From Chitinivibrio alkaliphilus ACht1 (lineage in GTDB: Bacteria > Fibrobacterota > Chitinivibrionia > Chitinivibrionales > Chitinivibrionaceae): a DNA stretch of 64,000 bases. Location of the stretch: NCBI RefSeq assembly GCF_000474745.1, contig NZ_ASJR01000006.1, positions 1-64,000 of the forward strand, written 5' to 3'. The position numbers and the translations under genes were made by a program. Below, piece by piece: positions 1-64,000 of the stretch. The first letter of the stretch is position 1; the number at the start of each line of letters is the position of its first letter. The notes under the pieces were generated by a model. It searched no databases and was not told the DNA's origin. It saw only the letters and a program-made list of their open reading frames with translations.

Positions 1-300
1 ATCCTTCCGAATCCTCTGGTTCTTCCGAATCCTCTGGTTCTTCCGAAACCTCTGGTTCTTCCGAAACCTCTGGTTCTTCCGAAACGCCACTGAGGGCTTC
101 TTCCACTATGGAGTCAATCTCGGTGCTCGCATTATTTTCCGATTTGTCTGGGGGATCTTCTGTAAACCCCAAGTCCGCCATTGTTTCTTCTATTTTTTTG
201 TATCTTCTGTACTTGGGGAGGAGCCCCATGAATCATCTATTTCCTCGTCATTGGCAGGGGCAACTTCTGTAGATTGCTCCAAAAGAGAGTAGATACTCAT
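1..300 (-). CDS. Acidic Glu/Pro/Ser-repeat protein, frameshifted, C-terminus outside the window
   Basis: I do not recognise the family. Reading starts at the ATG at 300-298, which overlaps the TGA of the upstream TPR gene, so the two are translationally coupled. The first frame stops at the TAG at 192-190 after 36 residues. The -1 frame, entered through the A7 run (plus 193-199), is open from there to the window edge and has the same acidic, Ser/Thr-rich composition (for example EIDDSWGSSP before and TEDPPDKSEN after). The C-terminal part seen here is made of SEEPEV/SEEPED repeats. I infer one gene broken by a one-base deletion or read by slippage. An alternative is two genes, the second starting at the ATG at 179-181 (minus) or 227-229. 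No membrane segment or signal peptide is visible. Confidence 0.5.
11..82 (-). repeat. Four tandem copies of an 18-bp coding repeat (SEEPE[V/D])
   Basis: Four perfect-length 18-bp units occupy 11-28, 29-46, 47-64 and 65-82. Two versions differ by a single base, which changes Val to Asp in the encoded hexapeptide. The units preserve the reading frame of the acidic protein. A shortened unit follows at 1-10, so the array may continue beyond the window edge. Confidence 0.9.
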
Positions 301-701
301 TGTTGGGATACGATCTTTTTTCCTTCGAGGGTTGGGTCGTGAGGGTATATCTGACGAAGGCAGCCCCGCACTTTTTCAGCTTCCTCCATATTGCCCATTT
401 TTTCACTGATCTCAGAGAGAAGGGCAAGGGCTTTCGCATTTTGCGGTTCCTTTTTAAGAACTTCTGTGATATGAGTATATGCTCCTGTGTAGTTGTCCGC
501 CTCAGAATAACATTGCGCCAGAACAATCCGCCCCGTAACGTAATCAGGGTATTGTTGTACCCCCGTTTCAGCTATGGTTGTTGCCTTTGTTCGCTTGCCA
601 TTTCCTAAGAGGAGAGCTGCAAGGCGTGCAAATAAAAGGGTTGTCGGGTCTTCATTATACAGCTTAAGAAGTGATTCTTCATTCACAAGGGATAGTGCCA
701 T
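297..701 (-). CDS. Small TPR-repeat protein
   Basis: This is a 134-residue soluble helical protein with at least two tetratricopeptide repeats: the stretch YVTGRIVLAQCYSEADNY (about residues 53-70) and the following AKALALLSEISEKMGNMEEA segment show the spaced small/aromatic residues of TPR units. No signal peptide is seen, so it probably acts in the cytoplasm as a protein-interaction scaffold. The start is supported by GGAGAG ten bases before the ATG. Its stop overlaps the start of the acidic repeat protein (ATGA), suggesting they work together. No specific function can be assigned. Confidence 0.75.
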   Translation of the reverse strand: MALSLVNEESLLKLYNEDPTTLLFARLAALLLGNGKRTKATTIAETGVQQYPDYVTGRIVLAQCYSEADNYTGAYTHITEVLKKEPQNAKALALLSEISEKMGNMEEAEKVRGCLRQIYPHDPTLEGKKIVSQQ

Positions 702-842
702 GTATCTCTCCGGAGCAGTTCCTCAAACCATGAGTATCATCTGTAATATAACCCTCTCAAAGGAGGATGTCGGTATTTACTTGGAAAAAATAGTCCTGTT
801 CATCTCTTTGTAGGTTCTTTGGTGTACAGTATTCGAGGAGTA

Positions 843-1250
843 TCACAGGATTGTGAGGGAGACCGGTGCCACTCCTCTATCACGTATGCCTAGACGATCT
901 GCAGCACGGCGGGAAAGGTCTATCACACGTCCTTCAACAAAGGGACCGCGATCGTTGATTGTCACTATAACAGAACGACCTGTCTCTTGGTGTGTTACCC
1001 GTACTCGAGTACCGAAGGGGAGGGTTTTATGGGCTGCCGTCATGGCCCGCATGTTATAGGTTTCACCACTTGCGGTTGTACGACCATGAAATTTTCGTCC
1101 ATACCACGATGCTTTTCCCTGCAGTTCATGATCGCCTTGTTGTGCCTTTTTACCTTGACGATTTTGTGCCTGAATAGTGGCATAGCGTGGTGATGGACTG
1201 CATCCTACAAGAAATATAACGAGAAAGAAAAGAGACCATTGAAAATGCAC
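843..1250 (-). CDS. rlpA: RlpA-like septal lytic transglycosylase, lipoprotein
   Basis: RlpA proteins cleave denuded peptidoglycan glycan strands at the septum. A GTG start at 1250-1248 is chosen because AGGAG lies seven bases upstream and it places a lipoprotein signal directly at the N-terminus, with the lipobox LVGC at residues 14-17. The double-psi beta-barrel domain follows: [19 protein letters not shown], then AAHKTLPFG and TINDRGPF, which contain the conserved His and Asp of the active cleft. At 135 residues it lacks the C-terminal SPOR domain of the E. coli protein. Its Shine-Dalgarno sits in the last codons of hisA, so it is likely cotranscribed with it. Confidence 0.88.
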
Positions 1251-1254
1251 GAAC

Positions 1255-2010
1255 CTACTCCTTTGTTGCAGCGACAATATCTGTATATGGAAGAGGGCCT
1301 CCGAAAATATCGAGGGCACTTCCGATGGTAATATCTATACGGTTTTTTCCCTTTTTGCGAATGTGCGTAAGGTCTTCTAGAGTGTGCACGCCTCCGGCGT
1401 ATGTTGTCGTAATGGGAGAATTGTTTCCTAAAAGAGAAATGAGTTCATAATCGGGTCCAGCCATTTTTCCTTCAACGTGTGCGGCATGGATGAGAAACTC
1501 ATCACAGTATTGAGAAAGGTATTCCAAGGTTTCCTGGGTTATGGCAAGAGTTGTAACATTTTGCCATCGGTTGGTAACGATATAGTAGGTAGCGTCGATT
1601 TTCATACAGCTGAGATCAAGAACCAGTCGTTCTTTTCCAATGGCTTGAACGGTTTTCTTGAGATTTGCCGTGTTAAGATGGCCGTCATGAAAAATAAAGG
1701 AAGTCATTATCACATGGGATGCTCCCCAGTCAAGATAGGTTTGTGCGTTATCATGCCGTATACCACCACCAATTTGTAACCCCCCTGGCCATGTTTGCAA
1801 GGCATCCCTTGCAGCTTCTTCATTTCCTGGCCCTAACATTATCACATGGCCGCCACGCAGGTTGTCCCTTTGATAGAGACGGGCGTAATATTCGGGAGAG
1901 TGGGGGCTTTCAAAGTTTGTTTTGGCGTAATTGTCTGAATCACGAAGGGTTGCGCCGACAATTTGTTTCACTTTGCCCTGATGTAGATCTATACACGGTT
2001 TAAAATTCAT
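1255..2010 (-). CDS. hisA: Eukaryotic-type phosphoribosyl-ProFAR isomerase (HisA)
   Basis: The enzyme opens the ribose ring of ProFAR to PRFAR, step four of histidine synthesis. The 251-residue TIM barrel begins [17 protein letters not shown], and has LQIGGGIR and a late [11 protein letters not shown], all features of the fungal/plant HIS6-HISN3 branch rather than the usual bacterial HisA. The ATG has GGAGG six bases upstream. No other his gene is in the window, so it is separated from hisF/hisH. The downstream neighbour rlpA is unrelated. Assignment to the eukaryotic-type subfamily rests on remembered signature motifs. Confidence 0.88.
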
Positions 2011-2161
2011 ACAACCTCCATGGTAAATATATATTCTTTAAGAGATGTTCAACCAGTAAATTCATTCCTGCAGTGAGCATACACCTCTCAATTATGTTCT
2101 TGCATAGGGGGAATAGAAAAGAGATATATTTAGGAGAACCATTTTATAAAAGGAAGTATTT

Positions 2162-3469
2162 ATGCAGAAAGTGTGTTATGATGACAGTTCTTTAAAGAGT
2201 CTCATCTCGCCGGACGTGTATACGTCGTTTGCGGATCAGTTAGAGGCTGTGGAGACCATGCTGAACAAGAAAACCGGTCCAGGCAATGATTTTCTCGGGT
2301 GGCTCGAATTGCCAGAAGAACATTCCCCTAGCTTTTTAGATTCTATTCAAAAGCAGGCCGATGATGCTCGTCAACAATGTGATGTATTTATTTGTGTTGG
2401 TATCGGGGGGTCATATCTGGGCGCAAAGGCTGCCATAGAGTTTCTTTCTTCAACATTTCCGCAACAAAGAACACCGGAAGTTCTCTTTGCCGGACATCAC
2501 GTAAACTCCGATTATCTAAAAGATCTTTTGTCCCATATTGAAGGAAAACGGGTCATCGTAAATGTTATATCTAAGTCGGGTACCACCACTGAACCAGGAA
2601 TAACCTTTCGCGTACTACGTAAGTGGATGGAAGATGCTTATGGGCAAGAAGAAGCAGCACGTCGAATTATTGCTACCACTGATCCTGAGAAAGGTGCCTT
2701 ACGTAAGTTGGCCGAAAGAAATGGATACAGGACCTTTGATATTCCGGACAATGTGGGAGGACGTTTTTCTGTGCTTACTCCGGTGGGATTACTTCCCATT
2801 GCTGTTGCAGGTATTGATATAAAAGAGTTGGTTTCAGGTGCTCGTGAAGCTATGAAGTACTGTAGTGGAACGGACCTTACAACCAATATTGCAGCGCGGT
2901 ACGGGGTAAACCGAAATTGCCTCCTCCGTGAAGGGAAAACTATAGAGATGCTTGCGGCATTTCAACCTCAGTTTACCTTTGTGAATGAGTGGTGGAAGCA
3001 GCTTTTTGGTGAATCAGAGGGAAAAGATAGAACGGGGATTTTTCCTGCTTCCGTAGTGTATACCACAGACCTTCATTCCATGGGGCAGTGGATGCAGGAG
3101 GGCCTTCGTACTATTTTTGAAACCTTTCTTCGCGTTGATGAAACACGAGAAACCGTAGAAGTACCTCATTTTGAAGATAATGAAGATAATCTCGGATATC
3201 TTGTGGGCAAAAGTTTTGAATATGTTAATGAAAAAGCCTATGAGGGCACCCTGAAAGCACACCGTGATGGTGGTGTTCCTGCTGCAACAATTACCGTGGC
3301 AGATCGGAGTGCTGACTCCTTGGGACAACTATTCTACTTCTTTGAGAAAACCTGTGCTTACTCTGCGTATCTGCTTCGGGTGAACCCCTTTAACCAACCT
3401 GGGGTAGAAGCGTACAAGAAAAATATGTTTGCCTTTCTTGGCAAACCCGGTTTTGAAGATTTTGAATAA
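2162..3469 (+). CDS. pgi: Glucose-6-phosphate isomerase
   Basis: Interconverts glucose-6-phosphate and fructose-6-phosphate in glycolysis and gluconeogenesis. The 435-residue length fits the short bacterial form. The SIS-fold motifs are clear: VGIGGSYLGAKAA (about 79-91), SKSGTTTEP near 138 and GGRFSVLTPVGLLP near 200. AGGA lies eight bases before the ATG. The gene is transcribed alone and diverges from hisA; a strong hairpin at 3488-3509 follows it. Confidence 0.96.
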   Translation: MQKVCYDDSSLKSLISPDVYTSFADQLEAVETMLNKKTGPGNDFLGWLELPEEHSPSFLDSIQKQADDARQQCDVFICVGIGGSYLGAKAAIEFLSSTFPQQRTPEVLFAGHHVNSDYLKDLLSHIEGKRVIVNVISKSGTTTEPGITFRVLRKWMEDAYGQEEAARRIIATTDPEKGALRKLAERNGYRTFDIPDNVGGRFSVLTPVGLLPIAVAGIDIKELVSGAREAMKYCSGTDLTTNIAARYGVNRNCLLREGKTIEMLAAFQPQFTFVNEWWKQLFGESEGKDRTGIFPASVVYTTDLHSMGQWMQEGLRTIFETFLRVDETRETVEVPHFEDNEDNLGYLVGKSFEYVNEKAYEGTLKAHRDGGVPAATITVADRSADSLGQLFYFFEKTCAYSAYLLRVNPFNQPGVEAYKKNMFAFLGKPGFEDFE

Positions 3470-3487
3470 TACTCGGTGAGAGGAATT

Positions 3488-3515
3488 CCGGGGAGTTTAT
3501 TCTCCCCGGGGTTTT
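3488..3515 (+). terminator. Rho-independent terminator after pgi
   Basis: An eight-base-pair perfect GC-rich stem (3488-3495 with 3502-3509) with a six-base loop is followed by GG and four T residues. It lies between the convergent pgi and NeuB-like genes and could serve pgi. Confidence 0.75.
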
Positions 3516-4386
3516 ACTTTGTAAGATGCTTTAGCTTATTCCGCTGTTCCTGCTCAATGGGAAGCACATCTTCTGATTTATAGGCAAGGGCCTTATGAAC
3601 GGCCGTAAGATCTCGCACAAGACGTCGCACGCCGTCGGGCTCGAGAGAGGCGGCATGGTCGGTTCCCCTCCATGTTCTATCCAATGTGTAGTGTCGCTCA
3701 ATAATCTCAGCGCCCAGCGTATAGGCTGCTATATCAACAGCTATTCCCAAGTGATGTCCGGAAAAACCGATATCCTTGATACGTTCTCCATATGCTTCTA
3801 TAAGGTTTTCAATTTCCAAAAGGGCAACATCTTCAAAGGGAACAGGGTACCCCGATGTGCAATTATAGAGTACGGTGTCTTTTGCTCGGTCGTGGTTTTC
3901 AAGAAATTGGACAATTTGTTCTATTTCTTCCTTTGTGGTCATACCTGTGGAGATATGTATTTCTCCTTCATACTCAGTGCATAGCCACGTAAGCATGGGA
4001 AAGTCCATATTGCACGCCGAGGGGATTTTAATAAACTTTGGAGAAAGTGATGCAATATCCTTCGCAGAAGGAAGGTCCCAGACAGAGCAGCTGTAGAGTA
4101 TATCCATATCGTCACAAAATGCTTTAAGTTCCCTGTGTTGTTCCCGTGAAAATTCAAGGTTTTCCCGGTGCTCCCGATAGGTGTTTCCGTAGGCATGGAC
4201 GGGGTTTGGGTGAGCAGCTTTGTATTGCTGCGGCTTTCGATCTGTCCATGTGGCAATGTCACGTTTTTGAAATTTCACGGCGTGGGCTTTACAAAATATC
4301 TTGGCCGTACTGATTAGCTCTCGGGCAATATCCATATCCCCGGTGTGATTACATCCTATTTCTGCGATTACCATTGGGTCATTCAT
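3514..4386 (-). CDS. NeuB/SpsE-family sialic acid-type synthase without SAF domain
   Basis: NeuB enzymes condense phosphoenolpyruvate with an N-acyl hexosamine to form nonulosonic acids (sialic, legionaminic or pseudaminic acid) used on cell-surface glycans. The TIM-barrel motifs are present: VIAEIGCNHTGD at the start, AVKFQKRD, KIPSACNMDF, HISTGMTT, LYNCTSGYP, GFSGHHLG and HYTLDRTWRGTDHAASLEP. The start at 4386 is preferred over the longer ATG at 4404 because AAAGGTGA lies just upstream. At 290 residues it ends where the C-terminal antifreeze-like (SAF) domain of typical NeuB (about 345 residues) would begin. Exact sugar substrate is unknown. The divergent cupin gene is a possible partner. 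Confidence 0.85.
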   Translation of the reverse strand: MNDPMVIAEIGCNHTGDMDIARELISTAKIFCKAHAVKFQKRDIATWTDRKPQQYKAAHPNPVHAYGNTYREHRENLEFSREQHRELKAFCDDMDILYSCSVWDLPSAKDIASLSPKFIKIPSACNMDFPMLTWLCTEYEGEIHISTGMTTKEEIEQIVQFLENHDRAKDTVLYNCTSGYPVPFEDVALLEIENLIEAYGERIKDIGFSGHHLGIAVDIAAYTLGAEIIERHYTLDRTWRGTDHAASLEPDGVRRLVRDLTAVHKALAYKSEDVLPIEQEQRNKLKHLTK

Positions 4387-4475
4387 GCTTTCACCTTTAC
4401 TCATGAGTTACAGGATAAAATATCTCATTCCTCTATGAGGGAAAAGACCCTTTCGAAATCTAGGGAGAAAAGATA

Positions 4476-4503
4476 TTGCAGTGCACTGTTTTCATGGTAT
4501 ACT
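4476..4503 (+). promoter_or_regulatory. Possible promoter with overlapping palindrome ahead of the cupin gene
   Basis: TTGCAG (4476-4481) and TATACT (4498-4503) are separated by 16 bases, giving a plausible sigma-70 promoter with a good -10 and weak -35 box. A perfect 10-base palindrome, CAGTGCACTG at 4479-4488, overlaps the -35 box and could be an operator. This is inferred from sequence only. Confidence 0.4.
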
Positions 4504-4533
4504 CATAGGGTAACCTTTTTTATGGGGGCGTTT

Positions 4534-4884
4534 ATGGCAGTTTATAAAAAAGTAACCGTGGAGTCTGCTGAGAAACATCTATGGGGTAATGCCGCCTCGT
4601 CCCGTGTTCTTGTGGAACACTCTCATGTTAGTATTGCGCAGCGTAGTTTGTCTTCAGGGTTGCGGGAGGTTGCGCACTATCATAGAGCGGCATGGCAGTT
4701 CTTTTATATTCTTTCTGGAGGGGCAACCCTTTCTGTCGATGGTGAGGAAATTGCTCTTGAAGCTCAAGAGGGGATTGAAATTCCCGCTGGAGCGACGCAT
4801 CAGATGCGTAACACGGGGGAGGGAGAATTGCACTATTTGGTGGTTTCCACGCCGGATAGTCGCCATGATCGTGTGGAGGTATGA
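4534..4884 (+). CDS. Cupin-domain protein
   Basis: A single small beta-barrel cupin of 116 residues. The metal-site motifs are degenerate but recognisable: REVAHYHRAAWQFFYILSGG for motif 1 and IPAGATHQMRNTGEGEL for motif 2, with His residues in both. The ATG at 4534 follows GGGGGCG at short spacing; a second in-frame ATG at 4522 is possible. Related proteins include mannose-6-phosphate isomerase-like and sugar-binding cupins, which fits the divergent NeuB-like gene, but no reaction can be named. Its stop overlaps the next start (ATGA). Confidence 0.8.
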   Translation: MAVYKKVTVESAEKHLWGNAASSRVLVEHSHVSIAQRSLSSGLREVAHYHRAAWQFFYILSGGATLSVDGEEIALEAQEGIEIPAGATHQMRNTGEGELHYLVVSTPDSRHDRVEV

Positions 4885-6127
4885 TGGGAGTGCCTTCCGT
4901 TCCTCTTTTAACCAAATTTAAATCGGCAAAAAAACTAGGTATCCCAGCCCATGAGTTTGAAATATTAGTAAAAAGTGGAACCATAACACCGCGAGTACAT
5001 GATAAATTTGGAGAGCGCTTCGGTGCAGATGATCTTGAACGTGTATATCAAGCAGGAGTTCGTCGTGTCCTGAAGGAGGCGGTTGAACGGTATCGCGTTA
5101 TGCTTCAAGAACAGAAAAAAAGAATGATGGTCTTGCTCAGCTCTGTATACAGTCACCAGAAGATTATATCCGTGAATTAATTCAGTCGGTACAACAAATT
5201 GTATATGAGGGAGATTATTATCCTATCCCCTTGGCAGACGTACCCTTTCTTTCAAATACTGACCTGTATGTGCGTGATGCAAAGGGGGAGATGCAGTTGT
5301 ACAAAAAGGCAGGGGTTGCGGTGTCTTCATCTCGTCTTGCAGAGTATCGGCTTCCGCAACTTTATGTACATAAGCTCAATTTTGAGAACTTTTCCTTAGA
5401 TGTGCAGGCAGGGTACATTGAGGGGCTGAAAGAAATCTACACTTCTTATAAGAATACTGCAGAGAGTCAGAAGCAAAACTCTGAAAAAGAAGCGCAGGAA
5501 GATGTATTTGATCTCTTAGGACGACTCTATGAAAAGCTGGGGCGTACCCCCACCCCTGATTCATTACAACATCTTCTCCGTGGTGTTACGGAGTTTATTG
5601 ATAGCACCATTGCTTCTCGCGATATGGTTAACCTTATTTTTGCCCGGGCAAAGCAACAACGAGGGGTGCAACAAAAGGCGGTGTCAAACCTGCTTCTCGC
5701 TCTTCATTATGGTCGCCAAAACAATTTTTCTCGTGATGATATTCGAAATATGGCTCTTTCGGCGTTTTTGCAGGATGTTGGTATCTACCGGTATTTGGGA
5801 AAACGAGTATCAGAAGAAGAGATTCAAAAACATCCGGAAAAAAGCGCCATGGTTTTGGAACGATGCAATATACAGAACGATGCGATCAAGTATGCGGTAC
5901 TGGAACACCATGAGCGACTTGATGGAAGCGGTATCCCCTACGGAAAGCGACGGCTTTCATCCTTTGGACAACTTGTTGGTATTATTAGCGAATTTTATGG
6001 AATTTATTCAGAAAATAGTGTTCGTGATGTGCGACCGATCCACATATTTCAATATATGAAGCAAGATGTGCAAGATCAAAAGTTTAATCCAGAGCTGTTT
6101 AAACAGTTTGCGTACAGTTTACTCTAG
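4881..6127 (+). CDS. Degenerate HD-GYP-type signalling protein, frameshifted at A7
   Basis: Two ORFs form one protein. The first frame (from 4881) ends with a helical segment ...RVMLQEQKK; after the A7 run at 5115-5121 the -1 frame is open without a stop (QLCIQSPEDYIREL...) into the C-terminal ORF that ends at 6127. The C-terminal half is an HD-GYP-like fold: FLQDVGIYRYL replaces the canonical HDIGK, HPEKSAMVLE is kept, and VLEHHERLDGSGIPYG carries the GYP-loop signature as GIP. The lost His of the HD pair suggests it does not hydrolyse c-di-GMP but may sense it. GGAGGT at 4875-4880 sits too close to ATG 4881/4884 and spaces better for GTG 4890. It overlaps the cupin stop and precedes a CheX-like gene. 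Confidence 0.7.
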
Positions 6128-6136
6128 GAGTACGGC

Positions 6137-6679
6137 ATGTGCAAAAATGATACCTCTCTTTCAGATATGGTCGATGAATTTCGAGCGAAAGCGTATGAAT
6201 CTTTTAAAGCACTTTTTTCTCCGGATCAGCTGGAGACAGGTTCGTGGGCATCAAACAAAAGCCTTCGTTCTTCCTTTGATTACATCCTTATTATAAAATC
6301 AGATAATGAAGAGTATTCCTCCATTATGTGTGTGGGGCTCGACCTTCATAAAATAGACCAATTTTTTCGAGACTCTGTTGATTCGGACAGGTCGTTAGAC
6401 CTGCTCAAAGATGCGTTGACAGAATTTGGCAATGTGTATTGCGGGTTGATAAATGATATTCCTCTCTTTTCCAAGAAATACGGTATCTTGCGTCAGCATC
6501 CACCGCAAGAAGCGGTAAAATACGCTTTTTTTTCTACCATGGATAGTGCTGTTGAGGGGTATCTACTGCTTCCTGAGTATGGTGAAGAGCTCTATGTTGG
6601 TTATGGAATACATACCAAAAACAAGGCAGAACAGAAACAGGTGTCAAAGGAGTTCTCCACCCTGTTTGAGGGATTGTAA
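6137..6679 (+). CDS. CheX/CheC-like domain protein
   Basis: A 180-residue cytoplasmic protein starting at an ATG with AGGAG six bases upstream, ten bases after the HD-GYP-like gene. The segment DLLKDALTEFGNVYCGLINDIPLF resembles the helix of CheC/CheX-type response-regulator phosphatases, where an E-x2-N pair performs the chemistry; here E and N occur as TEFGN. A flanking beta-rich part (FDYILIIKS, SSIMCVGLDL) would fit the fold. The assignment is tentative. Position with an HD-GYP-like gene suggests a signalling role. Confidence 0.5.
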   Translation: MCKNDTSLSDMVDEFRAKAYESFKALFSPDQLETGSWASNKSLRSSFDYILIIKSDNEEYSSIMCVGLDLHKIDQFFRDSVDSDRSLDLLKDALTEFGNVYCGLINDIPLFSKKYGILRQHPPQEAVKYAFFSTMDSAVEGYLLLPEYGEELYVGYGIHTKNKAEQKQVSKEFSTLFEGL

Positions 6680-6765
6680 GGGGATGCGTATATTTTTATC
6701 TTACCGCAGTGACCGTGTGGGAAAACGTATATTTACGTTTGTAAAACGGTTTAGAAAGGTACGGT

Positions 6766-9690
6766 ATGCAGGAGCAAAATATACGAGTTGGACAAAAAAT
6801 AGCGGGTTTCATCCTTCAGGATGTACAAACGGTTACAGAGCAAAATAGTGTTGCTTACACACTTACCCACGAGAAAACAGGCGCGCAATGTATCCATCTG
6901 TTTAATACTGATGCGAACAATCTTTTTTCTGTTGCCTTTAAGACTCCGGTCTTTGACGATACAGGGGTTGCTCATATTTTAGAGCACTCGGTTCTTGCAG
7001 GATCGAAAAACTACCCTCTTAAAGACCCGTTTAAGGAAATGTTGAAAGGGTCCATGCAAACCTTTCTCAATGCCATGACCTATCCTGATAGAACGGTGTA
7101 TCCCGTTGCCAGTCAGGTTGAACGGGATTACTTTAACTTGGTAGATGTTTATTGTGATGCTGTTTTTAATCCTCTTTTGCGTGAGAACACCTTCCGTCAA
7201 GAGGGGTGGCATTTTGATGTGCCCGAACCTGATGCCCCTGTTTCTATAAAAGGTATTGTCTATAATGAAATGAAGGGCGTTTTTTCAGACTTTCACAATA
7301 ATGTCGCCCGTAAGATGCTTTCCGGTATTGCTCCGGGGACAACCTATTTTCATGAAAGCGGTGGTGATCCTAAAAAGATTCCCGATTTAACGTATGAACA
7401 GTTTTGCGATTTTCATGGGCGTTTGTATCATCCTTCAAATGCATATTTTGTACTGTATGGAAACATTCCTACAGAAAAAACATTGCAGTTTGTAGAAGAC
7501 CGATTTCTTTCTTCTTATGAGCGGCAGGATGTGGATACATCTATCGGCGTTCTTGCTCCGTGGAATAGCCCGCGCCAAATGGATATTACCGTTCCGGCCT
7601 CGCGGGAAGATGACGGTTATGCATCGGTGTTGCTTAATTGGTACTGTCCGGGAGTACTCGATGGCTATGAGGGGTTAATTGGAGATGTGCTCAGTCACTA
7701 CCTTTTTGACGGGGAAAGTGCGCCACTCAAGCGAGCTCTTCTAGATAGTGGTCTTGGTGAAGATCTGGACGATATGTGCGGATATGATAATGATCTTTTT
7801 ATTACGGTTTTTACGGCCGGATTACAGCGAGTGCTTCCCCAAAATTCTGAAGCTGTGTTTTCCTGTATTATGAAAACTCTTCAAAATATTGCGGATACCG
7901 GCCCAGACCCAGAACTCCTCGAAGGAGCTATTCGTCGGGTGGAATTTACTTTGCGGGAGATTCGTGAGGGCGGGGGGTACCCCCATGCTCTGCAGGTTGC
8001 AACCCGTATTCATCGTAGCTGGATATATGGGGGTGATCCTCTTACGCATATTGCCTATGAGACGCCCTTGGCACAACTAAAGAAAAAGCTGGCGGAGCCG
8101 GGAGCTTTTTCAGCTTTTATTCGGCGCTTTTTCCTCGATAATGACCACTGTCTGCGCATGGTTGCCGAAGGCAGCAGTGCCATGGGTGAACAGCTGTCAC
8201 GGCAAACAGAGGAGCAGGCGACTCGCCTCAGTGCTGATTTTACAGAAGAGGATCGTCATCGCTATCATGAAGAAACAAAGGCGCTTCTTGCAGAACAACA
8301 GCGTGCGCACACCCCTGAGGAGCTTGCCGTGTTGCCACAACTTGATAAGAGTGATATACCTCTTGAAAATGAGCTTGTGCCGTGTCAGGAGGAGCGTATT
8401 GAAGGTGTACAGATGTATACCCATCCTGTATTTACGGGCGGAGTGTATTATCTTGATTGGGCCTTTGATATTTCCCGAATTCCCCATAACCTCATTCCAT
8501 TTTTCCCCCTCTATGCCTCCTATATTACCAAGGCGGGAGCAGGGGAGTATACTACGGCAGAGATGGCAAAGCGACTCAACCTGGTAACGGGAGGGTTTTC
8601 CTGTAATGATACGATTATTGAGGATGGTGAAGATTCGGACAAAATCCACGCGCGAGCAGTTTTTTCTGGAAAATGCTTGCGACAGAATGTACCGGCACTA
8701 TTGGAGGTATTTGAAGATGTTTTTCTTCGTCCAGACTTTACGGATACCACCTTGGTGAAAAATATTCTTTTTCAGCAGGTGAATCAGTATGCTCACTCCA
8801 TTGTAAGTGCAGGACACTCCTACGGAATTCGTCGTGGCTTAGGACAGCTCCTCCCTTCGAAACAGCTTGATGAAAAATTGAACGGTATCACGCAGTATCG
8901 TTTTATAAAAAAACGAACCGAAACGCATGACTATGATGAGATTTTACGTGCCTTTTCACAGATTCACAAGGCGTTACTCACACGGGATGGGTTGTTTCTC
9001 AGTAACACCTGTACTACCCCCGTTGAAGACGGAGATATGCTTTCGCGGATTATTCGTGCTCTTCCAGAAAGCAGTGAGGAGACGACATCTCTGAGTTTAT
9101 TGGAAAACAGCTCTGCCGTAGCTGTTGCTGTGAACTCCTCTGTAAATTACGTGACACAATCGTGGAAACTGCCACATTTTGCCCCTTCCCTTGTGGGAAC
9201 TTCCTATATTCTCGCTCGACTTCTTTCTACGGGTCTTCTCTGGGATACTATTCGTGTAGAAGGAGGGGCGTATGGTGGTATGGCGGTGTTTTCCTCTGCT
9301 CAGCGGGGGTTTTCCTTAGCGTCGTATCGTGATCCAAATCTGGAAGATACCCTGACGCGGTTTGTAGGGGCGTTGAAAACCTTGGCGGAGACGGTCACCC
9401 AAAGTGATGTTGATCGGACGATGTTTGCAGTGGTATCCAAGTTTGATGCCCCCCGTGGTCCCCATGCAAAAGGAGTAAGTGAGTCCTTTGCTCGTGTTAC
9501 GGGTAACAGCCCAGAGCGGCGCCAAGCATTTCGTGATGCTGTTCTTTCCTGTACTGCCGAGAAGGTTTCTGATCTCTGTCGGTATCTCCTTGGATCAATA
9601 GAGCAGAGCCAAGTGGCAGTAATTGCCAATGAAGAATCAATACAAAAGGCCCGCGATACAGGGCGGGCCTTTGCAGTAGAGCAGTTATAG
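6766..9690 (+). CDS. M16C zinc metallopeptidase, presequence-protease (PreP/Cym1) type
   Basis: At 974 residues this matches the single-chain M16C family, which degrades free peptides in an enclosed chamber. The inverted zinc motif HILEH is at residues 70-74, in the family context TGVAHILEHSVLAGS, followed by KDPFKEMLKGSMQTFLNA. The second zinc-site Glu is probably in VYNEMKGVFSD. Four M16 homology domains fill the rest; the C-terminal RVEGGAYGGMA is the substrate-binding motif. No signal peptide is seen, so it is probably cytoplasmic. AAGG precedes the ATG at good spacing. The 3' end encodes a hairpin that may terminate the opposing purT transcript. Confidence 0.92.
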   Translation: MQEQNIRVGQKIAGFILQDVQTVTEQNSVAYTLTHEKTGAQCIHLFNTDANNLFSVAFKTPVFDDTGVAHILEHSVLAGSKNYPLKDPFKEMLKGSMQTFLNAMTYPDRTVYPVASQVERDYFNLVDVYCDAVFNPLLRENTFRQEGWHFDVPEPDAPVSIKGIVYNEMKGVFSDFHNNVARKMLSGIAPGTTYFHESGGDPKKIPDLTYEQFCDFHGRLYHPSNAYFVLYGNIPTEKTLQFVEDRFLSSYERQDVDTSIGVLAPWNSPRQMDITVPASREDDGYASVLLNWYCPGVLDGYEGLIGDVLSHYLFDGESAPLKRALLDSGLGEDLDDMCGYDNDLFITVFTAGLQRVLPQNSEAVFSCIMKTLQNIADTGPDPELLEGAIRRVEFTLREIREGGGYPHALQVATRIHRSWIYGGDPLTHIAYETPLAQLKKKLAEPGAFSAFIRRFFLDNDHCLRMVAEGSSAMGEQLSRQTEEQATRLSADFTEEDRHRYHEETKALLAEQQRAHTPEELAVLPQLDKSDIPLENELVPCQEERIEGVQMYTHPVFTGGVYYLDWAFDISRIPHNLIPFFPLYASYITKAGAGEYTTAEMAKRLNLVTGGFSCNDTIIEDGEDSDKIHARAVFSGKCLRQNVPALLEVFEDVFLRPDFTDTTLVKNILFQQVNQYAHSIVSAGHSYGIRRGLGQLLPSKQLDEKLNGITQYRFIKKRTETHDYDEILRAFSQIHKALLTRDGLFLSNTCTTPVEDGDMLSRIIRALPESSEETTSLSLLENSSAVAVAVNSSVNYVTQSWKLPHFAPSLVGTSYILARLLSTGLLWDTIRVEGGAYGGMAVFSSAQRGFSLASYRDPNLEDTLTRFVGALKTLAETVTQSDVDRTMFAVVSKFDAPRGPHAKGVSESFARVTGNSPERRQAFRDAVLSCTAEKVSDLCRYLLGSIEQSQVAVIANEESIQKARDTGRAFAVEQL
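9642..9672 (-). terminator. Terminator for purT located inside the convergent M16 peptidase gene
   Basis: A perfect 10-base-pair stem (9645-9654 with 9663-9672) with an eight-base loop. On the minus strand it is followed by a TTTTGTATT tract, the arrangement of an intrinsic terminator about 25 bases after the purT stop. It lies wholly within the last codons of the plus-strand peptidase gene. Confidence 0.7.
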
Positions 9691-9694
9691 TGCC

Positions 9695-10876
9695 TCAGAG
9701 TTGAATGGAGATTGCCTCTTCCATGCGGAGAGCTTTCTCCTGTGCTTCAGAAATTGTTTTACCCGTTGACAAAAGCACTCCCATGCGGCGTTTTCCCGTA
9801 AGGGAAGGTTTTCCAAATAGCCGTAGGTCTGTCCCCTTTTCTGAAAGTGCCTTATCTATTCCGGAGAAGACTGCCGTCGTAGATTCTCCCTTCACAACAA
9901 GGGCACGAGATGCGGCAGGGGTATATTGAATGATTTCTGGTATGGGAAGACCAAGGATGGCTCGAGCATGGAGGGCGAACTCAGAGAGGTTTTGAGAGAT
10001 GAGAGTCACCATACCTGTATCGTGAGGACGTGGTGATACCTCGCTAAAAATTACTTCCTCACCTGATACGAAGAGTTCTACGCCGAATAGGCCATATCCG
10101 CCCAGACTCTCTGCCACTGCTTTGGCAACTTCTTGCGCTCTTGCTAAGACCTTCTCTTTCATGGGGTGTGGTTGCCATGATTGTGCATAATCTCCATCTA
10201 TTTGAACATGCCCAATGGGAGGACAAAAGGAGACTCCTGCAGAGTGGCATACCGTAAGGAGGGTTATTTCATAGTCGAAATCGACAAAACCTTCTACAAT
10301 AATCCGTCCGTTCCCTGCACGTCCGCCCTCCTGTGAATACTGCCATGCTGCATCCAAATCATCGGGAGACCGAAGTATGGATTGCCCCTTACCGGAGGAG
10401 CTCATTATGGGTTTTACGACCGCGGGATATCCAATTTCTTCAAGAGCATCTTTCAGTTCTTCCATAGATGCAACGAATCGATAGGGTGAGGTGGGGAGGT
10501 TCAGGGTTTCTGCGGCAAGAGTTCGGATACTTTCCCGGTCCATGGTGATGCGTGTAGCCTTGGCTGTAGGGATAACGGTATACCCCTCTGATTCAAGCTC
10601 AAGGAGAGTGTCCGTAGCTATGGCTTCTACCTCAGGGACAATGAGGTCGGGTTGCTCTTTCTCAACAATGGCACGAAGAGCGTTGCCATCAAGCATGGAA
10701 AAAACAGAACTCTTTTGTGCAACCTGCATGGCCGGAGCGTTTTTGTAGGCATCACAGGCGATAATTTCAACGCCATAGCGGATCAATTCTATGGCAACTT
10801 CTTTTCCAAGCTCACCAGATCCAAGTAGAAGTACTTTTTTTGCTGTTTTACTTAGGGGGGTTCCCACGGTTGTCAT
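9695..10876 (-). CDS. purT: Formate-dependent phosphoribosylglycinamide formyltransferase
   Basis: PurT makes formyl-GAR from GAR, formate and ATP, the folate-independent alternative to PurN in purine synthesis. The 393-residue ATP-grasp protein shows [16 protein letters not shown] at the N-terminus, [14 protein letters not shown] for ATP binding and [28 protein letters not shown] for metal and ribose contacts. GGAGGT lies before the ATG. It is the last gene after tyrS and the formyl-THF cyclo-ligase; grouping with a one-carbon gene is sensible. Confidence 0.96.
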
Positions 10877-10940
10877 ATTACACCTCCAAGGATATTTGAC
10901 GAAAAAATAAACTATGCACCACCGCAGGGTGGATATATTT

Positions 10941-11495
10941 CTATACGGGGAAAGTCCCTTCTTGGCAGGGGAGCATGCCCTGTGGTGTGAGGAGGTGAGT
11001 TACAAACTCATCGTGAAGAGCTTGGGGTATTTGTGAAACAATTCCAGCAGGAAGTGTTGGAGCAATGCGTGGGATGTTCTGTGGTATTTTTGAAAGATAT
11101 CTATCATAATAGCCGGCCCCACGACCAAGGCGCCCTCCCCTTGTATCAAAGGCAATACCCGGCACAATAATGCAGTGCGGAATAGGGGTGTCACTTGTAG
11201 AGCACGAATTCTTCGGTATCGGTTCTAAAATACCGTATCGACCGACTCGGAGATCTTTATGCGTCGCAACGGGGAAAAAGAATAACTCTTTTGTGGCGGT
11301 AGTTTTGGGCAGAAAGAAGAGCTTCCCGTCACGCCGGCATTGATCCCAGAGGGTGGTTGTTTCTATTTCACCACCAAACGCCTTGTAGGCGAAAATATGG
11401 TGGCTGTTTTTGTAGAGGGATGAACAGAAGAAGTGGTCCCACATCTGTTTTGTTTCAGCACCCGAAATAACTGAACTGCCGAGACAGTTCAGCAT
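10941..11495 (-). CDS. 5-formyltetrahydrofolate cyclo-ligase
   Basis: Converts 5-formyl-THF to 5,10-methenyl-THF using ATP. The nucleotide/folate motif [24 protein letters not shown]-type stretch is clear near residues 115-138. The listed ATG at 11495 lacks a nearby ribosome-binding site. The frame is open upstream and encodes RKKALRAK, the basic N-terminus typical of this family; a CTG at 11507-11505 has AGGAAG six bases upstream and could be the real start (see findings). The gene follows tyrS closely. The YgfA/MTHFS family assignment is firm. Confidence 0.9.
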
Positions 11496-11521
11496 CTTTG
11501 CGCGCAGGGCTTTCTTCCTGT

Positions 11522-12802
11522 TTATTGTGCTTCTAAAAGGTAGTATTTTTTCTTTCCTCTCTGGACAAGAAGGTACTTATCATTTACGAGGTCATCTACC
11601 GTAACCATCCGTGATTCCTTCTCAATACGTTCTTTATTAAGAATGACTGCGTTTCCTTTAATGTCACGGCGGGCTGCCCCTTTCGATGGGAATAGTTCTG
11701 TGCAAAGGGTTAACAGAGAGATAATGGATACTCCTGAATGAAGCTCATCTCGCGAGATAGTACCATGAGGAACACCGGAGAATATGGATAAAAATTGCCC
11801 TTCCGTAAGAGAGCGTAGTTCCCGTTGCGTATTGTTTCCAAAGAGTATTTTTGTGGCAGCAAGGGCTGTTTCGTAGTCATCACGGGAGTGTACCATGCAG
11901 GTTACTTCTTCAGCAAGACGTTTTTGCATGGGGCGTGTATGCGGTGCAGCGGCATGCTCTTCCACTAAACCTGCTATTTCTTCTTGGCTGAGCAACGTGA
12001 AAACCTTGAGATATTTTTCTGCCATGGCGTCTTCAACATTGAGCCAGAATTGATAAAACTCATAGGGACTTGTCATTTCCGGATCAAGCCACAGTTTTTG
12101 TCCCTCTGCAGATTTTCCAAATTTCGTCCCATCCGCACGTGTCACAAGTGGTGCCGTGATAGCAAAGGCATCACCGCCACCCATACGACGGATAAGCTCG
12201 GTTCCCGCTGTTATATTACCCCATTGGTCAGATCCGCCAAATTGCACAAGACAGTTTTTCTCTTTTTTTAAGTGATAGAAATCATATCCTTGCAGAAGCT
12301 GATACGAAAACTCCGTGTACGACAGGCCTGTTTCAAGGCGATTTTGAACGGAGTCTTTTGACATCATGTAGTTGATGGTAAGATGTTTCCCTACATCACG
12401 AAGGAAGTCTAGGAAGCGGATATTGCCAAACCAGTCGTGATTGTTCACGATCTGTGCAGGGTTTTTGGTCGCGGAAAAGTCGAGGAATTTTTTCAACTGT
12501 TTCTTAAACTGCGTCAGATTATATTCCACTTCCTCAGTATTCAACAGATTTCGTTCCTTTGACTTTCCCGATGGATCACCCACAACACCCGTAGCGCCAC
12601 CCACAAGGGCGATGGGGGTATGGCCGGCTCGCTGAAAGTGAACCATAAGCATAATCGCAGCAAGGTTCCCCACTTGCAGGGATGGTGCACTGGGATCAAA
12701 ACCGCAGTAGCCAGTTACTGTCTCGGTGGAAAGCTTTTCTTCTGTCCCAGGAGTCATTTGGTTCAGCATGCCTCGCCATCGCAACTCTTCAATAAAATTC
12801 AT
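11522..12802 (-). CDS. tyrS: Tyrosyl-tRNA synthetase
   Basis: Charges tRNA-Tyr. The 426-residue class Ic enzyme has CGFDPSAPSLQVGNLAAI, where the HIGH motif reads QVGN, then VGGATGVVGDPSGKS, the tyrosine pocket QGYDFYHL, QFGGSDQWGN and the KMSKS equivalent KFGKS. A C-terminal S4 RNA-binding domain follows from about residue 355. GAGG precedes the ATG. It heads a minus-strand group with the cyclo-ligase and purT. Confidence 0.96.
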   Translation of the reverse strand: MNFIEELRWRGMLNQMTPGTEEKLSTETVTGYCGFDPSAPSLQVGNLAAIMLMVHFQRAGHTPIALVGGATGVVGDPSGKSKERNLLNTEEVEYNLTQFKKQLKKFLDFSATKNPAQIVNNHDWFGNIRFLDFLRDVGKHLTINYMMSKDSVQNRLETGLSYTEFSYQLLQGYDFYHLKKEKNCLVQFGGSDQWGNITAGTELIRRMGGGDAFAITAPLVTRADGTKFGKSAEGQKLWLDPEMTSPYEFYQFWLNVEDAMAEKYLKVFTLLSQEEIAGLVEEHAAAPHTRPMQKRLAEEVTCMVHSRDDYETALAATKILFGNNTQRELRSLTEGQFLSIFSGVPHGTISRDELHSGVSIISLLTLCTELFPSKGAARRDIKGNAVILNKERIEKESRMVTVDDLVNDKYLLVQRGKKKYYLLEAQ

Positions 12803-12898
12803 TCCCGTATCCTCTTCGTTTCAAGGAGTAAGTGCCATATCGTTATTCTTCAAAAATAATTTATTTTACTACAGGAAATAGATCTTGCTCGGAAAAGG

Positions 12899-12917
12899 TT
12901 GTGTAATAATTGCACAA
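12899..12917. promoter_or_regulatory. Interrupted palindrome, possible operator
   Basis: TTGTG and CACAA half-sites are separated by nine bases in the gap between tyrS and the small membrane protein gene. The symmetry resembles a dimeric regulator site. No regulator is identified. Confidence 0.3.
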
Positions 12918-12982
12918 TACGTACAATAGATGTATATTAAAAGTACACATTGCAGATACACAGGTATATTCAGGGAGTTTCT

Positions 12983-13243
12983 ATGAAAATGAAATCGGAC
13001 AAGAAGTTTGTGGCTGTGCTCATCCTTTTCGTGTTTTTTATTATGGTAAGTGTTGCCGCTAACCTTACACCAGATCATTTTATTGAAGCGATTGAGCAGG
13101 TGCGTGATACTCAGCAGCGTATTTCAGATGTAAAAATAAAAAGGGGGCAGAGCCCCCCGGAACAATCGGTTGTGGGTAGTTGTCTATTTGATACGCAGAT
13201 ATTCCACAGAAAGAGAGCTTTCTCCTCCCACTTCAGGGTTTAG
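12983..13243 (+). CDS. Small single-pass membrane protein, uncharacterised
   Basis: An 86-residue ORF beginning at an ATG with GGGAG six bases upstream. Residues 9-26 form one hydrophobic segment (FVAVLILFVFFIMVSVAA), either a membrane anchor or an uncleaved signal, followed by a short charged helix (IEAIEQVRDTQQRISD). The frame then runs through a GC hairpin and 60 bases into the convergent lipoprotein gene, so the last third has unlikely composition. The real protein may end earlier through a frameshift, or the ORF may be spurious. Confidence 0.4.
   Translation: MKMKSDKKFVAVLILFVFFIMVSVAANLTPDHFIEAIEQVRDTQQRISDVKIKRGQSPPEQSVVGSCLFDTQIFHRKRAFSSHFRV
13131..13158 (-). terminator. Rho-independent terminator of the lipoprotein gene
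   Basis: On the minus strand a six-base-pair GC stem (13143-13148 with 13152-13157) with a three-base loop is followed by TTTTTATTTTTA. It lies 25 bases after the stop of the 13184-13816 gene. Confidence 0.8.
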
Positions 13244-13816
13244 CTGTGGCACAAGGTACAGGGCGCTTACATTTTCCAGAAGTAAGGGGGTTTCGAGAGA
13301 CTCTTCCGGTGCCCAGTCTGGTTGTTCAAAGTCAGCAATGGCTACGGTTGCCGTAGTTATTTCTCCGCTTGGAGGAAGAACATATTCGTAGTGCGCATAG
13401 GTGGCATCTCCTTCGTAGGAGAAATCGCTTTGGGCAAGTTTCAAGATAAGCGGTGCGTCACACTGATAGGCAATCTGAACTGTTTCTCGTTCAATAAAGT
13501 CTGCTTCTGTTGTCGCGATGAGTTCAACGTAAGGCCATTCTTCTCCTGTTTTCTCCGTCATGGTAAAATGTACCGTGGCACCGTCCTCCGAGAGTAGAGC
13601 GTCTCCTGTATCAACAATAGATCCGAGAGTGTCTGAGGTGGCATACCACGTAGCCCCGGAAGTAAGCAGGTTGTATCCAGGGTCAAAGGAGTGTTGTGCC
13701 TCCGACTCTTCAGCTGCTTCCGTGGAGGGAGTTTCGTCAATTTCAATCTCCGGTGGAGTTTGCTCGCCACACGCAAAAAGAAGAAGGATACCGATAAAGA
13801 GAAAAGAACATTTCAT
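13184..13816 (-). CDS. Lipoprotein with carbohydrate-binding-like beta-sandwich domain
   Basis: A 210-residue protein with a lipoprotein signal (MKCSFLFIGILLLFACGEQ, Cys 16), then an acidic Glu/Thr-rich linker to about residue 42. The rest looks like an all-beta jelly-roll: VQIAYQCDAPLILKLAQSDF, YAHYEYVLPPSGEIT and VAIADFEQPDW match the style of domains found on many Fibrobacter secreted proteins. That likeness is from memory and needs a profile search. The ATG is preceded by a short AGGATG. It is transcribed alone and ends in a strong terminator. Confidence 0.7.
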   Translation of the reverse strand: MKCSFLFIGILLLFACGEQTPPEIEIDETPSTEAAEESEAQHSFDPGYNLLTSGATWYATSDTLGSIVDTGDALLSEDGATVHFTMTEKTGEEWPYVELIATTEADFIERETVQIAYQCDAPLILKLAQSDFSYEGDATYAHYEYVLPPSGEITTATVAIADFEQPDWAPEESLETPLLLENVSALYLVPQLNPEVGGESSLSVEYLRIK

Positions 13817-13910
13817 AAAACCATCCTGTTGAAAAGTGAATATTATTTGGATAATATACTATTTCGAAGGGAGGATCGGAGGTATGTAATCTACTTTTTT
13901 GCAAAAAGGA

Positions 13911-13940
13911 TTGACAAAACTCTTTTCTATGGTATATATT
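13911..13940 (+). promoter_or_regulatory. Promoter of the initiator tRNA
   Basis: A perfect TTGACA (13911-13916) is followed by TATATT at 13935-13940 with an 18-base spacer, or TATATA with 16. The tRNA begins 10 bases later, as expected of a stable-RNA sigma-70 promoter. Confidence 0.8.
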
Positions 13941-13950
13941 GTACACACAT

Positions 13951-14027
<77 letters not shown>

Positions 14028-14147
14028 TTTATTTATATGATCACCAAGCAATTTTGTTTTTATTTCTTCCCTCGTAGTACGATGGGTACGGTTTGCTGAC
14101 TCTTGTCAGCTGATGGTGCAAAGCAATGAGAAGTATCACGTAGGTAT

Positions 14148-14179
14148 AAAAAAAGGTCTCTTTTAAAAGAGACCTTTTT
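14148..14179. terminator. Bidirectional terminator between tRNA-fMet and rpsT
   Basis: An almost fully symmetric hairpin with the stem GGTCTC/GAGACC extended by A/T pairs on both sides. It is flanked by an A-run on the left and a T-run on the right, so it can end transcripts from both the tRNA and the convergent rpsT. Confidence 0.88.
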
Positions 14180-14199
14180 ACATGTCAATTCTTGTCAGC

Positions 14200-14457
14200 T
14201 TATGCTTCAATGCGAGCAACAGCTTTAGACAATTTTGATTTTTGCGTGTTAGCCTTGTTGCGATGAATTACATTGCGCTTTACCGCTTTATCCAGCACGG
14301 AATATGCGGTCACCAAGGCACGTTTTGCATCTTCAACAGACTCGGCACGTTTGACGCGCTTTGCGGCTGTCTTTACTTCAGAGCGTACTGCCCGATTTCT
14401 GACACGTGCTTTTGCGCTCACTTTCATTCTCTTCTTACATGATTTATGCTGCGGCAT
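14200..14457 (-). CDS. rpsT: Ribosomal protein S20
   Basis: An 85-residue, highly basic helical protein of the 30S subunit. MPQHKSCKKRMKVSAKARVRN and the C-terminal IHRNKANTQKSKLSKAV are typical of S20. AGGAG lies ten bases before the ATG. It is a monocistronic gene with its own terminator. Confidence 0.96.
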   Translation of the reverse strand: MPQHKSCKKRMKVSAKARVRNRAVRSEVKTAAKRVKRAESVEDAKRALVTAYSVLDKAVKRNVIHRNKANTQKSKLSKAVARIEA

Positions 14458-14601
14458 ATCCTGTATACTCCTTATGTAACATCAATTCCGTGGAAAAATA
14501 AACCATGTTTGAATTGAATGTCAAATAAAATGTTATAATGATTGATATTTGGTATTCTAAAAGCGTATTTTTAGAGGTGATTACTCCAAATTCGGGAGAT
14601 T

Positions 14602-15564
14602 ATGAAACTTTTTTGTACACGTTTTGCGGATATTTTTTTTCTCCTTCGTCCGGTACTTTTAATACCGGTTTGGGCTGTTCTGTTTCTTGCTGCCATAACG
14701 GGGGCACCCCTTCCTCTTTTTTCGGGCATACGGGAAATTACCCCTGAGTTTTGGTATCTGTTCTTTTCTTTTTCTGCTGTTGCTGCTGCGATTTTCGTTC
14801 TGAATCAGATACGAGATATTGAGGGAGATCGAGAAAATAATAAACTATTCCTTCTTCCCCACGGGCATATTTCACTCTTTACGGCATGGGTTGTGTTGCT
14901 TGTTTCCACGGGGATATCTCTGCTTGTTTCTGCCCTCTTTGTAGGGAGCTTTGCCATGGGATGTATTTTCTTCTGTTTGCTCCTTGGGTATGCCTATAAT
15001 ATGCCGCCCTTTTCTTTGAAAGATCGCCCTGTGGGTGGGCTTGTTGCAAATTTTTTAGGACATGGGATTTTAACATACTATATTGGTTGGTATGGAATGC
15101 AGTACGGTGAGTTTGACTCTGTGCTTATGGGCTTTGTGTATGCGATTCCCGCAGGGTTTGCAAATGCTGCGGTGTATGCTGTTTCTACAATTGTTGACAT
15201 GGACGGGGACGCTCGTGCAGGGAAAACAACCCTTGCAGTAAAGTATGGAGAGCGGAGTACTGTCTGGGTTGGGTTTTCCTTGGTTTTGTGTTCCTTTGGC
15301 ACATCCTTTCTTCTCCCCCATAATGCCGTGGTAATGATTGCTACTGCTGGGGTTAGTGTACTTGTCTTTATATCGCTTCTCATACGCTATTCCCGTCAGA
15401 GGGTTTTTTCTGCCTTTCGCTGGCCTGTGGCATTTCTCTCCATATGTATTACCTTGTATATTCCCTTTTATGCTCTCTTAGTTGCAGGGGTTGTTCTGTG
15501 TAGTAGGGTTTACTACAAGCATCGCTTTTCCCTCTGTTATCCTGCTTTTGGGAGAGAGCGATGA
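14602..15564 (+). CDS. UbiA-family prenyltransferase, first paralogue
   Basis: An integral membrane enzyme of 320 residues and about nine transmembrane helices. UbiA enzymes move a polyprenyl group from its diphosphate to an acceptor such as a quinone ring or sugar-lipid. Both Asp motifs are intact: NQIRDIEGDRENNK in loop 2 and DMDGDARAGKTTLAV in loop 6. GGGAG precedes the ATG. The stop overlaps the start of a second UbiA paralogue. The acceptor cannot be told from the sequence; no menaquinone genes are nearby. Confidence 0.88.
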   Translation: MKLFCTRFADIFFLLRPVLLIPVWAVLFLAAITGAPLPLFSGIREITPEFWYLFFSFSAVAAAIFVLNQIRDIEGDRENNKLFLLPHGHISLFTAWVVLLVSTGISLLVSALFVGSFAMGCIFFCLLLGYAYNMPPFSLKDRPVGGLVANFLGHGILTYYIGWYGMQYGEFDSVLMGFVYAIPAGFANAAVYAVSTIVDMDGDARAGKTTLAVKYGERSTVWVGFSLVLCSFGTSFLLPHNAVVMIATAGVSVLVFISLLIRYSRQRVFSAFRWPVAFLSICITLYIPFYALLVAGVVLCSRVYYKHRFSLCYPAFGRER

Positions 15565-16503
15565 TACTTCGCAGTGTGGCTGACTACTTTTTCCTGACCC
15601 GTCCTGTTGTGGCGCTTCCCGCACTTGGCTTTGCTCTTTTTGGATACCGTATTGCCCAAAATGATCAGGGAGCAGGGAATAGCTGGACGGGGGATGCCGT
15701 TGTACAGCTTCTCCCATTCATTGCGTCTGTCCTTGCTGTATATGTGATAAATCAGGTGCAGGATCGGCATGTTGATGAGAAAAATGGGGGAGTACCTCTT
15801 CTTCTCCTAACAGGGATTTCCCATAAGGGGGCGCGTTTTTTTGCTTTTTTCTTGCATCTGTTTCTCTTTTGCTGCCTGTGTATTGGGGTAATTGGGGAAT
15901 CTTTTTTGTTCTTTCTTGTCTCTTCTCTTGGGCTATGTGTACTGTTTTCGTCCGTGTTATGCTACGGGACGCCCCGTGGTTGATTTTATGACAAATGCAG
16001 TTGCATATGGCGGTGTAGCCTTTCTTGCGGGAGGGTATTCTGCTTCTCTTTCATTAGACAATACCCTCGATCTATTGCTGCATACGCCCCCCTACATTTT
16101 ATATATGGCTGCAGGATCTATTAGTTCAACCCTTCCTGATATCTCAGGAGATCGGGACGAAGGCAAGCATACCACGGCCGTTGTGTTAGGTGCCCGGAAT
16201 GCACATCTGCTTGCTTGTGTGTTGCTTCTAGGGGCAATTTGGTTATTTTATCTTCAGAAAGATTTCTTTGGTATGTGGATTGCCGTGAGCGCACTTCCGT
16301 TGTATCTTTTATTTTTAGTATATCCCACAACATTACTCATGGAACTGGTTTATAAGGTTGGTGGGGCAATTGCCATGGTGGCAATTTCCATGGTATACCC
16401 CCTGTTTTTTATTGTTGGAATTACCACATTCATTTTTACACTTCTTTATTTTAGGATGGTGCATCATGTCTTGTATCCTTCGCTTCGTTCCGATTCAGAG
16501 TAG
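15561..16503 (+). CDS. UbiA-family prenyltransferase, second paralogue, frameshifted
   Basis: Two overlapping ORFs in different frames (15561-15983 and one ending at 16503) join into one UbiA protein. The N-terminal part has the first Asp motif NQVQDRHVDEKN, the second has GRPVVDFMTNAVAYGG and DISGDRDEGKHTTAV, aligning with the first paralogue. The switch needs removal of one base (+1), most simply in the T6 run at 15902-15907, after which SLLLGYVYCF lines up with CLLLGYAYNM of the neighbour. It is translationally coupled to the first paralogue (ATGA). Both may form a heteromeric or sequential pair; if the break is real the enzyme is inactive. Confidence 0.75.
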
Positions 16504-17473
16504 TATCGTTCTTCTGCTGGTACTGGGTATCACTCAAGCCTATACCATTTCTGAAGAAGAAGTACGTAACGCCGCTATAATTAACGATCTTTTAGTAAAC
16601 TGTGAATTTGAGCGTGCGCGAAGCAGAAGTGACTCACTTCTCATAGAGTCTCCTGAAAGTATACTGTATTACTATATGGGTGTTGCCGTAATTGGGCTTG
16701 AATCTCTTGATAGAAATGAAGTGGTTGATTTGTCACGTTTTGAGGAAATTTATACTGCTGGTTTGAAGCGAGTTGCTGCGGCGCAACGGCGCACGTCCGA
16801 TGTGGTGATGTTGGAGGGGTTTCTTCAGGCGTCATACTTTTCGATACTTCTTTTGGATGGGCAATATGTGCGCGGAGTTCGTCAAGGCAGGGGAGCCTTA
16901 GATCTTATCAAAAAAACAAAGGAAATGAATCCTCAAAATTTTGATGCAGATTACTTTATTGGGTTTTATAGTTTTGCTCGCGGTGAGCTTCGTAATCGTC
17001 TCCGTTTTATGTTGTTCTGGATGCCTGATGAAATTGAAGAGGGGCTTGTTGCGCTCCAACGCTGTATGGAGCATGCCCGTTTTATGTCTACGGCAGCAGC
17101 CATGGTGCTTGCCGATGTGTCTGTTCGTGATGGACGGCTTGAAGAAGGGCGAGAGCTTTTAGATTCTCTTCTTGTGGAGTACACAGACAGCCGGTTTCTT
17201 TTGTGGACAAAGGCGCGGTACTATGAAGCTCTGGGGGAATACTTTCTTGCGGCTGATGTATATGGCGATCTTGCTCATCGATATGTTTCCGTATCTTTTT
17301 ATACAAATGCCCTTAATACGGCAGAGCATGCCATGGATCTATATGAAAAAAGTTCCTATCCCGCTGAATCTGCATTGTATGAATTAGCCCGGACAATTAC
17401 AGAAGGAGTACCTCGACGTGGTCTTTCTCGCGGTGATACCCGTTTGTTAGATGCCTTGGAAAAATATTTGTAA
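16466..17473 (+). CDS. Exported TPR-like helical repeat protein
   Basis: A 335-residue protein. The ATG at 16466 is chosen because it gives a short basic start and a hydrophobic signal segment (SSIVLLLVLGITQA) and has AGGATG upstream; it overlaps the end of the UbiA gene. The mature part is alpha-helical with TPR-like units such as EEGRELLDSLLVEYTDSRF and KARYYEALGEYFLAADVYGD. It probably acts in the periplasm as a scaffold. It belongs to the UbiA-ferredoxin-PhoH cluster. Function unknown. Confidence 0.72.
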   Translation: MSCILRFVPIQSSIVLLLVLGITQAYTISEEEVRNAAIINDLLVNCEFERARSRSDSLLIESPESILYYYMGVAVIGLESLDRNEVVDLSRFEEIYTAGLKRVAAAQRRTSDVVMLEGFLQASYFSILLLDGQYVRGVRQGRGALDLIKKTKEMNPQNFDADYFIGFYSFARGELRNRLRFMLFWMPDEIEEGLVALQRCMEHARFMSTAAAMVLADVSVRDGRLEEGRELLDSLLVEYTDSRFLLWTKARYYEALGEYFLAADVYGDLAHRYVSVSFYTNALNTAEHAMDLYEKSSYPAESALYELARTITEGVPRRGLSRGDTRLLDALEKYL

Positions 17474-17483
17474 AGGAGATAGA

Positions 17484-17663
17484 ATGATTACTCTTGATTC
17501 CCAGCGGTGTGATTCTTGTGGTACCTGTGTGGCCGTATGTCCTGTCGCTGCAATTTCCATGGAGAAGCAGCCCTGCATTAATTCATCCTGTATTGGATGT
17601 CAAAAATGTGTCCTCCTTTGTCCTTGGGGGGCTCTTTCTGCACAGGCGAAGGCAAAGGCATGA
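17484..17663 (+). CDS. Two-[4Fe-4S] ferredoxin
   Basis: A 59-residue clostridial-type ferredoxin. Two complete cluster motifs are visible: CDSCGTCVAVCP and CIGCQKCVLLCP, each C-x2-C-x2-C-x3-C-P. AAAGGAG lies before the ATG at 17484. It is a low-potential electron carrier, probably cytoplasmic; partners in a fermenter with Rnf would be reduced-ferredoxin enzymes. The stop overlaps the start of the PhoH gene. Confidence 0.93.
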   Translation: MITLDSQRCDSCGTCVAVCPVAAISMEKQPCINSSCIGCQKCVLLCPWGALSAQAKAKA

Positions 17664-18967
17664 AAACATTTCGTATCTGTGATGACTCCGTGTTTTGTGC
17701 CGATTCTATGGCCTTGAATTATGTCGGAAATGGGGCAACCCTCGTTATTCCTTTTGGTGTGTTAGAGTCACTGCGAAGAAAGCAAACTTCGAAAGGGGTG
17801 GAAGGACGGAATTGTCGTGAGTTTTTCTCCTTGTTGAAACAAAAGGAGCTTGAAGGATGTGTTGGCACGGCTATCCAGGGGGATACGTCTATTCTTATAT
17901 GGCGTGAGTCTAAGCAGATTATGAAAGAAGTGACCACCTTTCATACCACCGATAATGTGAGCTCATGTCTTGTTGCTGCTGCCTTTGAGCTGGGTGAGGA
18001 GACGGATTGTAATACCGTGATCGTAACGGCCAATAGTTTGGTTCATATAATTGTGGGCTCTTTTTCCCTGTCTGTGGAATATTTTCGCCCACGACCCTTC
18101 CGGGCAGAAGATGTATATCCCGGATGTGGAGAGGTGCAGCTTTCTTCCACGATGGTTTCTGCCCTTGCGGATGGAGATGTGGTTCCCTTTTCTGCAGCTC
18201 TTTTTCCCAATCAGTACTATAAAGCGTACAGTCCGGATGGTGCGTATGCGTATGGACGGTATGATGCAAAAAGCCATTCCTTGGTTCCATTACTTCCTGC
18301 TGCATCCACTATCCCCGGGTGGATATCGCCGCGAAATAGCGAGCAAACCTTTGCCCTTGATGCGCTTTTAAACGATCAGATCTCCTTAGTATCCTTAGTG
18401 GGACAAGCAGGCACTGGAAAGACCTTGCTTGCCTTGGCAGTGGGATTATATAAAAGTTTGGATGATATGGTGTATAATAAGGTTTTGGTTTCGCGGCCAA
18501 CCATGCCTTTGGGAAATGATCTCGGTTTTCTTCCCGGTTCAGTGGAAGATAAACTTGGCCCGTGGATGCATCCCATTGCGGACAATGTGGAGTATCTTTT
18601 GAAAAATAAAAAAGTGGGACGGGCGAATTTGCGTAATTTTGAAGACCTGCTTAATATGGATTTTATCGTAACGGAGCCACTCAGTTTTATACGTGGACGA
18701 TCAATTCATAATCAGTTTCTCATTGTTGATGAAGCACAAAATCTTTCCCTCCACGAGTTAAAAACAATTCTCACAAGAGCTGGAAAAGGGACTAAAATAA
18801 TTTTAGCGGGTGATCCCTATCAGATTGATGCCCCCTATCTTACCACAGCGACCAGTGGTTTTGTGCAAATTGTAAAGAAATTTAGGGATGAATCTATTGC
18901 TGCTCATATTACTCTCAAGGCGGTAGTACGCTCTATTTTAGCAGAACGTGCTGCGACAATTCTATAA
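17660..18967 (+). CDS. PIN-PhoH2 fusion ATPase with degenerate PIN domain
   Basis: A 435-residue protein. The C-terminal PhoH domain is an RNA-dependent ATPase/helicase-like module with Walker A GQAGTGKT at 248-255, FLIVDEAQN as Walker B and ILAGDPYQID. The N-terminal 150 residues align with a PIN ribonuclease domain, which in PhoH2 proteins begins LDTNVL; here it reads CDDSVF, Glu 36 and Asp 98 remain, but the VTxD Asp is Asn 125 (VTAN). Nuclease activity is therefore doubtful. The ATG overlaps the ferredoxin stop. Coupling to a ferredoxin and UbiA genes is unusual. Confidence 0.88.
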   Translation: MKTFRICDDSVFCADSMALNYVGNGATLVIPFGVLESLRRKQTSKGVEGRNCREFFSLLKQKELEGCVGTAIQGDTSILIWRESKQIMKEVTTFHTTDNVSSCLVAAAFELGEETDCNTVIVTANSLVHIIVGSFSLSVEYFRPRPFRAEDVYPGCGEVQLSSTMVSALADGDVVPFSAALFPNQYYKAYSPDGAYAYGRYDAKSHSLVPLLPAASTIPGWISPRNSEQTFALDALLNDQISLVSLVGQAGTGKTLLALAVGLYKSLDDMVYNKVLVSRPTMPLGNDLGFLPGSVEDKLGPWMHPIADNVEYLLKNKKVGRANLRNFEDLLNMDFIVTEPLSFIRGRSIHNQFLIVDEAQNLSLHELKTILTRAGKGTKIILAGDPYQIDAPYLTTATSGFVQIVKKFRDESIAAHITLKAVVRSILAERAATIL

Positions 18968-19127
18968 TGTGAACTTTCCCCTTTGTAATGTTAATTCTGT
19001 TTTATATCAATAGTTGCTCATTTTTTTGATATGTTTACACGTACTTTTTGTTATGGTAGATGCGTATGAAAAGTATATGGTTCTGTGCTATCTTTAGAGC
19101 AATGGGTATGACAAAAAAGGAGAACAA

Positions 19128-19493
19128 ATGGGTACAGATGCATCATCAAATAGGGGAGGTCAAGAGATAGCGCAACTACGTCAAGAAGTGCGTATGTTGA
19201 AACAAATTCTTCAAAATGAACTTACGCGACATCACCGCGACTTCCTCACGTATCAAAAAGAGAGTGATATGAAATTTGCGAAGCTGTATCGCCTGTTTCG
19301 CATAGAGCAGAAAAAGAATCTTCAAAGATATCGTGCGTGCTCCTCAGAAGTGGAACTCTCAGGTGAAGAAAAGTATACTACAGCGGAAGCATGGGGTGGG
19401 CGTGAGGCAAAGAGTTTAAAAGCAGGGGAGGACAATATGCGATATCAGCAAATTGTACCTCCTCCATCACATCATAGGAACTATTGTAAATAG
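19128..19493 (+). CDS. Coiled-coil protein, uncharacterised
   Basis: A 121-residue soluble protein. Residues 12-66 form a long amphipathic helix with heptad spacing (IAQLRQEVRMLKQILQNEL), likely a coiled coil. The C-terminal 50 residues are low-complexity and probably disordered. AAAAGGAG sits at good distance before the ATG. It is transcribed alone and its 3' end overlaps the convergent lipoprotein gene by 13 bases. No family recognised. Confidence 0.6.
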   Translation: MGTDASSNRGGQEIAQLRQEVRMLKQILQNELTRHHRDFLTYQKESDMKFAKLYRLFRIEQKKNLQRYRACSSEVELSGEEKYTTAEAWGGREAKSLKAGEDNMRYQQIVPPPSHHRNYCK

Positions 19494-19864
19494 TCCGGTA
19501 CCCTAAAGACATCGGCATACCACTGTCCACCATCTTTTTTTAGGTAGAGCGTGTTGTCAGTGGCTTGGCCGTCTTCCCAGGTTGTTCGTACAACTAACCG
19601 TGCTTCAGTTGAATCAATTTCTTTAGTAAGAATATCAACGTCTGCTTCAGCAAAATGAGATACGACTTCTCCCGCAAACTGGTCTTCGAATTGCTCTAAA
19701 AACGCCTCTCGGTCGTCCTTGTGAATAAGACGAGCCGCAGCAGTGATATTGCCGTCACGCATGGCATCGTAATAGGAATGTACTATCCCTTTTGGAGATT
19801 GATTCTGATTTGTACACCCTGCAAAAAAAAGGATAACAGTAGAATACAGAAGGAATTGTTTCAT
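19481..19864 (-). CDS. DUF4878-like lipoprotein
   Basis: A 127-residue lipoprotein with lipobox FAGC around residue 17. The body has a cystatin/NTF2-like pattern seen in DUF4878 proteins: VHSYYDAMRDGNITAAARLIH followed by beta strands including ARLVVRTTWEDG and the terminal GGQWYADVFRV. The ATG at 19864 is preferred over the GTG at 19876 because AAAGGTGG lies 8 bases upstream. Function unknown. Confidence 0.72.
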   Translation of the reverse strand: MKQFLLYSTVILFFAGCTNQNQSPKGIVHSYYDAMRDGNITAAARLIHKDDREAFLEQFEDQFAGEVVSHFAEADVDILTKEIDSTEARLVVRTTWEDGQATDNTLYLKKDGGQWYADVFRVPDYLQ

Positions 19865-19929
19865 ATAAGATCCCACCTTTCTATATATGAAAAATTACAA
19901 ATACGTCTAATAAATATATATAATTTTAC

Positions 19930-20607
19930 CTAAAACAGTAACTGTTGTATGAATCGTTGAAACTCAAGAGGAAGCAGTACGGTGTTCCACAGGTTAAACC
20001 AAGGAAGAAATAGAGGTCGAATAATTAGCTGAGAGAAAAAGGGATACCCAAACCACTCCAGTAAAAGCAGGACAAGAAATATCTTGGGCAGCTCACGGGA
20101 GTAGCGTGCGTACGTAAGGGCTTTTTGTTGCGGAAGAACTCCTGTGAGAACAGTGTAGCCGTCAAGGGGCGCTATGGGAAGCAGATTGAACAAGGCAAGA
20201 CCAAGACTTATAATGTATAAGAGCAAAAGAAATATAATAAGGTGACTCATTCCCTGCGAAGCTGCTGCCGCCCCTCCTCCCATGGAAATAGCCCGAAGCC
20301 CGAATCCAACAAAAACAGCAGTTGTTATATTCGACAAAGGTCCGGCTAATGCCACTTTAACCATATCTTTACGGGGCGATGTAAGCAGTTGTGGCTGCAC
20401 CGGTACAGGCTTTGCCCACCCTATCGGGCCAAAGAACAGCATAAGTGTTCCCAGAAATGATAAGTGCGGAAGTGGATTAAGAGTGAGTCGTCCTGCATGA
20501 GCAGCTGTGGGGTCACCATTTTTATAGGCAACAAATCCATGGGCATATTCATGCACTGTCAAGGCAATGAGTATTGCGGGTATTCTCAGGATGGTAAAGA
20601 TATCCAT
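19930..20607 (-). CDS. M50-family intramembrane zinc protease
   Basis: A 225-residue polytopic membrane protease of the site-2 family (YwhC/SpoIVFB-like group). The zinc motif HEYAH is in the first helix at about residues 19-23 and the Asp motif LLPIAPLDGY is in a late helix. No PDZ domain is present, unlike RseP. It follows secDF on the same strand but after a hairpin, so may be partly independent. Substrate unknown. Confidence 0.88.
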   Translation of the reverse strand: MDIFTILRIPAILIALTVHEYAHGFVAYKNGDPTAAHAGRLTLNPLPHLSFLGTLMLFFGPIGWAKPVPVQPQLLTSPRKDMVKVALAGPLSNITTAVFVGFGLRAISMGGGAAAASQGMSHLIIFLLLLYIISLGLALFNLLPIAPLDGYTVLTGVLPQQKALTYARYSRELPKIFLVLLLLEWFGYPFFSQLIIRPLFLPWFNLWNTVLLPLEFQRFIQQLLF

Positions 20608-20629
20608 TGGGAAGCATGCCTTTTAAAGT

Positions 20630-20653
20630 CCGGGGCTCATAAAAGAGCCCCGG
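20630..20653 (-). terminator. Hairpin after secF
   Basis: A perfect nine-base-pair GC-rich stem (20630-20638 with 20645-20653) directly before the secF stop on the right side and before the M50 start on the left. The minus-strand tail has only three Ts, so it may attenuate rather than fully terminate. Confidence 0.6.
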
Positions 20654-20662
20654 AGGAGTGTA

Positions 20663-21592
20663 TTATTTATCAATGGGCCATTTCTTATTTAACTGAATAA
20701 GCACTGGTGTGGCAATAAAAATTGAGGAGTATGTCCCTGCAATTACCCCCACCAGCAAGGCGGCAGAAAAATATTTTAGTACATTTTCTGTTGGGAGAAA
20801 TGTAACAAATATTGAGGTTACCACAAACAGAGTGGTAATAGAGGTGATAACTGTTCGTGACAAGGTTTGATTTACACTAATATTGAGCGTGTCAGACAAG
20901 CTAAGAGATTTGTCTTTATGCTCATTAAGATTCTCCCGGATACGATCAAAAAGAACAATAGTATCATTGAGCGAGTATCCCACAATAGTCAGTATTGCCG
21001 CGATAACGGGAAGAGATATCTCCCAATTAAATATTGAGAAAATACCTATGGTAATAATGATGTCATGGACAAGGGCAGCTATGGCGCCGATACCGTATGC
21101 GAGCTTAAACCGGAAAGCCACATATAAGATGATTACCAATAGGGAAAAGGCAATTGCCTTGAAGGCATTTGCCGTAAGTTCCCGTCCAACACGGGGGCCA
21201 ACAACCTCGGCGGAAATTTCACGATTATGGAGTAGGTTCGGATAGATATCCTGTAATTCTGAAAGTATAGATTCACGGACTTCCGCTGCATCATGTTCTC
21301 CCTGACTTACAATAATCTGAAGATATGCCGCATCAGCATCTGAAAGGGTTTTGAGTTCATAGTCTGCGAACTGCATTGTTGCAATACGCTCTTCTACTCG
21401 TTCCCGGTGCTCTGCGATATCATCAGTATCAAAGGGTATCGTGAGGCTTACACCACCGGTAAAATCGATACCAAAGTTTGGGCCTCCACGGAGAATAAGG
21501 GAGGTGCACGTAAGAAGAATCAGAAGTGCAGAAAAAATAAGTGCACTTTTGCGTTTTCCAATAAAATTAATATTAAAATTTGTCGTATACAT
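20663..21592 (-). CDS. secF: Protein translocase subunit SecF
   Basis: Forms with SecD the proton- or sodium-driven motor that pulls exported proteins through SecYEG. The 309-residue protein has the N-terminal helix, FGIDFTGGVSLTIPF, the periplasmic P4 domain, and the C-terminal five-helix RND core including ALVHDIIITIGIF and GYSLNDTIVLFDRIREN. GAAGG precedes the ATG; it follows secD by 15 bases. Confidence 0.96.
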   Translation of the reverse strand: MYTTNFNINFIGKRKSALIFSALLILLTCTSLILRGGPNFGIDFTGGVSLTIPFDTDDIAEHRERVEERIATMQFADYELKTLSDADAAYLQIIVSQGEHDAAEVRESILSELQDIYPNLLHNREISAEVVGPRVGRELTANAFKAIAFSLLVIILYVAFRFKLAYGIGAIAALVHDIIITIGIFSIFNWEISLPVIAAILTIVGYSLNDTIVLFDRIRENLNEHKDKSLSLSDTLNISVNQTLSRTVITSITTLFVVTSIFVTFLPTENVLKYFSAALLVGVIAGTYSSIFIATPVLIQLNKKWPIDK

Positions 21593-21607
21593 AAACTATA
21601 CCTTCAC

Positions 21608-23320
21608 TTAAATGCTGAGTTTTTTAAGGGCGTTCTTTTTTCCAAGGTAGTCAATTACAAAATGGTATACCATTTTTGTAAAGACAAGGGCTGTGAATAG
21701 AGATACAAAGATCCCGCTGATAAGCGTAACAGCGAATCCGCGAATTGGTCCCGACCCAACTTGATAGAGAATAAAGGCGGTAAAAAGGGTTGTAATATTG
21801 GCATCCATAATGGCAACAAAGGCTCGGTCGTAGCCCATATCAATCGCCTTAGATACGGTCTTGCCAGCTACCAATTCTTCCTTAATCCGTTCAAAGACAA
21901 TTACATTTGCATCTACGGACATACCGATGATCAATATGAGACCTGCTATACCGGGGAGAGTAAGGGTTGCACCAAAACTTGCCATGATTGCAATTACTAA
22001 GATTAAATTCAGAAGAAGGGCGCATACTGCAAGAAGCCCGGAAAGTTTATAATAGAAGACCATAAAGAGCAATACCATGGCAAGGCCAAAAAGAGCTGCA
22101 TTGAGAGCTCTTCGAACTGCATCTCGCCCGAGAGATGGTCCCACCGTTGTTGCTTGTTCTACCACAAGCGGGGCATCAAGGTCGCCCGATTCAAGCACAA
22201 TAGCCAGTTGCTGGGCTTCTTCCCGCGAGAAATTTCCCGTAATTGAAGCTCTCCCAGAGGGGATACGCTCATTAATGTTTGGGGCAGAGTAGACAGTGTT
22301 GTCTAAGACGATAGCAAGTTGCCGTCCCGTATTTCTCCCCGTAACCCGACCAAACTCACGAGCACCACGAGGGTTGAATTGAAGTGATACTTGGTAACCG
22401 ATTCCCTGATGTGCAGGCATTGCTTCTGCTCGTTCAAGATCCTTGCCGCCCATACTGGGTTCTGCCGTAAGGTAGTAGAGACGATAAATCGGGCTTCCAT
22501 TTTCTGCACGAAGTGTATCGGTTCGTCCACCTTGTTGGCGAATTTCGGGAATGTTGCTCCATCGAAAAACGCCACCTTGCAATGCTCTTTGTACCCCAGG
22601 GAGAGCTAAGATAGAGTCAATGCGTGGTTTGGCAGAAGCAGGGGCCTGTGCGCTCATCTCATCGATATGGTAGATAAGATCGGAAAAGGTTGCGGTATAC
22701 TCATCGTCGGCAAGATCTTCAAGATCCTCTTCCGCTACAGGTTCATCGTCCAATAGGTCCAGCTCATCAAGTTCGTCTAACTCATCTGCAGGAAGGTCTT
22801 CTTCAGCACCGCGATGATCTGCCACCGCCAGGGCTCGGTCAACATTGTCCAGTATTTGTTGAATGCGTTGATTTTCGTTGGATCGTACTAGGTGAAAATT
22901 AAGCTGGGCTGCTCGAGAGAGCATGTCGCGGGCTATTTCTTCATCACTGAGTCCGGGAAGTTCGACAATAAGGCGTTCATTTCCTTCTATCTGAATAATT
23001 GGCTCTGTCAGACCCAAGGCATTCACACGGTTTTCTACAACGGTGTAGACCCGATTCATGAGATTTTCGTCTTGGCGGATTCGTTCTTTTTCTTCCTCGG
23101 TTGCATGAGAGGTGTCTATACCGAGGACCATGCGAATACCACCCTGTATGTCAAGGCCGAGATTCAGGATTTGCCCACCCAGCCGAGGGTTTTCGCGAAG
23201 CATTTCTTGCTGCACCTCGGGAGATTCACGATACACCCTGAATGAGGGAATAAGAAATGCAACGGCCATTACACAGAACAGCAACGTAAATAGTAAACCC
23301 CAAATGTTGCTTTTTTTCAT
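21608..23320 (-). CDS. secD: Protein translocase subunit SecD
   Basis: SecD partner of SecF, 570 residues. It has GLDIQGGIRMVLGID, the P1 head domain, GRASITGNFSREEAQQLA and the RND core with GMSVDANVIVFERIKEE. Residues about 172-207 in the P1 domain are an acidic insertion (31 residues rich in Asp, Glu and Leu) not normally present. AAAGG precedes the ATG. It heads the secDF pair. Confidence 0.96.
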   Translation of the reverse strand: MKKSNIWGLLFTLLFCVMAVAFLIPSFRVYRESPEVQQEMLRENPRLGGQILNLGLDIQGGIRMVLGIDTSHATEEEKERIRQDENLMNRVYTVVENRVNALGLTEPIIQIEGNERLIVELPGLSDEEIARDMLSRAAQLNFHLVRSNENQRIQQILDNVDRALAVADHRGAEEDLPADELDELDELDLLDDEPVAEEDLEDLADDEYTATFSDLIYHIDEMSAQAPASAKPRIDSILALPGVQRALQGGVFRWSNIPEIRQQGGRTDTLRAENGSPIYRLYYLTAEPSMGGKDLERAEAMPAHQGIGYQVSLQFNPRGAREFGRVTGRNTGRQLAIVLDNTVYSAPNINERIPSGRASITGNFSREEAQQLAIVLESGDLDAPLVVEQATTVGPSLGRDAVRRALNAALFGLAMVLLFMVFYYKLSGLLAVCALLLNLILVIAIMASFGATLTLPGIAGLILIIGMSVDANVIVFERIKEELVAGKTVSKAIDMGYDRAFVAIMDANITTLFTAFILYQVGSGPIRGFAVTLISGIFVSLFTALVFTKMVYHFVIDYLGKKNALKKLSI

Positions 23321-23413
23321 AGTGTACCTTTCATAAAACTGTTGAGTTTGTCAAATAATGTGGTAAAATACATTCACTTTCTCTGTATATTCAATAGGAG
23401 GTCTTAAAAACTT

Positions 23414-24628
23414 CTATGTGTGATATTCAGCATTGATTTTTACATAGTCGTAACTGAAATCGCAGGTATGTGCCACCGCATGAGTTTTGTGGGCAGAGCC
23501 GAGATCTATTTCAATGGTTACCGCTTTCGTTTTGAGATGCTGAGAAAGCTGTTCCGGGGAGAAATCGGTTGGTCTTCCCTGGGAAAAAACCACGGTGTCA
23601 GCCAAGGTTACGGTAATATCCTTTTCACGGCATTCGGCACCGCTATACCCAATAGCACAGAGAATTCTTCCCCAGTTTGGGTCGTTGCCAAAGAGGGCTG
23701 TTTTTACAAGGTTAGAATTTGCCACAGCCCGTGCTGCCATGCGGCAGTCATCAAAGGTGTTTCCTCCGTAAACATGAATTTCTACACGCTTAGTTGCCCC
23801 CTCTCCATCTGCTGCTATTTTTGCGCATAGAGCATTGTAAACGGTAAAAAGAGCACTTTGCATAATTTCAAGATCTTTTTCGCAAGAGATGCGAATCTTT
23901 GATTGACCATTGGCAAGGGTTAATACCATGTCATTTGTGGAGGTGTCACCATCAACCGTAAGATTGTTAAATGTCATCTCCACAGCTCGTTTATGCAAAT
24001 AGTTTAAGTCGTCTGGAGCAATCTCGACATCGCTTGTGATGAAACCGAGCATGGTCGCCATATTTGGTTGAATCATTCCAGCCCCCTTGCATACTCCGCC
24101 TATTCGGGCAGTGCCGGTAGAAAATTCAACCTCTATGGCATACTCTTTTTCCACAGTGTCCGTGGTGAGAATTGCCTGTGCAAAGTCAGTTGACCCCTCT
24201 GGCATGAGAGCTGCTACAGCATGGGGCGCTGCATCGCAAATACGTTCAACGGGTAAATATTCACCAATAACGCCGGTGGAGGCAGTAAGGATTTCTTCTG
24301 GAGCTATGGACAGTTTTTGGGCAAAGGTTTCGGTGATGGTGGCTACATCGTCAAAGCCACGTGATCCTGTGCATGCATTGGCGTTTCCGCTATTACAAAA
24401 TACAGCCCGGATATTCTCTGCCGGGACTTTACTCCGGTTGATTTGCACACAGGGAGCGCAAATACGATTTTGCGTAAATGAGCCTACTGCAACAGCGGGG
24501 TGACTACTGCAGAGAAGCCCCATGTCTGTTTTGTTTGATTGTTTTATGCCGGCTTTGCTGCCACTTGCTGTAAATCCAGCGGGGGCAGTAATTCCCCCAG
24601 GTATTTCCGTGTAGGTGATTTTTCGCAC
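23414..24628 (-). CDS. argJ: Ornithine acetyltransferase / glutamate N-acetyltransferase
   Basis: ArgJ recycles the acetyl group in arginine synthesis. The 404-residue precursor self-cleaves before a Thr nucleophile; the motif GMIQPNMATMLGF places it at Thr 192. NSGNANACTG and GDPNWGRILCAIGYSG are further hallmarks. A GTG start has GGAGG five bases upstream. The C-terminus IDLGSAHKTHAVAHTCDFSYDYVKINAEYHT is typical. It is divergent from the LysM gene and no other arg gene is adjacent. Confidence 0.96.
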   Translation of the reverse strand: MRKITYTEIPGGITAPAGFTASGSKAGIKQSNKTDMGLLCSSHPAVAVGSFTQNRICAPCVQINRSKVPAENIRAVFCNSGNANACTGSRGFDDVATITETFAQKLSIAPEEILTASTGVIGEYLPVERICDAAPHAVAALMPEGSTDFAQAILTTDTVEKEYAIEVEFSTGTARIGGVCKGAGMIQPNMATMLGFITSDVEIAPDDLNYLHKRAVEMTFNNLTVDGDTSTNDMVLTLANGQSKIRISCEKDLEIMQSALFTVYNALCAKIAADGEGATKRVEIHVYGGNTFDDCRMAARAVANSNLVKTALFGNDPNWGRILCAIGYSGAECREKDITVTLADTVVFSQGRPTDFSPEQLSQHLKTKAVTIEIDLGSAHKTHAVAHTCDFSYDYVKINAEYHT

Positions 24629-24725
24629 TAAACCTCCATGGTCACTCTTTTTTATGGGTTATAAAATAACAGTTGTAAAACAAAAGGGGTATTATATAAT
24701 TTATTTACAAACACAGGAGTATCCT

Positions 24726-25769
24726 ATGCGTAATAGCTTATTACTATGTCTTTTTACAGTGTGTGCGCTCACTGCTTACGAGTATCGGATTGAGCCCTTT
24801 GATAATCTTTGGAATCTGTCCAAGCAGTATTATGGGGACGGATTTCGTTGGGAGAAGATCTGGGAGCATAATCCCTACATCCAAAATCCTCATCTTATTT
24901 ACCCCAACGATATTGTATACATTCCCGGTGTAGGGCATGTACAAAACGGTACGGTTATTCGTGACGACGAAGGAAACTATCGAGGAGACTCCTTTGCAGA
25001 AGCTGTAGCAGGGTTACGTGCAACCTCCGCAGAAAATATGTCACAGGGAACGGATCACCCTACTTCTTCTTTCTGGCTGCGAAGTGAAGCACCAGCGGCC
25101 TTTGACTTCATGCAACACCCGTTCTTTTCTCATCGAATCCCTACCATTGCGCAGGGGGAAGAATCAAAGGCGGGTGAAGTGTTGTTGCGACGAGACATGG
25201 GTACAGCACGGCACAGAACTATTCCTGTACGCTTCAACAACCATGAAGATGTTACAGAAGGGCAGTATTATTATCTTGTTGACACTGAGGATACTTTCCG
25301 CCATGCAGGGTTGGGGCGTGGCCGGGTGGTTCAGCCTGTTGGTTTTGGACAGGTTGTACAGGTTGGTGATACCCCCGAGGATACCTCCTATGTGCAGGTA
25401 GAGGCAAATTGGGAAGTGGTTTCGCGAAACAGCAAGCTTGCACCTTTTTCTCCAGACGCATCAGTACGTCTTACCGGCGACTTTGAATCTGTTGATTCTG
25501 TAAAAGCTGGCCTTGTTACTCGTTTGCGTACAAGCCCTCTGGTGCATCCTTACGAATTTATTCTTGTTGATCAGGGAGCTGAGGGAGGAGTCTCCATGGG
25601 CGATCTTTTTTCCTTGCGGGATCTCCGTTCAGGCCGAGAGGATCAACAAAAAATAGTAGCAGTAGCTGTGTCTGTACAGGATGATACGGCGACCCTCTTC
25701 GTTATTCATGTTGGTGCGGCAGAACCTATTGAAGATTTTACCTTTGTCCGTTTTGGAAATATTAAATAA
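24726..25769 (+). CDS. Secreted LysM-domain protein
   Basis: A 347-residue exported protein. The ATG at 24726 has AGGAG six bases upstream and yields a signal peptide (NSLLLCLFTVCALTA). A LysM-like peptidoglycan-binding domain follows directly: YRIEPFDNLWNLSKQYYGDG to NDIVYIPG. The rest is beta-rich without a recognised catalytic domain, including repeated GDFESV and VSMGDLFSLRDL stretches seen in other LysM proteins of unknown role. It is single and divergent from argJ; a pair of palindromes follows. Confidence 0.8.
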   Translation: MRNSLLLCLFTVCALTAYEYRIEPFDNLWNLSKQYYGDGFRWEKIWEHNPYIQNPHLIYPNDIVYIPGVGHVQNGTVIRDDEGNYRGDSFAEAVAGLRATSAENMSQGTDHPTSSFWLRSEAPAAFDFMQHPFFSHRIPTIAQGEESKAGEVLLRRDMGTARHRTIPVRFNNHEDVTEGQYYYLVDTEDTFRHAGLGRGRVVQPVGFGQVVQVGDTPEDTSYVQVEANWEVVSRNSKLAPFSPDASVRLTGDFESVDSVKAGLVTRLRTSPLVHPYEFILVDQGAEGGVSMGDLFSLRDLRSGREDQQKIVAVAVSVQDDTATLFVIHVGAAEPIEDFTFVRFGNIK

Positions 25770-25800
25770 GGAAACCTCCGCTCTTCCGCCTTGTTTCTAT

Positions 25801-25843
25801 GCTGTGCAGTAATATATATTGCACAGCTGTATATTTTATACAG
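25801..25843. promoter_or_regulatory. Two abutting inverted repeats ahead of the sigma factor gene
   Basis: A stem of eight pairs (25801-25808 with 25820-25827, loop 11) is joined by one shared base to a perfect seven-base inverted repeat (25827-25833 with 25837-25843). A third partial copy, TTGTGCAG, lies just downstream. There is no T-tract, which argues against a plain terminator and for operators or an RNA structure. Confidence 0.5.
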
Positions 25844-25928
25844 TAAGGTTGTGCAGTTTTCCTTACTAAAAGGGAGTGCTGTACGTAATTAAGAACCGTA
25901 AACAAATCTCAAAATAAAATGGTAGGGT

Positions 25929-26795
25929 ATGGCAAAAAAGAATGATAAAAGCATGTTCTTTGTAGAGGAGGGAAGCCTCGGTTTATATCTCAAGGACATT
26001 GCCAAACATGAGTCTCTCACTCAGAAGGAAGAGCAGGAGTGTGCTCGTCGTATTCGGAAGGGTGATAAAAAAGCGGTAGAAACGTTGGTTCGAGCAAATC
26101 TCCGTTTTGTTGTCAGTGTTGCTCGTAACTATCAGAATCAGGGGATGCCCTTGGCAGATCTCATAAATGAAGGTAACCTTGGGTTGATTCGTGCTGCCTA
26201 TCGCTTTGATGAAAAGAAAAATTTTAAATTTATTTCCTACGCTGTATGGTGGATTCGTCAAGCCATATTGCAAGGTCTTGCGGATCATTCACGAATTGTG
26301 AAGGTTCCCTTGAATCGGGTTGCTACAATTCATAAAGTGGGAAAAGCCCGAGTGCGTTTAGAGCAAAAATATCGTCGTTTGCCCAACGACAAGGAGATTG
26401 CTGACGAACTTGATATTCCCGAAAAAGAAGTGACCTCGACACTTAAAATCAGCAATCGTCACGCCTCTCTTGATTCTCCCATTAAAGATGAGAATGGCGG
26501 AAGCCTCTTTGATATTATTGGGAATGAAGATGTTGAAGATACTGATCAGCGTGCCATGGATACTTCAATTACACGGGAAGTGAAAAAAGTTCTTGAAAGC
26601 CTTACGGAGCGTGAGCAAAACGTGGTATGCATGTATTTTGGTATCAATGAAGATACGAATTACACCTTGGAAGAGATTGGTCAGCAATTGCAGATTACTC
26701 GTGAGCGGGTGCGTCAAATTAAAGATGCGGCATTGCGCAAGCTCCGGCGCTCGGGGAAGGCGCAGAAGCTTATCAAAAATGCCTTGTTTTCGTAA
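25929..26795 (+). CDS. Primary-type RNA polymerase sigma factor
   Basis: A 288-residue sigma-70 family factor. It begins directly with region 1.2 (GSLGLYLKDIAKHESLT), then region 2 (NLRFVVSVARNYQNQGMPLADLINEGNLGLIRA and KFISYAVWWIRQAI, the -10 reading helix), region 3 and region 4 (TLEEIGQQLQITRERVRQIKDAALRKLR). It lacks the acidic region 1.1, like the primary sigma of Bacteroidetes and Fibrobacter, so it is probably the housekeeping RpoD/SigA. Weak GGTAGGG-like ribosome site before the ATG. It starts a run of three more plus-strand genes. Confidence 0.93.
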   Translation: MAKKNDKSMFFVEEGSLGLYLKDIAKHESLTQKEEQECARRIRKGDKKAVETLVRANLRFVVSVARNYQNQGMPLADLINEGNLGLIRAAYRFDEKKNFKFISYAVWWIRQAILQGLADHSRIVKVPLNRVATIHKVGKARVRLEQKYRRLPNDKEIADELDIPEKEVTSTLKISNRHASLDSPIKDENGGSLFDIIGNEDVEDTDQRAMDTSITREVKKVLESLTEREQNVVCMYFGINEDTNYTLEEIGQQLQITRERVRQIKDAALRKLRRSGKAQKLIKNALFS

Positions 26796-26828
26796 GAAAT
26801 CAGTTGATTCTGCTGGGTACGTTGTGCT

Positions 26829-27383
26829 ATGAAGCGTATTCTTAGCATCTTGTTGCTTTTTATGGCGTGGGGGTGTGGGGCCTCGGTGGATCCTCCTGAA
26901 GAGGAGGTGCTTTCTCTTTTTTTGCATGATATATCATCTGTGCCGTCTCTCTATTCATATCAATACGATGATTCTCTTCAACATCTCAGTGATGAGGCTG
27001 TATGGGAGTGGTATCGGCATGTTCGGTTCACGGCAATTGACTATCATGAGCAGGGTGAACATGCTTTAGCGGCAGCATTTCGCCTGAAGGCGGCAGAAGC
27101 TATGGTGCATTTGCATCGTGTTGATATTGCTGCATGGCAATTTAATAATGCGGGCAAACATTTACTCGATCTTTTCGAAGATGCCAAATCTCAGCATAGT
27201 GATGTCTCTATGGATGAGCTCCGTGATACCTACGGTATTTTTCTGACCTTAGCAAATCTCTATTTTACTACCGCCCATGAATTTACGTATTCTGCGCCAG
27301 ATAGGGAGCGATCCCGAGTGATTGCGGCAAATCGTGCGTATTTAAAAAATATGGGTGTGGAACAACGGAAGGATTCTTTGTGA
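26829..27383 (+). CDS. Lipoprotein, helical, uncharacterised
   Basis: A 184-residue lipoprotein with lipobox WGCG (Cys 16) at the end of a hydrophobic signal. The mature part is helical, with TPR-like stretches such as GEHALAAAFRLKAAEAMVHL and FLTLANLYFTTAHEF. It starts 33 bases after the sigma factor gene and its TGA overlaps the next GTG start, so it is likely part of that operon. No family recognised. Confidence 0.65.
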   Translation: MKRILSILLLFMAWGCGASVDPPEEEVLSLFLHDISSVPSLYSYQYDDSLQHLSDEAVWEWYRHVRFTAIDYHEQGEHALAAAFRLKAAEAMVHLHRVDIAAWQFNNAGKHLLDLFEDAKSQHSDVSMDELRDTYGIFLTLANLYFTTAHEFTYSAPDRERSRVIAANRAYLKNMGVEQRKDSL

Positions 27384-27982
27384 AACTCTTTGTCAATTTT
27401 ATAACACTTTTGCGGTTACCATGTATATCTGCTGTGGTGATACTCAATCTTTTTTGGAACCCCGTTGAGTATCCTGCTATCTTTATTTCCACCTTGGTTT
27501 TAATCGCTCTCTGCGGCATAACAGATTATCTTGATGGGTATTTGGCACGACGTTTTTCTGTGGAAAGTAATTTTGGAGCCCATGCAGATCCCCTGTTAGA
27601 TAAGTTGTTTTTTACAGGTATCTTCCCCGTACTTGTTTTTTTGGCCGCCTTAAATTGTGATACCTTCCATGCTCTTTTACTCGTTTTAACGACTGTGGTG
27701 TTTTCATTTCGCGATCAACTTGTTTCTTTTTTCAGAATGATTGGAGATCGTCAAGGTATTTCGCCTCGAGCATCAATGTGGGGTAAGTTGCGTACTGCAA
27801 CGGCATTTCCCGGAATTATTCTTATCTATTCGTATCTTGGGTTTCCCCATGAATATGGTTCTTTTTTCGTTCCCCGCGGTTTTATTATTGCTGTAGAAAT
27901 GTATCTTATTACGGTAACCTTGGTGACATTTTTCCTCTATCTCGTACAATATTTTCCTGCCTTGCGTAGGGAAATGGAGTAA
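27380..27982 (+). CDS. CDP-alcohol phosphatidyltransferase
   Basis: A 200-residue membrane enzyme transferring a phosphatidyl group from CDP-diacylglycerol to an alcohol. The complete catalytic motif DYLDGYLARRFSVESNFG...DPLLD (D-x2-DG-x2-AR-x8-G-x3-D-x3-D) is present near residues 48-75, with about six helices. The family includes PgsA (phosphatidylglycerophosphate synthase) and is likely that here, though acceptor is not certain. A GTG start overlaps the preceding stop. Confidence 0.85.
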   Translation: MKLFVNFITLLRLPCISAVVILNLFWNPVEYPAIFISTLVLIALCGITDYLDGYLARRFSVESNFGAHADPLLDKLFFTGIFPVLVFLAALNCDTFHALLLVLTTVVFSFRDQLVSFFRMIGDRQGISPRASMWGKLRTATAFPGIILIYSYLGFPHEYGSFFVPRGFIIAVEMYLITVTLVTFFLYLVQYFPALRREME

Positions 27983-27984
27983 GG

Positions 27985-28770
27985 GTGGAGTTTCTTACAT
28001 CCTCCGAGACGTTTCTTCTTGATCTTGATGGAACGCTCTATCTTTCTGGTGAGGTGTTACCCGGGGCGTGTGAGTTTGTACACCGCTTACATAAATCAGG
28101 ACGTTCATTTTTTTACCTCACGAATAATTCTTCAACCTCTCCCTCGGTGTATGAAAAGAAGCTGATTTCTTTAGGATTTCCCGTGCCCCCCAATACGGTA
28201 CTTACCTCAGGAACTGCAGCAGCCCTTTTTCTTACTCGGCATTATGCGCAGTCGCGTATTGCCGTGGTTGGTACACAGGCCTTGCGTCAGCAACTTTCTT
28301 CGGCAGGTTTGTCTATATATACCGAACCCTCTCACGCAGATGTGCTTCTCATGGGATATGACACGGAGATTACCTACGATAAAATTCGATGGGCATGTGG
28401 GATCGTTGATCGCGGCATTCCCTTCTTTGCCACACACGAAGATCGCCTTTGTCCGCATCGGTTGGGGTGTTTTCTCCCTGACTGTGGAGCGATGACCAAT
28501 TTAATTACTGAAGCGACCGGGGTAGAACCAACATATTTAGGTAAGCCCCATCAAGCCATGATTGACCTCGTATTTCGGTACTGCAATACCGTTCCGGGAA
28601 AGATTACCCTTGTTGGTGATCGTCTCTATACCGATATTGCCATGGCACATTCTGCGAAGATGAACTCTCTTCTGGTTCTTACGGGTGAAACAAAATTAGC
28701 CCCGAGCACTGGTCGATATCTGCCTTCAGGCGTTGTAGAAAATCTTCATAAAGCATGTGCGTATATATAA
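27985..28770 (+). CDS. HAD-IIA family phosphatase (NagD-like)
   Basis: A 261-residue haloacid dehalogenase hydrolase. Motif I is FLLDLDGTLYLSG, motif II YLTNNSST, and motif IV LVGDRLYTDIAMA; the C2 cap between them marks subclass IIA (NagD/4-nitrophenylphosphatase). Such enzymes dephosphorylate nucleotides, sugar phosphates or glycerol phosphate; next to a phosphatidyltransferase, a glycerophosphate-type substrate is possible but unproven. GTG start two bases after the previous stop, GGAG upstream. Confidence 0.88.
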   Translation: MEFLTSSETFLLDLDGTLYLSGEVLPGACEFVHRLHKSGRSFFYLTNNSSTSPSVYEKKLISLGFPVPPNTVLTSGTAAALFLTRHYAQSRIAVVGTQALRQQLSSAGLSIYTEPSHADVLLMGYDTEITYDKIRWACGIVDRGIPFFATHEDRLCPHRLGCFLPDCGAMTNLITEATGVEPTYLGKPHQAMIDLVFRYCNTVPGKITLVGDRLYTDIAMAHSAKMNSLLVLTGETKLAPSTGRYLPSGVVENLHKACAYI

Positions 28771-28800
28771 AAAAGGTCCCCTTTCTACAGAAAGGGGACC
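28769..28800 (-). terminator. Rho-independent terminator, minus strand
   Basis: A perfect ten-base-pair stem (28775-28784 with 28791-28800), six-base loop, followed on the minus strand by six Ts. It is about 190 bases after rnfB, the only minus-strand gene reading towards it, and could also end a small RNA starting in this gap. Confidence 0.82.
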
Positions 28801-28832
28801 CAAAAGGCTCAAAGGAGGTAAACAGCCTTTTG
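28801..28832. ncRNA. Hairpin with Shine-Dalgarno/anti-Shine-Dalgarno loop, possible small RNA
   Basis: A nine-base-pair perfect stem (28801-28809 with 28824-28832) presents a 14-base loop. On the plus strand the loop holds AAAGGAGGT, a perfect Shine-Dalgarno; on the minus strand it is ACCTCCTTT, identical to the 3' tail of 16S rRNA. It directly precedes the minus-strand terminator. No ORF with a standard start lies at a fitting distance on the plus strand. A small RNA, possibly processed from the rnf transcript, is inferred. Confidence 0.35.
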
Positions 28833-28991
28833 AGAGGTCTATCACAGAGGACACCCATAAGCTATCTGCAAAGGATATTTTTTGCTTAAAAAAAAGCAAA
28901 TTAAAAAAAGTATCAACTTTTCGTAGAAAAAAGTAAAGAGAGATGCTGGTGGTGTGTTTCTAGAGACGCGTCACACAGGATGATACCATGC

Positions 28992-30011
28992 TTATCTTCC
29001 CCGAATCGATCTGTTTTGACGAATACCAACACTGCCCCACATGGAAATTGCGTCAACGGGACATACCTTAATACATCTTCCGCACCCTATACATTTTGTT
29101 TTATGTACAATATGTCTTTCTTGATCTGTACCGGTAATGGCTCCTTTTACTGGACAGATACGAACACACTCACCACATCCGATACAGGCTGTACTAATAT
29201 TTGCCTTGGGACGACTCTGTATATGATCAGAAAAACAGTTTGAGGGGCATTTATAGGCAGAGGTAAGGAAGTTTTCTTCCGTGGTATAATCTAGGCGTGG
29301 TAAATTGTCTTTCATGACAGCAGATCCGGGAATTTCAACTGCTTTTACGCAGAGTGTGCAAGCGGTACACCCAACAGAGCAGTATTTTTTAACACGGCCT
29401 CCACGGTCTTTGTTATTACAGGCGATAAAGATATTTCGACTTTTCGGCATCATCATAATAATAGAACGAGGACAGGTAGACACACATGCTTCGCAACCAG
29501 TACATTTATCAGGATCAATATAGGCAATGCCTGTATCAGTGATGGTAATAGCTTCAAATTCACACGCTTTTACGCATGAGCCAAGGCCAAAACAGCCGTA
29601 CAGACACTCCTTAGAACCATGGGCTACAAGTTCTGCAGCGTTGCAATCAGGGAGTCCATCATAGACTGCGCGTTCTACGGATCTATCTTTCCCTCCTTTA
29701 CATTGCACAACTGCCTTATACTCTTCCATTTCCTGTGCTGTTACGCCCACAATTTCTGCTACTGCCTGAGCTACGTCGTTTCCTCCGGCGATACATCCGG
29801 TGACCGGTGCCTCTCCTGAAACAACCGCCTTCGCGAATTGTGCACAGCCGGCATAGCCACATGCCCCGCAATTTGTTTGTGGTAATACGGCATCAACTTT
29901 TTCTACAGCAGGGTCTTCTCGAACGTGTAATTTTTTGGCACTGATACTGAGGGTAAGCCCGAAAAAGAGGCCCAAAGTACTGAGTATTATAAGTGGCGTA
30001 ATCACTGACAT
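28992..30011 (-). CDS. rnfB: Rnf complex subunit B
   Basis: The ferredoxin-accepting iron-sulfur subunit of the Rnf ferredoxin:NAD oxidoreductase, which couples electron flow to Na+ or H+ export. It has a membrane-anchor helix, then the NCGACGYAGC cluster motif, a split ferredoxin domain (CTGCEACVSTCP with CTACTLC) and a C-terminal pair CIGCGECVRICP and CIGCGRCIKVCP. The 339-residue length indicates the longer form with additional clusters. AAAAGGAT lies very close to the ATG, so a GTG two codons on is an alternative start. Last gene of rnfCDGEAB. Confidence 0.95.
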   Translation of the reverse strand: MSVITPLIILSTLGLFFGLTLSISAKKLHVREDPAVEKVDAVLPQTNCGACGYAGCAQFAKAVVSGEAPVTGCIAGGNDVAQAVAEIVGVTAQEMEEYKAVVQCKGGKDRSVERAVYDGLPDCNAAELVAHGSKECLYGCFGLGSCVKACEFEAITITDTGIAYIDPDKCTGCEACVSTCPRSIIMMMPKSRNIFIACNNKDRGGRVKKYCSVGCTACTLCVKAVEIPGSAVMKDNLPRLDYTTEENFLTSAYKCPSNCFSDHIQSRPKANISTACIGCGECVRICPVKGAITGTDQERHIVHKTKCIGCGRCIKVCPVDAISMWGSVGIRQNRSIRGR

Positions 30012-30020
30012 ATCCTTTTG

Positions 30021-30641
30021 TTAAAAACTCATTCCGGAAAAACCGAGGAAGGCAATGGAGAGTAATCCCGCGGTGATGAATGCAATGGGTAGCCCTTCAA
30101 ATGGTTTGGGAATTGGGTCGAGCTCTATTTTTTCACGAATTCCAGCCATTAACACTAGGGCAAGGGTAAATCCTCCCCCGGACATAAAGGCATTTACCAA
30201 GGCTTCGAAAAAGGTAAAAGATTCTGTGGAAGCTGTGAAATTATTCGGACCGAGATTAATAATGGTAACCCCGAGGATGGCACAATTTGTTGTGATAAGA
30301 GGAAGGAAGACCCCAAGTGATTCATACAGAATAGGGGAGTGCTTCTTAAGAATCATTTCAACCAGCTGCACAATGGAGGCAATAACGAGAATGAACACAA
30401 CAGTTTGAAGAAATACCGTATCCGATGTCTCCAATACAAAGGAGTAAATAGGCCAGGTAAACAGGGTGGCGATAGTCATAACAAAAATAACAGCCATACC
30501 CATGCCTGAAGCGGTGGAAAGTTTTTTTGAAACCCCCATAAAAGGGCAGAGACCAAGAAACTTTGTTAATACAAAATTTTCTATGAAGATTGCTCCCACA
30601 GATATTTGCAGAACCCGGATAAATAGATCTACCATATCCAT
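30021..30641 (-). CDS. rnfA: Rnf complex subunit A
   Basis: A 206-residue integral membrane subunit with six helices, homologous to RnfE and NqrE. FIENFVLTKFLGLCPFMGVSKK and LITTNCAILGVTIIN hold the Cys residues that bind the intramembrane cluster shared by A and E. AAGGAG precedes the ATG, which overlaps the rnfE stop (TAATG). It lies between rnfE and rnfB. Confidence 0.96.
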   Translation of the reverse strand: MDMVDLFIRVLQISVGAIFIENFVLTKFLGLCPFMGVSKKLSTASGMGMAVIFVMTIATLFTWPIYSFVLETSDTVFLQTVVFILVIASIVQLVEMILKKHSPILYESLGVFLPLITTNCAILGVTIINLGPNNFTASTESFTFFEALVNAFMSGGGFTLALVLMAGIREKIELDPIPKPFEGLPIAFITAGLLSIAFLGFSGMSF

Positions 30642-31246
30642 TAATGCAACTCCTTATTTCTCAATTTGTATGCCCGTATACCGGCAATAATAAACCCGAT
30701 TGTGAAAAAACCTCCTGGTGCAAGAATAAACAGTGTCATCGGTTCAAAGGAGGGGATAATCTCAATCCCCCAAAGTGTATTTGCGCCAAGGAGTTCACGA
30801 ATTGAACTGATACATACGAGACCGATTGTAAATCCAGCACCCATTACCAGAGCATCAATAATAGAAGAAAATATTCCGTGTTTTGATGCAAAGGCTTCTG
30901 CCCTGCCAAGAATAAGGCAATTTACAACAATAAGGGGGATAAAAATACCAAGACGTTCATTTAACGCCGGAAAATAGGCTCCCATAACGAGCTGAACAAT
31001 GGTTACAAAGGTGGCTATAATTATGATATAGCAGGGAATACGTATTTCCGTTGGTATTACATTTTTTATGAGAGAAACGATTGTATTTGCCGCAAGAAGG
31101 ACAAAGGTTGTCGCAAGCCCCATGCCCAAGCCGTTTTCAAGGGAGGTTGATACCCCTAGGGCAGGACAAAGCCCAAGGGCGAGGGTGAAAATTGGATTTT
31201 CCTCAAGGATCCCCCGTTTTAACTCGGAGATGATCTTATTTCCCAT
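30641..31246 (-). CDS. rnfE: Rnf complex subunit E
   Basis: A 201-residue membrane subunit paired with RnfA. NPIFTLALGLCPALGVSTS and LIVVNCLILGRAEAFASK are the paired family motifs, with the cluster Cys residues. The ATG at 31246 is preferred over the TTG at 31264 because AAAGG lies eight bases upstream and the protein then starts in the usual place. It overlaps the end of rnfG. Confidence 0.95.
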   Translation of the reverse strand: MGNKIISELKRGILEENPIFTLALGLCPALGVSTSLENGLGMGLATTFVLLAANTIVSLIKNVIPTEIRIPCYIIIIATFVTIVQLVMGAYFPALNERLGIFIPLIVVNCLILGRAEAFASKHGIFSSIIDALVMGAGFTIGLVCISSIRELLGANTLWGIEIIPSFEPMTLFILAPGGFFTIGFIIAGIRAYKLRNKELH

Positions 31247-31919
31247 GGGAAGAACCTTTCTCAAGAAGTTTAGAATGCAATTCTACTGGTGTAGTGAATA
31301 GAGAAGAGAGAACAGCTTCAGTTGAAATAGTAGCACCGGTAATGACCGTAATTGTATTGGTGTCACGTAGATGTTCCTGTTCTGTTTGAGAAAGAGATGG
31401 CCATTCAGAGGAAGAACGATCCGCCGTAATCTGAGAGGTGACGGAGAGACCGGTAAATTGATCAGTAAACCATGGCGTTGGAGCACGCTCTGCTGAATCT
31501 CTCCCCAATAGGATATCCATCATAGTACGCGAAGAGGGAATTTCGGAAATTCGCGCGCCAAGGCCGGGGGTTTCTTCATGGGAAAGTATTGACATACCGG
31601 TAATGTCACCCGATGGGCTAATTCCCACAAGATATTCAATCGCACCTGCGTAGCCCTGAGTTGTTTCTGAAAAGATATACGCTGCAAGGGTATCACCATG
31701 TAAAACGGTCCAGTATTCATGGAGTGAGTCCTTATACTGTACGGTATCATGGATAATTGAGTCGTATTCAGGAGCAACTTGGCGAAGGGCTTCCTGTTCC
31801 TGTTCTTGGCGTAATTCATACATTTGTGGCGCGGTAGAACGGTTTACAAAGGCGATGGAAAGAGCAGATATGGCTGAAATGACCATGAGGGTTAAGCTGA
31901 GGTGCAGAATCTTATTCAT
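31236..31919 (-). CDS. rnfG: Rnf complex subunit G (covalent FMN)
   Basis: A 227-residue subunit with one N-terminal membrane helix and a periplasmic FMN-binding domain. The flavin is attached through a phosphoester to Thr in the S/T-GAT motif, here VITGATIST. GARISEIP is also conserved. Start ATG 31919 has GGAGG before it; it overlaps the end of rnfD. Confidence 0.94.
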   Translation of the reverse strand: MNKILHLSLTLMVISAISALSIAFVNRSTAPQMYELRQEQEQEALRQVAPEYDSIIHDTVQYKDSLHEYWTVLHGDTLAAYIFSETTQGYAGAIEYLVGISPSGDITGMSILSHEETPGLGARISEIPSSRTMMDILLGRDSAERAPTPWFTDQFTGLSVTSQITADRSSSEWPSLSQTEQEHLRDTNTITVITGATISTEAVLSSLFTTPVELHSKLLEKGSSHGK

Positions 31920-32931
31920 GGTTTCCTCCATAGCCATAGACACGCGGCTTCATATATCGGTCAATAAGAGGTGTGAGGCCATTCATGAGAAGTATCGCAT
32001 AGGTTACCCCTTCAGGGTATCCACCAAATTGACGGATAAGAAAGGTTAGGAGGCCACAGCCGAAGGCAAACACCGTTTGTCCCTTTGCTGTAATGGGCGA
32101 GGTTACCATATCCGTCGCCATGAAAAATGCTCCAATGAGGAGACTTCCCGCCAGCACATGGTATAGTGAAAAATATAATACTTCTGGTGAGAAAAATTCA
32201 TAATTACTTTGCAGTGGAGTGATCCCATAGGTGAGAAAAAAAACGGTTCCTACAAAGACAAAGGGTATTCGTACAGTAATGATTTTACGAAAAATAAGAT
32301 AAATTCCCCCTATGCAGAGGGCAAGGGCTGAAACTTCACCAAGAGAGCCATTTACTGATCCCCAAAAAAGAGAGGGAAGAGCGTCAAAGGCGTGAGAAGC
32401 TGAAAGAGATGAAGAGGCTTCAAGGGGAGTTGCTCCGGTAAAGGCATCAATGGTTGAGGGGGGGGCTGGAATACGACCTCCCATTCCTGCTGATAGATAG
32501 GCACTTCCTGTGGTAAGAGCTGGGTAGCTTGCTACAAGAAAAGCCCGGCCTGCAAGGGCTGGATTCATGATATTGCCACCAAGTCCCCCAAATACCCATT
32601 TTACCACGGCAATGGCAAAAATGTTTCCCAAGGCGATTATCCAAAGAGGGGTACTTACCGGAAGAGAGAGGGCTAAGAGAACGGAGGTTATAACAGCGCT
32701 TTTATCAGAAACTGTACTGGTTCTACGAAGAAGTTTTGTACAGATAAAATGCTCCGTGATACCACCACAAAGCACACTGAAAAAGAGTAGAAAAAGAGCT
32801 CGTGCGCCGAAAAAATACGCGCTTGCTACGATTGCGGGTATCAAAGCAATAAGGACATCACCCATAATTGTCGATACAGATCGAACATCGCGAATATGGG
32901 GGGAGGAAGAAATATGGTGCTTCTGATTCAT
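31912..32931 (-). CDS. rnfD: Rnf complex subunit D (covalent FMN)
   Basis: A 339-residue membrane subunit homologous to NqrB, with about nine helices. The covalent FMN site is DAFTGATPL. GGLGGNIMNPALAGRAFL is a family hallmark. The ATG overlaps the rnfC stop (ATGA), and the gene continues into rnfG with an eight-base overlap. Confidence 0.96.
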   Translation of the reverse strand: MNQKHHISSSPHIRDVRSVSTIMGDVLIALIPAIVASAYFFGARALFLLFFSVLCGGITEHFICTKLLRRTSTVSDKSAVITSVLLALSLPVSTPLWIIALGNIFAIAVVKWVFGGLGGNIMNPALAGRAFLVASYPALTTGSAYLSAGMGGRIPAPPSTIDAFTGATPLEASSSLSASHAFDALPSLFWGSVNGSLGEVSALALCIGGIYLIFRKIITVRIPFVFVGTVFFLTYGITPLQSNYEFFSPEVLYFSLYHVLAGSLLIGAFFMATDMVTSPITAKGQTVFAFGCGLLTFLIRQFGGYPEGVTYAILLMNGLTPLIDRYMKPRVYGYGGNHE

Positions 32932-34256
32932 AGCGTTCTATTATTTTCCTTTAAGGTCTGTTTACCAAGTTTAATTGCATGGACAATATTAATTTTTGAC
33001 GGACAGGTAAAGGTACAACATCCGCAATCAATACAGTCAGTAATGTGGGCTTCTTCAAGGGCATCAAACCGTTCGTTCTCAACAAATTTTGCAAAATGAG
33101 AGGGGACGAGCCTCATGGGGCATGCTTTGACACAGTTTCCACAGTTGATGCACGGAGCACTTTGTTGGGCGGGAGTTTTCTCTGGCAGACAGAGAACTCC
33201 CGAGGTTGATTTTAAAATGGGAGCCCGAAGATCAGCAAGGGCAAGTCCCATCATGGGGCCACCGAGTATCACCTTTGATGTTGCCGAAAGATCCGCCTCA
33301 CACTGCGATACGATGTCTTGTACTGGAGTTCCAACGGGGATTCGATAATTTCCCGGTTTCTGCACAGTTGGCCCTGTTACGGTAACAATACGTTCAACAA
33401 GGGGTTTACCAAGAAGAACCGCATCATGGATTGCCTTTGCTGTTCCTGTATTTAAAACCACCGTTTGAACAGCCAAGGGGAGTTTTCCGTGGGGAACTTC
33501 TCTTCCTGTGAGTGCTGAGATAAGTTGCTTTTCTCCTCCTTGGGGATATTTTGTTTCAAGAGGGACAAGCTCTATAAAAGAGTACCGAGATGAGCGCTTT
33601 ATGGCCCGTGAAAGGGCAGATATGGCTTCGGGTTTATTTTTCTCAATGCCGATAATCGTTTGTTCTGTATCAAGAATGCGCTTTGCTATGGCTACACCGT
33701 GGAGAAACTCTTCGGTATTCTCAAGCATGAGTCGATAGTCTGCAGTAAGATAGGGTTCACACTCCGCTGCGTTAATGAGCAAGGTATCTATATTCACGCC
33801 CGGTGGAGGGGTGAGTTTCACCGCCGTGGGAAAACTTGCCCCGCCTTTCCCGATAATACCCGCTTCCGAAATCCGTTGTATTAATACATCTGAAGCAGTT
33901 TCGTGCCAATTATGAATTGGCGGTAAGGTAACTTCGGTGTCGGAAAAGTCGTTCTCTATTTCTACGGTAGTAATGGTATTTCCCGCAGGATGAGGATAGG
34001 TAGCTACCTTGACAACAGTACCCGATATGGAACTATGAACCGGCGCAGAAATCTTTCCCCCTGCTTCACCGATACAGGCTCCTTTGCGTACGGTATCGCC
34101 TTTTTTAACTAAGACGCGAGCAGGAGCCCCAATGTGCATTACCATTGGTATGAATACACGAGCGGGAGCAGGAAAAGTGGTGGTTTTCTCAGTAGCCGTA
34201 TCTTTACAGTCGGGTGGATGTATTCCGCCGCGAAACGTTTTTTTTCTAAAAAACAA
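32928..34256 (-). CDS. rnfC: Rnf complex subunit C
   Basis: The NADH-binding peripheral subunit, 442 residues. It contains IGKGGASFPTAVKL (NADH/FMN site, complex I 51-kDa-like fold), an SLBB region and two [4Fe-4S] motifs CINCGNCVKACP and CIDCGCCTFTCP. A TTG start at 34256 has GGAG seven bases upstream. It is the first gene of rnfCDGEAB, the gene order usual in clostridia and related anaerobes; the DJ-1 gene sits just upstream. Confidence 0.95.
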   Translation of the reverse strand: MFFRKKTFRGGIHPPDCKDTATEKTTTFPAPARVFIPMVMHIGAPARVLVKKGDTVRKGACIGEAGGKISAPVHSSISGTVVKVATYPHPAGNTITTVEIENDFSDTEVTLPPIHNWHETASDVLIQRISEAGIIGKGGASFPTAVKLTPPPGVNIDTLLINAAECEPYLTADYRLMLENTEEFLHGVAIAKRILDTEQTIIGIEKNKPEAISALSRAIKRSSRYSFIELVPLETKYPQGGEKQLISALTGREVPHGKLPLAVQTVVLNTGTAKAIHDAVLLGKPLVERIVTVTGPTVQKPGNYRIPVGTPVQDIVSQCEADLSATSKVILGGPMMGLALADLRAPILKSTSGVLCLPEKTPAQQSAPCINCGNCVKACPMRLVPSHFAKFVENERFDALEEAHITDCIDCGCCTFTCPSKINIVHAIKLGKQTLKENNRTL

Positions 34257-34272
34257 GGAAAATCTCCAGGAT

Positions 34273-34824
34273 TTATGGGGTATAGAGCAGTGCCTTTGCT
34301 AAGGAGCTACTTGTTTCTACATCACAGAGTGTCTCCACAATGGAAAGGGAAAAGGCAAGGGCCGTGGCCGGCCCGCGTGACGTAATTAGAATGCCATCAT
34401 GAACTACGGGGTCAGTCGTATGAGTTCCCGATGAAATACGTTCTTCAATGCCGGGGTAGCAGGTGTATCGTGCAGAACCGATAACCCCTGCTGCATCAAG
34501 GACCTGCGGGGCAGCACAGATTGCACAGCAGAGCTTTTGTCGTCCTGCATGCTGGGCGACCATGTCCAATAGCTCCCTGTTTTCTATCAGGTGCTTTGTG
34601 CCGGGGCCCCCTGGAAGCACTATCGCATCGTAGGTAGTATGGCGTATTTTTTTTACGACCGTATCACAGACGATCTGAACACCGTGAGCGCCGGTTACTT
34701 TTTTCGAGGAGAGCCCTGCCCGGGTAACACCAATACCAGCCCGGTCTAAAACGTCCATGGGAGTAATTGCTTCGATCTCTTCAAAGTTATCAGCGAGGAT
34801 TACTAAGGCTTGTTTCTTCGTCAT
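34273..34824 (-). CDS. DJ-1/PfpI-family protein (YajL-like)
   Basis: A 183-residue class I glutamine amidotransferase-like protein. DNFEEIEAITPMDVLDRAG at the N-terminus holds the conserved Glu, and KLCCAICAAPQVLDAAGV holds the nucleophile-elbow Cys. Known members act as chaperones, deglycases or in oxidative protection; the exact role is debated. GGACGG precedes the ATG. It ends 16 bases before rnfC and might be cotranscribed. Confidence 0.9.
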   Translation of the reverse strand: MTKKQALVILADNFEEIEAITPMDVLDRAGIGVTRAGLSSKKVTGAHGVQIVCDTVVKKIRHTTYDAIVLPGGPGTKHLIENRELLDMVAQHAGRQKLCCAICAAPQVLDAAGVIGSARYTCYPGIEERISSGTHTTDPVVHDGILITSRGPATALAFSLSIVETLCDVETSSSLAKALLYTP

Positions 34825-34886
34825 GGGTTCCGTCCTAAGGCAAGTCTTGTACAGTGAGGGGGAAGTGCCTGCAGATACATACAGTG

Positions 34887-35219
34887 TTAGGTTCGATTTT
34901 TGAATTCTTCAAAATCTTTATATATCGTGATTCGTTGAGGAAGCCGAACAGTCTCGAATATCTTTGATATGGGTTCATTCGCCCCAAAAACGCAGACATA
35001 CCCACCTTTTTGGGAAATACTTTTATGGGCAGTGATAATTTTACCCAAGGCACTTGAATCAAGAAAGGGAACATTTGAAACATCTATGGCAAGAAGGGGA
35101 TGATCCATTTCAAGGGCTTGATCTATTATTTTTTGGAATGTATTTACTTTTTTAATTGTAAAAGCACCGTGCAAGGATGCAACGATCCAATTATTTACCG
35201 TGGTTGTCGAAATTTCCAT
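34887..35219 (-). CDS. STAS-domain anti-sigma factor antagonist
   Basis: A 110-residue STAS-domain protein (SpoIIAA/RsbV-like). The phosphorylatable serine motif is VPFLDSSALGKI, with Ser at about position 56. The ATG at 35219 has GGAGG five bases upstream. Such proteins bind anti-sigma kinases in partner-switching systems; no kinase or phosphatase gene is next to it. It is transcribed between comEC and DJ-1. Confidence 0.88.
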   Translation of the reverse strand: MEISTTTVNNWIVASLHGAFTIKKVNTFQKIIDQALEMDHPLLAIDVSNVPFLDSSALGKIITAHKSISQKGGYVCVFGANEPISKIFETVRLPQRITIYKDFEEFKNRT

Positions 35220-35263
35220 AAGCACCTCCGTTATTCACTGCAAATAATATAATGTGCTCACTC

Positions 35264-37171
35264 CTATTGCAAGATCTTTTGTGACACACCCCGTGGTTCA
35301 CTTGTTTTGAGGAGATCCTTTTGTATGATATGGTGAACCCCGCCCGTGTCGTTCTTGGTGAAACGAATTCGCCCTGTAGCGGTTCGTATGTTCCACTGAG
35401 GAGAAAAGAGTCGTAGAGGTGTATCTGTTGGTTTTTCGTTCTTCGAAAGAGAGTATAACCGATATTTTCCTGGAAACTTTTGCTCTAAGGTCTGCTGTAT
35501 ATTTTCAAGCTTTGTCGGTTCTTGCTCCACAACAAGAGTAATATCGTGCGTAGCACCCTGTTGTACCCATTCCCAGAAGCGGTCTCGATGAATTTGTCGT
35601 GCGGATGTACCGGTAAGGATAATGAGGTTCTTGCCGGGGGATATATAGGTGCTTCCCCTTTCCTTAGTGAAGTGATATGAATTCGCCTCAGACCCTGGAG
35701 CGTAGATGTGAATTGTTGCAAGGAGAAGGGCCAAGCAGATACAGAGTTTTCGTAGTGTGCCCGATGTACCTATGGCACCATAGAGAGCCGTCCATATCAA
35801 TGCGGTGGTAAGACCTATAGAGAGTGGTAATTGAGAAAGAGAGAGCGTATCGGACAGGTATTTCATGAGGTTGAGCGTATTGGCATCGCTGTGAGTCGCA
35901 ATTGATTGCAAGAGGATTCCCATGTTTGTCCAGAGGGGTGTGATAATAAGGGAAAGGATAAAAAGTTGTAGGGTAAGGGTGAGTTGTGGAAGCAGAAGTA
36001 TGTTTGCCCATATTCCTGCTGGGCTAATGCTCTGAAAATGGTATGCTGTGATGGGCCATGTTACGAGGGTTATCACTGGAGGGATACAGAGAAAACCTCC
36101 CAAAGATCGGAGGTGTGAAGGCAGCACCCGTAGTATCCTTTGTGCTGCAATAATAATTGCTGCTGTTGCGCCAAAAGAAAGGTGGAATCCTGCTTGGAAT
36201 AGTTGGATAGGGTCTATCCAGAGAAGTATGAGTGCTGCTATAGAAAGGGTTGATAGCGGGTGTGCAACGCGTCCTACCAAGGGCGCACCGAGATAGACGG
36301 CTGCCATGGTAAGAGCGCGCAGGGTGGCCGCAGAAACACCGACCAACGGTACAAAGGTTCCCAGTATGATAAGGGCCAATGTTCGAACAATGCTTCGAGG
36401 TAAAGGGAGAGGACTGAGGATGGTTGCGATGGTGATAAGGAGCATTCCGATGTGAAGCCCCGAGATGGCCGTAATATGCATTATTCCGTAGGTTGTAAAA
36501 AGTTCTTCGACTTTTTCGGGGAGCCGATAGCGTTGGCGTAAAAGAACCGCTGCATAATAATCTCGATGCGCTACAGAAAGAGCTTCGATACGGTGGCGTA
36601 TATATTGATACAGTGTGGAGAGATGATTTTTGTTTTGGTCAATCGATCTCTCTATTTCTCCCCGTGCCACGATATTCCTACTTCGGAAGAACTTCTTTTC
36701 ATTAAACCCCCATGGGTAGGAAGACGTAGATTGTGGTGGGGTGAGGGTCAGAGATACGGTCCGTTCTTCTCCTGGTGTAAGAGGTTTTTGTATGCTGGGG
36801 AGGTGGATATTTCCGAAGGATGTTCGTACAATTTGGCCATACCGGTATTCTCCCCGATAGAGAGGGGGAGAGTGAAAACGGAGTGTTGTTTCCTGCGAAG
36901 TGTCTACGTCAATATCCTTGATTCCACGAAGATATGCAGCTTCACGGGTGGCATAAACCCCTGCTCCCAAGAGAAAAAAGAGAAGAATGATATGGGGACT
37001 ACGGGGTAAAAGGGAGATAGCAATAAGAGCTCCCGCACCAAGGATGATCCTTGGAATGGGGATAACAAGATGCAGCGTATGGGCTATAATAATACCTGCG
37101 GCAAAAAGTATAGTTGCCACGGGAGGTTTGTAGAAGGTCAATACACTTGTTTTATTCTTCTTTGTGCACAT
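35264..37171 (-). CDS. comEC: ComEC/Rec2-family DNA-uptake channel
   Basis: A 635-residue membrane protein that conducts single-stranded DNA across the inner membrane in natural transformation. The competence domain core is GIMHITAISGLHIGML and the OB-like domain lies near residues 90-180. About ten helices follow. The C-terminal 150 residues replace the usual metallo-beta-lactamase-like domain but show no HxHxDH motif, so this nuclease-like part is reduced or very divergent. No clear ribosome-binding site precedes the ATG. Other competence genes are not in the window. Confidence 0.87.
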   Translation of the reverse strand: MCTKKNKTSVLTFYKPPVATILFAAGIIIAHTLHLVIPIPRIILGAGALIAISLLPRSPHIILLFFLLGAGVYATREAAYLRGIKDIDVDTSQETTLRFHSPPLYRGEYRYGQIVRTSFGNIHLPSIQKPLTPGEERTVSLTLTPPQSTSSYPWGFNEKKFFRSRNIVARGEIERSIDQNKNHLSTLYQYIRHRIEALSVAHRDYYAAVLLRQRYRLPEKVEELFTTYGIMHITAISGLHIGMLLITIATILSPLPLPRSIVRTLALIILGTFVPLVGVSAATLRALTMAAVYLGAPLVGRVAHPLSTLSIAALILLWIDPIQLFQAGFHLSFGATAAIIIAAQRILRVLPSHLRSLGGFLCIPPVITLVTWPITAYHFQSISPAGIWANILLLPQLTLTLQLFILSLIITPLWTNMGILLQSIATHSDANTLNLMKYLSDTLSLSQLPLSIGLTTALIWTALYGAIGTSGTLRKLCICLALLLATIHIYAPGSEANSYHFTKERGSTYISPGKNLIILTGTSARQIHRDRFWEWVQQGATHDITLVVEQEPTKLENIQQTLEQKFPGKYRLYSLSKNEKPTDTPLRLFSPQWNIRTATGRIRFTKNDTGGVHHIIQKDLLKTSEPRGVSQKILQ

Positions 37172-37241
37172 GATGGTTGCAAAAATATGTATCTATGATA
37201 ATATACACGTTGTTGGTAGAAAAATACATACGAGGTAAAAA

Positions 37242-37598
37242 ATGAAAGTATTACTGGTAGATGATTCCAACACCATGCGGAGAATACAGGCAAATCAATT
37301 GAAGCAGCTTGGTGTTGATGATGTCGTTCAGGCGGAAAATGGTAAAGAGGCATTACAAAAATTGTCAGAGAATATGCCCATTGATGTAATGCTTCTTGAC
37401 TGGAATATGCCTGTTATGGACGGGTATGAATGTCTTAAGGCCGTACGCGGAGACAGTACGTATAAAAATGTTCGTATTTTTATGTGTACGTCTGAGTCTG
37501 AGAAGTCAAATGTGGTACAGGCCTTGAAAGCTGGTGCAAACAACTACATCGTGAAGCCCTTTACTCCTGACGTCCTGAAAGAAAAGATCGGTTTATAA
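37242..37598 (+). CDS. CheY-like single-domain response regulator
   Basis: A 118-residue receiver. VDDSNTMRR supplies the acidic metal pair, MLLDWNMPVMDG the phosphorylated Asp (about residue 52), CTSESE the switch Thr/Ser and IVKPF the Lys. A CheY-type chemotaxis output or two-component shuttle is likely. AGG precedes the ATG. It is monocistronic with a strong terminator right behind. Confidence 0.93.
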   Translation: MKVLLVDDSNTMRRIQANQLKQLGVDDVVQAENGKEALQKLSENMPIDVMLLDWNMPVMDGYECLKAVRGDSTYKNVRIFMCTSESEKSNVVQALKAGANNYIVKPFTPDVLKEKIGL

Positions 37599-37645
37599 CA
37601 CGGGAGAGGTACGAGATCTTTCTTCACTCTTTCTTTCTCTGTAAG

Positions 37646-37682
37646 GAGACTGTATATTCTGACATATACAGTCTCTTTTTTT
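37646..37682 (+). terminator. Rho-independent terminator after the CheY-like gene
   Basis: A perfect twelve-base-pair stem (37646-37657 or nearby with 37664-37675), six-base loop and seven Ts. It lies just before the polA start. Confidence 0.9.
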
Positions 37683-37693
37683 GAGGATATGCC

Positions 37694-40387
37694 ATGCCGT
37701 CGCAAGACTTTTTGATATTAGATTCACATGCCTTACTATTTCGCGCCTATTATGCCTTGATCCGAAATCCCCTTATAAACTCAAAGGGAGTGAATACCAG
37801 TGCCTTATTCGGGTTTTCACGATATCTTTTGCATCTGATGGATACCTTTCCGGATGCTCACATTGCTGCGGCCTTTGATTCCCCTGGTCCAACCTTACGG
37901 AAGCAACGATATTCCGAATATAAGGCAAATCGATCAGCGGTTCCCGACGAATTAAAAGAACAGCTCCACCGTTCGCGAGAGCTTACCCAGGCTTTGGGAA
38001 TCCCCTGTTTTCATAAGGAGGGGTATGAGGCGGATGATTTGATCAACGATTTAGCAAAATGGGGGAGTTCCCAGGGGTATACCGTTCGTATTGTTTCAAA
38101 AGATAAAGACCTCATGCAGCTTGTTACAGACTCCATACACCTGTTTGCCCCCGGAAAAAACTACACCTTCGATGATATGGGGCCAGAGCAAGTGTTTGAG
38201 AAAATGGGGGTATATCCCGATCGTATTGTCGATCTTCTTGCCCTTATGGGAGACTCCTCCGACAATATTCCGGGTATCCCCGGTGTTGGCCCCAAGACTG
38301 CTATAAAACTCTTGGAATCATGTGATTCGGTAGATGTGCTTCTGGAGGACCCCAGTCGTGCGCACACAAAAAAAATTGCGGAGAAAGTACGTACACACCG
38401 CGAAGAACTCATCCTTTCCCTTGAGTTAGTTCAGTTTCATCATACGGGCATTACCCTAACTCCGTCCAAAGTTGTTCGTCAAGATCCCGCCCACGGGGAA
38501 ATACAACGTCTCTTCGACGAGTTTGAGTTTTCCAGTTTGTTTACACACCCCTTTTTTCAACGCCATCCTATCACAACAGAATCTGCCCTGAGCTTTTCTA
38601 CAACCATTCTACGTGACCCGGAAGAGTTTGCAAAAATTTGTGCAGACATAGAAACGGAGGGGGTTATCGCCTTCGATACGGAGACAACTTCCTTAGAGTG
38701 TCATGAGGCAGAGCTTGTGGGGTTTTCTCTCGCCTGTTCCTGTGAAGAGGGGTGGTATATTCCTCTGGGGCATGAAAATGGTGAAAATGCTCCGCGTGAG
38801 AAAATACTGCCCTTGTTGCAGGCTCTTTTGGAAAATCCACGTATTGAAATTGTGGGACAAAATCTTAAATATGATATGCAGGTATTATACAAGTATGACA
38901 TTACCATGGAAGGTCCTCTGTTTGATACCATGGTTGCTGCGTATATTCTTGGTCCTGATGATGGTCCGTTCAATCTAGAACATCTTGCTCAGACATGGCT
39001 CTCTTACAGAATGCAACCTATTGAAGATCTCCTTGGATCAAAGCGTACGGGACAGCTCTCTTTTGCTGCGGTGGAGCAGGATGTTGCCGGGGAGTATGCC
39101 GTGGAGGATGTTGTTGTGCCTCTCTGTTTACGCAAGATCTTCATAAAGAAATTGACCGAAATGTCCTTGGAAAATCTCTATTACTCCCTTGAAGCACCTC
39201 TAATTTCTATACTTGCATCTATGGAGTATACCGGCATATATTTAGATGCATCACACCTTGCTCAACTGGAGGATGAATATTGCAAGGGTATGGAAGATCT
39301 CAAGGACGCTGTCTTTACGCAGGCAGGGGAGGAGTTTAATTTAAATTCCCCCAAACAGTTGGGCCATATCTTATTTGAAAAGCTGGGCCTACCCAAGGGG
39401 AAAAAAACAAAGACCGGGTATTCTACTCGGGTTGATATTCTCGAGAAACTGGCTCCTACCTTTCCCATTGTGAAAGATATTCTTGCGTATCGGGAAAAGC
39501 AAAAACTGTATTCAACATATATCCGTGCCCTACCGGAGAAAATATGTGGATGTACGGGACGTGTTCATACCAGTTTTATGCAAACAGGAACCGCCACGGG
39601 GCGACTGTCCAGTAAAAATCCAAATTTGCAGAATATACCTGTGAAGACACCGGAAGGGCGTTTGATTCGTTCTGCCTTTGTTGCAGAAGCTGATCACGTA
39701 CTTCTTGCGGCGGACTATTCACAAATAGAGCTTCGTCTTCTTGCCCACTTCTCACAGGACCCCGTATTACTTGAGGCGTTTCATCGTGGTGCCGATATCC
39801 ACCGGGAAACCGCCGCTGCATTTTTTGATGTTCCCGTGGAATTTGTTTCCGAACAAATGCGTCGCACGGCGAAGATTATTAATTTTGGCTTAATGTACGG
39901 CATGGGGCCATATAAGCTTTCCAATGATCTCAACATTCCCTTTGGGAAGGCTCGTGAGTTTATTCAACGGTATTTCGAGCGTTTCTCAACCATAAAAGAA
40001 TTTATGGATCGGGTGGAATATGAGGCAAAGGACCGGGGATATAGCCAAACCTTACTGGGAAGAAAGCGCTGGATTACCGGTTTTACCGAATCAAATCAGC
40101 ATCTTCGCGACGGAGCACGTCGCCTCGCGGTGAATACTCCCGTCCAAGGAACTGCGGCGGATATTATCAAAAAGGCCATGATTGATATTGCTGCACAACT
40201 TCAGAAAGAATCCTATGATGCTCGTCTTATTCTGCAGGTGCATGATGAACTCGTTTTTGAGGTATTACAAAGGGATGTTCGTGCGGTAGAAGAGTTGGTT
40301 GTAGAAAAAATGAGTAGTGCCGTATCACTTTCTGTACCCTTGGAAGTATCATCTCACTATGCACTAAATTGGAGTGATGCGCATTAG
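37694..40387 (+). CDS. polA: DNA polymerase I
   Basis: An 897-residue enzyme with all three activities. The N-terminal 5'-3' exonuclease has AFDSPGPTLRKQRYSEYKANR and GDSSDNIPGIPGVGPKTA. The 3'-5' proofreading domain keeps FDTETTS, NLKYDMQ and YAVED, so it should be active. The polymerase domain has AADYSQIELRLLAH (motif A), RRTAKIINFGLMYGMG (motif B) and LQVHDELVFE (motif C). Its stop codon overlaps the convergent glycosyltransferase stop. Confidence 0.97.
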   Translation: MPSQDFLILDSHALLFRAYYALIRNPLINSKGVNTSALFGFSRYLLHLMDTFPDAHIAAAFDSPGPTLRKQRYSEYKANRSAVPDELKEQLHRSRELTQALGIPCFHKEGYEADDLINDLAKWGSSQGYTVRIVSKDKDLMQLVTDSIHLFAPGKNYTFDDMGPEQVFEKMGVYPDRIVDLLALMGDSSDNIPGIPGVGPKTAIKLLESCDSVDVLLEDPSRAHTKKIAEKVRTHREELILSLELVQFHHTGITLTPSKVVRQDPAHGEIQRLFDEFEFSSLFTHPFFQRHPITTESALSFSTTILRDPEEFAKICADIETEGVIAFDTETTSLECHEAELVGFSLACSCEEGWYIPLGHENGENAPREKILPLLQALLENPRIEIVGQNLKYDMQVLYKYDITMEGPLFDTMVAAYILGPDDGPFNLEHLAQTWLSYRMQPIEDLLGSKRTGQLSFAAVEQDVAGEYAVEDVVVPLCLRKIFIKKLTEMSLENLYYSLEAPLISILASMEYTGIYLDASHLAQLEDEYCKGMEDLKDAVFTQAGEEFNLNSPKQLGHILFEKLGLPKGKKTKTGYSTRVDILEKLAPTFPIVKDILAYREKQKLYSTYIRALPEKICGCTGRVHTSFMQTGTATGRLSSKNPNLQNIPVKTPEGRLIRSAFVAEADHVLLAADYSQIELRLLAHFSQDPVLLEAFHRGADIHRETAAAFFDVPVEFVSEQMRRTAKIINFGLMYGMGPYKLSNDLNIPFGKAREFIQRYFERFSTIKEFMDRVEYEAKDRGYSQTLLGRKRWITGFTESNQHLRDGARRLAVNTPVQGTAADIIKKAMIDIAAQLQKESYDARLILQVHDELVFEVLQRDVRAVEELVVEKMSSAVSLSVPLEVSSHYALNWSDAH

Positions 40388-41526
40388 ATTGTTTTCTTGA
40401 ACACCTGCTTTTTCCAGGAGAAAGAGCCGAAGACACCGCGAAAGACAGAGTAGAGAACGATGCCGAGTTGCAGAATAGAAGCGGGAATTATGGCCCAGCC
40501 GTGTGCCGGAAGAGATACTTGAAACAGGCGTGCCCCAGGAATAAGAAAAAAAGATTCTCCCACGATCTTTACCATGAGCAGCAGAATGGGGGTGTAGGGC
40601 GACCAAAGGCCTATTATGGCAGGGAGTAGGGAAAGCGGTATTGCAAGATAAAAGAGGAATATCGCTCCTAAGAAAAGCCGCTGCATCGGTGCATAAAACA
40701 CGGTTTTAGATCCCCAGCGGGCACGTTGATTTAAGAGTTCCCGCCAGGTATAGCATGGGGTTGTTTGTACGCGCACATCAGGGGAAAGGCAGAAGTGTAT
40801 TTTTCCTTCTTTTTTCTGCCAGAGATGTTGCAGAAGGAAATCATCATCGCCGGAAACGATACGATGAGTTGTTTCCAGCTTTTCCAGTTGTTCGTACGCC
40901 CTTCTTCGGTAGGCAAGGTTATTTGCATTCGAGCTCAGGGGAAAGCGCGCACCTATTGCGGCTGCCCCAATAATATCATAGGAAAGAAAGTCGACATCTT
41001 GGTATGTCCTAAGAAAAGGGGAACTCTTTTCAGCAAAGGTATAGAAGGTAATACCTTGTACTAAGGCCGTCTTTTCCTCTCTAAAGGGGGCGGTCATGGT
41101 CTCAACCCATCGCGGAGGCACAAGCGCATCAGCATCAGTTTGGAGCAGTATTTCAGAGTGAGATTGACGAATTGCTTCTGTCAAGGCATGTTTTTTCGGG
41201 CATACACCCCCAGGTATGTCATGAATCGTATACGTGGAGAGGTTTTTCATGGTACGCATGTACCGTGCTATTACAGCGGCGGTACCATCTTCAGAACGGT
41301 CGTTGACAATAATAATTTCATTCGGAGGAATACTCTGTTCTTTTAGGGAGTCGAGAAGATGGGGAAGGGTTGTTTCCTCGTTTCGCGCAGCCACTAATAC
41401 GGCTACGGAAGGTAGAGCAGCCCCTTTTTTATGGGAAGGCATTTCAAAATTCTTTTTTCGAAGCCCCCGTGCAAGAAACAGGCATAGGGCGAGATAGATG
41501 AGAGAGAGTATAAGGGGGAGTATCAC
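40384..41526 (-). CDS. Family 2 glycosyltransferase, membrane-bound
   Basis: A 380-residue GT2 enzyme. One N-terminal helix, then the GT-A fold: SVAVLVAARNEETTLPHLL, IIIVNDRSEDGTAAV, DADALVPPRW as the metal-binding Asp motif and a distal DDDFLLQHLW. Two or more C-terminal helices follow. It resembles N-glycan-like or hyaluronan-type transferases acting at the membrane. A GTG start overlaps the PlsC stop. It is the last gene of the six-gene operon starting with the CheB-CheR fusion. Confidence 0.88.
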   Translation of the reverse strand: MILPLILSLIYLALCLFLARGLRKKNFEMPSHKKGAALPSVAVLVAARNEETTLPHLLDSLKEQSIPPNEIIIVNDRSEDGTAAVIARYMRTMKNLSTYTIHDIPGGVCPKKHALTEAIRQSHSEILLQTDADALVPPRWVETMTAPFREEKTALVQGITFYTFAEKSSPFLRTYQDVDFLSYDIIGAAAIGARFPLSSNANNLAYRRRAYEQLEKLETTHRIVSGDDDFLLQHLWQKKEGKIHFCLSPDVRVQTTPCYTWRELLNQRARWGSKTVFYAPMQRLFLGAIFLFYLAIPLSLLPAIIGLWSPYTPILLLMVKIVGESFFLIPGARLFQVSLPAHGWAIIPASILQLGIVLYSVFRGVFGSFSWKKQVFKKTI

Positions 41527-42254
41527 GGTGATACTCCCGCAGCTATTATCGATTGAAGGTGTTCATGAAGCTGAGCCATCTCATCTTTGGTAAGGTTTTG
41601 TGGGTGTACTGGGGCGTGGATTTGTATGGAAACGGTGCTTGGTCTAATGCGGCGTGTTTCTTCAAAAATGCGAAAACTTCCAGAGATACTCACGGGAATA
41701 ATGGGCACCTTTGATTTTGTAGCAAGTTTCATACTTCCTTTCTTAAAATTCCCCACACTTTTCCCTTTGCTTCGTGTTCCCTCTGGAAATATAACCAAGG
41801 GGTTTCCTTGTTGCAGTCGCTGTGCCCCCGTAGTAATAACAGAAAGAGCTTGTCGTGTACTGCTTCGGTCGAGAAACAGCACTCCAATTGCTTGCATCCA
41901 CCATCCAATGAGGGGAGTTTTGCGCAGCTCCTCCTTGGCGATAAAGGCAATATTTTGCGGTACTACCGAAAGGATAAGGGGTATATCAAAAATACCTTGG
42001 TGGTTTGCTATAAGGCAGTATCGGTTATCTTTAGGAAAATGCTCTTTTCCATGTACCTTAACCCGGGTTCCGGTGATGAACAGTAACATACGAGCCCAAA
42101 AGTGAGCAAGAATGGTTGTTAGCCAGATACGTTTCCTATGGAGGTGTAAGATATGTAGAATACCGAGAGGGATAAAAAAGGTGACACTGATGAGCATAAA
42201 AAGAGTAACAAAAAGAAGAAAAAAGAGGGTGTACAGAGATGCGATAACAGGCAT
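41523..42254 (-). CDS. 1-acyl-sn-glycerol-3-phosphate acyltransferase (PlsC family)
   Basis: A 243-residue acyltransferase with one or two N-terminal helices. The HX4D motif is NHQGIFD and the substrate motif IFPEGTRSKGK. It makes phosphatidic acid from lysophosphatidic acid or acylates a related lipid. The ATG at 42254 has AAGGA upstream. The overlap with the glycosyltransferase gene suggests the pair could modify a lipid together. Confidence 0.92.
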   Translation of the reverse strand: MPVIASLYTLFFLLFVTLFMLISVTFFIPLGILHILHLHRKRIWLTTILAHFWARMLLFITGTRVKVHGKEHFPKDNRYCLIANHQGIFDIPLILSVVPQNIAFIAKEELRKTPLIGWWMQAIGVLFLDRSSTRQALSVITTGAQRLQQGNPLVIFPEGTRSKGKSVGNFKKGSMKLATKSKVPIIPVSISGSFRIFEETRRIRPSTVSIQIHAPVHPQNLTKDEMAQLHEHLQSIIAAGVSP

Positions 42255-42267
42255 GGTGGATTCCTTC

Positions 42268-42699
42268 TTATGATTGGGTAATAAGTATTGCACCTACGGT
42301 AATACAGAGGGTGCCCGTAAGTAATTTTATAACAGAAAGGGTTTCATATTCTTTAAATAATATGAGGCTGAGCAATGCGGTAATCAAGGCGTTTGTGGCG
42401 GCAAGAGAGGCAGAGACAGACATGGGGAGATTGAATACCCGTACACTATAGCTCATGAGAAATGTCCCAAGGCCCCAGAATATGCCAACGGAAATCCCCC
42501 CCACAACTCCGCGCAGGGAAAAGGAGGAGGATTCGGGAATAAGAAGGGTTGTGCCCAGACCTGTTCCAAGTACTCCAATGCCCGCAAGAATCAGGAGTCC
42601 TTGCGGTGTGACCCCTTTTTCAAGCACATACTTAATACCCGTAAGGGCAAATCCGATAAGAATGGCCGGAAGAATACCTCCGGCAAAAATGCTTTTCAT
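42268..42699 (-). CDS. Small DMT-type membrane protein
   Basis: A 143-residue protein of about five hydrophobic helices with the look of half an EamA/DMT transporter: GVVGGISVGIFWGLGTFLMS and LAATNALITALLSLILFKE. Such small forms act as dimers. Substrate unknown. It lies 13 bases before the PlsC gene in the same operon. Confidence 0.75.
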   Translation of the reverse strand: MKSIFAGGILPAILIGFALTGIKYVLEKGVTPQGLLILAGIGVLGTGLGTTLLIPESSSFSLRGVVGGISVGIFWGLGTFLMSYSVRVFNLPMSVSASLAATNALITALLSLILFKEYETLSVIKLLTGTLCITVGAILITQS

Positions 42700-42742
42700 T
42701 CGATTCCTCCAAGGGTGGCCACGGGGAATATATATTATTCAC

Positions 42743-43090
42743 TTACAGGGTAATAATCTCATATCCCTTTTGTAGATACGCCTCCATTGATGGGTGTCCA
42801 GACATATCAGCACCGAGGGGGAGCTCTTGTTTTTGCGCTTCTTCAAGGGTGCCGAGCTTCGCACAGCATGCTTTACAGACACAGCTTAGCAGCTTTTTAT
42901 CGATGATTGATCGATATGCCTTGTGAAAAGGGGTTTGTTCTTCGTTGAGTTCTTTGAGAAGTGAGCACGCAGCCCCTTCTATAATAAGGATTGCATCATA
43001 GCCTTTTTCATGAAGATCAAGGACATTTAGCATGGCGTGCGCAAAACACATAAGGTTTCCATTAAAAGCGAAAAGGGCTGTTTTCTTCAT
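42743..43090 (-). CDS. DsrE-like protein with cysteine cluster
   Basis: A 115-residue alpha/beta protein similar to DsrE/F-type or peroxiredoxin-like domains: KTALFAFNGNLMCFAHAMLNV at the start, YDAILIIEGAAC in the middle. Cys residues cluster at SCVCKACCAKL, consistent with sulfur or redox chemistry or metal binding. The start overlaps the histidine kinase stop (ATGA). A role in a signalling operon is unclear. Confidence 0.7.
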   Translation of the reverse strand: MKKTALFAFNGNLMCFAHAMLNVLDLHEKGYDAILIIEGAACSLLKELNEEQTPFHKAYRSIIDKKLLSCVCKACCAKLGTLEEAQKQELPLGADMSGHPSMEAYLQKGYEIITL

Positions 43091-45093
43091 TGCTGCTCCT
43101 TTGAGGACAAAAGGGTTACTATTTCATTTTGTAATATATTGTGGGAGGCAGGTTTTTTAATAAACCCAGTCCGTTCTAATTTTAATAGACTGGAGATGCG
43201 CTCAGTGTCGTAATATCCCGAATGTATCAGAATGGGTATGTCTGCTCGATGATTGCGTAAGTGAGTGAAGCATTCTTCACCGCTCATTTTGGGCATAATC
43301 ATATCAAGAATGACCAGGTTAAAATCTCCCTGATTTTTGAAAATTTCAAGGGCTTCCCTGGCATCCTGGGTTGTTGTAACGTTACAGCCCATTTTGGTTA
43401 GCATGTGCTTTAGCACCATGACAATGGAAGCTTCATCGTCAACCACGAGGATTTTCTTTTGTGTAAGATCAATGGAATCTTCTACTGTGTTGGAGGAAGA
43501 CAGCTGTCTTTGTGTGGTCTTTGGCTCTTCCATGAGGGGTAGATACAAATGAAACACCGTACCTTCTTCTTCAACGGATTGCACAGTCATAGTTCCCATA
43601 TGCTTTCGTACAATACTAAAGCATCGGGTGAGCCCGAGGCCTTTTCCCTTTGTCGAATGAGAGTGAGAAAAGAAGGGGTCAAAAATTTTATCCAGGTGTT
43701 CTTTTTTTATGCCGCAACCGGTATCACGCACATCTATCTCAATATACTGTCCCGGTGAAACAGACTGTCCAGGTATTTCAGAGAAAGATTCATCAAGCTC
43801 AACAGTTCGTGTTTGTACTTCAATATGTCCACTATGAAGAATTGCCCGTTGGGCATTAATAATGAGATTGGAAAAGGAATTAAAAAGTGCTGTGTGATTA
43901 CCGTAAACACGGTGAGATGTGGCTTCATATTTCTCCGTAAGAACAATTCGTGTGTCAAAGGAGTTAAAAAGTACTGCTTCGGAAAGTACTGAGTGTATAT
44001 CTAATTCAGATCGTTCTGTAATTCTATTATGAGAGATATCAAGAAGCTCTTCGGTCATGGCAATGGAGTTTTCTATCCCTTTCTGTATAATATCAAAGAG
44101 TTCGGGGAAATCTTCATGGGTAATATCCATGAGACGTATAAGATCTGCTGCTGATTTAATGCTGCAAAGGATATTGTTAAAATCATGGGCAATTCCTCCG
44201 GCCATCTTACTTACCGAATCCATTTTTTGCAGTTGCATTTTTCGCTTTGATTCTGTGGTCTCTATGGCAAAAAGATACACACTGTTTTTATCAATGGGGA
44301 TAATAATCAGTTTATAGAATGCGTTTTGAGAGGTATCCCGTAAGAGCACATCGTGAATTTCCGTATTTTTTTCAGCATGGCGAATACTTTTTTCAATATT
44401 CTGTTTCGGATCAGCAAAGATGGTTGAAATAGAGTGCGGTCCTGTTGTGTAGTCTGCAAAGGCGTCGTGTTTTTCCCACGCAGGATTTTGTAATAAAATA
44501 TGCCCATGAGATCGATTAACAATACTTGTAGGCGTTGCCGTTCGTTCAAAGAGGAGACTTAATTTACGTTCTGCCTTTTTTCGTTGACTGATGTCAAAGA
44601 GGAGCGTAAGAATTTCCCGTGGGCCGTGGGTCGTACTTCGCACCAAGAGAGTTCGGGGAGAGGATTCGTTTGTACGGAGTTCACACTCTGTTATACTGCT
44701 TTCTCGGAGCGTATCTCTGATATGGTGATACAGGGTATCACGATCAGCTTCGTGAATGCATGCGCTCAAAGGTGTATACGTGATATCCTCTTTGGTTTTT
44801 CCCAAAATTCGTACCGCCTCGCTATTTGCATCACGAATTGTATAATCAAAATCGACAGTTAGATAGGCCGCTGGTGCTTTATGAAAGAGAGTGCGATATT
44901 TTTCGGATGTTTCTTCAAGCTCTTGCTGAGTAGTGCGGAGGGCCTCGTTTTGATGTTCCAGTTCAATTTGATGAATGCTGAGTTCCTCTGCGAGGTCTGT
45001 TATGTCCGTAGAGATATGCGGAGAAATATCTTCCTTCTTTTTCTGTAAGAGTTCTTTGGCTTTTTTACGTAGTTTGTCCGAGGCGTTGCTCAT
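43087..45093 (-). CDS. Hybrid sensor histidine kinase with PAS domains
   Basis: A 668-residue soluble protein, no transmembrane segments. An N-terminal coiled coil (about 10-65), a PAS domain (about 65-175), a second PAS-like domain (about 180-285), the HisKA phosphoacceptor GGIAHDFNN with His 303, an HATPase domain with DTGCGI and GKGLGL, and a C-terminal receiver with Asp 597 (VILDMIMPKMSG). It is coupled by four-base overlaps to the CheB-CheR fusion before it and the DsrE-like gene after it. Confidence 0.93.
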   Translation of the reverse strand: MSNASDKLRKKAKELLQKKKEDISPHISTDITDLAEELSIHQIELEHQNEALRTTQQELEETSEKYRTLFHKAPAAYLTVDFDYTIRDANSEAVRILGKTKEDITYTPLSACIHEADRDTLYHHIRDTLRESSITECELRTNESSPRTLLVRSTTHGPREILTLLFDISQRKKAERKLSLLFERTATPTSIVNRSHGHILLQNPAWEKHDAFADYTTGPHSISTIFADPKQNIEKSIRHAEKNTEIHDVLLRDTSQNAFYKLIIIPIDKNSVYLFAIETTESKRKMQLQKMDSVSKMAGGIAHDFNNILCSIKSAADLIRLMDITHEDFPELFDIIQKGIENSIAMTEELLDISHNRITERSELDIHSVLSEAVLFNSFDTRIVLTEKYEATSHRVYGNHTALFNSFSNLIINAQRAILHSGHIEVQTRTVELDESFSEIPGQSVSPGQYIEIDVRDTGCGIKKEHLDKIFDPFFSHSHSTKGKGLGLTRCFSIVRKHMGTMTVQSVEEEGTVFHLYLPLMEEPKTTQRQLSSSNTVEDSIDLTQKKILVVDDEASIVMVLKHMLTKMGCNVTTTQDAREALEIFKNQGDFNLVILDMIMPKMSGEECFTHLRNHRADIPILIHSGYYDTERISSLLKLERTGFIKKPASHNILQNEIVTLLSSKEQQ

Positions 45094-48020
45094 TTCATAT
45101 CTCCTTCACTCGTTTCTTCTAAGATAACGATGCCGGCAATGGTTTCTATTTCTCCATCTTTACTTTGCTTCACAATGCCGCCAATATCATGATATTGGGC
45201 ATAAGAGCCGTCTTTTTGTCGTATTCGGTAGCGTACGTTATATTCCGCACGCTTTCCTTCCATATGTTCCCGCATGGTGTTCATCACCATGTCTACATCA
45301 TCTGGGTGGAGCAGAGAGACCCACCCTTCATAGCCGGAACCAATATCGTTGCAATCATAGCCAAGCATTGTTGCTTTCCCCGGACTTGTTATGACACGGT
45401 TCTCCTGCACATCCCACTCCCACCACGCAAGATTCCCCATCTCCATGGCTCGATTTAGACGGTCACGGGTCTCTTCTTGATGACGACGCTGAATATAGGA
45501 TTCTGTTGTGTCCATGAAGGAAACAATGATACCGTTGACAGCATTTTCACTGTCTCGGTATGGAAGTATTTTTATGGTGTACCATCGTGATGCATCCATC
45601 TTGATTTCTCGGTACACTTCTGTGAGTGAACGCGAAACTGTATGAATGTCTTCGAGGAATTGGGGGTATATTTTCTCCGTGGCAAGCTCTTCAATACTTC
45701 GACCAATGTCACTTTTTTGCACATGGGTTATTTGCTCAATTACATCGGTGTACTTACGGATTCGCAAGGAATTATCAAGAAAGAGGCTTCCCACATGTGT
45801 CGTTTTTAATACATTTTTGATATCGCTATTAAGCTCATGGAGTTCTTGTATTTTTTCTTGATGTTCTGTATTTACTGTATAGAGTTCTTCGTTTACGGAC
45901 TCCAATTCTTCATTACTACTTTGTAGCTCTTCGTTAGACGCAATAAGCTCTTCATTGGATGTTTGCAACTCTTCATTTGCACTTTCCAATTCTTCGATAG
46001 TTGCCTGGAGGCTCTCATCTTTTTGTTTGAGCTCTTCTTCAAGAGAGGAAATCCGTTGGCGGTAATTGTGTACGAGAGAATAGTCTTCGTGCAGAGTATC
46101 TGTATCTGAAGTAGGCGCGTTTAGAGATGGGGTCTCCGCAAGAAAGGAGATGCGATAATAGGTATTGCCCTGAGTGTTCGTTACGCGCTGTACGGAGAGA
46201 GTTACTCGCGTATTGTTTGTAAGAGCGATATTGGTGTAGCGGAGTTCTTTCTGGGTTGTTTCTGCTTTTTTAAGCAGGCTTGAAAGAGCAATGGCAAGAG
46301 AATCATAGCGTATCATGGCAGTGATGCGTAAGTTCATTTCCCCCGTGGGAATGGATATATAGTCGCTACTATCAGAAAGGGTGTATACCAGCCTCTGGTG
46401 CGCATCGGTGATTACTGTCGGAGGCAGCAAAGGGGCTATGAGAGCGGTGAGGGTTTCACTGCGTATGGTGCTGTTATCATGACCTTTATTTTCATGAGGG
46501 CGGTAGAGCTTTGTTTTCTTGTCCTTCATGGGGGTAAACGTGTTTTGTATGAAGGGCAAGCGGAGGCGTTCCTGCAGGGGGAGTCCTTTTTTATATTTGT
46601 AGATCTTCCATTTTGTATCCATTGTTTCAAACCCCTCAACCATATTGCCAATGGCTTCACTGCTTCCTAAAAAAAGTACACCATGGGGCATAAGGGAGAA
46701 GTAGATTAAGTTGAGGAGGCGTTGTTGTGTCTCTTTTTTTAAGTAGATCATCATATTTCTGCATACAATAAGATCGATGCGTGAGAAGGGGGGATCGTGT
46801 AATACATCCTGCCGGGCAAAGATGATCATATTTCGAAGAATTTTTTTAACCCGAAATCCCGTGTCTGTTTTGGTGAAGTAGCGTGAAAGGTAGGTGGCTG
46901 GAATATCTGAGACAATATTTTCCGGATAGTGTCCGGCACTGGCATAGTCAATGGAATCACTGTCTATATCTGTGGCAAAGATTTTTATGTGTCGCAGACA
47001 TTCGTGTTTCTCCATGTATTCATGGAAAAGCATTGCTAAGGTGTATGCTTCTTCTCCCGTAGAACAGCTGATAGACCAAACACGAAGCGTGTCGGTTGCT
47101 TTTTGTGCAGCAAAAAGATGCGGTATAACATCGGTTCGTATTTTTTCAAAGGCCTCAGGATCTCGAAAGAATCGCGTAACCCCGATAAGAAAATCTTTGT
47201 AGAGAAGATGTGCTTCTTTGGGGGTCTTTTCAAGGTAGGCGGTGTAGTCCTCAATACGTGTTAATTGGTTGATCGTAATTCGTTTTTCAAGTTGACGGTA
47301 GATTGTACTTTCTTTATACTGAGAAAAATCTGCCCCTGTACGATTACGTAAGAGAGAGAAGATTTTTCCAAGGTGATTTTTGTTTTTTTCAACGGTGTCA
47401 GAAATAGAGATGTTTTGTTGTACAAAGGGGTGTTTTGAATATCGTTTGAGGGTTTGTGCGATTTCACCGGGAGAAAGAATGTAGTCAACAATACCGGTTG
47501 AAATAAGGCTTTCGGGCATGCCGGCAAAGCGGGCAGACTGATTGTCTTGACACATGATCATTCCACCGGCCTCTTTTATGGCTCGACATCCTAAGGTGCC
47601 ATCACTTCCTGTTCCGGAAAGAATTATGGCGACGGTTTTTTCTGTACGTTCTGCTGCGAGGGAACGGAAAAAAATATCAATGGGAAGGGTGAGCTTCTTA
47701 TCAGCGGACGGGGTGGAGAGGTAGAGCCTTTTTTGATAGATCTCCAGGTTATGTCCCGGTGGTATGAGGTATACATGCTGTGATCGTACTTCCAGGTTGT
47801 CTTGGGCGTATTGAATTGGGAGATCTGTGTGACGAGCGAGAAGCTCGTCCATGAGACTTTTGAAATCGGGAGAGAGATGCTGTACAATGATGTAGGATGC
47901 CTGTATTTCTGGATCAAGATGATCAAAAAAACTTTGCAGGGATTGTAACCCTCCGGCAGAAGCCCCGATGCCCACCAGAAGAAAATCTGATACTGTTGTA
48001 TCTATGTGTTTAGAGCTCAT
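45090..48020 (-). CDS. CheB-CheR methylesterase/methyltransferase fusion with PAS domains
   Basis: A 976-residue sensory fusion. The CheB domain has its complete catalytic triad: Ser 21 (GIGASAGG), His 48 and Asp 140 (GTGSDGT), without an N-terminal receiver. The CheR domain (about 215-480) binds SAM through SISCSTGEEAYTLAM. A heptad-repeat coiled coil (about 655-735) leads to a PAS domain and a final PAS/PAC domain (WWEWDVQENR). Such proteins link chemotaxis-like modification chemistry to a histidine kinase, here encoded next. GGAATGGG precedes the ATG. Confidence 0.94.
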   Translation of the reverse strand: MSSKHIDTTVSDFLLVGIGASAGGLQSLQSFFDHLDPEIQASYIIVQHLSPDFKSLMDELLARHTDLPIQYAQDNLEVRSQHVYLIPPGHNLEIYQKRLYLSTPSADKKLTLPIDIFFRSLAAERTEKTVAIILSGTGSDGTLGCRAIKEAGGMIMCQDNQSARFAGMPESLISTGIVDYILSPGEIAQTLKRYSKHPFVQQNISISDTVEKNKNHLGKIFSLLRNRTGADFSQYKESTIYRQLEKRITINQLTRIEDYTAYLEKTPKEAHLLYKDFLIGVTRFFRDPEAFEKIRTDVIPHLFAAQKATDTLRVWSISCSTGEEAYTLAMLFHEYMEKHECLRHIKIFATDIDSDSIDYASAGHYPENIVSDIPATYLSRYFTKTDTGFRVKKILRNMIIFARQDVLHDPPFSRIDLIVCRNMMIYLKKETQQRLLNLIYFSLMPHGVLFLGSSEAIGNMVEGFETMDTKWKIYKYKKGLPLQERLRLPFIQNTFTPMKDKKTKLYRPHENKGHDNSTIRSETLTALIAPLLPPTVITDAHQRLVYTLSDSSDYISIPTGEMNLRITAMIRYDSLAIALSSLLKKAETTQKELRYTNIALTNNTRVTLSVQRVTNTQGNTYYRISFLAETPSLNAPTSDTDTLHEDYSLVHNYRQRISSLEEELKQKDESLQATIEELESANEELQTSNEELIASNEELQSSNEELESVNEELYTVNTEHQEKIQELHELNSDIKNVLKTTHVGSLFLDNSLRIRKYTDVIEQITHVQKSDIGRSIEELATEKIYPQFLEDIHTVSRSLTEVYREIKMDASRWYTIKILPYRDSENAVNGIIVSFMDTTESYIQRRHQEETRDRLNRAMEMGNLAWWEWDVQENRVITSPGKATMLGYDCNDIGSGYEGWVSLLHPDDVDMVMNTMREHMEGKRAEYNVRYRIRQKDGSYAQYHDIGGIVKQSKDGEIETIAGIVILEETSEGDMK
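45870..45995 (-). repeat. Heptad coding repeat in the CheB-CheR linker
   Basis: Six seven-residue units of the pattern xSNEELx (ESANEEL, QTSNEEL, IASNEEL, QSSNEEL, ESVNEEL, YTVN) form a long coiled coil between the methyltransferase and PAS domains. This is a known feature of the family. Confidence 0.85.
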
Positions 48021-48047
48021 TATCCCATTCCTTGTAGAGGGGGAGTG

Positions 48048-49511
48048 TCAGGCACGTCCGAAAATATCGGTAAACTGTGCTAACTCAGCAAAATAGGGAA
48101 GGTGAAGCATATCCCAAGTAAAACGGAAATCCCAGTTTTCTCCTACAGTTCCCGGAGTGTTAAAGCGGTACTCACTTCCCATACGAAGGATGTCTTGCAG
48201 GGGGAGCAGTGCCATGGTGCTCACTGAAGCCAAGGTTTCACGAATAATTTTTCGTGGAATCTCTTCCTCGCAACAGTCTAAATAATCCATAAGGGAGGAA
48301 CGGGTTTCTTGGTCAAGGGAGGTGATCCATCCCACAAGAGTATCATTATCGTGTGTTCCTGAATACATAACACTATTTTGACCGCAGTTATACGGGAGAT
48401 ACCAGTTGTCTCGGTTCCCGTCAAAGGCAAATTGAAGAACCTTCATACCGGGAATATCAAAGCGCATGCGCAAGTCGATAACATCTTGGGTAATGGTACC
48501 GAGATCTTCAGCGATAAGGGGAAGCTCACCCAGAGTTTCTCGAAGCACACGGAAAAAATCTTCTCCCGGGCAGGGAACCCATTCTCCCACTTTTGCCGTG
48601 GTACTGTCTGCGGGAACGGCCCAATATGCCTCAAACGCACGAAAATGATCAATACGGACATAATCTGTATAGAAGTGCAATCTCTTAATTCGTTTGATCC
48701 ACCATGCATAGTTTGATTTTTGCAAGGCATCCCAGTTATACAGAGGGTTTCCCCAGAGCTGTCCGTCTTCACTGAAGTAGTCGGGGGGCACGCCGCCAAC
48801 CCGCAGGGGCGATCCAGTCTCATCAAGCTCAAAGAGTTCTCTATGTGCCCAAACATCGCTGCTGGCATAGGCCACATAGTATGGCGCATCGCCGAAGAGG
48901 TGTACCCCCTTACTGTTGGCGTAGGTTTTGAGGTCAAACCATTGTGATTGAAATATAAATTGAAGAATCCGATACTCCTCAAGTTCTGCATGGTGCTCCT
49001 CTTGCCATTTTTCTAAGGCGTGTTTGTCTCGAAGGGAGTAGGGTTTGGGCCATGTATTCCAATCGTTTGTCTTGAAGTATCGGGACAGAGAAAGAAAGAG
49101 TACATAATCTTCAAGCCAATATGCTTCTTCAGTGCAAAAGTCCTGATATTCTGGTGTTGGGGTGAAATTAAGAAACGCTCTGTGAAGGAGGTCTTGTTTA
49201 TAGGAATCAACAGCAGAAAATTCCACATGAGTATTAGAAAAGTTGGGATGTTCCACGTCTTCTTTCCCAAGATACCCCCATTGGCATAGCAACTCCGGAG
49301 AAATGAGCATCGTATTTCCCGCAAAGGCGCTGAGAGACATGTAGGGAGAATAGCCGTATCCCACGGGATTTACGGGGCACATCTGCCAAAGAGATTGTTT
49401 ATGTTCTGCAAGAAGGTCTATCCATCGATACGCATGTGGACCAAGATCTCCAATGCCGAAGGGAGATGGGAGAGACGTTATATGAAGAAAAACACCTGAC
49501 ATTCGTTTCAT
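48048..49511 (-). CDS. malQ: 4-alpha-glucanotransferase (amylomaltase, GH77)
   Basis: Transfers maltosyl or longer units between alpha-1,4-glucans. The 487-residue length is that of bacterial amylomaltases without the N-terminal extension. SPFGIGDLG, GYSPYMSLSAFAGN, the nucleophile in VRIDHFRAF, acid/base Glu in LIAEDLGTI and SGTHDNDT are present. AAGGA lies seven bases before the ATG. Works with glycogen or maltodextrin metabolism; no partner gene adjoins. Confidence 0.96.
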   Translation of the reverse strand: MKRMSGVFLHITSLPSPFGIGDLGPHAYRWIDLLAEHKQSLWQMCPVNPVGYGYSPYMSLSAFAGNTMLISPELLCQWGYLGKEDVEHPNFSNTHVEFSAVDSYKQDLLHRAFLNFTPTPEYQDFCTEEAYWLEDYVLFLSLSRYFKTNDWNTWPKPYSLRDKHALEKWQEEHHAELEEYRILQFIFQSQWFDLKTYANSKGVHLFGDAPYYVAYASSDVWAHRELFELDETGSPLRVGGVPPDYFSEDGQLWGNPLYNWDALQKSNYAWWIKRIKRLHFYTDYVRIDHFRAFEAYWAVPADSTTAKVGEWVPCPGEDFFRVLRETLGELPLIAEDLGTITQDVIDLRMRFDIPGMKVLQFAFDGNRDNWYLPYNCGQNSVMYSGTHDNDTLVGWITSLDQETRSSLMDYLDCCEEEIPRKIIRETLASVSTMALLPLQDILRMGSEYRFNTPGTVGENWDFRFTWDMLHLPYFAELAQFTDIFGRA

Positions 49512-49553
49512 ACTAAGAGTCCTTTGTTGATACTGGCTATAACCATAGCATAC

Positions 49554-50660
49554 TTATACGAGTTTTGCAAGGGATTTAAGCTTTTGCCACGGCGTATAGT
49601 AGTGTGGGGCGAAGCGGATTGTATTATGCCGAAAGGTGGCAACAACACCTTTTTTACGGAGAAAGTTATAGAGTGATTTGGTTTTTGTTCCATGAGAAAA
49701 GGTAACAATGGGGCTTCCCTGAGCAGGGTTTTCAGGTGATAGTAGGGTATATCCTTTTCTCTTAAGCGTGTGGTAGAGAAAGGCTCGTCGCTCCATGGCG
49801 CTGGCGTATATATGCGCAATCCCTTTTTCTTGAGCTATCCGTAAGGCTCTACGATATGCTGAGAAGAGGGTGAAATTCATGGTGCCGCTTTCAAATCGAC
49901 GTGCTGTTTCTGCAAAGGAGAGGTCTTTCTGTAGCGTTTCAAGAGGGGTTTGTACGGAAAACGCACCGGTTATGACCGGGGTTATATGTGTAAGAAGTGC
50001 CGGTTTGATATAGAGGGTGCCGATGCCCGGTGGTGCGAGGAGCCATTTCTGACTTCCGAACGCAGCAAAATCAACCCCAAGAGAATTCACGTCTACCGGG
50101 AGCACCCCAACAGACTGGATGAGGTCGGCACAGAGGTAAATAGTATGGGTGGAACAGACCGAGCGGAGTTTCTCTACGGCGCATCGATGCCCTGCAAAAT
50201 ACTGAACATGACTAAGGGCAATCAGACGTGTTTTGTCAGTTATCGCTTCTAATATTGCTTCAAAGGAGGGGGAGGGGTCCTTTTCCGGGAGGTGCCGAAG
50301 AACTATGCCACGTCGTTCCAGGTTCTTCCAAGGGTAATAATTGGCAGGATATTCTACGGGAGATACAATTATTTCATCACCGGAGTCAAGGCAGAGCCCT
50401 TCTGCGATAAGGGAAATAGCGTGGGAAGTATTCTGGGTGAAGGCAATCGATTCTGGGGGGGCATTGATGAGGCGCCCCGTTTCTTCTCGGCACTCCTTGA
50501 GGGTGTTCACCCACTCCTGTATGTCAGGAATCCCCCGACTCAATGCCGCGAGACTGGTTTGAGCCTCTTGGGCTACAGCAGGAGCTATGGGTGATATGGC
50601 TGCATGGTTAAGAAATATTTCATTTCCTCCCTGCGGTACCCTTTGATTATTATTTATCAT
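49554..50660 (-). CDS. Class V aminotransferase (cysteine desulfurase/epimerase-like)
   Basis: A 368-residue PLP enzyme. The Schiff-base Lys is Lys 205 in FGSQKWLLAPPGIG and the ring-contacting Asp is Asp 179 in LCADLIQSVG. LNHAAISPI opens the fold. The GSQKW form is closer to the isopenicillin-N-epimerase-like and kynureninase-like branch than to IscS. It overlaps the tiny transporter subunit by 11 bases, so a role in amino-acid use by the imported substrate is plausible. Confidence 0.85.
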   Translation of the reverse strand: MINNNQRVPQGGNEIFLNHAAISPIAPAVAQEAQTSLAALSRGIPDIQEWVNTLKECREETGRLINAPPESIAFTQNTSHAISLIAEGLCLDSGDEIIVSPVEYPANYYPWKNLERRGIVLRHLPEKDPSPSFEAILEAITDKTRLIALSHVQYFAGHRCAVEKLRSVCSTHTIYLCADLIQSVGVLPVDVNSLGVDFAAFGSQKWLLAPPGIGTLYIKPALLTHITPVITGAFSVQTPLETLQKDLSFAETARRFESGTMNFTLFSAYRRALRIAQEKGIAHIYASAMERRAFLYHTLKRKGYTLLSPENPAQGSPIVTFSHGTKTKSLYNFLRKKGVVATFRHNTIRFAPHYYTPWQKLKSLAKLV

Positions 50661-50814
50661 GTTCTTCCGCGTCTATATCGGCTTCCACTTCAAGAGTACC
50701 AACAATTTTTTCGGTATCTTCAGAAAGTGTTTTCATAAAACAGTAGATTGTAAGGAGAATAATACTGAGCCATGATACACTCATAAAGAGAAGCCCTGCT
50801 GGTGTAAGTTCCAT
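50650..50814 (-). CDS. Tiny MetS-like subunit of NSS transporter
   Basis: A 54-residue ORF, starting at the ATG at 50814-50812, two bases after the NSS transporter stop, with AAAGGAC in the transporter's last codons as ribosome site. One hydrophobic helix (GLLFMSVSWLSIILLTIYCF) is followed by an acidic tail (about residues 28-54). MetS/MetP pairs in other bacteria consist of an NSS transporter with such a small subunit. The stop overlaps the aminotransferase start. Assigned by size, topology and position, not sequence identity. Confidence 0.75.
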   Translation of the reverse strand: MELTPAGLLFMSVSWLSIILLTIYCFMKTLSEDTEKIVGTLEVEADIDAEEHDK

Positions 50815-50816
50815 AA

Positions 50817-52364
50817 TTACGCGTCCTTTCGTTGAAATGCATAGAAGATAGCACCGTTTATACCTGCAAACAAGGCTATAAAAAGGCCACGGAGAAGAAG
50901 TATAAAGTGTCCTTCCTTCATTTCAAACCCTCCCAGCAATTCAATTGTGCTGGTCTGATCAATAGTGCGCATAAGAAGGTGTTCCATGCCGCCATCGTAA
51001 GCCCAGAAAAAGAGAAGAACTAAAATAAAGGTGGGGGTGATCCACGTGATAATATGTCGGTATATTTGAGGAATTCCGATGTCTGCACCTTTTTGTATCT
51101 CCTGCCATCCTTTTTTGCCTCCGAGAACCCAAGCAAAAAGTACTGCTTCAACAGCCCCGAAAACGAGAAGTGCAAGTTGAAAGCCCAGGATGTCTGCCTC
51201 ATTAATTGCGGTATCACCACCGGCAATGATAAGAAGAGAAAAGAAGAGGGTAATTACCCCAAGAAGAGAAATTGCCTTTTTTCGCTGTAAGTTGAGTTCA
51301 TCTTCAATGAAGGAAAGACCCGGTTGCAGTATTGATATTGAAGAGGTTACTCCACCAATAAAGAGGAGCACAAACCATGTGAGCTGAACAACCCATGAAA
51401 CGGTTGGCCCCATCTCTTGAAACAACATGGGCATGGTGATAAATCCCAGAGAAAATATCCCTCCCGTTGTTACTTCCTGCGCTTGAATTGCGCCAAGACA
51501 AATAACGGCAGGTACGATAACAATTGTTCCGCCCACAATTACTTCAATGAACACATTTGTACTGTTTGCCGTTAATGATGAGAGGGCAATGTCTTGATCT
51601 TTTCGTACATAAGATGCATACGTCAGTATTGCCCCAATTCCAACACTGGTAGTAAAAAATACTTGACTGGTGGCATCAAACCAGACCTTCGTATCCCGCA
51701 GTTTTGAAAAATCGGGATTCCACATAAAGGCAAGACCTTCAGAAAGGTTTTCTAAGGTTAAAACCTTTAGTACAAGGGCTATTCCCAGAAAGAGTAACAG
51801 GGGCATTAGTACCTTTACAGTCTTTTCTATTCCTCGACGGATACCGAAATAGATAACCGCAAAGTTAATAAGGAAGGTGAGGCCGAAGAAAAAGAGAGAT
51901 GCCGGGATTGGGCCGATACTTTTTTCATGAGAAATAAACCGGGAAAAGAGCTCTCCGGTTGTGTTATTCTGTGCAGCTTCACTGAGAACTCCCGTAAGAC
52001 TGTACCAAATATATGCAAGAATCCATGACTCCAGATAGACATAGAGGAAAAATATGAGGAGGGGCCCCATGACCCCAATACTTCCTAAATATTTTGCGTA
52101 CGGTTTTTGTGTTACTGCATTCAGTATTCCGGGACCTGAACCATGGCCTTGTCGCCCGCCCCATCGTCCCATGGACCACTCAATCCATGCCAAGGGGATA
52201 CCGATGAGAATAAAGGCGATAAAGTAAGGGATCATAAAGGCCCCTCCGCCATTCTCAACAACTCTTCCTGGAAAAACCAAAAAATTACCAAGTCCAACGG
52301 CACTTCCAGCTACCGCAAGTATTACACCAATCTTTGATCCCCACTTTTCTCGTTCCCTATTCAT
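50817..52364 (-). CDS. Sodium-dependent amino-acid transporter, NSS (SNF) family
   Basis: A 515-residue membrane symporter with the LeuT fold, about 12 helices. GSAVGLGNFLVFPGRVVENGGGAFMIPYF in helix 1 carries the Na+/substrate site; TSVGIGAILTYASY in helix 6 is also typical. It imports an amino acid with Na+, fitting the Na+ economy suggested by the Rnf genes. AGGAG lies 11 bases before the ATG. First gene of a three-gene unit with the MetS-like subunit and the aminotransferase. Confidence 0.94.
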   Translation of the reverse strand: MNREREKWGSKIGVILAVAGSAVGLGNFLVFPGRVVENGGGAFMIPYFIAFILIGIPLAWIEWSMGRWGGRQGHGSGPGILNAVTQKPYAKYLGSIGVMGPLLIFFLYVYLESWILAYIWYSLTGVLSEAAQNNTTGELFSRFISHEKSIGPIPASLFFFGLTFLINFAVIYFGIRRGIEKTVKVLMPLLLFLGIALVLKVLTLENLSEGLAFMWNPDFSKLRDTKVWFDATSQVFFTTSVGIGAILTYASYVRKDQDIALSSLTANSTNVFIEVIVGGTIVIVPAVICLGAIQAQEVTTGGIFSLGFITMPMLFQEMGPTVSWVVQLTWFVLLFIGGVTSSISILQPGLSFIEDELNLQRKKAISLLGVITLFFSLLIIAGGDTAINEADILGFQLALLVFGAVEAVLFAWVLGGKKGWQEIQKGADIGIPQIYRHIITWITPTFILVLLFFWAYDGGMEHLLMRTIDQTSTIELLGGFEMKEGHFILLLRGLFIALFAGINGAIFYAFQRKDA

Positions 52365-52422
52365 AGTAGACGGGGCTCCTTTTGAGAAATCTCATAGTTG
52401 CATATATAAAAAAGATAGTATA

Positions 52423-53286
52423 TTACTCCCAAGAGGGAAATACTTTTTTTGGATTAATGCGTTCTCCTTCAGCCTGTGCAAGGGCGATGGGAGTATTCTT
52501 TCTGTGGAGCAAAAGCAATTGTGATAATGGGGCAAGGGTATTTTGGAGGAACATTCCATGCAGTACTCGCTTCTGATCAGCCTCGTTTATTTCGTATGGA
52601 GTCCAGTTATCCGGGAAGTCAACGGGAGAGCAGAAATTGTTGTTGGAACAGTCATCCGGTGCAACAGCATGGGAAAGAGAATATGCTCCGATTTTGTCCC
52701 GGTGGATTTTTGACGCGTGCCCAACACTTCCTACAGCACGAGCAATATCTCGACAGAGGGAGCGTATATAGGTGCCTGCAGATACGTCTGCACGAAACTG
52801 AGCTATGCGGTTTTGCTGATCAAAGGCACAGAGGGTGAGTTCATAGATCTGCACTGTACGGGCAGGAATATCAAAAGTTTCGCCGTGTCGTGCTTTTTTA
52901 TATGCTCGTTTTCCCTGTATTTTAATGGCAGAGTAGCGAGGCGGTTTTTGTTCTATGGTACCCCGGAATTGTGCAAGGCAGTTCTCCAGTTCCTCTTTGG
53001 AGGGGCAGAAGGGAGATGTGGAACGAGGGCTCCCCTCACGATCGTCCGTATCTGTTTCTGTTCCGAAGGAGAGTTCAAACAAATAGGTTTTTCGATCTGT
53101 GTTCATGTAGGGAAGAAGTTTTGTTGCTTCTCCTACGGCGATAATGAGAAGGCCTGAAGCAAGGGGGTCGAGTGTTCCTGCATGGCCCATTTTTCGTATA
53201 CCAAGTTTTTTTCGAAGGGTTCGGATTACATCAAAAGATGTAGGACCAAGGGGTTTGTCGATCAGAAGGAACCCCGACTTACCCAC
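52423..53286 (-). CDS. truB: tRNA pseudouridine-55 synthase
   Basis: TruB makes pseudouridine 55 in the T-loop. The catalytic Asp lies in GHAGTLDPLASGLL (about residue 39), preceded by GFLLIDKPLGPTSFDV; the KPPRYSAIKIQGKRAYKKAR stretch is also typical. 287 residues. It overlaps the end of nrnA by eight bases and is the last gene of the rimP-truB operon. Confidence 0.96.
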   Translation of the reverse strand: MGKSGFLLIDKPLGPTSFDVIRTLRKKLGIRKMGHAGTLDPLASGLLIIAVGEATKLLPYMNTDRKTYLFELSFGTETDTDDREGSPRSTSPFCPSKEELENCLAQFRGTIEQKPPRYSAIKIQGKRAYKKARHGETFDIPARTVQIYELTLCAFDQQNRIAQFRADVSAGTYIRSLCRDIARAVGSVGHASKIHRDKIGAYSLSHAVAPDDCSNNNFCSPVDFPDNWTPYEINEADQKRVLHGMFLQNTLAPLSQLLLLHRKNTPIALAQAEGERINPKKVFPSWE

Positions 53287-54241
53287 GTAAGACGCCTGCG
53301 ATACGTTCTATCATACACGATTTTGCTTCATCAAGAGGCGTTTGGGTGAAACTGCATCCTGCGGCACAGCAATGACCACCGCCACCGGGAACAGTTGCTG
53401 CAACAGCACCAATATCAATTGCTCCTTGTGAACGAAAAGAGAAGTGAATATGATCTTTCTTTTGTTTTATAAGGATACCCACTTCCACACCGCGCGTATT
53501 TTTAGCAATGTCGGCCATCCCTTCTGTATCACCCCTGTCTGCACCTAGCTCATCGATACGTTTCTCATCAACGGTCATAACGGCAATACGACCGTTTTCA
53601 TAAAACTCAAGGGTTGACCAGACTTCGGCACGTAATCGAAGTGCTTGAATGGAGTGTGCTGCAAAGAGCCCACGATATATGGATACACCATCGGCACCGC
53701 GCTCGAGAAGCAGTGCTGCATCACGAAGAAGAGTGGGCGAGGTGTTTTCAAACTGAAACCCACCGGTGTCAGCAAGAATACCAGCATAGAGAGCATTTGC
53801 AACCCATGAAGGGTAGGATAGGCCTGCTCCTTCAAAAAGTTGTGTAAGTATCTGACAGGTTGCGGCTGCTGTTTCATCTACAATGTTAACAGTTCCAAAA
53901 TGACTGTTGTCACGGTGATGGTCTATATTAATGCAGCTTGTATAGGTGGTCGTAACATTTTCCCAGGAAAGACGACTTAAATTAGAAGAATCCAGTACAA
54001 CCAAGGTGTCAAATGACTCTTCGGGGAGAGTGCTTTCAATATCCGCAGCTTCCGAAAGGAAGAGAAATTTTTTTGGCACCGGGTCTGTATTGTATAACAC
54101 CACCTCTTTTTTAAAATAGTCACGGAGCAACCAATACATGGCTAGTTGAGAACCGATATTGTCGGCATCCTGGCTCACATGAGAGGTAATACAAAAGCGA
54201 GAATTTTTCTCTATAAGCGAAACAAGATTATTCCAAGTCAT
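53279..54241 (-). CDS. nrnA: DHH/DHHA1 phosphoesterase, NrnA-like
   Basis: NrnA-type bifunctional oligoribonuclease / pAp phosphatase. The DHH motifs read SHVSQDADNIGS, VVLDSS and NIDHHRDN, with DTGGFQFENTSP and the C-terminal PGGGGHCCAAGC binding motif. The canonical first motif is SHxxPDGDxxGS; here QDADNI, still with the Asp residues. The ATG at 54241 is favoured; longer starts would extend into rbfA. It sits between rbfA and truB as usual in this operon. Confidence 0.91.
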   Translation of the reverse strand: MTWNNLVSLIEKNSRFCITSHVSQDADNIGSQLAMYWLLRDYFKKEVVLYNTDPVPKKFLFLSEAADIESTLPEESFDTLVVLDSSNLSRLSWENVTTTYTSCINIDHHRDNSHFGTVNIVDETAAATCQILTQLFEGAGLSYPSWVANALYAGILADTGGFQFENTSPTLLRDAALLLERGADGVSIYRGLFAAHSIQALRLRAEVWSTLEFYENGRIAVMTVDEKRIDELGADRGDTEGMADIAKNTRGVEVGILIKQKKDHIHFSFRSQGAIDIGAVAATVPGGGGHCCAAGCSFTQTPLDEAKSCMIERIAGVLRG

Positions 54242-54587
54242 CTTTAATATTGTCCAGAATGGAATTAATATTTTCCCAGTTTTCCGAGGAATCATCCACT
54301 TTAAAGAGGAGGCGAGGGAAATGTTTTATTCGTATTTTTTTAGCAACTTCTCGCTGAATAAATGGGGCTGCCTTGTTCAATATCTGCACAGCTTCTTCCT
54401 TTACCGCCCCCGTATCAACAGAAGATATATATACCGTGGCGTTTCGTGTGTCCCGTGAGAGTTCTATGGCGGGAACAGTCAGAAACTCTGGTATGCGCGG
54501 GTCTTTTACTCTGTTTGTAATAGTCCAGAGAATCTCCCTTCGAAGATTCTCTGTTACGCGCTTATTATGCCATTTATTTGTGGCCAC
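54228..54587 (-). CDS. rbfA: Ribosome-binding factor A
   Basis: Small KH-fold protein for 30S maturation. RVTENLRREILWTITNRVKDPRI, then VYISSVDT and LPRLLFKVDDSSENWENI give the family pattern. 119 residues. Begins six bases after infB and overlaps nrnA by 14 bases. Confidence 0.95.
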   Translation of the reverse strand: MATNKWHNKRVTENLRREILWTITNRVKDPRIPEFLTVPAIELSRDTRNATVYISSVDTGAVKEEAVQILNKAAPFIQREVAKKIRIKHFPRLLFKVDDSSENWENINSILDNIKDDLE

Positions 54588-54593
54588 TATTTT

Positions 54594-57014
54594 TTACTCC
54601 TCAAGACTAGTTCGTTCTATTTCCACTTGCGTGTAGGCTTCGATACGATCGCCTGTTTTGTATTGGGTAACATTTTTCAAAATAATACCACATTCAAAAC
54701 CAGCACTTACTTCTTTTGCCTTATCTTTTCCACGTTGAAGAGACCCGATTTTTGTTTCGGTTACTACCAGATCATCGCGAACGAGTCGTGCCTTTGCATC
54801 TCGAGTTATCTTTCCCTCAATGACATAACAGCCGGCAATTTGGCCGATCTTAGAAACCTTAAAAATATCTCTAATTTCAGCCACACCAAGTGGTTTCTCC
54901 TCAATGCGCGGTGCAAGCATACCGATCATTGCTTTTTTCACATCGTCAATAGCTTCATAAATAACGGGGTATGTTCGAATTTCTACTCCCGCTTGCTTCG
55001 CATGTTCTTTAATTTTTGGGTTTGGACTAATATGAAAACCAACAATAATACCCTGAGAAGCTTGGGCGAGCATGATGTCTGCTTCGGTTACACCGCCCAC
55101 GCCGTTATGAATTACCTTCACTTTTACTTCTTCCGTAGAGAGTTCTTCAAGAGAAGCTGAAAGTGCTTGCACAGAACCGTCAACATCACCTTTAACAATG
55201 ATATTCAAGGTCTGCATTTCGCCGGCTTTGATTGTATCATAGAAATTATCGAGAGATACCGTATTACGATAGCGCATTTCCCGTTCTTTCTCTGCAAGGC
55301 GCCGTTTCTGAGCAATCTCACGGGCATCTTTGTCATTTTCTGTTACGCGGAAAGAATCACCTGCTTGTGGGGTTCCGGAAAGTCCTAAGATGATTACCGG
55401 CTGTGAAGGGCCGGCTGTCTTTACTTTCTTTCCATGATCATCAAGAAGCTCACGCACTCGGCCACTATGGTTTCCTGTCACAAAGGGGTCACCCTTGCGA
55501 AGAGTACCTTTTTGCACAAGCACGGTGGCAATGGCGCCACGTCCCGGATCAAGCTCAGACTCTATAACGACTCCCTTAGCAAAACCTTGTTTTGGAGCGG
55601 TGAGCTCAAGAAGGTCACTTTCAAGGGCGAGGAGCTCTAACAGATCGTCAACACCTTTTCCAGTTTTTGCTGATATTTCAACACAGGAGATCTGACCGCC
55701 GTAATCCTCTACAAGGACATCATATGCAGCGAGTTCCCCCTTAATCTTGTCAATATTTGCCGTAGGAAGATCTGTTTTGTTTATGGCAATAACAATGGGT
55801 ACATCCGCTGCACGCGCATGGTCTATCGCTTCTTTTGTTTGTGGCATGACTGCGGAATCGGCTGCAACAATAATCACGACAACGTCTGTTATCTGTGAGC
55901 CTCGTGCTCGCATAGCTGCAAAAGCTTCGTGTCCTGGTGTATCGAGGAATGTGACATTTCCTCGAGGAGTTGAAACTTCGTATGCCGCAATATGCTGCGT
56001 GATACCACCATGCTCTCCTGAGGTAACATTGGTTTTCCGAATATAATCAAGGAGAGACGTTTTACCGTGGTCAACGTGCCCCATGACAGTGACAACAGGA
56101 GAGCGAGGCTCTTCCGGATAGGATTCTTCTTGAATTTCATCCTCAGTAATATCAGCAAATTCATCCATGAGTACAGCCGTATAATCCCACTCTTCAGCAA
56201 GAAGCTGTATTGTTTCAAAATCAATCCGCTGATTAATTGTTACAAACAGCCCCAGTTCAAGGCATTTAGCGATAACTTGAGAGGGGTTTACATCAATCAT
56301 GTTGGCAAATTCACTAATGGAAATAAATTCGCTCACATGAAGGATTGTATCGTTTTCAGATATTTCATCGGCATCACGGCGTTGCTTCTTATATTTCTTT
56401 TTTGTAGAGCCAGAGCCAATTTTTGCCATGGTTTTCTTGATGTTGAGTTGAAGATCCTTCTCACTGAAATTCTTAGGCTTTTCTTCTTCAAACTTCTTTT
56501 TCTTATTCTTTTTCTTATTCTTCTTGCGAGTGTCTTCTTTCGCAGGAATATCGCCACCTGGAGGCGGAAGTGGAATGTCATCTTTTTTCCGCGGTGGTCC
56601 ACCGGCACTTTTGCCCATGGGTTCCGTTGCCGGTCGCTTCGGCTTGTTGGTCGTTACACCGGCTGGTCGGCGTGGTGGGCGTCCTGCGCCTGTTTGGCGA
56701 CCTTGAGAGCCGTCTTTCTTTTCCTGCAAAGGTTTCTGCTCTTCTGTTTTCTGCGGCGTTGCTTCTTCTTTCTTCTTTTCCGGGGCACGTCGACTTCTAC
56801 GTCTGCTCTTTAGTCGTTCTTTACTTTTGGCATATTTCTTTTTAATCGCAGCTCTTTCACTGTCAATTTTCTCGACAACTTGTTTCTTTATATCTTCGTC
56901 AACAGTGCTACTATGTGACTTGGCCGGTACGCCGATGGAACGGAGTATCTGTACCAAAGCATCACTTGAAATTTTCAATTCTTTTGCAAGAGATGATACT
57001 CTAATTTTTGACAT
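54594..57014 (-). CDS. infB: Translation initiation factor IF-2
   Basis: GTPase that brings fMet-tRNA to the 30S subunit. The 806-residue protein has an N-terminal IF2-N domain (1-50), a long Lys/Glu/Pro-rich linker (about 55-215), a second IF2-N domain (220-275), then the G domain with GHVDHGKTS (312-320), DTPGHE and NKTD, and the C-terminal C1/C2 domains. AAGGA precedes the ATG. Lies between nusA and rbfA. Confidence 0.97.
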
Positions 57015-57100
57015 AATATCCTTTCAGGAGATCGCTCTATTGTCCCAATTGTTTATTTCATTCCCTATGTTCTGCCGCAATCAAAATCACGACAGGTACC

Positions 57101-58360
57101 TTATTGCTCGAGGCGGTCCTCTTCGTCATATGAGACAGACTCTTCTGTTGCAAGTTCGGTTTCTTTCCCGATCTCATGGGGGGCGTCATCGCCAATCTCC
57201 TCGTCATCGAGAACATCTTCTACCGCATCAATTGTCTCAGTTGTTTCGTCGAAAGAGAGAATTTTTGCCCGCTCTTCTTCGCTGAGTTCATCAAACTGAT
57301 CTTCTCCATAGATGTCTATGTCATACCCCGTAAATTCAGAGGTGAGTTTTAAGTTTTTCCACTCCTTACCAATAGCCTTTGCTAAGTCTTCATCATCTAC
57401 TATAATAATTATCTTATGACTTCCCACAGGGATGACCCGATTGATATCAACAGAAGCGAGGGCGCGTCGTGCAAGGATAGATATCTCATCTGTCCACGTC
57501 ATGATATCCATACGTTCGTTGTTTACTTCACGTACGATTGCTCGAATTCGGTTTCCACGCATTCCCACACAAGCACCAACAGGGTCAATGCGTTCATCCC
57601 GCGTTTCCACGGCTATTTTTGCACGATACCCTGGTTCACGAACAATTTTTGTAATGGAAATTACTCCTTCGAAAATCTCGGGAACTTCTATTTCAAAGAG
57701 TCGTTCAAGGAACACCGGACTGGTACGAGAGATAATAACCTGGGCACCCTTTGCATTATCCTTTACCTCGATAATAACACCGCGAACAGTGCCACCTTGG
57801 TGAAACTTTTCACCACGAATTTGGTGACTTTTCGGCAGGAGGGCTTCGGTTCTTCCCAGGTCGATGATAATGTTGCCCCGTTCAATCTGTCGTATTTTTC
57901 CCGTAACCATATCACCAATTCGTTCAGAGAAGTCGTTGTATATCTTTGTGCGCTCATGTTCACGAATTCTCTGTATAATGATCTGCTTTGCTATCTGAAT
58001 AGCCGTTCTACCAAATTCAGAAATATCAAGATTCTCTTCCCAGACTACCTCGTCACCTATTTTAAGGTCTTCGCCATAATCTTCCTGCGCTTCACTGAGC
58101 GGTATCTCTTGATAAATATCTTCAATCTCATCGTCATCAACCACCTTTTGGTAGGTGTAGGCGGAAATATCCCCTGTTTCTTTATCGATGGTAACTCCAA
58201 TGGCAGGCGCCTTTTTGATTCCCTTGCGAGCTGCCTGGGCTATTGCTTCCTTTAAGGAGTTTTCTGCAAGGTCCCAGCTAATGCTCCGTTCTTTGGTAAT
58301 CGCTTTGAGGCCTTCTATAATTTCTGTGCCATTCATCTTAAATTTTCTTTTTCGCGCCAT
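57101..58360 (-). CDS. nusA: Transcription termination/antitermination factor NusA
   Basis: RNA polymerase-binding factor of 419 residues: N-terminal domain (1-130), S1 domain (about 135-200, GDMVTGKIRQIERGNIIIDLG), KH1 and KH2 (RIDPVGACVGMRGNRIRAIV and GSHKIIIIVDDEDLAKAIGKEWKN). The C-terminus ends with a strongly acidic tail and has no acidic repeats of the enterobacterial type. AGGAAT lies before the ATG. Confidence 0.96.
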   Translation of the reverse strand: MARKRKFKMNGTEIIEGLKAITKERSISWDLAENSLKEAIAQAARKGIKKAPAIGVTIDKETGDISAYTYQKVVDDDEIEDIYQEIPLSEAQEDYGEDLKIGDEVVWEENLDISEFGRTAIQIAKQIIIQRIREHERTKIYNDFSERIGDMVTGKIRQIERGNIIIDLGRTEALLPKSHQIRGEKFHQGGTVRGVIIEVKDNAKGAQVIISRTSPVFLERLFEIEVPEIFEGVISITKIVREPGYRAKIAVETRDERIDPVGACVGMRGNRIRAIVREVNNERMDIMTWTDEISILARRALASVDINRVIPVGSHKIIIIVDDEDLAKAIGKEWKNLKLTSEFTGYDIDIYGEDQFDELSEEERAKILSFDETTETIDAVEDVLDDEEIGDDAPHEIGKETELATEESVSYDEEDRLEQ

Positions 58361-58389
58361 TATTCCTCACAAAACTCTATAATAGAGGG

Positions 58390-58839
58390 TTATATATCTA
58401 ATTTACCGCTGAGTATGTTGTCCATGGGCAACACCACTTCTGTTCCCTTGTCAGAGAGGGTTAGCTCTGTTTCAGTACAGCTTTGTATTTTTCCTCGCTT
58501 ACGCGCATCACTCTTTTTGGTGTATTCTTTCAGCCGTATTCTTACGTCTCGCCCAATGTTACGAGCAAAGTCACCGTGTGTTGTGAGTGGACGGTCTACT
58601 CCCGGAGAAGAAACCTCGAGGGTATAGGGTGTTGTCCCAAACTCAACCTCATCAAGGTAGGCAGAAATCGCTCTGCTGATTTCTGCACATCGGTCTAAGG
58701 TGATTCCATCTGGGCTGTCAGCAAGCACTCGTAAGGTTCGCGAGCCTCCAGCTGAGAAATATCGTATCTCAACGGGGATCGCCCCCTGTTGAACGATAAT
58801 TTCTTCCACATGTTTTTGATGACAATCTTGTAGTTTCAT
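58390..58839 (-). CDS. rimP: Ribosome maturation factor RimP
   Basis: A 149-residue protein for 30S assembly. DSPDGITLDRCAEISRAISAYLDE and YTLEVSSPGVDRPLTTHGDFARNIGR are the two hallmark stretches. GGAGAAAG precedes the ATG. First gene of rimP-nusA-infB-rbfA-nrnA-truB. Confidence 0.95.
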   Translation of the reverse strand: MKLQDCHQKHVEEIIVQQGAIPVEIRYFSAGGSRTLRVLADSPDGITLDRCAEISRAISAYLDEVEFGTTPYTLEVSSPGVDRPLTTHGDFARNIGRDVRIRLKEYTKKSDARKRGKIQSCTETELTLSDKGTEVVLPMDNILSGKLDI

Positions 58840-58861
58840 ACGCTCTTTCTCCGGTAATACA

Positions 58862-58885
58862 AAGAAAATCGGACCTTTGGCCCGA
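58862..58885 (-). terminator. Hairpin between the hypothetical gene and rimP
   Basis: A six-base-pair stem with one G-U pair (58871-58876 with 58880-58885), three-base loop, then ATTTTCTTT on the minus strand. It likely separates the upstream hypothetical gene from the rimP operon. Confidence 0.55.
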
Positions 58886-58933
58886 CTCTCATCTTCTAAA
58901 TATAATATATGGAATAGAAAAAGGCAGATACTT

Positions 58934-59584
58934 TTATTCCATTGGGGTGAGGGTGATGCTTCCCCGGGGACGATGATGAATACGGTAGGTTGTGTTTTTA
59001 TGCAGGCCTTGAATGTTTTTCGGAAGAATATCTGAGAAGGTGTCGGAGACAGAACGAATGGTGAGCCGAGGGGTAAGGGTTGAGCGGATGTTCATAAGGT
59101 TTTCTCGGGATGTGGGGGCTGTGAGAAGAAGAATGTCTGTTTCAATACGCCGGGAAAGCCCCTGGGATGGACGAAGCATCACTGCTGTGTTGAGGTCGTC
59201 TCGTCGTATAAATAGGATGTCTTTGCTTAGAGAGAACTGACCGTGTGAAGTGTGGACAATTGTGGTTGTAATGGTTGTGTCGTCACTAACATGGACAAGG
59301 CTGTCTTGACACGAGGGGTAGATGTATGGGGTCGATGGGATGGCTTTTTCAGAAGGAGGAGAGAAGAAAAGGTGCAGGTACGGGGTTTTTGTGAAGGTTG
59401 TTGCTTCGTAGAAAAGGAGGTATTCCTCTTCTGTTGTTGTCCCTATGGCTATCTCACGATGAGGTTGAACCGGATTTGTGTAACGTTGTTTTGCGTACCA
59501 TGTAATAAGAGGGGTGACCATAATGAGTAGTATGAGACGAATCTTATGTAGCCGCGGAGAGATTGGTATGCCCTTTGGCCTCAT
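58934..59584 (-). CDS. Membrane-anchored protein, uncharacterised
   Basis: A 216-residue protein not recognised. Residues 13-31 form one hydrophobic segment (KIRLILLIMVTPLITWYA), then a predicted periplasmic part rich in Thr, Ser and short beta-like strands (TTITTTIVHTSHGQFSLS, ETDILLLTAPTS). AAAGGAG lies six bases before the ATG. It is followed by a hairpin and the rimP operon. Confidence 0.55.
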   Translation of the reverse strand: MRPKGIPISPRLHKIRLILLIMVTPLITWYAKQRYTNPVQPHREIAIGTTTEEEYLLFYEATTFTKTPYLHLFFSPPSEKAIPSTPYIYPSCQDSLVHVSDDTTITTTIVHTSHGQFSLSKDILFIRRDDLNTAVMLRPSQGLSRRIETDILLLTAPTSRENLMNIRSTLTPRLTIRSVSDTFSDILPKNIQGLHKNTTYRIHHRPRGSITLTPME

Positions 59585-59858
59585 GGAGAGTTCTCCTTTC
59601 TGTAAAAATGAATATGTGGTGAGAAGTAGACTTTGGGTGCATTGGTGTAGGCCTTTTTGCGGTGCAGTTTGTTATTTTACCAGTTCCATTGACTCTTGCG
59701 GGGCAGAGTTTGTTTTTGTTGCTCCTTTTTTGTGTAAAATATGATATTGTGTTGTGATAAATTTTAATCAATAAAAAAAGGGAGAACCCTGTATCTCCAT
59801 AGTATCTTACCGTTATATATTTTGAATGTCAAAGAATTATTTATGAAAAGGAGTTTTT

Positions 59859-62009
59859 ATGAGAAGGATGGCGATTACCTGCGCAGGATTTTTACTCCTG
59901 CTGGTAGCAACAGGGTTTGCATCGCGCGACGATGTGAAGCTTACTAATCGGTATGGACAGGTTGGGTTGTGGAATACGCATTCGGCAAAAACCTTGAACC
60001 GATATGGGCTACAAACCAATTTCTGGGGAAGTTATACCGCTCATGATGACTTTTTGGTGAACTTTTGGGATCGCGATGGAGATCCTGGATTAAGCGACCC
60101 CATCGATCCGATACCCGGATTTAATGCCGGAGAGTTTAATATCTCTGTGGGCTATGGGTTTACGGACTTTTTTGATCTTGCAGTGATGGTGCCGGTCTAC
60201 CTTGATAAAATTGCGAAGGACAGCAACGAGGATATTATTACTGATAACACAGTAAAAGGTGGAGCTGGTGACCTCGAGGTCTCCATGAAGTTTCAATATC
60301 CTCCGAATCAAGAGAGTGACTTCTTTAAGATGGCCTATTATGGCGCCATGAGTTTTCCAACGGGAAATACAACACAGGGACGATTTCCACGACACAATTA
60401 TTACTATGCATGGCCCAGTGAAGATACGACCTATATCTACAGTAATGATGGGAACGTAGAAGTTGATATGAAAATGCTATGGACGTGGGATTTTCGTGAG
60501 CTTTCTGAAGAGTTTCCCGTTCTCTTTCACTTCAACTATGGGTTGCGATGGAATACAAACCCTGATCTCGAACATGTGTTCATGCTCAATGCAGGCTTGG
60601 ATATTCGCCCTCGCCCGTGGGTAAATGTCTTTCTCGATTACAGTGCTCAGCCGAGTTTCTCCTCTGTGGAGCGACGAGACGTAGTCCTTCCAACGGGAGA
60701 AGAGCGGCAGCTGGGTCTTCTTGATGACCCCATGCGTCTTTCTCCAGGTATTGCCTTTCTTACTCCTGGTGGGTTTAACTTTAGTGCTGGTGCTCAGATT
60801 AGTGTTGCCAATGAAGATAAACAATTCCTTTTCTATGGAAGAGAGGATGCGCTCTTTGAAACAGCCGTTGAGCCGAAAGCAAAATTTGTTGCCTCCATTG
60901 GGTGGAATGGTATTGTTTTTGAAGAAGAAGAGCCACGTGTTGGAAAGGATAATCCAGAAGTATATTCCTGGCCTCGTGCTGAAAGCATTACCTATGGACA
61001 GTCTCTACGCAATGCACGCCTGTACGGCGGTTCAGCCGATATAGATGGAGAGTTTTCTTTTGTTCACCGTGATTCTGTGCCGAATGCGGGGGTTCGAGAA
61101 TATTCCGTGGTTTTCACGCCCCGTGATACCACAAACTATGCCGCTGCCTTTAATGATGTTTCTGTAACCATAGAAAATGTGGAAACCTCAGTTACTGCAT
61201 GGCCACGGGCTCGAAGCATAACGTATGGACAGTCTCTGAATGAGGCTGAGTTGCGTGGAGGGCGTGCAGATGTGGATGGGGAGTTCTTTTTTGTAGAAGG
61301 TGATACAAAACCAGATGCAGGTACTGCTTCTCATGTGGTCCGATTTGTGCCGGAAGATACGGTTAACTACACTATTTCAAACCGCGATATTGAGGTTGAA
61401 GTTGCTAAGGCGCGTCCTGAGGTTTCACAATGGCCTGAGACAGATACGATTACCGAGGGAGCATCTCTTGCTGATGTGTCTCTCTCAAGTGGGCGAGCGT
61501 CTGTGGCGGGTAGTTTTGCCTTCGCAGAGCCTGAAAAAGAGCCCAGTGAAGGAATAGAAAGTCATGAAATGATCTTCACTCCCGATGACACTGATAACTA
61601 TGAAACAGTGCGCGGGTCTGCATCTGTGACAGTGGAGCGGGAAGCGCCTCGGGCACAGGTGATTCAGCGTGGAGCATTGATCCTCGAAGGGGTAAATTTT
61701 GAGCTTGGAAGTGCCGATTTAACCCGTGAGTCCTATTCTGTTCTTGATCGTGTGGTTGAATCTCTTCGTGATTGGCCTGAAATTGAGCTTCGTGTTGAAG
61801 GACATACTGATGCTACTGGATCAGACTCACTTAACCGTCGCTTGTCCTATGAGCGAGCCAAGGCTGTGGTTGATTACTTTATTTCTCAAGGAATTCAAGG
61901 AAGTCGACTTAGCGCTGTTGGGAAAGGTCCCGATGAGCCTATCGCATCAAATGCGACGGCCGATGGACGGGCAGAAAACCGTCGTGTAGAGCTGCATCGT
62001 ATTGACTAA
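59859..62009 (+). CDS. OmpA-family outer-membrane protein with three MBG-like repeats
   Basis: A 716-residue exported protein. Signal peptide 1-21, then a beta-rich N-terminal domain (about 25-350) like an outer-membrane barrel, three tandem Ig-like repeats of about 72 residues (368-440, 446-516, 522-593; each with SITYGQSL-like, GGxAxVxG and VxFTPxDTxNY), and a C-terminal OmpA peptidoglycan-binding domain (about 605-714, VEGHTDATGSDSLNRRLSYERA, GRAENRRVE). It ties outer membrane to wall. AAAAGGAG precedes the ATG. Followed closely by a second OmpA-family gene. Confidence 0.85.
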   Translation: MRRMAITCAGFLLLLVATGFASRDDVKLTNRYGQVGLWNTHSAKTLNRYGLQTNFWGSYTAHDDFLVNFWDRDGDPGLSDPIDPIPGFNAGEFNISVGYGFTDFFDLAVMVPVYLDKIAKDSNEDIITDNTVKGGAGDLEVSMKFQYPPNQESDFFKMAYYGAMSFPTGNTTQGRFPRHNYYYAWPSEDTTYIYSNDGNVEVDMKMLWTWDFRELSEEFPVLFHFNYGLRWNTNPDLEHVFMLNAGLDIRPRPWVNVFLDYSAQPSFSSVERRDVVLPTGEERQLGLLDDPMRLSPGIAFLTPGGFNFSAGAQISVANEDKQFLFYGREDALFETAVEPKAKFVASIGWNGIVFEEEEPRVGKDNPEVYSWPRAESITYGQSLRNARLYGGSADIDGEFSFVHRDSVPNAGVREYSVVFTPRDTTNYAAAFNDVSVTIENVETSVTAWPRARSITYGQSLNEAELRGGRADVDGEFFFVEGDTKPDAGTASHVVRFVPEDTVNYTISNRDIEVEVAKARPEVSQWPETDTITEGASLADVSLSSGRASVAGSFAFAEPEKEPSEGIESHEMIFTPDDTDNYETVRGSASVTVEREAPRAQVIQRGALILEGVNFELGSADLTRESYSVLDRVVESLRDWPEIELRVEGHTDATGSDSLNRRLSYERAKAVVDYFISQGIQGSRLSAVGKGPDEPIASNATADGRAENRRVELHRID
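60960..61637 (+). repeat. Three tandem MBG-like domain repeats
   Basis: Each unit encodes about 72 residues and shares a YGQSL...GGRADVDGEF...VPNAG...FTPEDTTNY frame. The third is the most divergent (ITEGASL). Shared features in units 1 and 2 at DNA level indicate recent internal duplication. Confidence 0.8.
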
Positions 62010-62010
62010 T

Positions 62011-63573
62011 ATGAAGTATGCACCGTGTATTATTTTGGCATTGATGCTTCCGATTTCGGTGGCGTCAATGCCCTTTGTGCCAGGTGTTCATGCACCTGGT
62101 AATTCTTTTTTGGAGCATGTCGTGCAAGTGAGTGCGCGAGATGCAGAGCGTCTTACCACAGATGATCCCGATGCCTCTTTATCTACGGTAAATGGTCTTT
62201 TGGGTCTGCAGTACTATTTTTCCCCGCAAGTGCAAGCCGCTGTACATCTGCCCTATTTTGCAGATCTTCTTACATTTCACAACGATCAGACAGCCTATTT
62301 TGGCCCAGGTGATCTTTGTGTTACAACCTATTTTTCTCCTATGAATACTCCTTCAGGGGCGTCCTATGGAATGCATATGGGAGTTGGTTTTCCCACGGGA
62401 AACTCCTCTTCAGCAGTTATTCCACGGTATGCGGGGGTGAAAGAGGCTTCTTTTACTGCGGGCACAATACGGTTACTGCCGGGTTTTTTTGGGGCTGCAG
62501 ACTTTTCCCTCCTTGGAAAAAAGGCACTTCCTCTCACTGCGCACGCCTTGATTCGCGGGGACATACCTGTTGATCAGGAGAAAGAATATTCACATTTGCA
62601 GGTTCAGACTGGGCTTATCTGCGACATTCCCAATCACCCATTCTCCTTTTCGCTTGATCTTGATGTGCTCCTACGTTCTGATTACCTTGTGCGTTCATAT
62701 CGTGCTGGGGAATATCCGGCCATGGTTCGTACGGGAATGTTTATCGATACAAATGAACGTGGTGGTGTTCTCTACGCGTCTCTTGATTTTGGGATAACTA
62801 AAGATCGCACTGTAGAGATGGATGCTGCTGATCCCATTGTGGGTGAGTACTCTGCCACGTCCGGTTTAGCCTTCACTCTTGGTTATCGTCACCCCTTTGG
62901 TCAGAGATATGTTGATACGACCATCGCCACTGCTTCTCATATAGACACAGAGGAGTTTTTCACGCCAATAGATATGAGCGAAACTATTCGCTCTCTTATT
63001 ATTCCAGAATATTTTGCAACCCCTTCGGATGAGGCTCCTTCTTTGAGATTAGAGAAGGTTGCTCGTGAAACTCCCCTGTATTATGACAAATGTGTTGATA
63101 CAACTGAAAATATGGAATTGTTAGTTGATTTTTTGTTTCAGAATGATCCCTATAACCCACCCTATGGTGAACGATACACGCAAACGATGATTTGTCCTTC
63201 CGATGTACGAGATTCCTTGGGGCCCATTGTGTTATATGGCGTCACCTTTGGAGTGGGGAGTACCTCAATCTCTCCTACCGCAGCTGTTCACTTGGATCCC
63301 CTTGTGGATATTTTAGGGACATACGAATCATTACGCGTTCGTATTGGAGGACATACCGATGCTTCAGGGAATTATGACAGGAATGTTGAATTGTCACGTC
63401 AGCGAGCTCGAGCGGTGCATGACTATTTAGTATCACAGGGGATTTCCTCAGAGCGTCTTTCTGTAGAGGCCTATGGGCCAAGTAAGCCCATTGCGGATAA
63501 TAGAAGTGCCACAGGACAGCAGGTAAACCGCCGTATAGAGGTGCTTTTTTATGACGATTCTATCCTTCAATGA
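62011..63573 (+). CDS. OmpA-family outer-membrane protein
   Basis: A 520-residue exported protein. A signal peptide (ATG at 62011; AILALMLPISVA-type core) leads to a beta-rich domain with repeated GFPTGNSS and alternating patterns, probably an outer-membrane barrel. The C-terminal 115 residues are an OmpA domain: VRIGGHTDASGNYDRNVELSRQRA and RRIEVLFYD. Lies one base after the preceding omp gene and overlaps the convergent CheX-like gene by 14 bases. Ribosome site weak. Confidence 0.85.
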   Translation: MKYAPCIILALMLPISVASMPFVPGVHAPGNSFLEHVVQVSARDAERLTTDDPDASLSTVNGLLGLQYYFSPQVQAAVHLPYFADLLTFHNDQTAYFGPGDLCVTTYFSPMNTPSGASYGMHMGVGFPTGNSSSAVIPRYAGVKEASFTAGTIRLLPGFFGAADFSLLGKKALPLTAHALIRGDIPVDQEKEYSHLQVQTGLICDIPNHPFSFSLDLDVLLRSDYLVRSYRAGEYPAMVRTGMFIDTNERGGVLYASLDFGITKDRTVEMDAADPIVGEYSATSGLAFTLGYRHPFGQRYVDTTIATASHIDTEEFFTPIDMSETIRSLIIPEYFATPSDEAPSLRLEKVARETPLYYDKCVDTTENMELLVDFLFQNDPYNPPYGERYTQTMICPSDVRDSLGPIVLYGVTFGVGSTSISPTAAVHLDPLVDILGTYESLRVRIGGHTDASGNYDRNVELSRQRARAVHDYLVSQGISSERLSVEAYGPSKPIADNRSATGQQVNRRIEVLFYDDSILQ

Positions 63574-64000
63574 GGGTTATTTCGATAGGGTATTTATCGT
63601 CCACGATATATCGATGCCGTAAAAGTGGTGGTCGGTGTGAATCACTGAGAACAGTTGCCTGTGGCACGCTGATAATAAAGTGCTTGACCACGGGTTCAAT
63701 TTGCAGGAGGTAGGTGCCGATAATCGTATTGAGAAGTTCCCCCATGAGATCTTTTTTGGCAGACTCCCCATGGCGACGAGATTGCTCTGGGGCAAGGGCA
63801 TCAAGGAGTTCAAGAATGTGTATCTCTGATATTATCAGTTCTGCATAGTACTTTTTTTTCCATTCTGTGAGCAATATTTCCAAGGAGCTTTTATATTTTC
63901 GAATATTCCGTTTTTCAGAAAATGGTTGCTCGTAGGCGTCTTCATTTTCGATGGTTGAAAAGGTAAGGTTCTCAAAGGCTGCACGGGTTGATTTACGTAG
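63560..64000 (-). CDS. CheX-like protein, N-terminus outside the window
   Basis: The frame is open from the window edge to the stop at 63560, at least 146 codons; an in-frame TTG at 63883 is not needed as start. The segment SAKKDLMGELLNTIIGTYLL resembles the ELxNxIxG helix of CheC/CheX phosphatases, followed by FIISVPQATV. Such proteins dephosphorylate CheY-P. N-terminal stretch RAAFENLTFSTIENED also fits. Assignment tentative. It converges on the OmpA-family gene. Confidence 0.6.
   Translation of the reverse strand, partial: LRKSTRAAFENLTFSTIENEDAYEQPFSEKRNIRKYKSSLEILLTEWKKKYYAELIISEIHILELLDALAPEQSRRHGESAKKDLMGELLNTIIGTYLLQIEPVVKHFIISVPQATVLSDSHRPPLLRHRYIVDDKYPIEITLIEG

Follow-up and report, generated by a model that had tools for sequence, protein, structure and literature searches.

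A 16S rRNA tail mimic at the putative 3' end of an rnf transcript, and a conserved short RNA built on the same plan in a sister family

By analysing a hairpin downstream of rnfB whose loop repeats the tail of the 16S rRNA, we found that it most likely belongs, with a probability of about 0.6, to the double-hairpin 3' end of the rnf mRNA. We also found, in a sister family of the same phylum, a short RNA that is conserved, follows this design and looks able to block ribosome-binding sites. The sister-family case is separate from the first one and has much better support. The sister family (f8) is one that we take to be Fibrobacteraceae, and genus g24 is presumably Fibrobacter, in view of kinship.

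The window is the whole stretch of DNA that was analysed, 64,000 nucleotides long, and the features of the locus within it are the following.

27985..28770, plus strand: HAD-IIA family hydrolase gene (TIGR01460 above cut-off; open reading frame map)
28769..28774, minus strand: T6 run of the terminator (sequence and scan)
28775..28800, minus strand: intrinsic terminator hairpin, 11 bp with a 4-nt loop (fold and terminator scan)
28801..28832, minus strand: 9-bp hairpin with the 14-nt loop GUUUACCUCCUUUG, the 16S-tail mimic (sequence, fold, loop accessibility)
28769..28991, minus strand: presumed 3'UTR of rnfB with both hairpins, probably transcribed (open reading frame map)
28992..30011, minus strand: rnfB (NCBIfam RnfB models, TIGR01944 above cut-off; 34 relatives 47–58% identical)
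30021..30641, minus strand: rnfA, next upstream of rnfB on the same strand (TIGR01943 above cut-off)

The HAD gene is convergent with rnfB and its stop codon abuts the terminator, which reads GGTCCCCTTTC-TACA-GAAAGGGGACC on the plus strand (28775–28800) and runs on the minus strand into six T (28774–28769). The terminator scan returned a 12-pair stem, a loop of 4 and T6 on the minus strand, that is the G+C-rich stem and U run of an intrinsic terminator, and both the fold and the scans place a strong terminator on the minus strand only. Directly 5' of it stands the mimic hairpin, whose arms and loop are CAAAAGGCT-CAAAGGAGGTAAAC-AGCCTTTTG on the plus strand (28801–28832); the 9-mer in its loop (28811–28819) reads AAAGGAGGT on the plus strand and ACCUCCUUU on the minus strand. 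The genome's own 16S tail reads ACACCTCCTTTCT. Since its 16S rRNA ends with ...GGAACACCTCCTTTCT, the mimic is exact over nine bases and the identity with the 16S tail is real. The 9-bp stem with its Shine-Dalgarno (SD)/16S-tail loop and the strong minus-strand terminator joined to it, both described in the initial annotation, are therefore present as claimed. Two further inverted repeats were noticed. First, the A/T-rich repeat TTTGCTT / AAGCAAA lies in the rnfB-HAD intergenic region (window 28880–28905) and adds a weak hairpin to the predicted fold of the minus-strand 3'UTR. Second, a terminator-like 13-bp hairpin, AAAAAGGTCTCTT-TTAA-AAGAGACCTTTTT, is found at window 14150–14179, slightly past the tRNA gene at 13951–14024.

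The predicted fold of the minus strand is clean and consists of two hairpins (-32.3 kcal/mol, z -4.58, none of 200 shuffles as good). The bases of the mimic loop are predicted to be unpaired with probabilities of 0.97–1.0 in the minus-strand 3'UTR and of 0.64–0.99 in a 106-nt context, and the computed complementarity of the loop with its full complement gives a duplex energy of -20.5 kcal/mol. We propose that a polymerase leaving rnfB on the minus strand would produce a 3'UTR of ~220 nt ending in two back-to-back hairpins, of which the distal one (28775–28800), with its U6, would terminate the rnfB transcript, while the proximal one would be an accessory 3'-end stem with a loop equal to the 16S tail. 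An action of this loop on Shine-Dalgarno sequences is unproven, and there may be none at all. Dismissing it could nevertheless be wrong, because the loop is fully accessible, sits at a transcript end and is held by a stem whose length around the 9-mer is expected only 0.08 times in the genome.

The plus strand had been proposed to hold 30S subunits, a claim that is poorly supported here. Read-through RNA from the HAD gene would then expose a strong SD, perfect to the genome's own 16S tail, as a decoy with no proper start, or would open a 19-codon peptide at a TTG. We regard this as highly improbable. The plus-strand fold is ambiguous and the SD is predicted to be only partly exposed (unpaired 0.36–0.96 depending on base and context), because AGCCUUUU is also able to pair with it. 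Moreover, the only start is a TTG 11 nt further on, with a frame of 19 codons that makes a weak small ORF, and the strong first hairpin 5' of the SD may let few transcripts reach it.

How unusual is the window hairpin? The 9-mer itself is hardly enriched: the genome contains 68 copies of AAAGGAGGT and 56 of the reversed control. Only one of the 67 sites outside the 16S tail, the window hairpin alone, is enclosed by a perfect stem of at least 9 bp, and such an enclosure is expected 0.08 times genome-wide as calculated from the window's own background. Likewise, one of the 30 window stems of at least 8 bp carries AGGAGG/CCTCCT in its loop, whereas 40 shuffles averaged 0.05 stems of this sort. 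However, the motif was picked after being seen, so these chance figures overstate significance, and the rarity of the enclosed 9-mer is post hoc, suggestive rather than compelling. The next-best enclosure of the same 9-mer in the genome, a 7-bp stem with a 10-nt loop, falls within a long open frame, in our reading a protein-coding one, which indicates that loops with this 9-mer also arise by chance. The other exact match to the 14-mer (contig C23) was rejected as a candidate, being antisense within a frame read as ABC-transporter-like. Finally, ACCTCC at 20–50 nt from a T6 run showed no enrichment genome-wide (59 matches versus 56 for the control).

We searched for counterparts of the window element at the loci of rnfB relatives, all from outside the window's genus (47–58% protein identity by tblastn). 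These were 34 of the 35 RnfB matches in other genomes that cover at least 298 residues (all but that of G030); the RnfB scan of the genome contigs also returned 6 distant loci, which were left out of the comparison. Downstream of rnfB in these 34 relatives no counterpart was found: 25 stems of at least 7 bp lie within 500 nt, none with a GGAGG/CCTCC loop, while the same scan detected the window hairpin used as control. The HAD neighbour is absent downstream of rnfB at the 34 loci, and on the downstream side of HAD-IIA relatives none of the 29 loci has such a loop. The initial annotation had named a lack of conserved stem pairing in relatives as a refutation, and this check went against the window element: such pairing was found at neither set of loci, and the family models R2 and R3 described below miss the window hairpin as well. 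There is no second copy of the element in its own genome. A repeat or mobile element was rejected on the grounds of this single copy and of a 101-base stretch without match in phages or plasmids; the 26-base core likewise had no match in viral contigs. The window shows that mimic loops can occur without detectable conservation.

No Rfam family reaches its gathering score at the window element. The nearest candidate, suhB/mmgR (RF00519), scores 26.0 bits, below its gathering score of 41, and was rejected; for MmgR, an anti-SD motif in the first loop is described (PMC7143759). Two other places in the window genome score 26.5 and 25.4 with this model, their terminators lacking a 16S-mimic hairpin, and all 60 phylum genomes searched match it with none reaching the cut-off. 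Since equal matches occur elsewhere and sub-cut-off matches occur in every one of the 60 genomes, the likeness to suhB/mmgR is generic. Matches to the PyrR/PyrG leaders were driven by the terminator, stayed below gathering and were also discarded.

These results bear on another possible origin of the hairpin pair, namely that the rnf transcript is processed 5' of 28834 into a 3'UTR-derived sRNA whose ACCUCCUUU loop blocks ribosome-binding sites. The accessible loop, the two-hairpin 3' end and the rarity of the enclosed 9-mer would suit such an sRNA, and the release of the CcsR sRNAs from a protein-gene transcript by RNase E is known in Rhodobacter. Still, nothing downstream of rnfB is conserved in the 34 relatives, the promoter scan found no sigma-70-like promoter on the minus strand, and the suhB/mmgR resemblance lends no specific weight. 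Furthermore, only 7 of the 67 AAAGGAGGT sites sit 4–12 nt before a frame of at least 100 codons, so that perfect 9-nt pairing would act on few genes. We therefore hold this origin to be possible but doubtful, and keep the double-hairpin end of the rnf mRNA as the preferred reading of the window element.

The sister-family RNA came to light with R1, a covariance model of the window hairpin pair made from one sequence given twice. Its weak matches include two g24 loci whose terminator loop is TTACCTCCTTTG (E 0.158 and 0.163, neither significant by itself). The 26-nt core of that hairpin, searched with at most 3 mismatches, turned up in 37 of 167 phylum genomes, all from g24, and its reversed control gave none among the matches listed. 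The model R2, built from 30 of the 37 core-matching g24 loci, matched 95 of these 167 genomes at E<=0.1, of which 85 also pass E<=1e-5. By genus, matches at this stricter level were obtained in g24 (77/80), g34 (3/3), g26 (1/1), g36 (1/1), g37 (1/2) and g28 (2/3), and all six genomes of g29 match weakly (6e-5 to 0.011); none is listed in the single genomes of g31, g32 and g35 or in the 12 of g33, and four weak matches (0.013–0.08) come from other parts of the phylum. Two strong copies occur in G103 only (contigs C72 and C47). We read the loci of 70 of the 95 R2-matching genomes, that is 30 of the 37 core matches plus 40 covering other genera and low scores:

L229–L258 and L289–L328, for example L251:1487–1550 and L289:401–464, both minus strand: sister-family RNA (R2 matches)

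When compared with Rfam 15, four loci of this RNA gave no match at gathering level and three gave none at E<=1, and the pattern of the RNA has no match in viral contigs. No description of such an RNA was found in the Fibrobacter literature covered, which includes few subscription papers.

The RNA is ~55–60 nt long, with a fixed 5' end, CCCAAACACUCCC, followed by a terminator hairpin. The aligned loci have the constant 5' sequence TACCCAAACACTCyC, a 12-bp stem with compensatory changes, a near-constant loop and a T run. The 5' segment CAAACACTC is present in 62 of 70 loci. All 70 loci were chosen as R2 matches, so that the loop counts apply to recognised members: TCCTTT (UCCUUU) in 70, CTCCTTT in 69, CCTCCTTT (RNA CCUCCUUU) in 58 and ACCTCCTTT in 39. 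Among the 59 distinct sequences from these loci, 97.9% of the stem cells pair, 10 of 12 pairs have changed on both sides, and covariation is 0.630 versus 0.249 +/- 0.014 in shuffled and at most 0.271 in slid controls; alignment A3 is biased towards the R2 structure, to which it was fitted, and the structure-free alignment A2 agrees, with 100% pairing and two-sided changes in 3 pairs. Pairwise identity averages 0.67 within the RNA and 0.34 and 0.29 in its two flanks. Folded in isolation, five members each form the single hairpin (z -5.1 to -8.1). Upstream, T-T-A stands at -11 to -9 before CAAACAC in 82–87% of 60 rows, which would suit the -10 box of a promoter starting the RNA at ~ACCC.

A gene for a small membrane protein lies 3' of the RNA in 54 of the 70 loci, all in g24, with 3–120 nt between the end of the model and the start of the gene. 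Neither Pfam nor NCBIfam names this ~130-aa protein (L184:1554–1946, plus strand, and orthologues), whose gene is followed in L184 by a QueH gene. The frequent presence of the membrane-protein gene would also suit, in g24, a cis-acting attenuator of that gene in place of a trans-acting RNA. We examined wider neighbourhoods at 15 of the 16 loci that lack this gene (all but that of G148). Outside g24, and also in some of its species, the RNA stands next to unrelated genes, among them those for arginine decarboxylase, glutaminyl-tRNA synthetase and GlmS, and at 9 of the 15 loci the 3' gene runs in the opposite direction. Such varied and partly opposite-strand neighbours cannot be explained by a cis leader of one gene but can be by a stand-alone RNA, and we consider the attenuator unlikely. 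What the analysis shows of this RNA is its sequence, fold, terminator, covariation, loop constancy and varying neighbours, whereas its transcription, pairing and targets are inferred.

We then compared this RNA with the window hairpin. The CUCCUUU of the sister-family loop is contained in the window loop GUUUACCUCCUUUG, and the 12-nt core UUACCUCCUUUG, nine bases of which are the 16S tail, is common to the window and at least 9 of the 70 sister-family loops. However, in scans of the window, one of them over positions 20000–40000 with filters off, the best match of both R2 and R3 was the plain terminator (E 0.25 and 0.18); the mimic hairpin obtained 8.6 and 8.9 bits (E 5.7 and 1.3). Also, CCCAAACACUC is absent 5' of the window hairpin. 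Across 40 genomes, 39 of the window order (its own included) and one other, R3 gave a best E of 0.06 and no convincing member. Because R2 and R3 fail on the mimic hairpin and R3 finds no convincing member in the order, the window element is not filed in the family. It could be a diverged member whose mimic hairpin moved 5' of the terminator, as the common phylum, the identical loop core and the two family members found by the window-built R1 might suggest; yet the preference of R2 and R3 for the plain terminator, the missing 5' segment, the 39 other genomes (38 of the window order) devoid of a convincing member and the non-significant E-values of R1 make this very unlikely. The covariance search suggested in the initial annotation did uncover a conserved, covarying RNA, of which the window hairpin is not a recognised member. 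Similarly, its view that a 16S-tail loop with a terminator is the layout of a small RNA holds for the family in the same phylum and is doubtful at the window, where no conservation was found in the relatives covered.

The best reading of the sister-family RNA, by analogy with NfeR1, LhrC and B11/6C, is that of an SD-blocking sRNA. Its gene consists of an A/T-rich promoter-like box, a fixed unpaired 5' ACCCAAACACUCCC and the covarying terminator hairpin showing UUACCUCCUUU, and transcription of the ~55–60 nt would start at or near ACCCAAAC. The loop, perhaps with the CU-rich 5' end, would pair with Shine-Dalgarno regions and block 30S binding; its CCUCC, for example, would pair with a AAAGGAGG ribosome-binding site. 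A more speculative extension, to which we give rather low odds, is that the f8 RNA competes (semi-)generally with ribosomes for SDs and that the window genome, where the rnf operon ends, has either come to this device independently or kept it. Beyond a handful of phyla, small RNAs have hardly been described, and a conserved, covarying RNA with a ribosome-tail loop offers a hypothesis, and targets in the form of ribosome-binding sites, in what are presumably cellulose- and chitin-degrading bacteria. If broad competition with 30S subunits for SDs were true, it would be a very small global modulator of translation. The window hairpin, for which no relatives could be detected around its genes, may amount to hardly more than an elaborate end of a transcript.

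The initial annotation knew of no described family of this sort, but the kind is known. First, the alpha-r14/NfeR1 ("cuckoo") RNAs of Alphaproteobacteria carry an anti-SD motif in unpaired hairpin regions that blocks translation initiation and is ultraconserved while the stems vary (PMC10746234). They have three hairpins, each with CCUCCUCCC, whereas the window, in a different phylum and without Rfam match, has a single mimic hairpin with ACCUCCUUU, the 16S tail itself; on the three-hairpin CCUCCUCCC architecture as given there, the window is not an alpha-r14/cuckoo member. Second, CcsR1–4 of Rhodobacter are cut by RNase E from a transcript shared with a protein gene and have a terminator at the 3' end (PMC10253847), but these are four RNAs co-transcribed with a DUF1127 gene, in contrast to one hairpin downstream of rnfB. 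Third, LhrC of Listeria binds lapB mRNA, with a predicted SD block, through CU-rich motifs that lie in one loop and in that of the terminator, where the motif is CUCCC (PMC4132741). The window lacks a CU-rich motif in its terminator loop (UGUA), the motif being in the neighbouring hairpin, while the sister-family RNA has one there; LhrC, however, has three redundant CUCCC sites and five copies, compared with a single site, in the terminator loop, for the sister-family RNA, which is single-copy in nearly all genomes. Fourth, the mycobacterial B11/6C sRNA pairs with ribosome-binding sites through C-rich loops (PMC10470900), these being two cytosine-string loops and no copy of the 16S tail. Thus, sRNAs with anti-Shine-Dalgarno loops are known as a kind, and the sister-family RNA appears to be new as a family.
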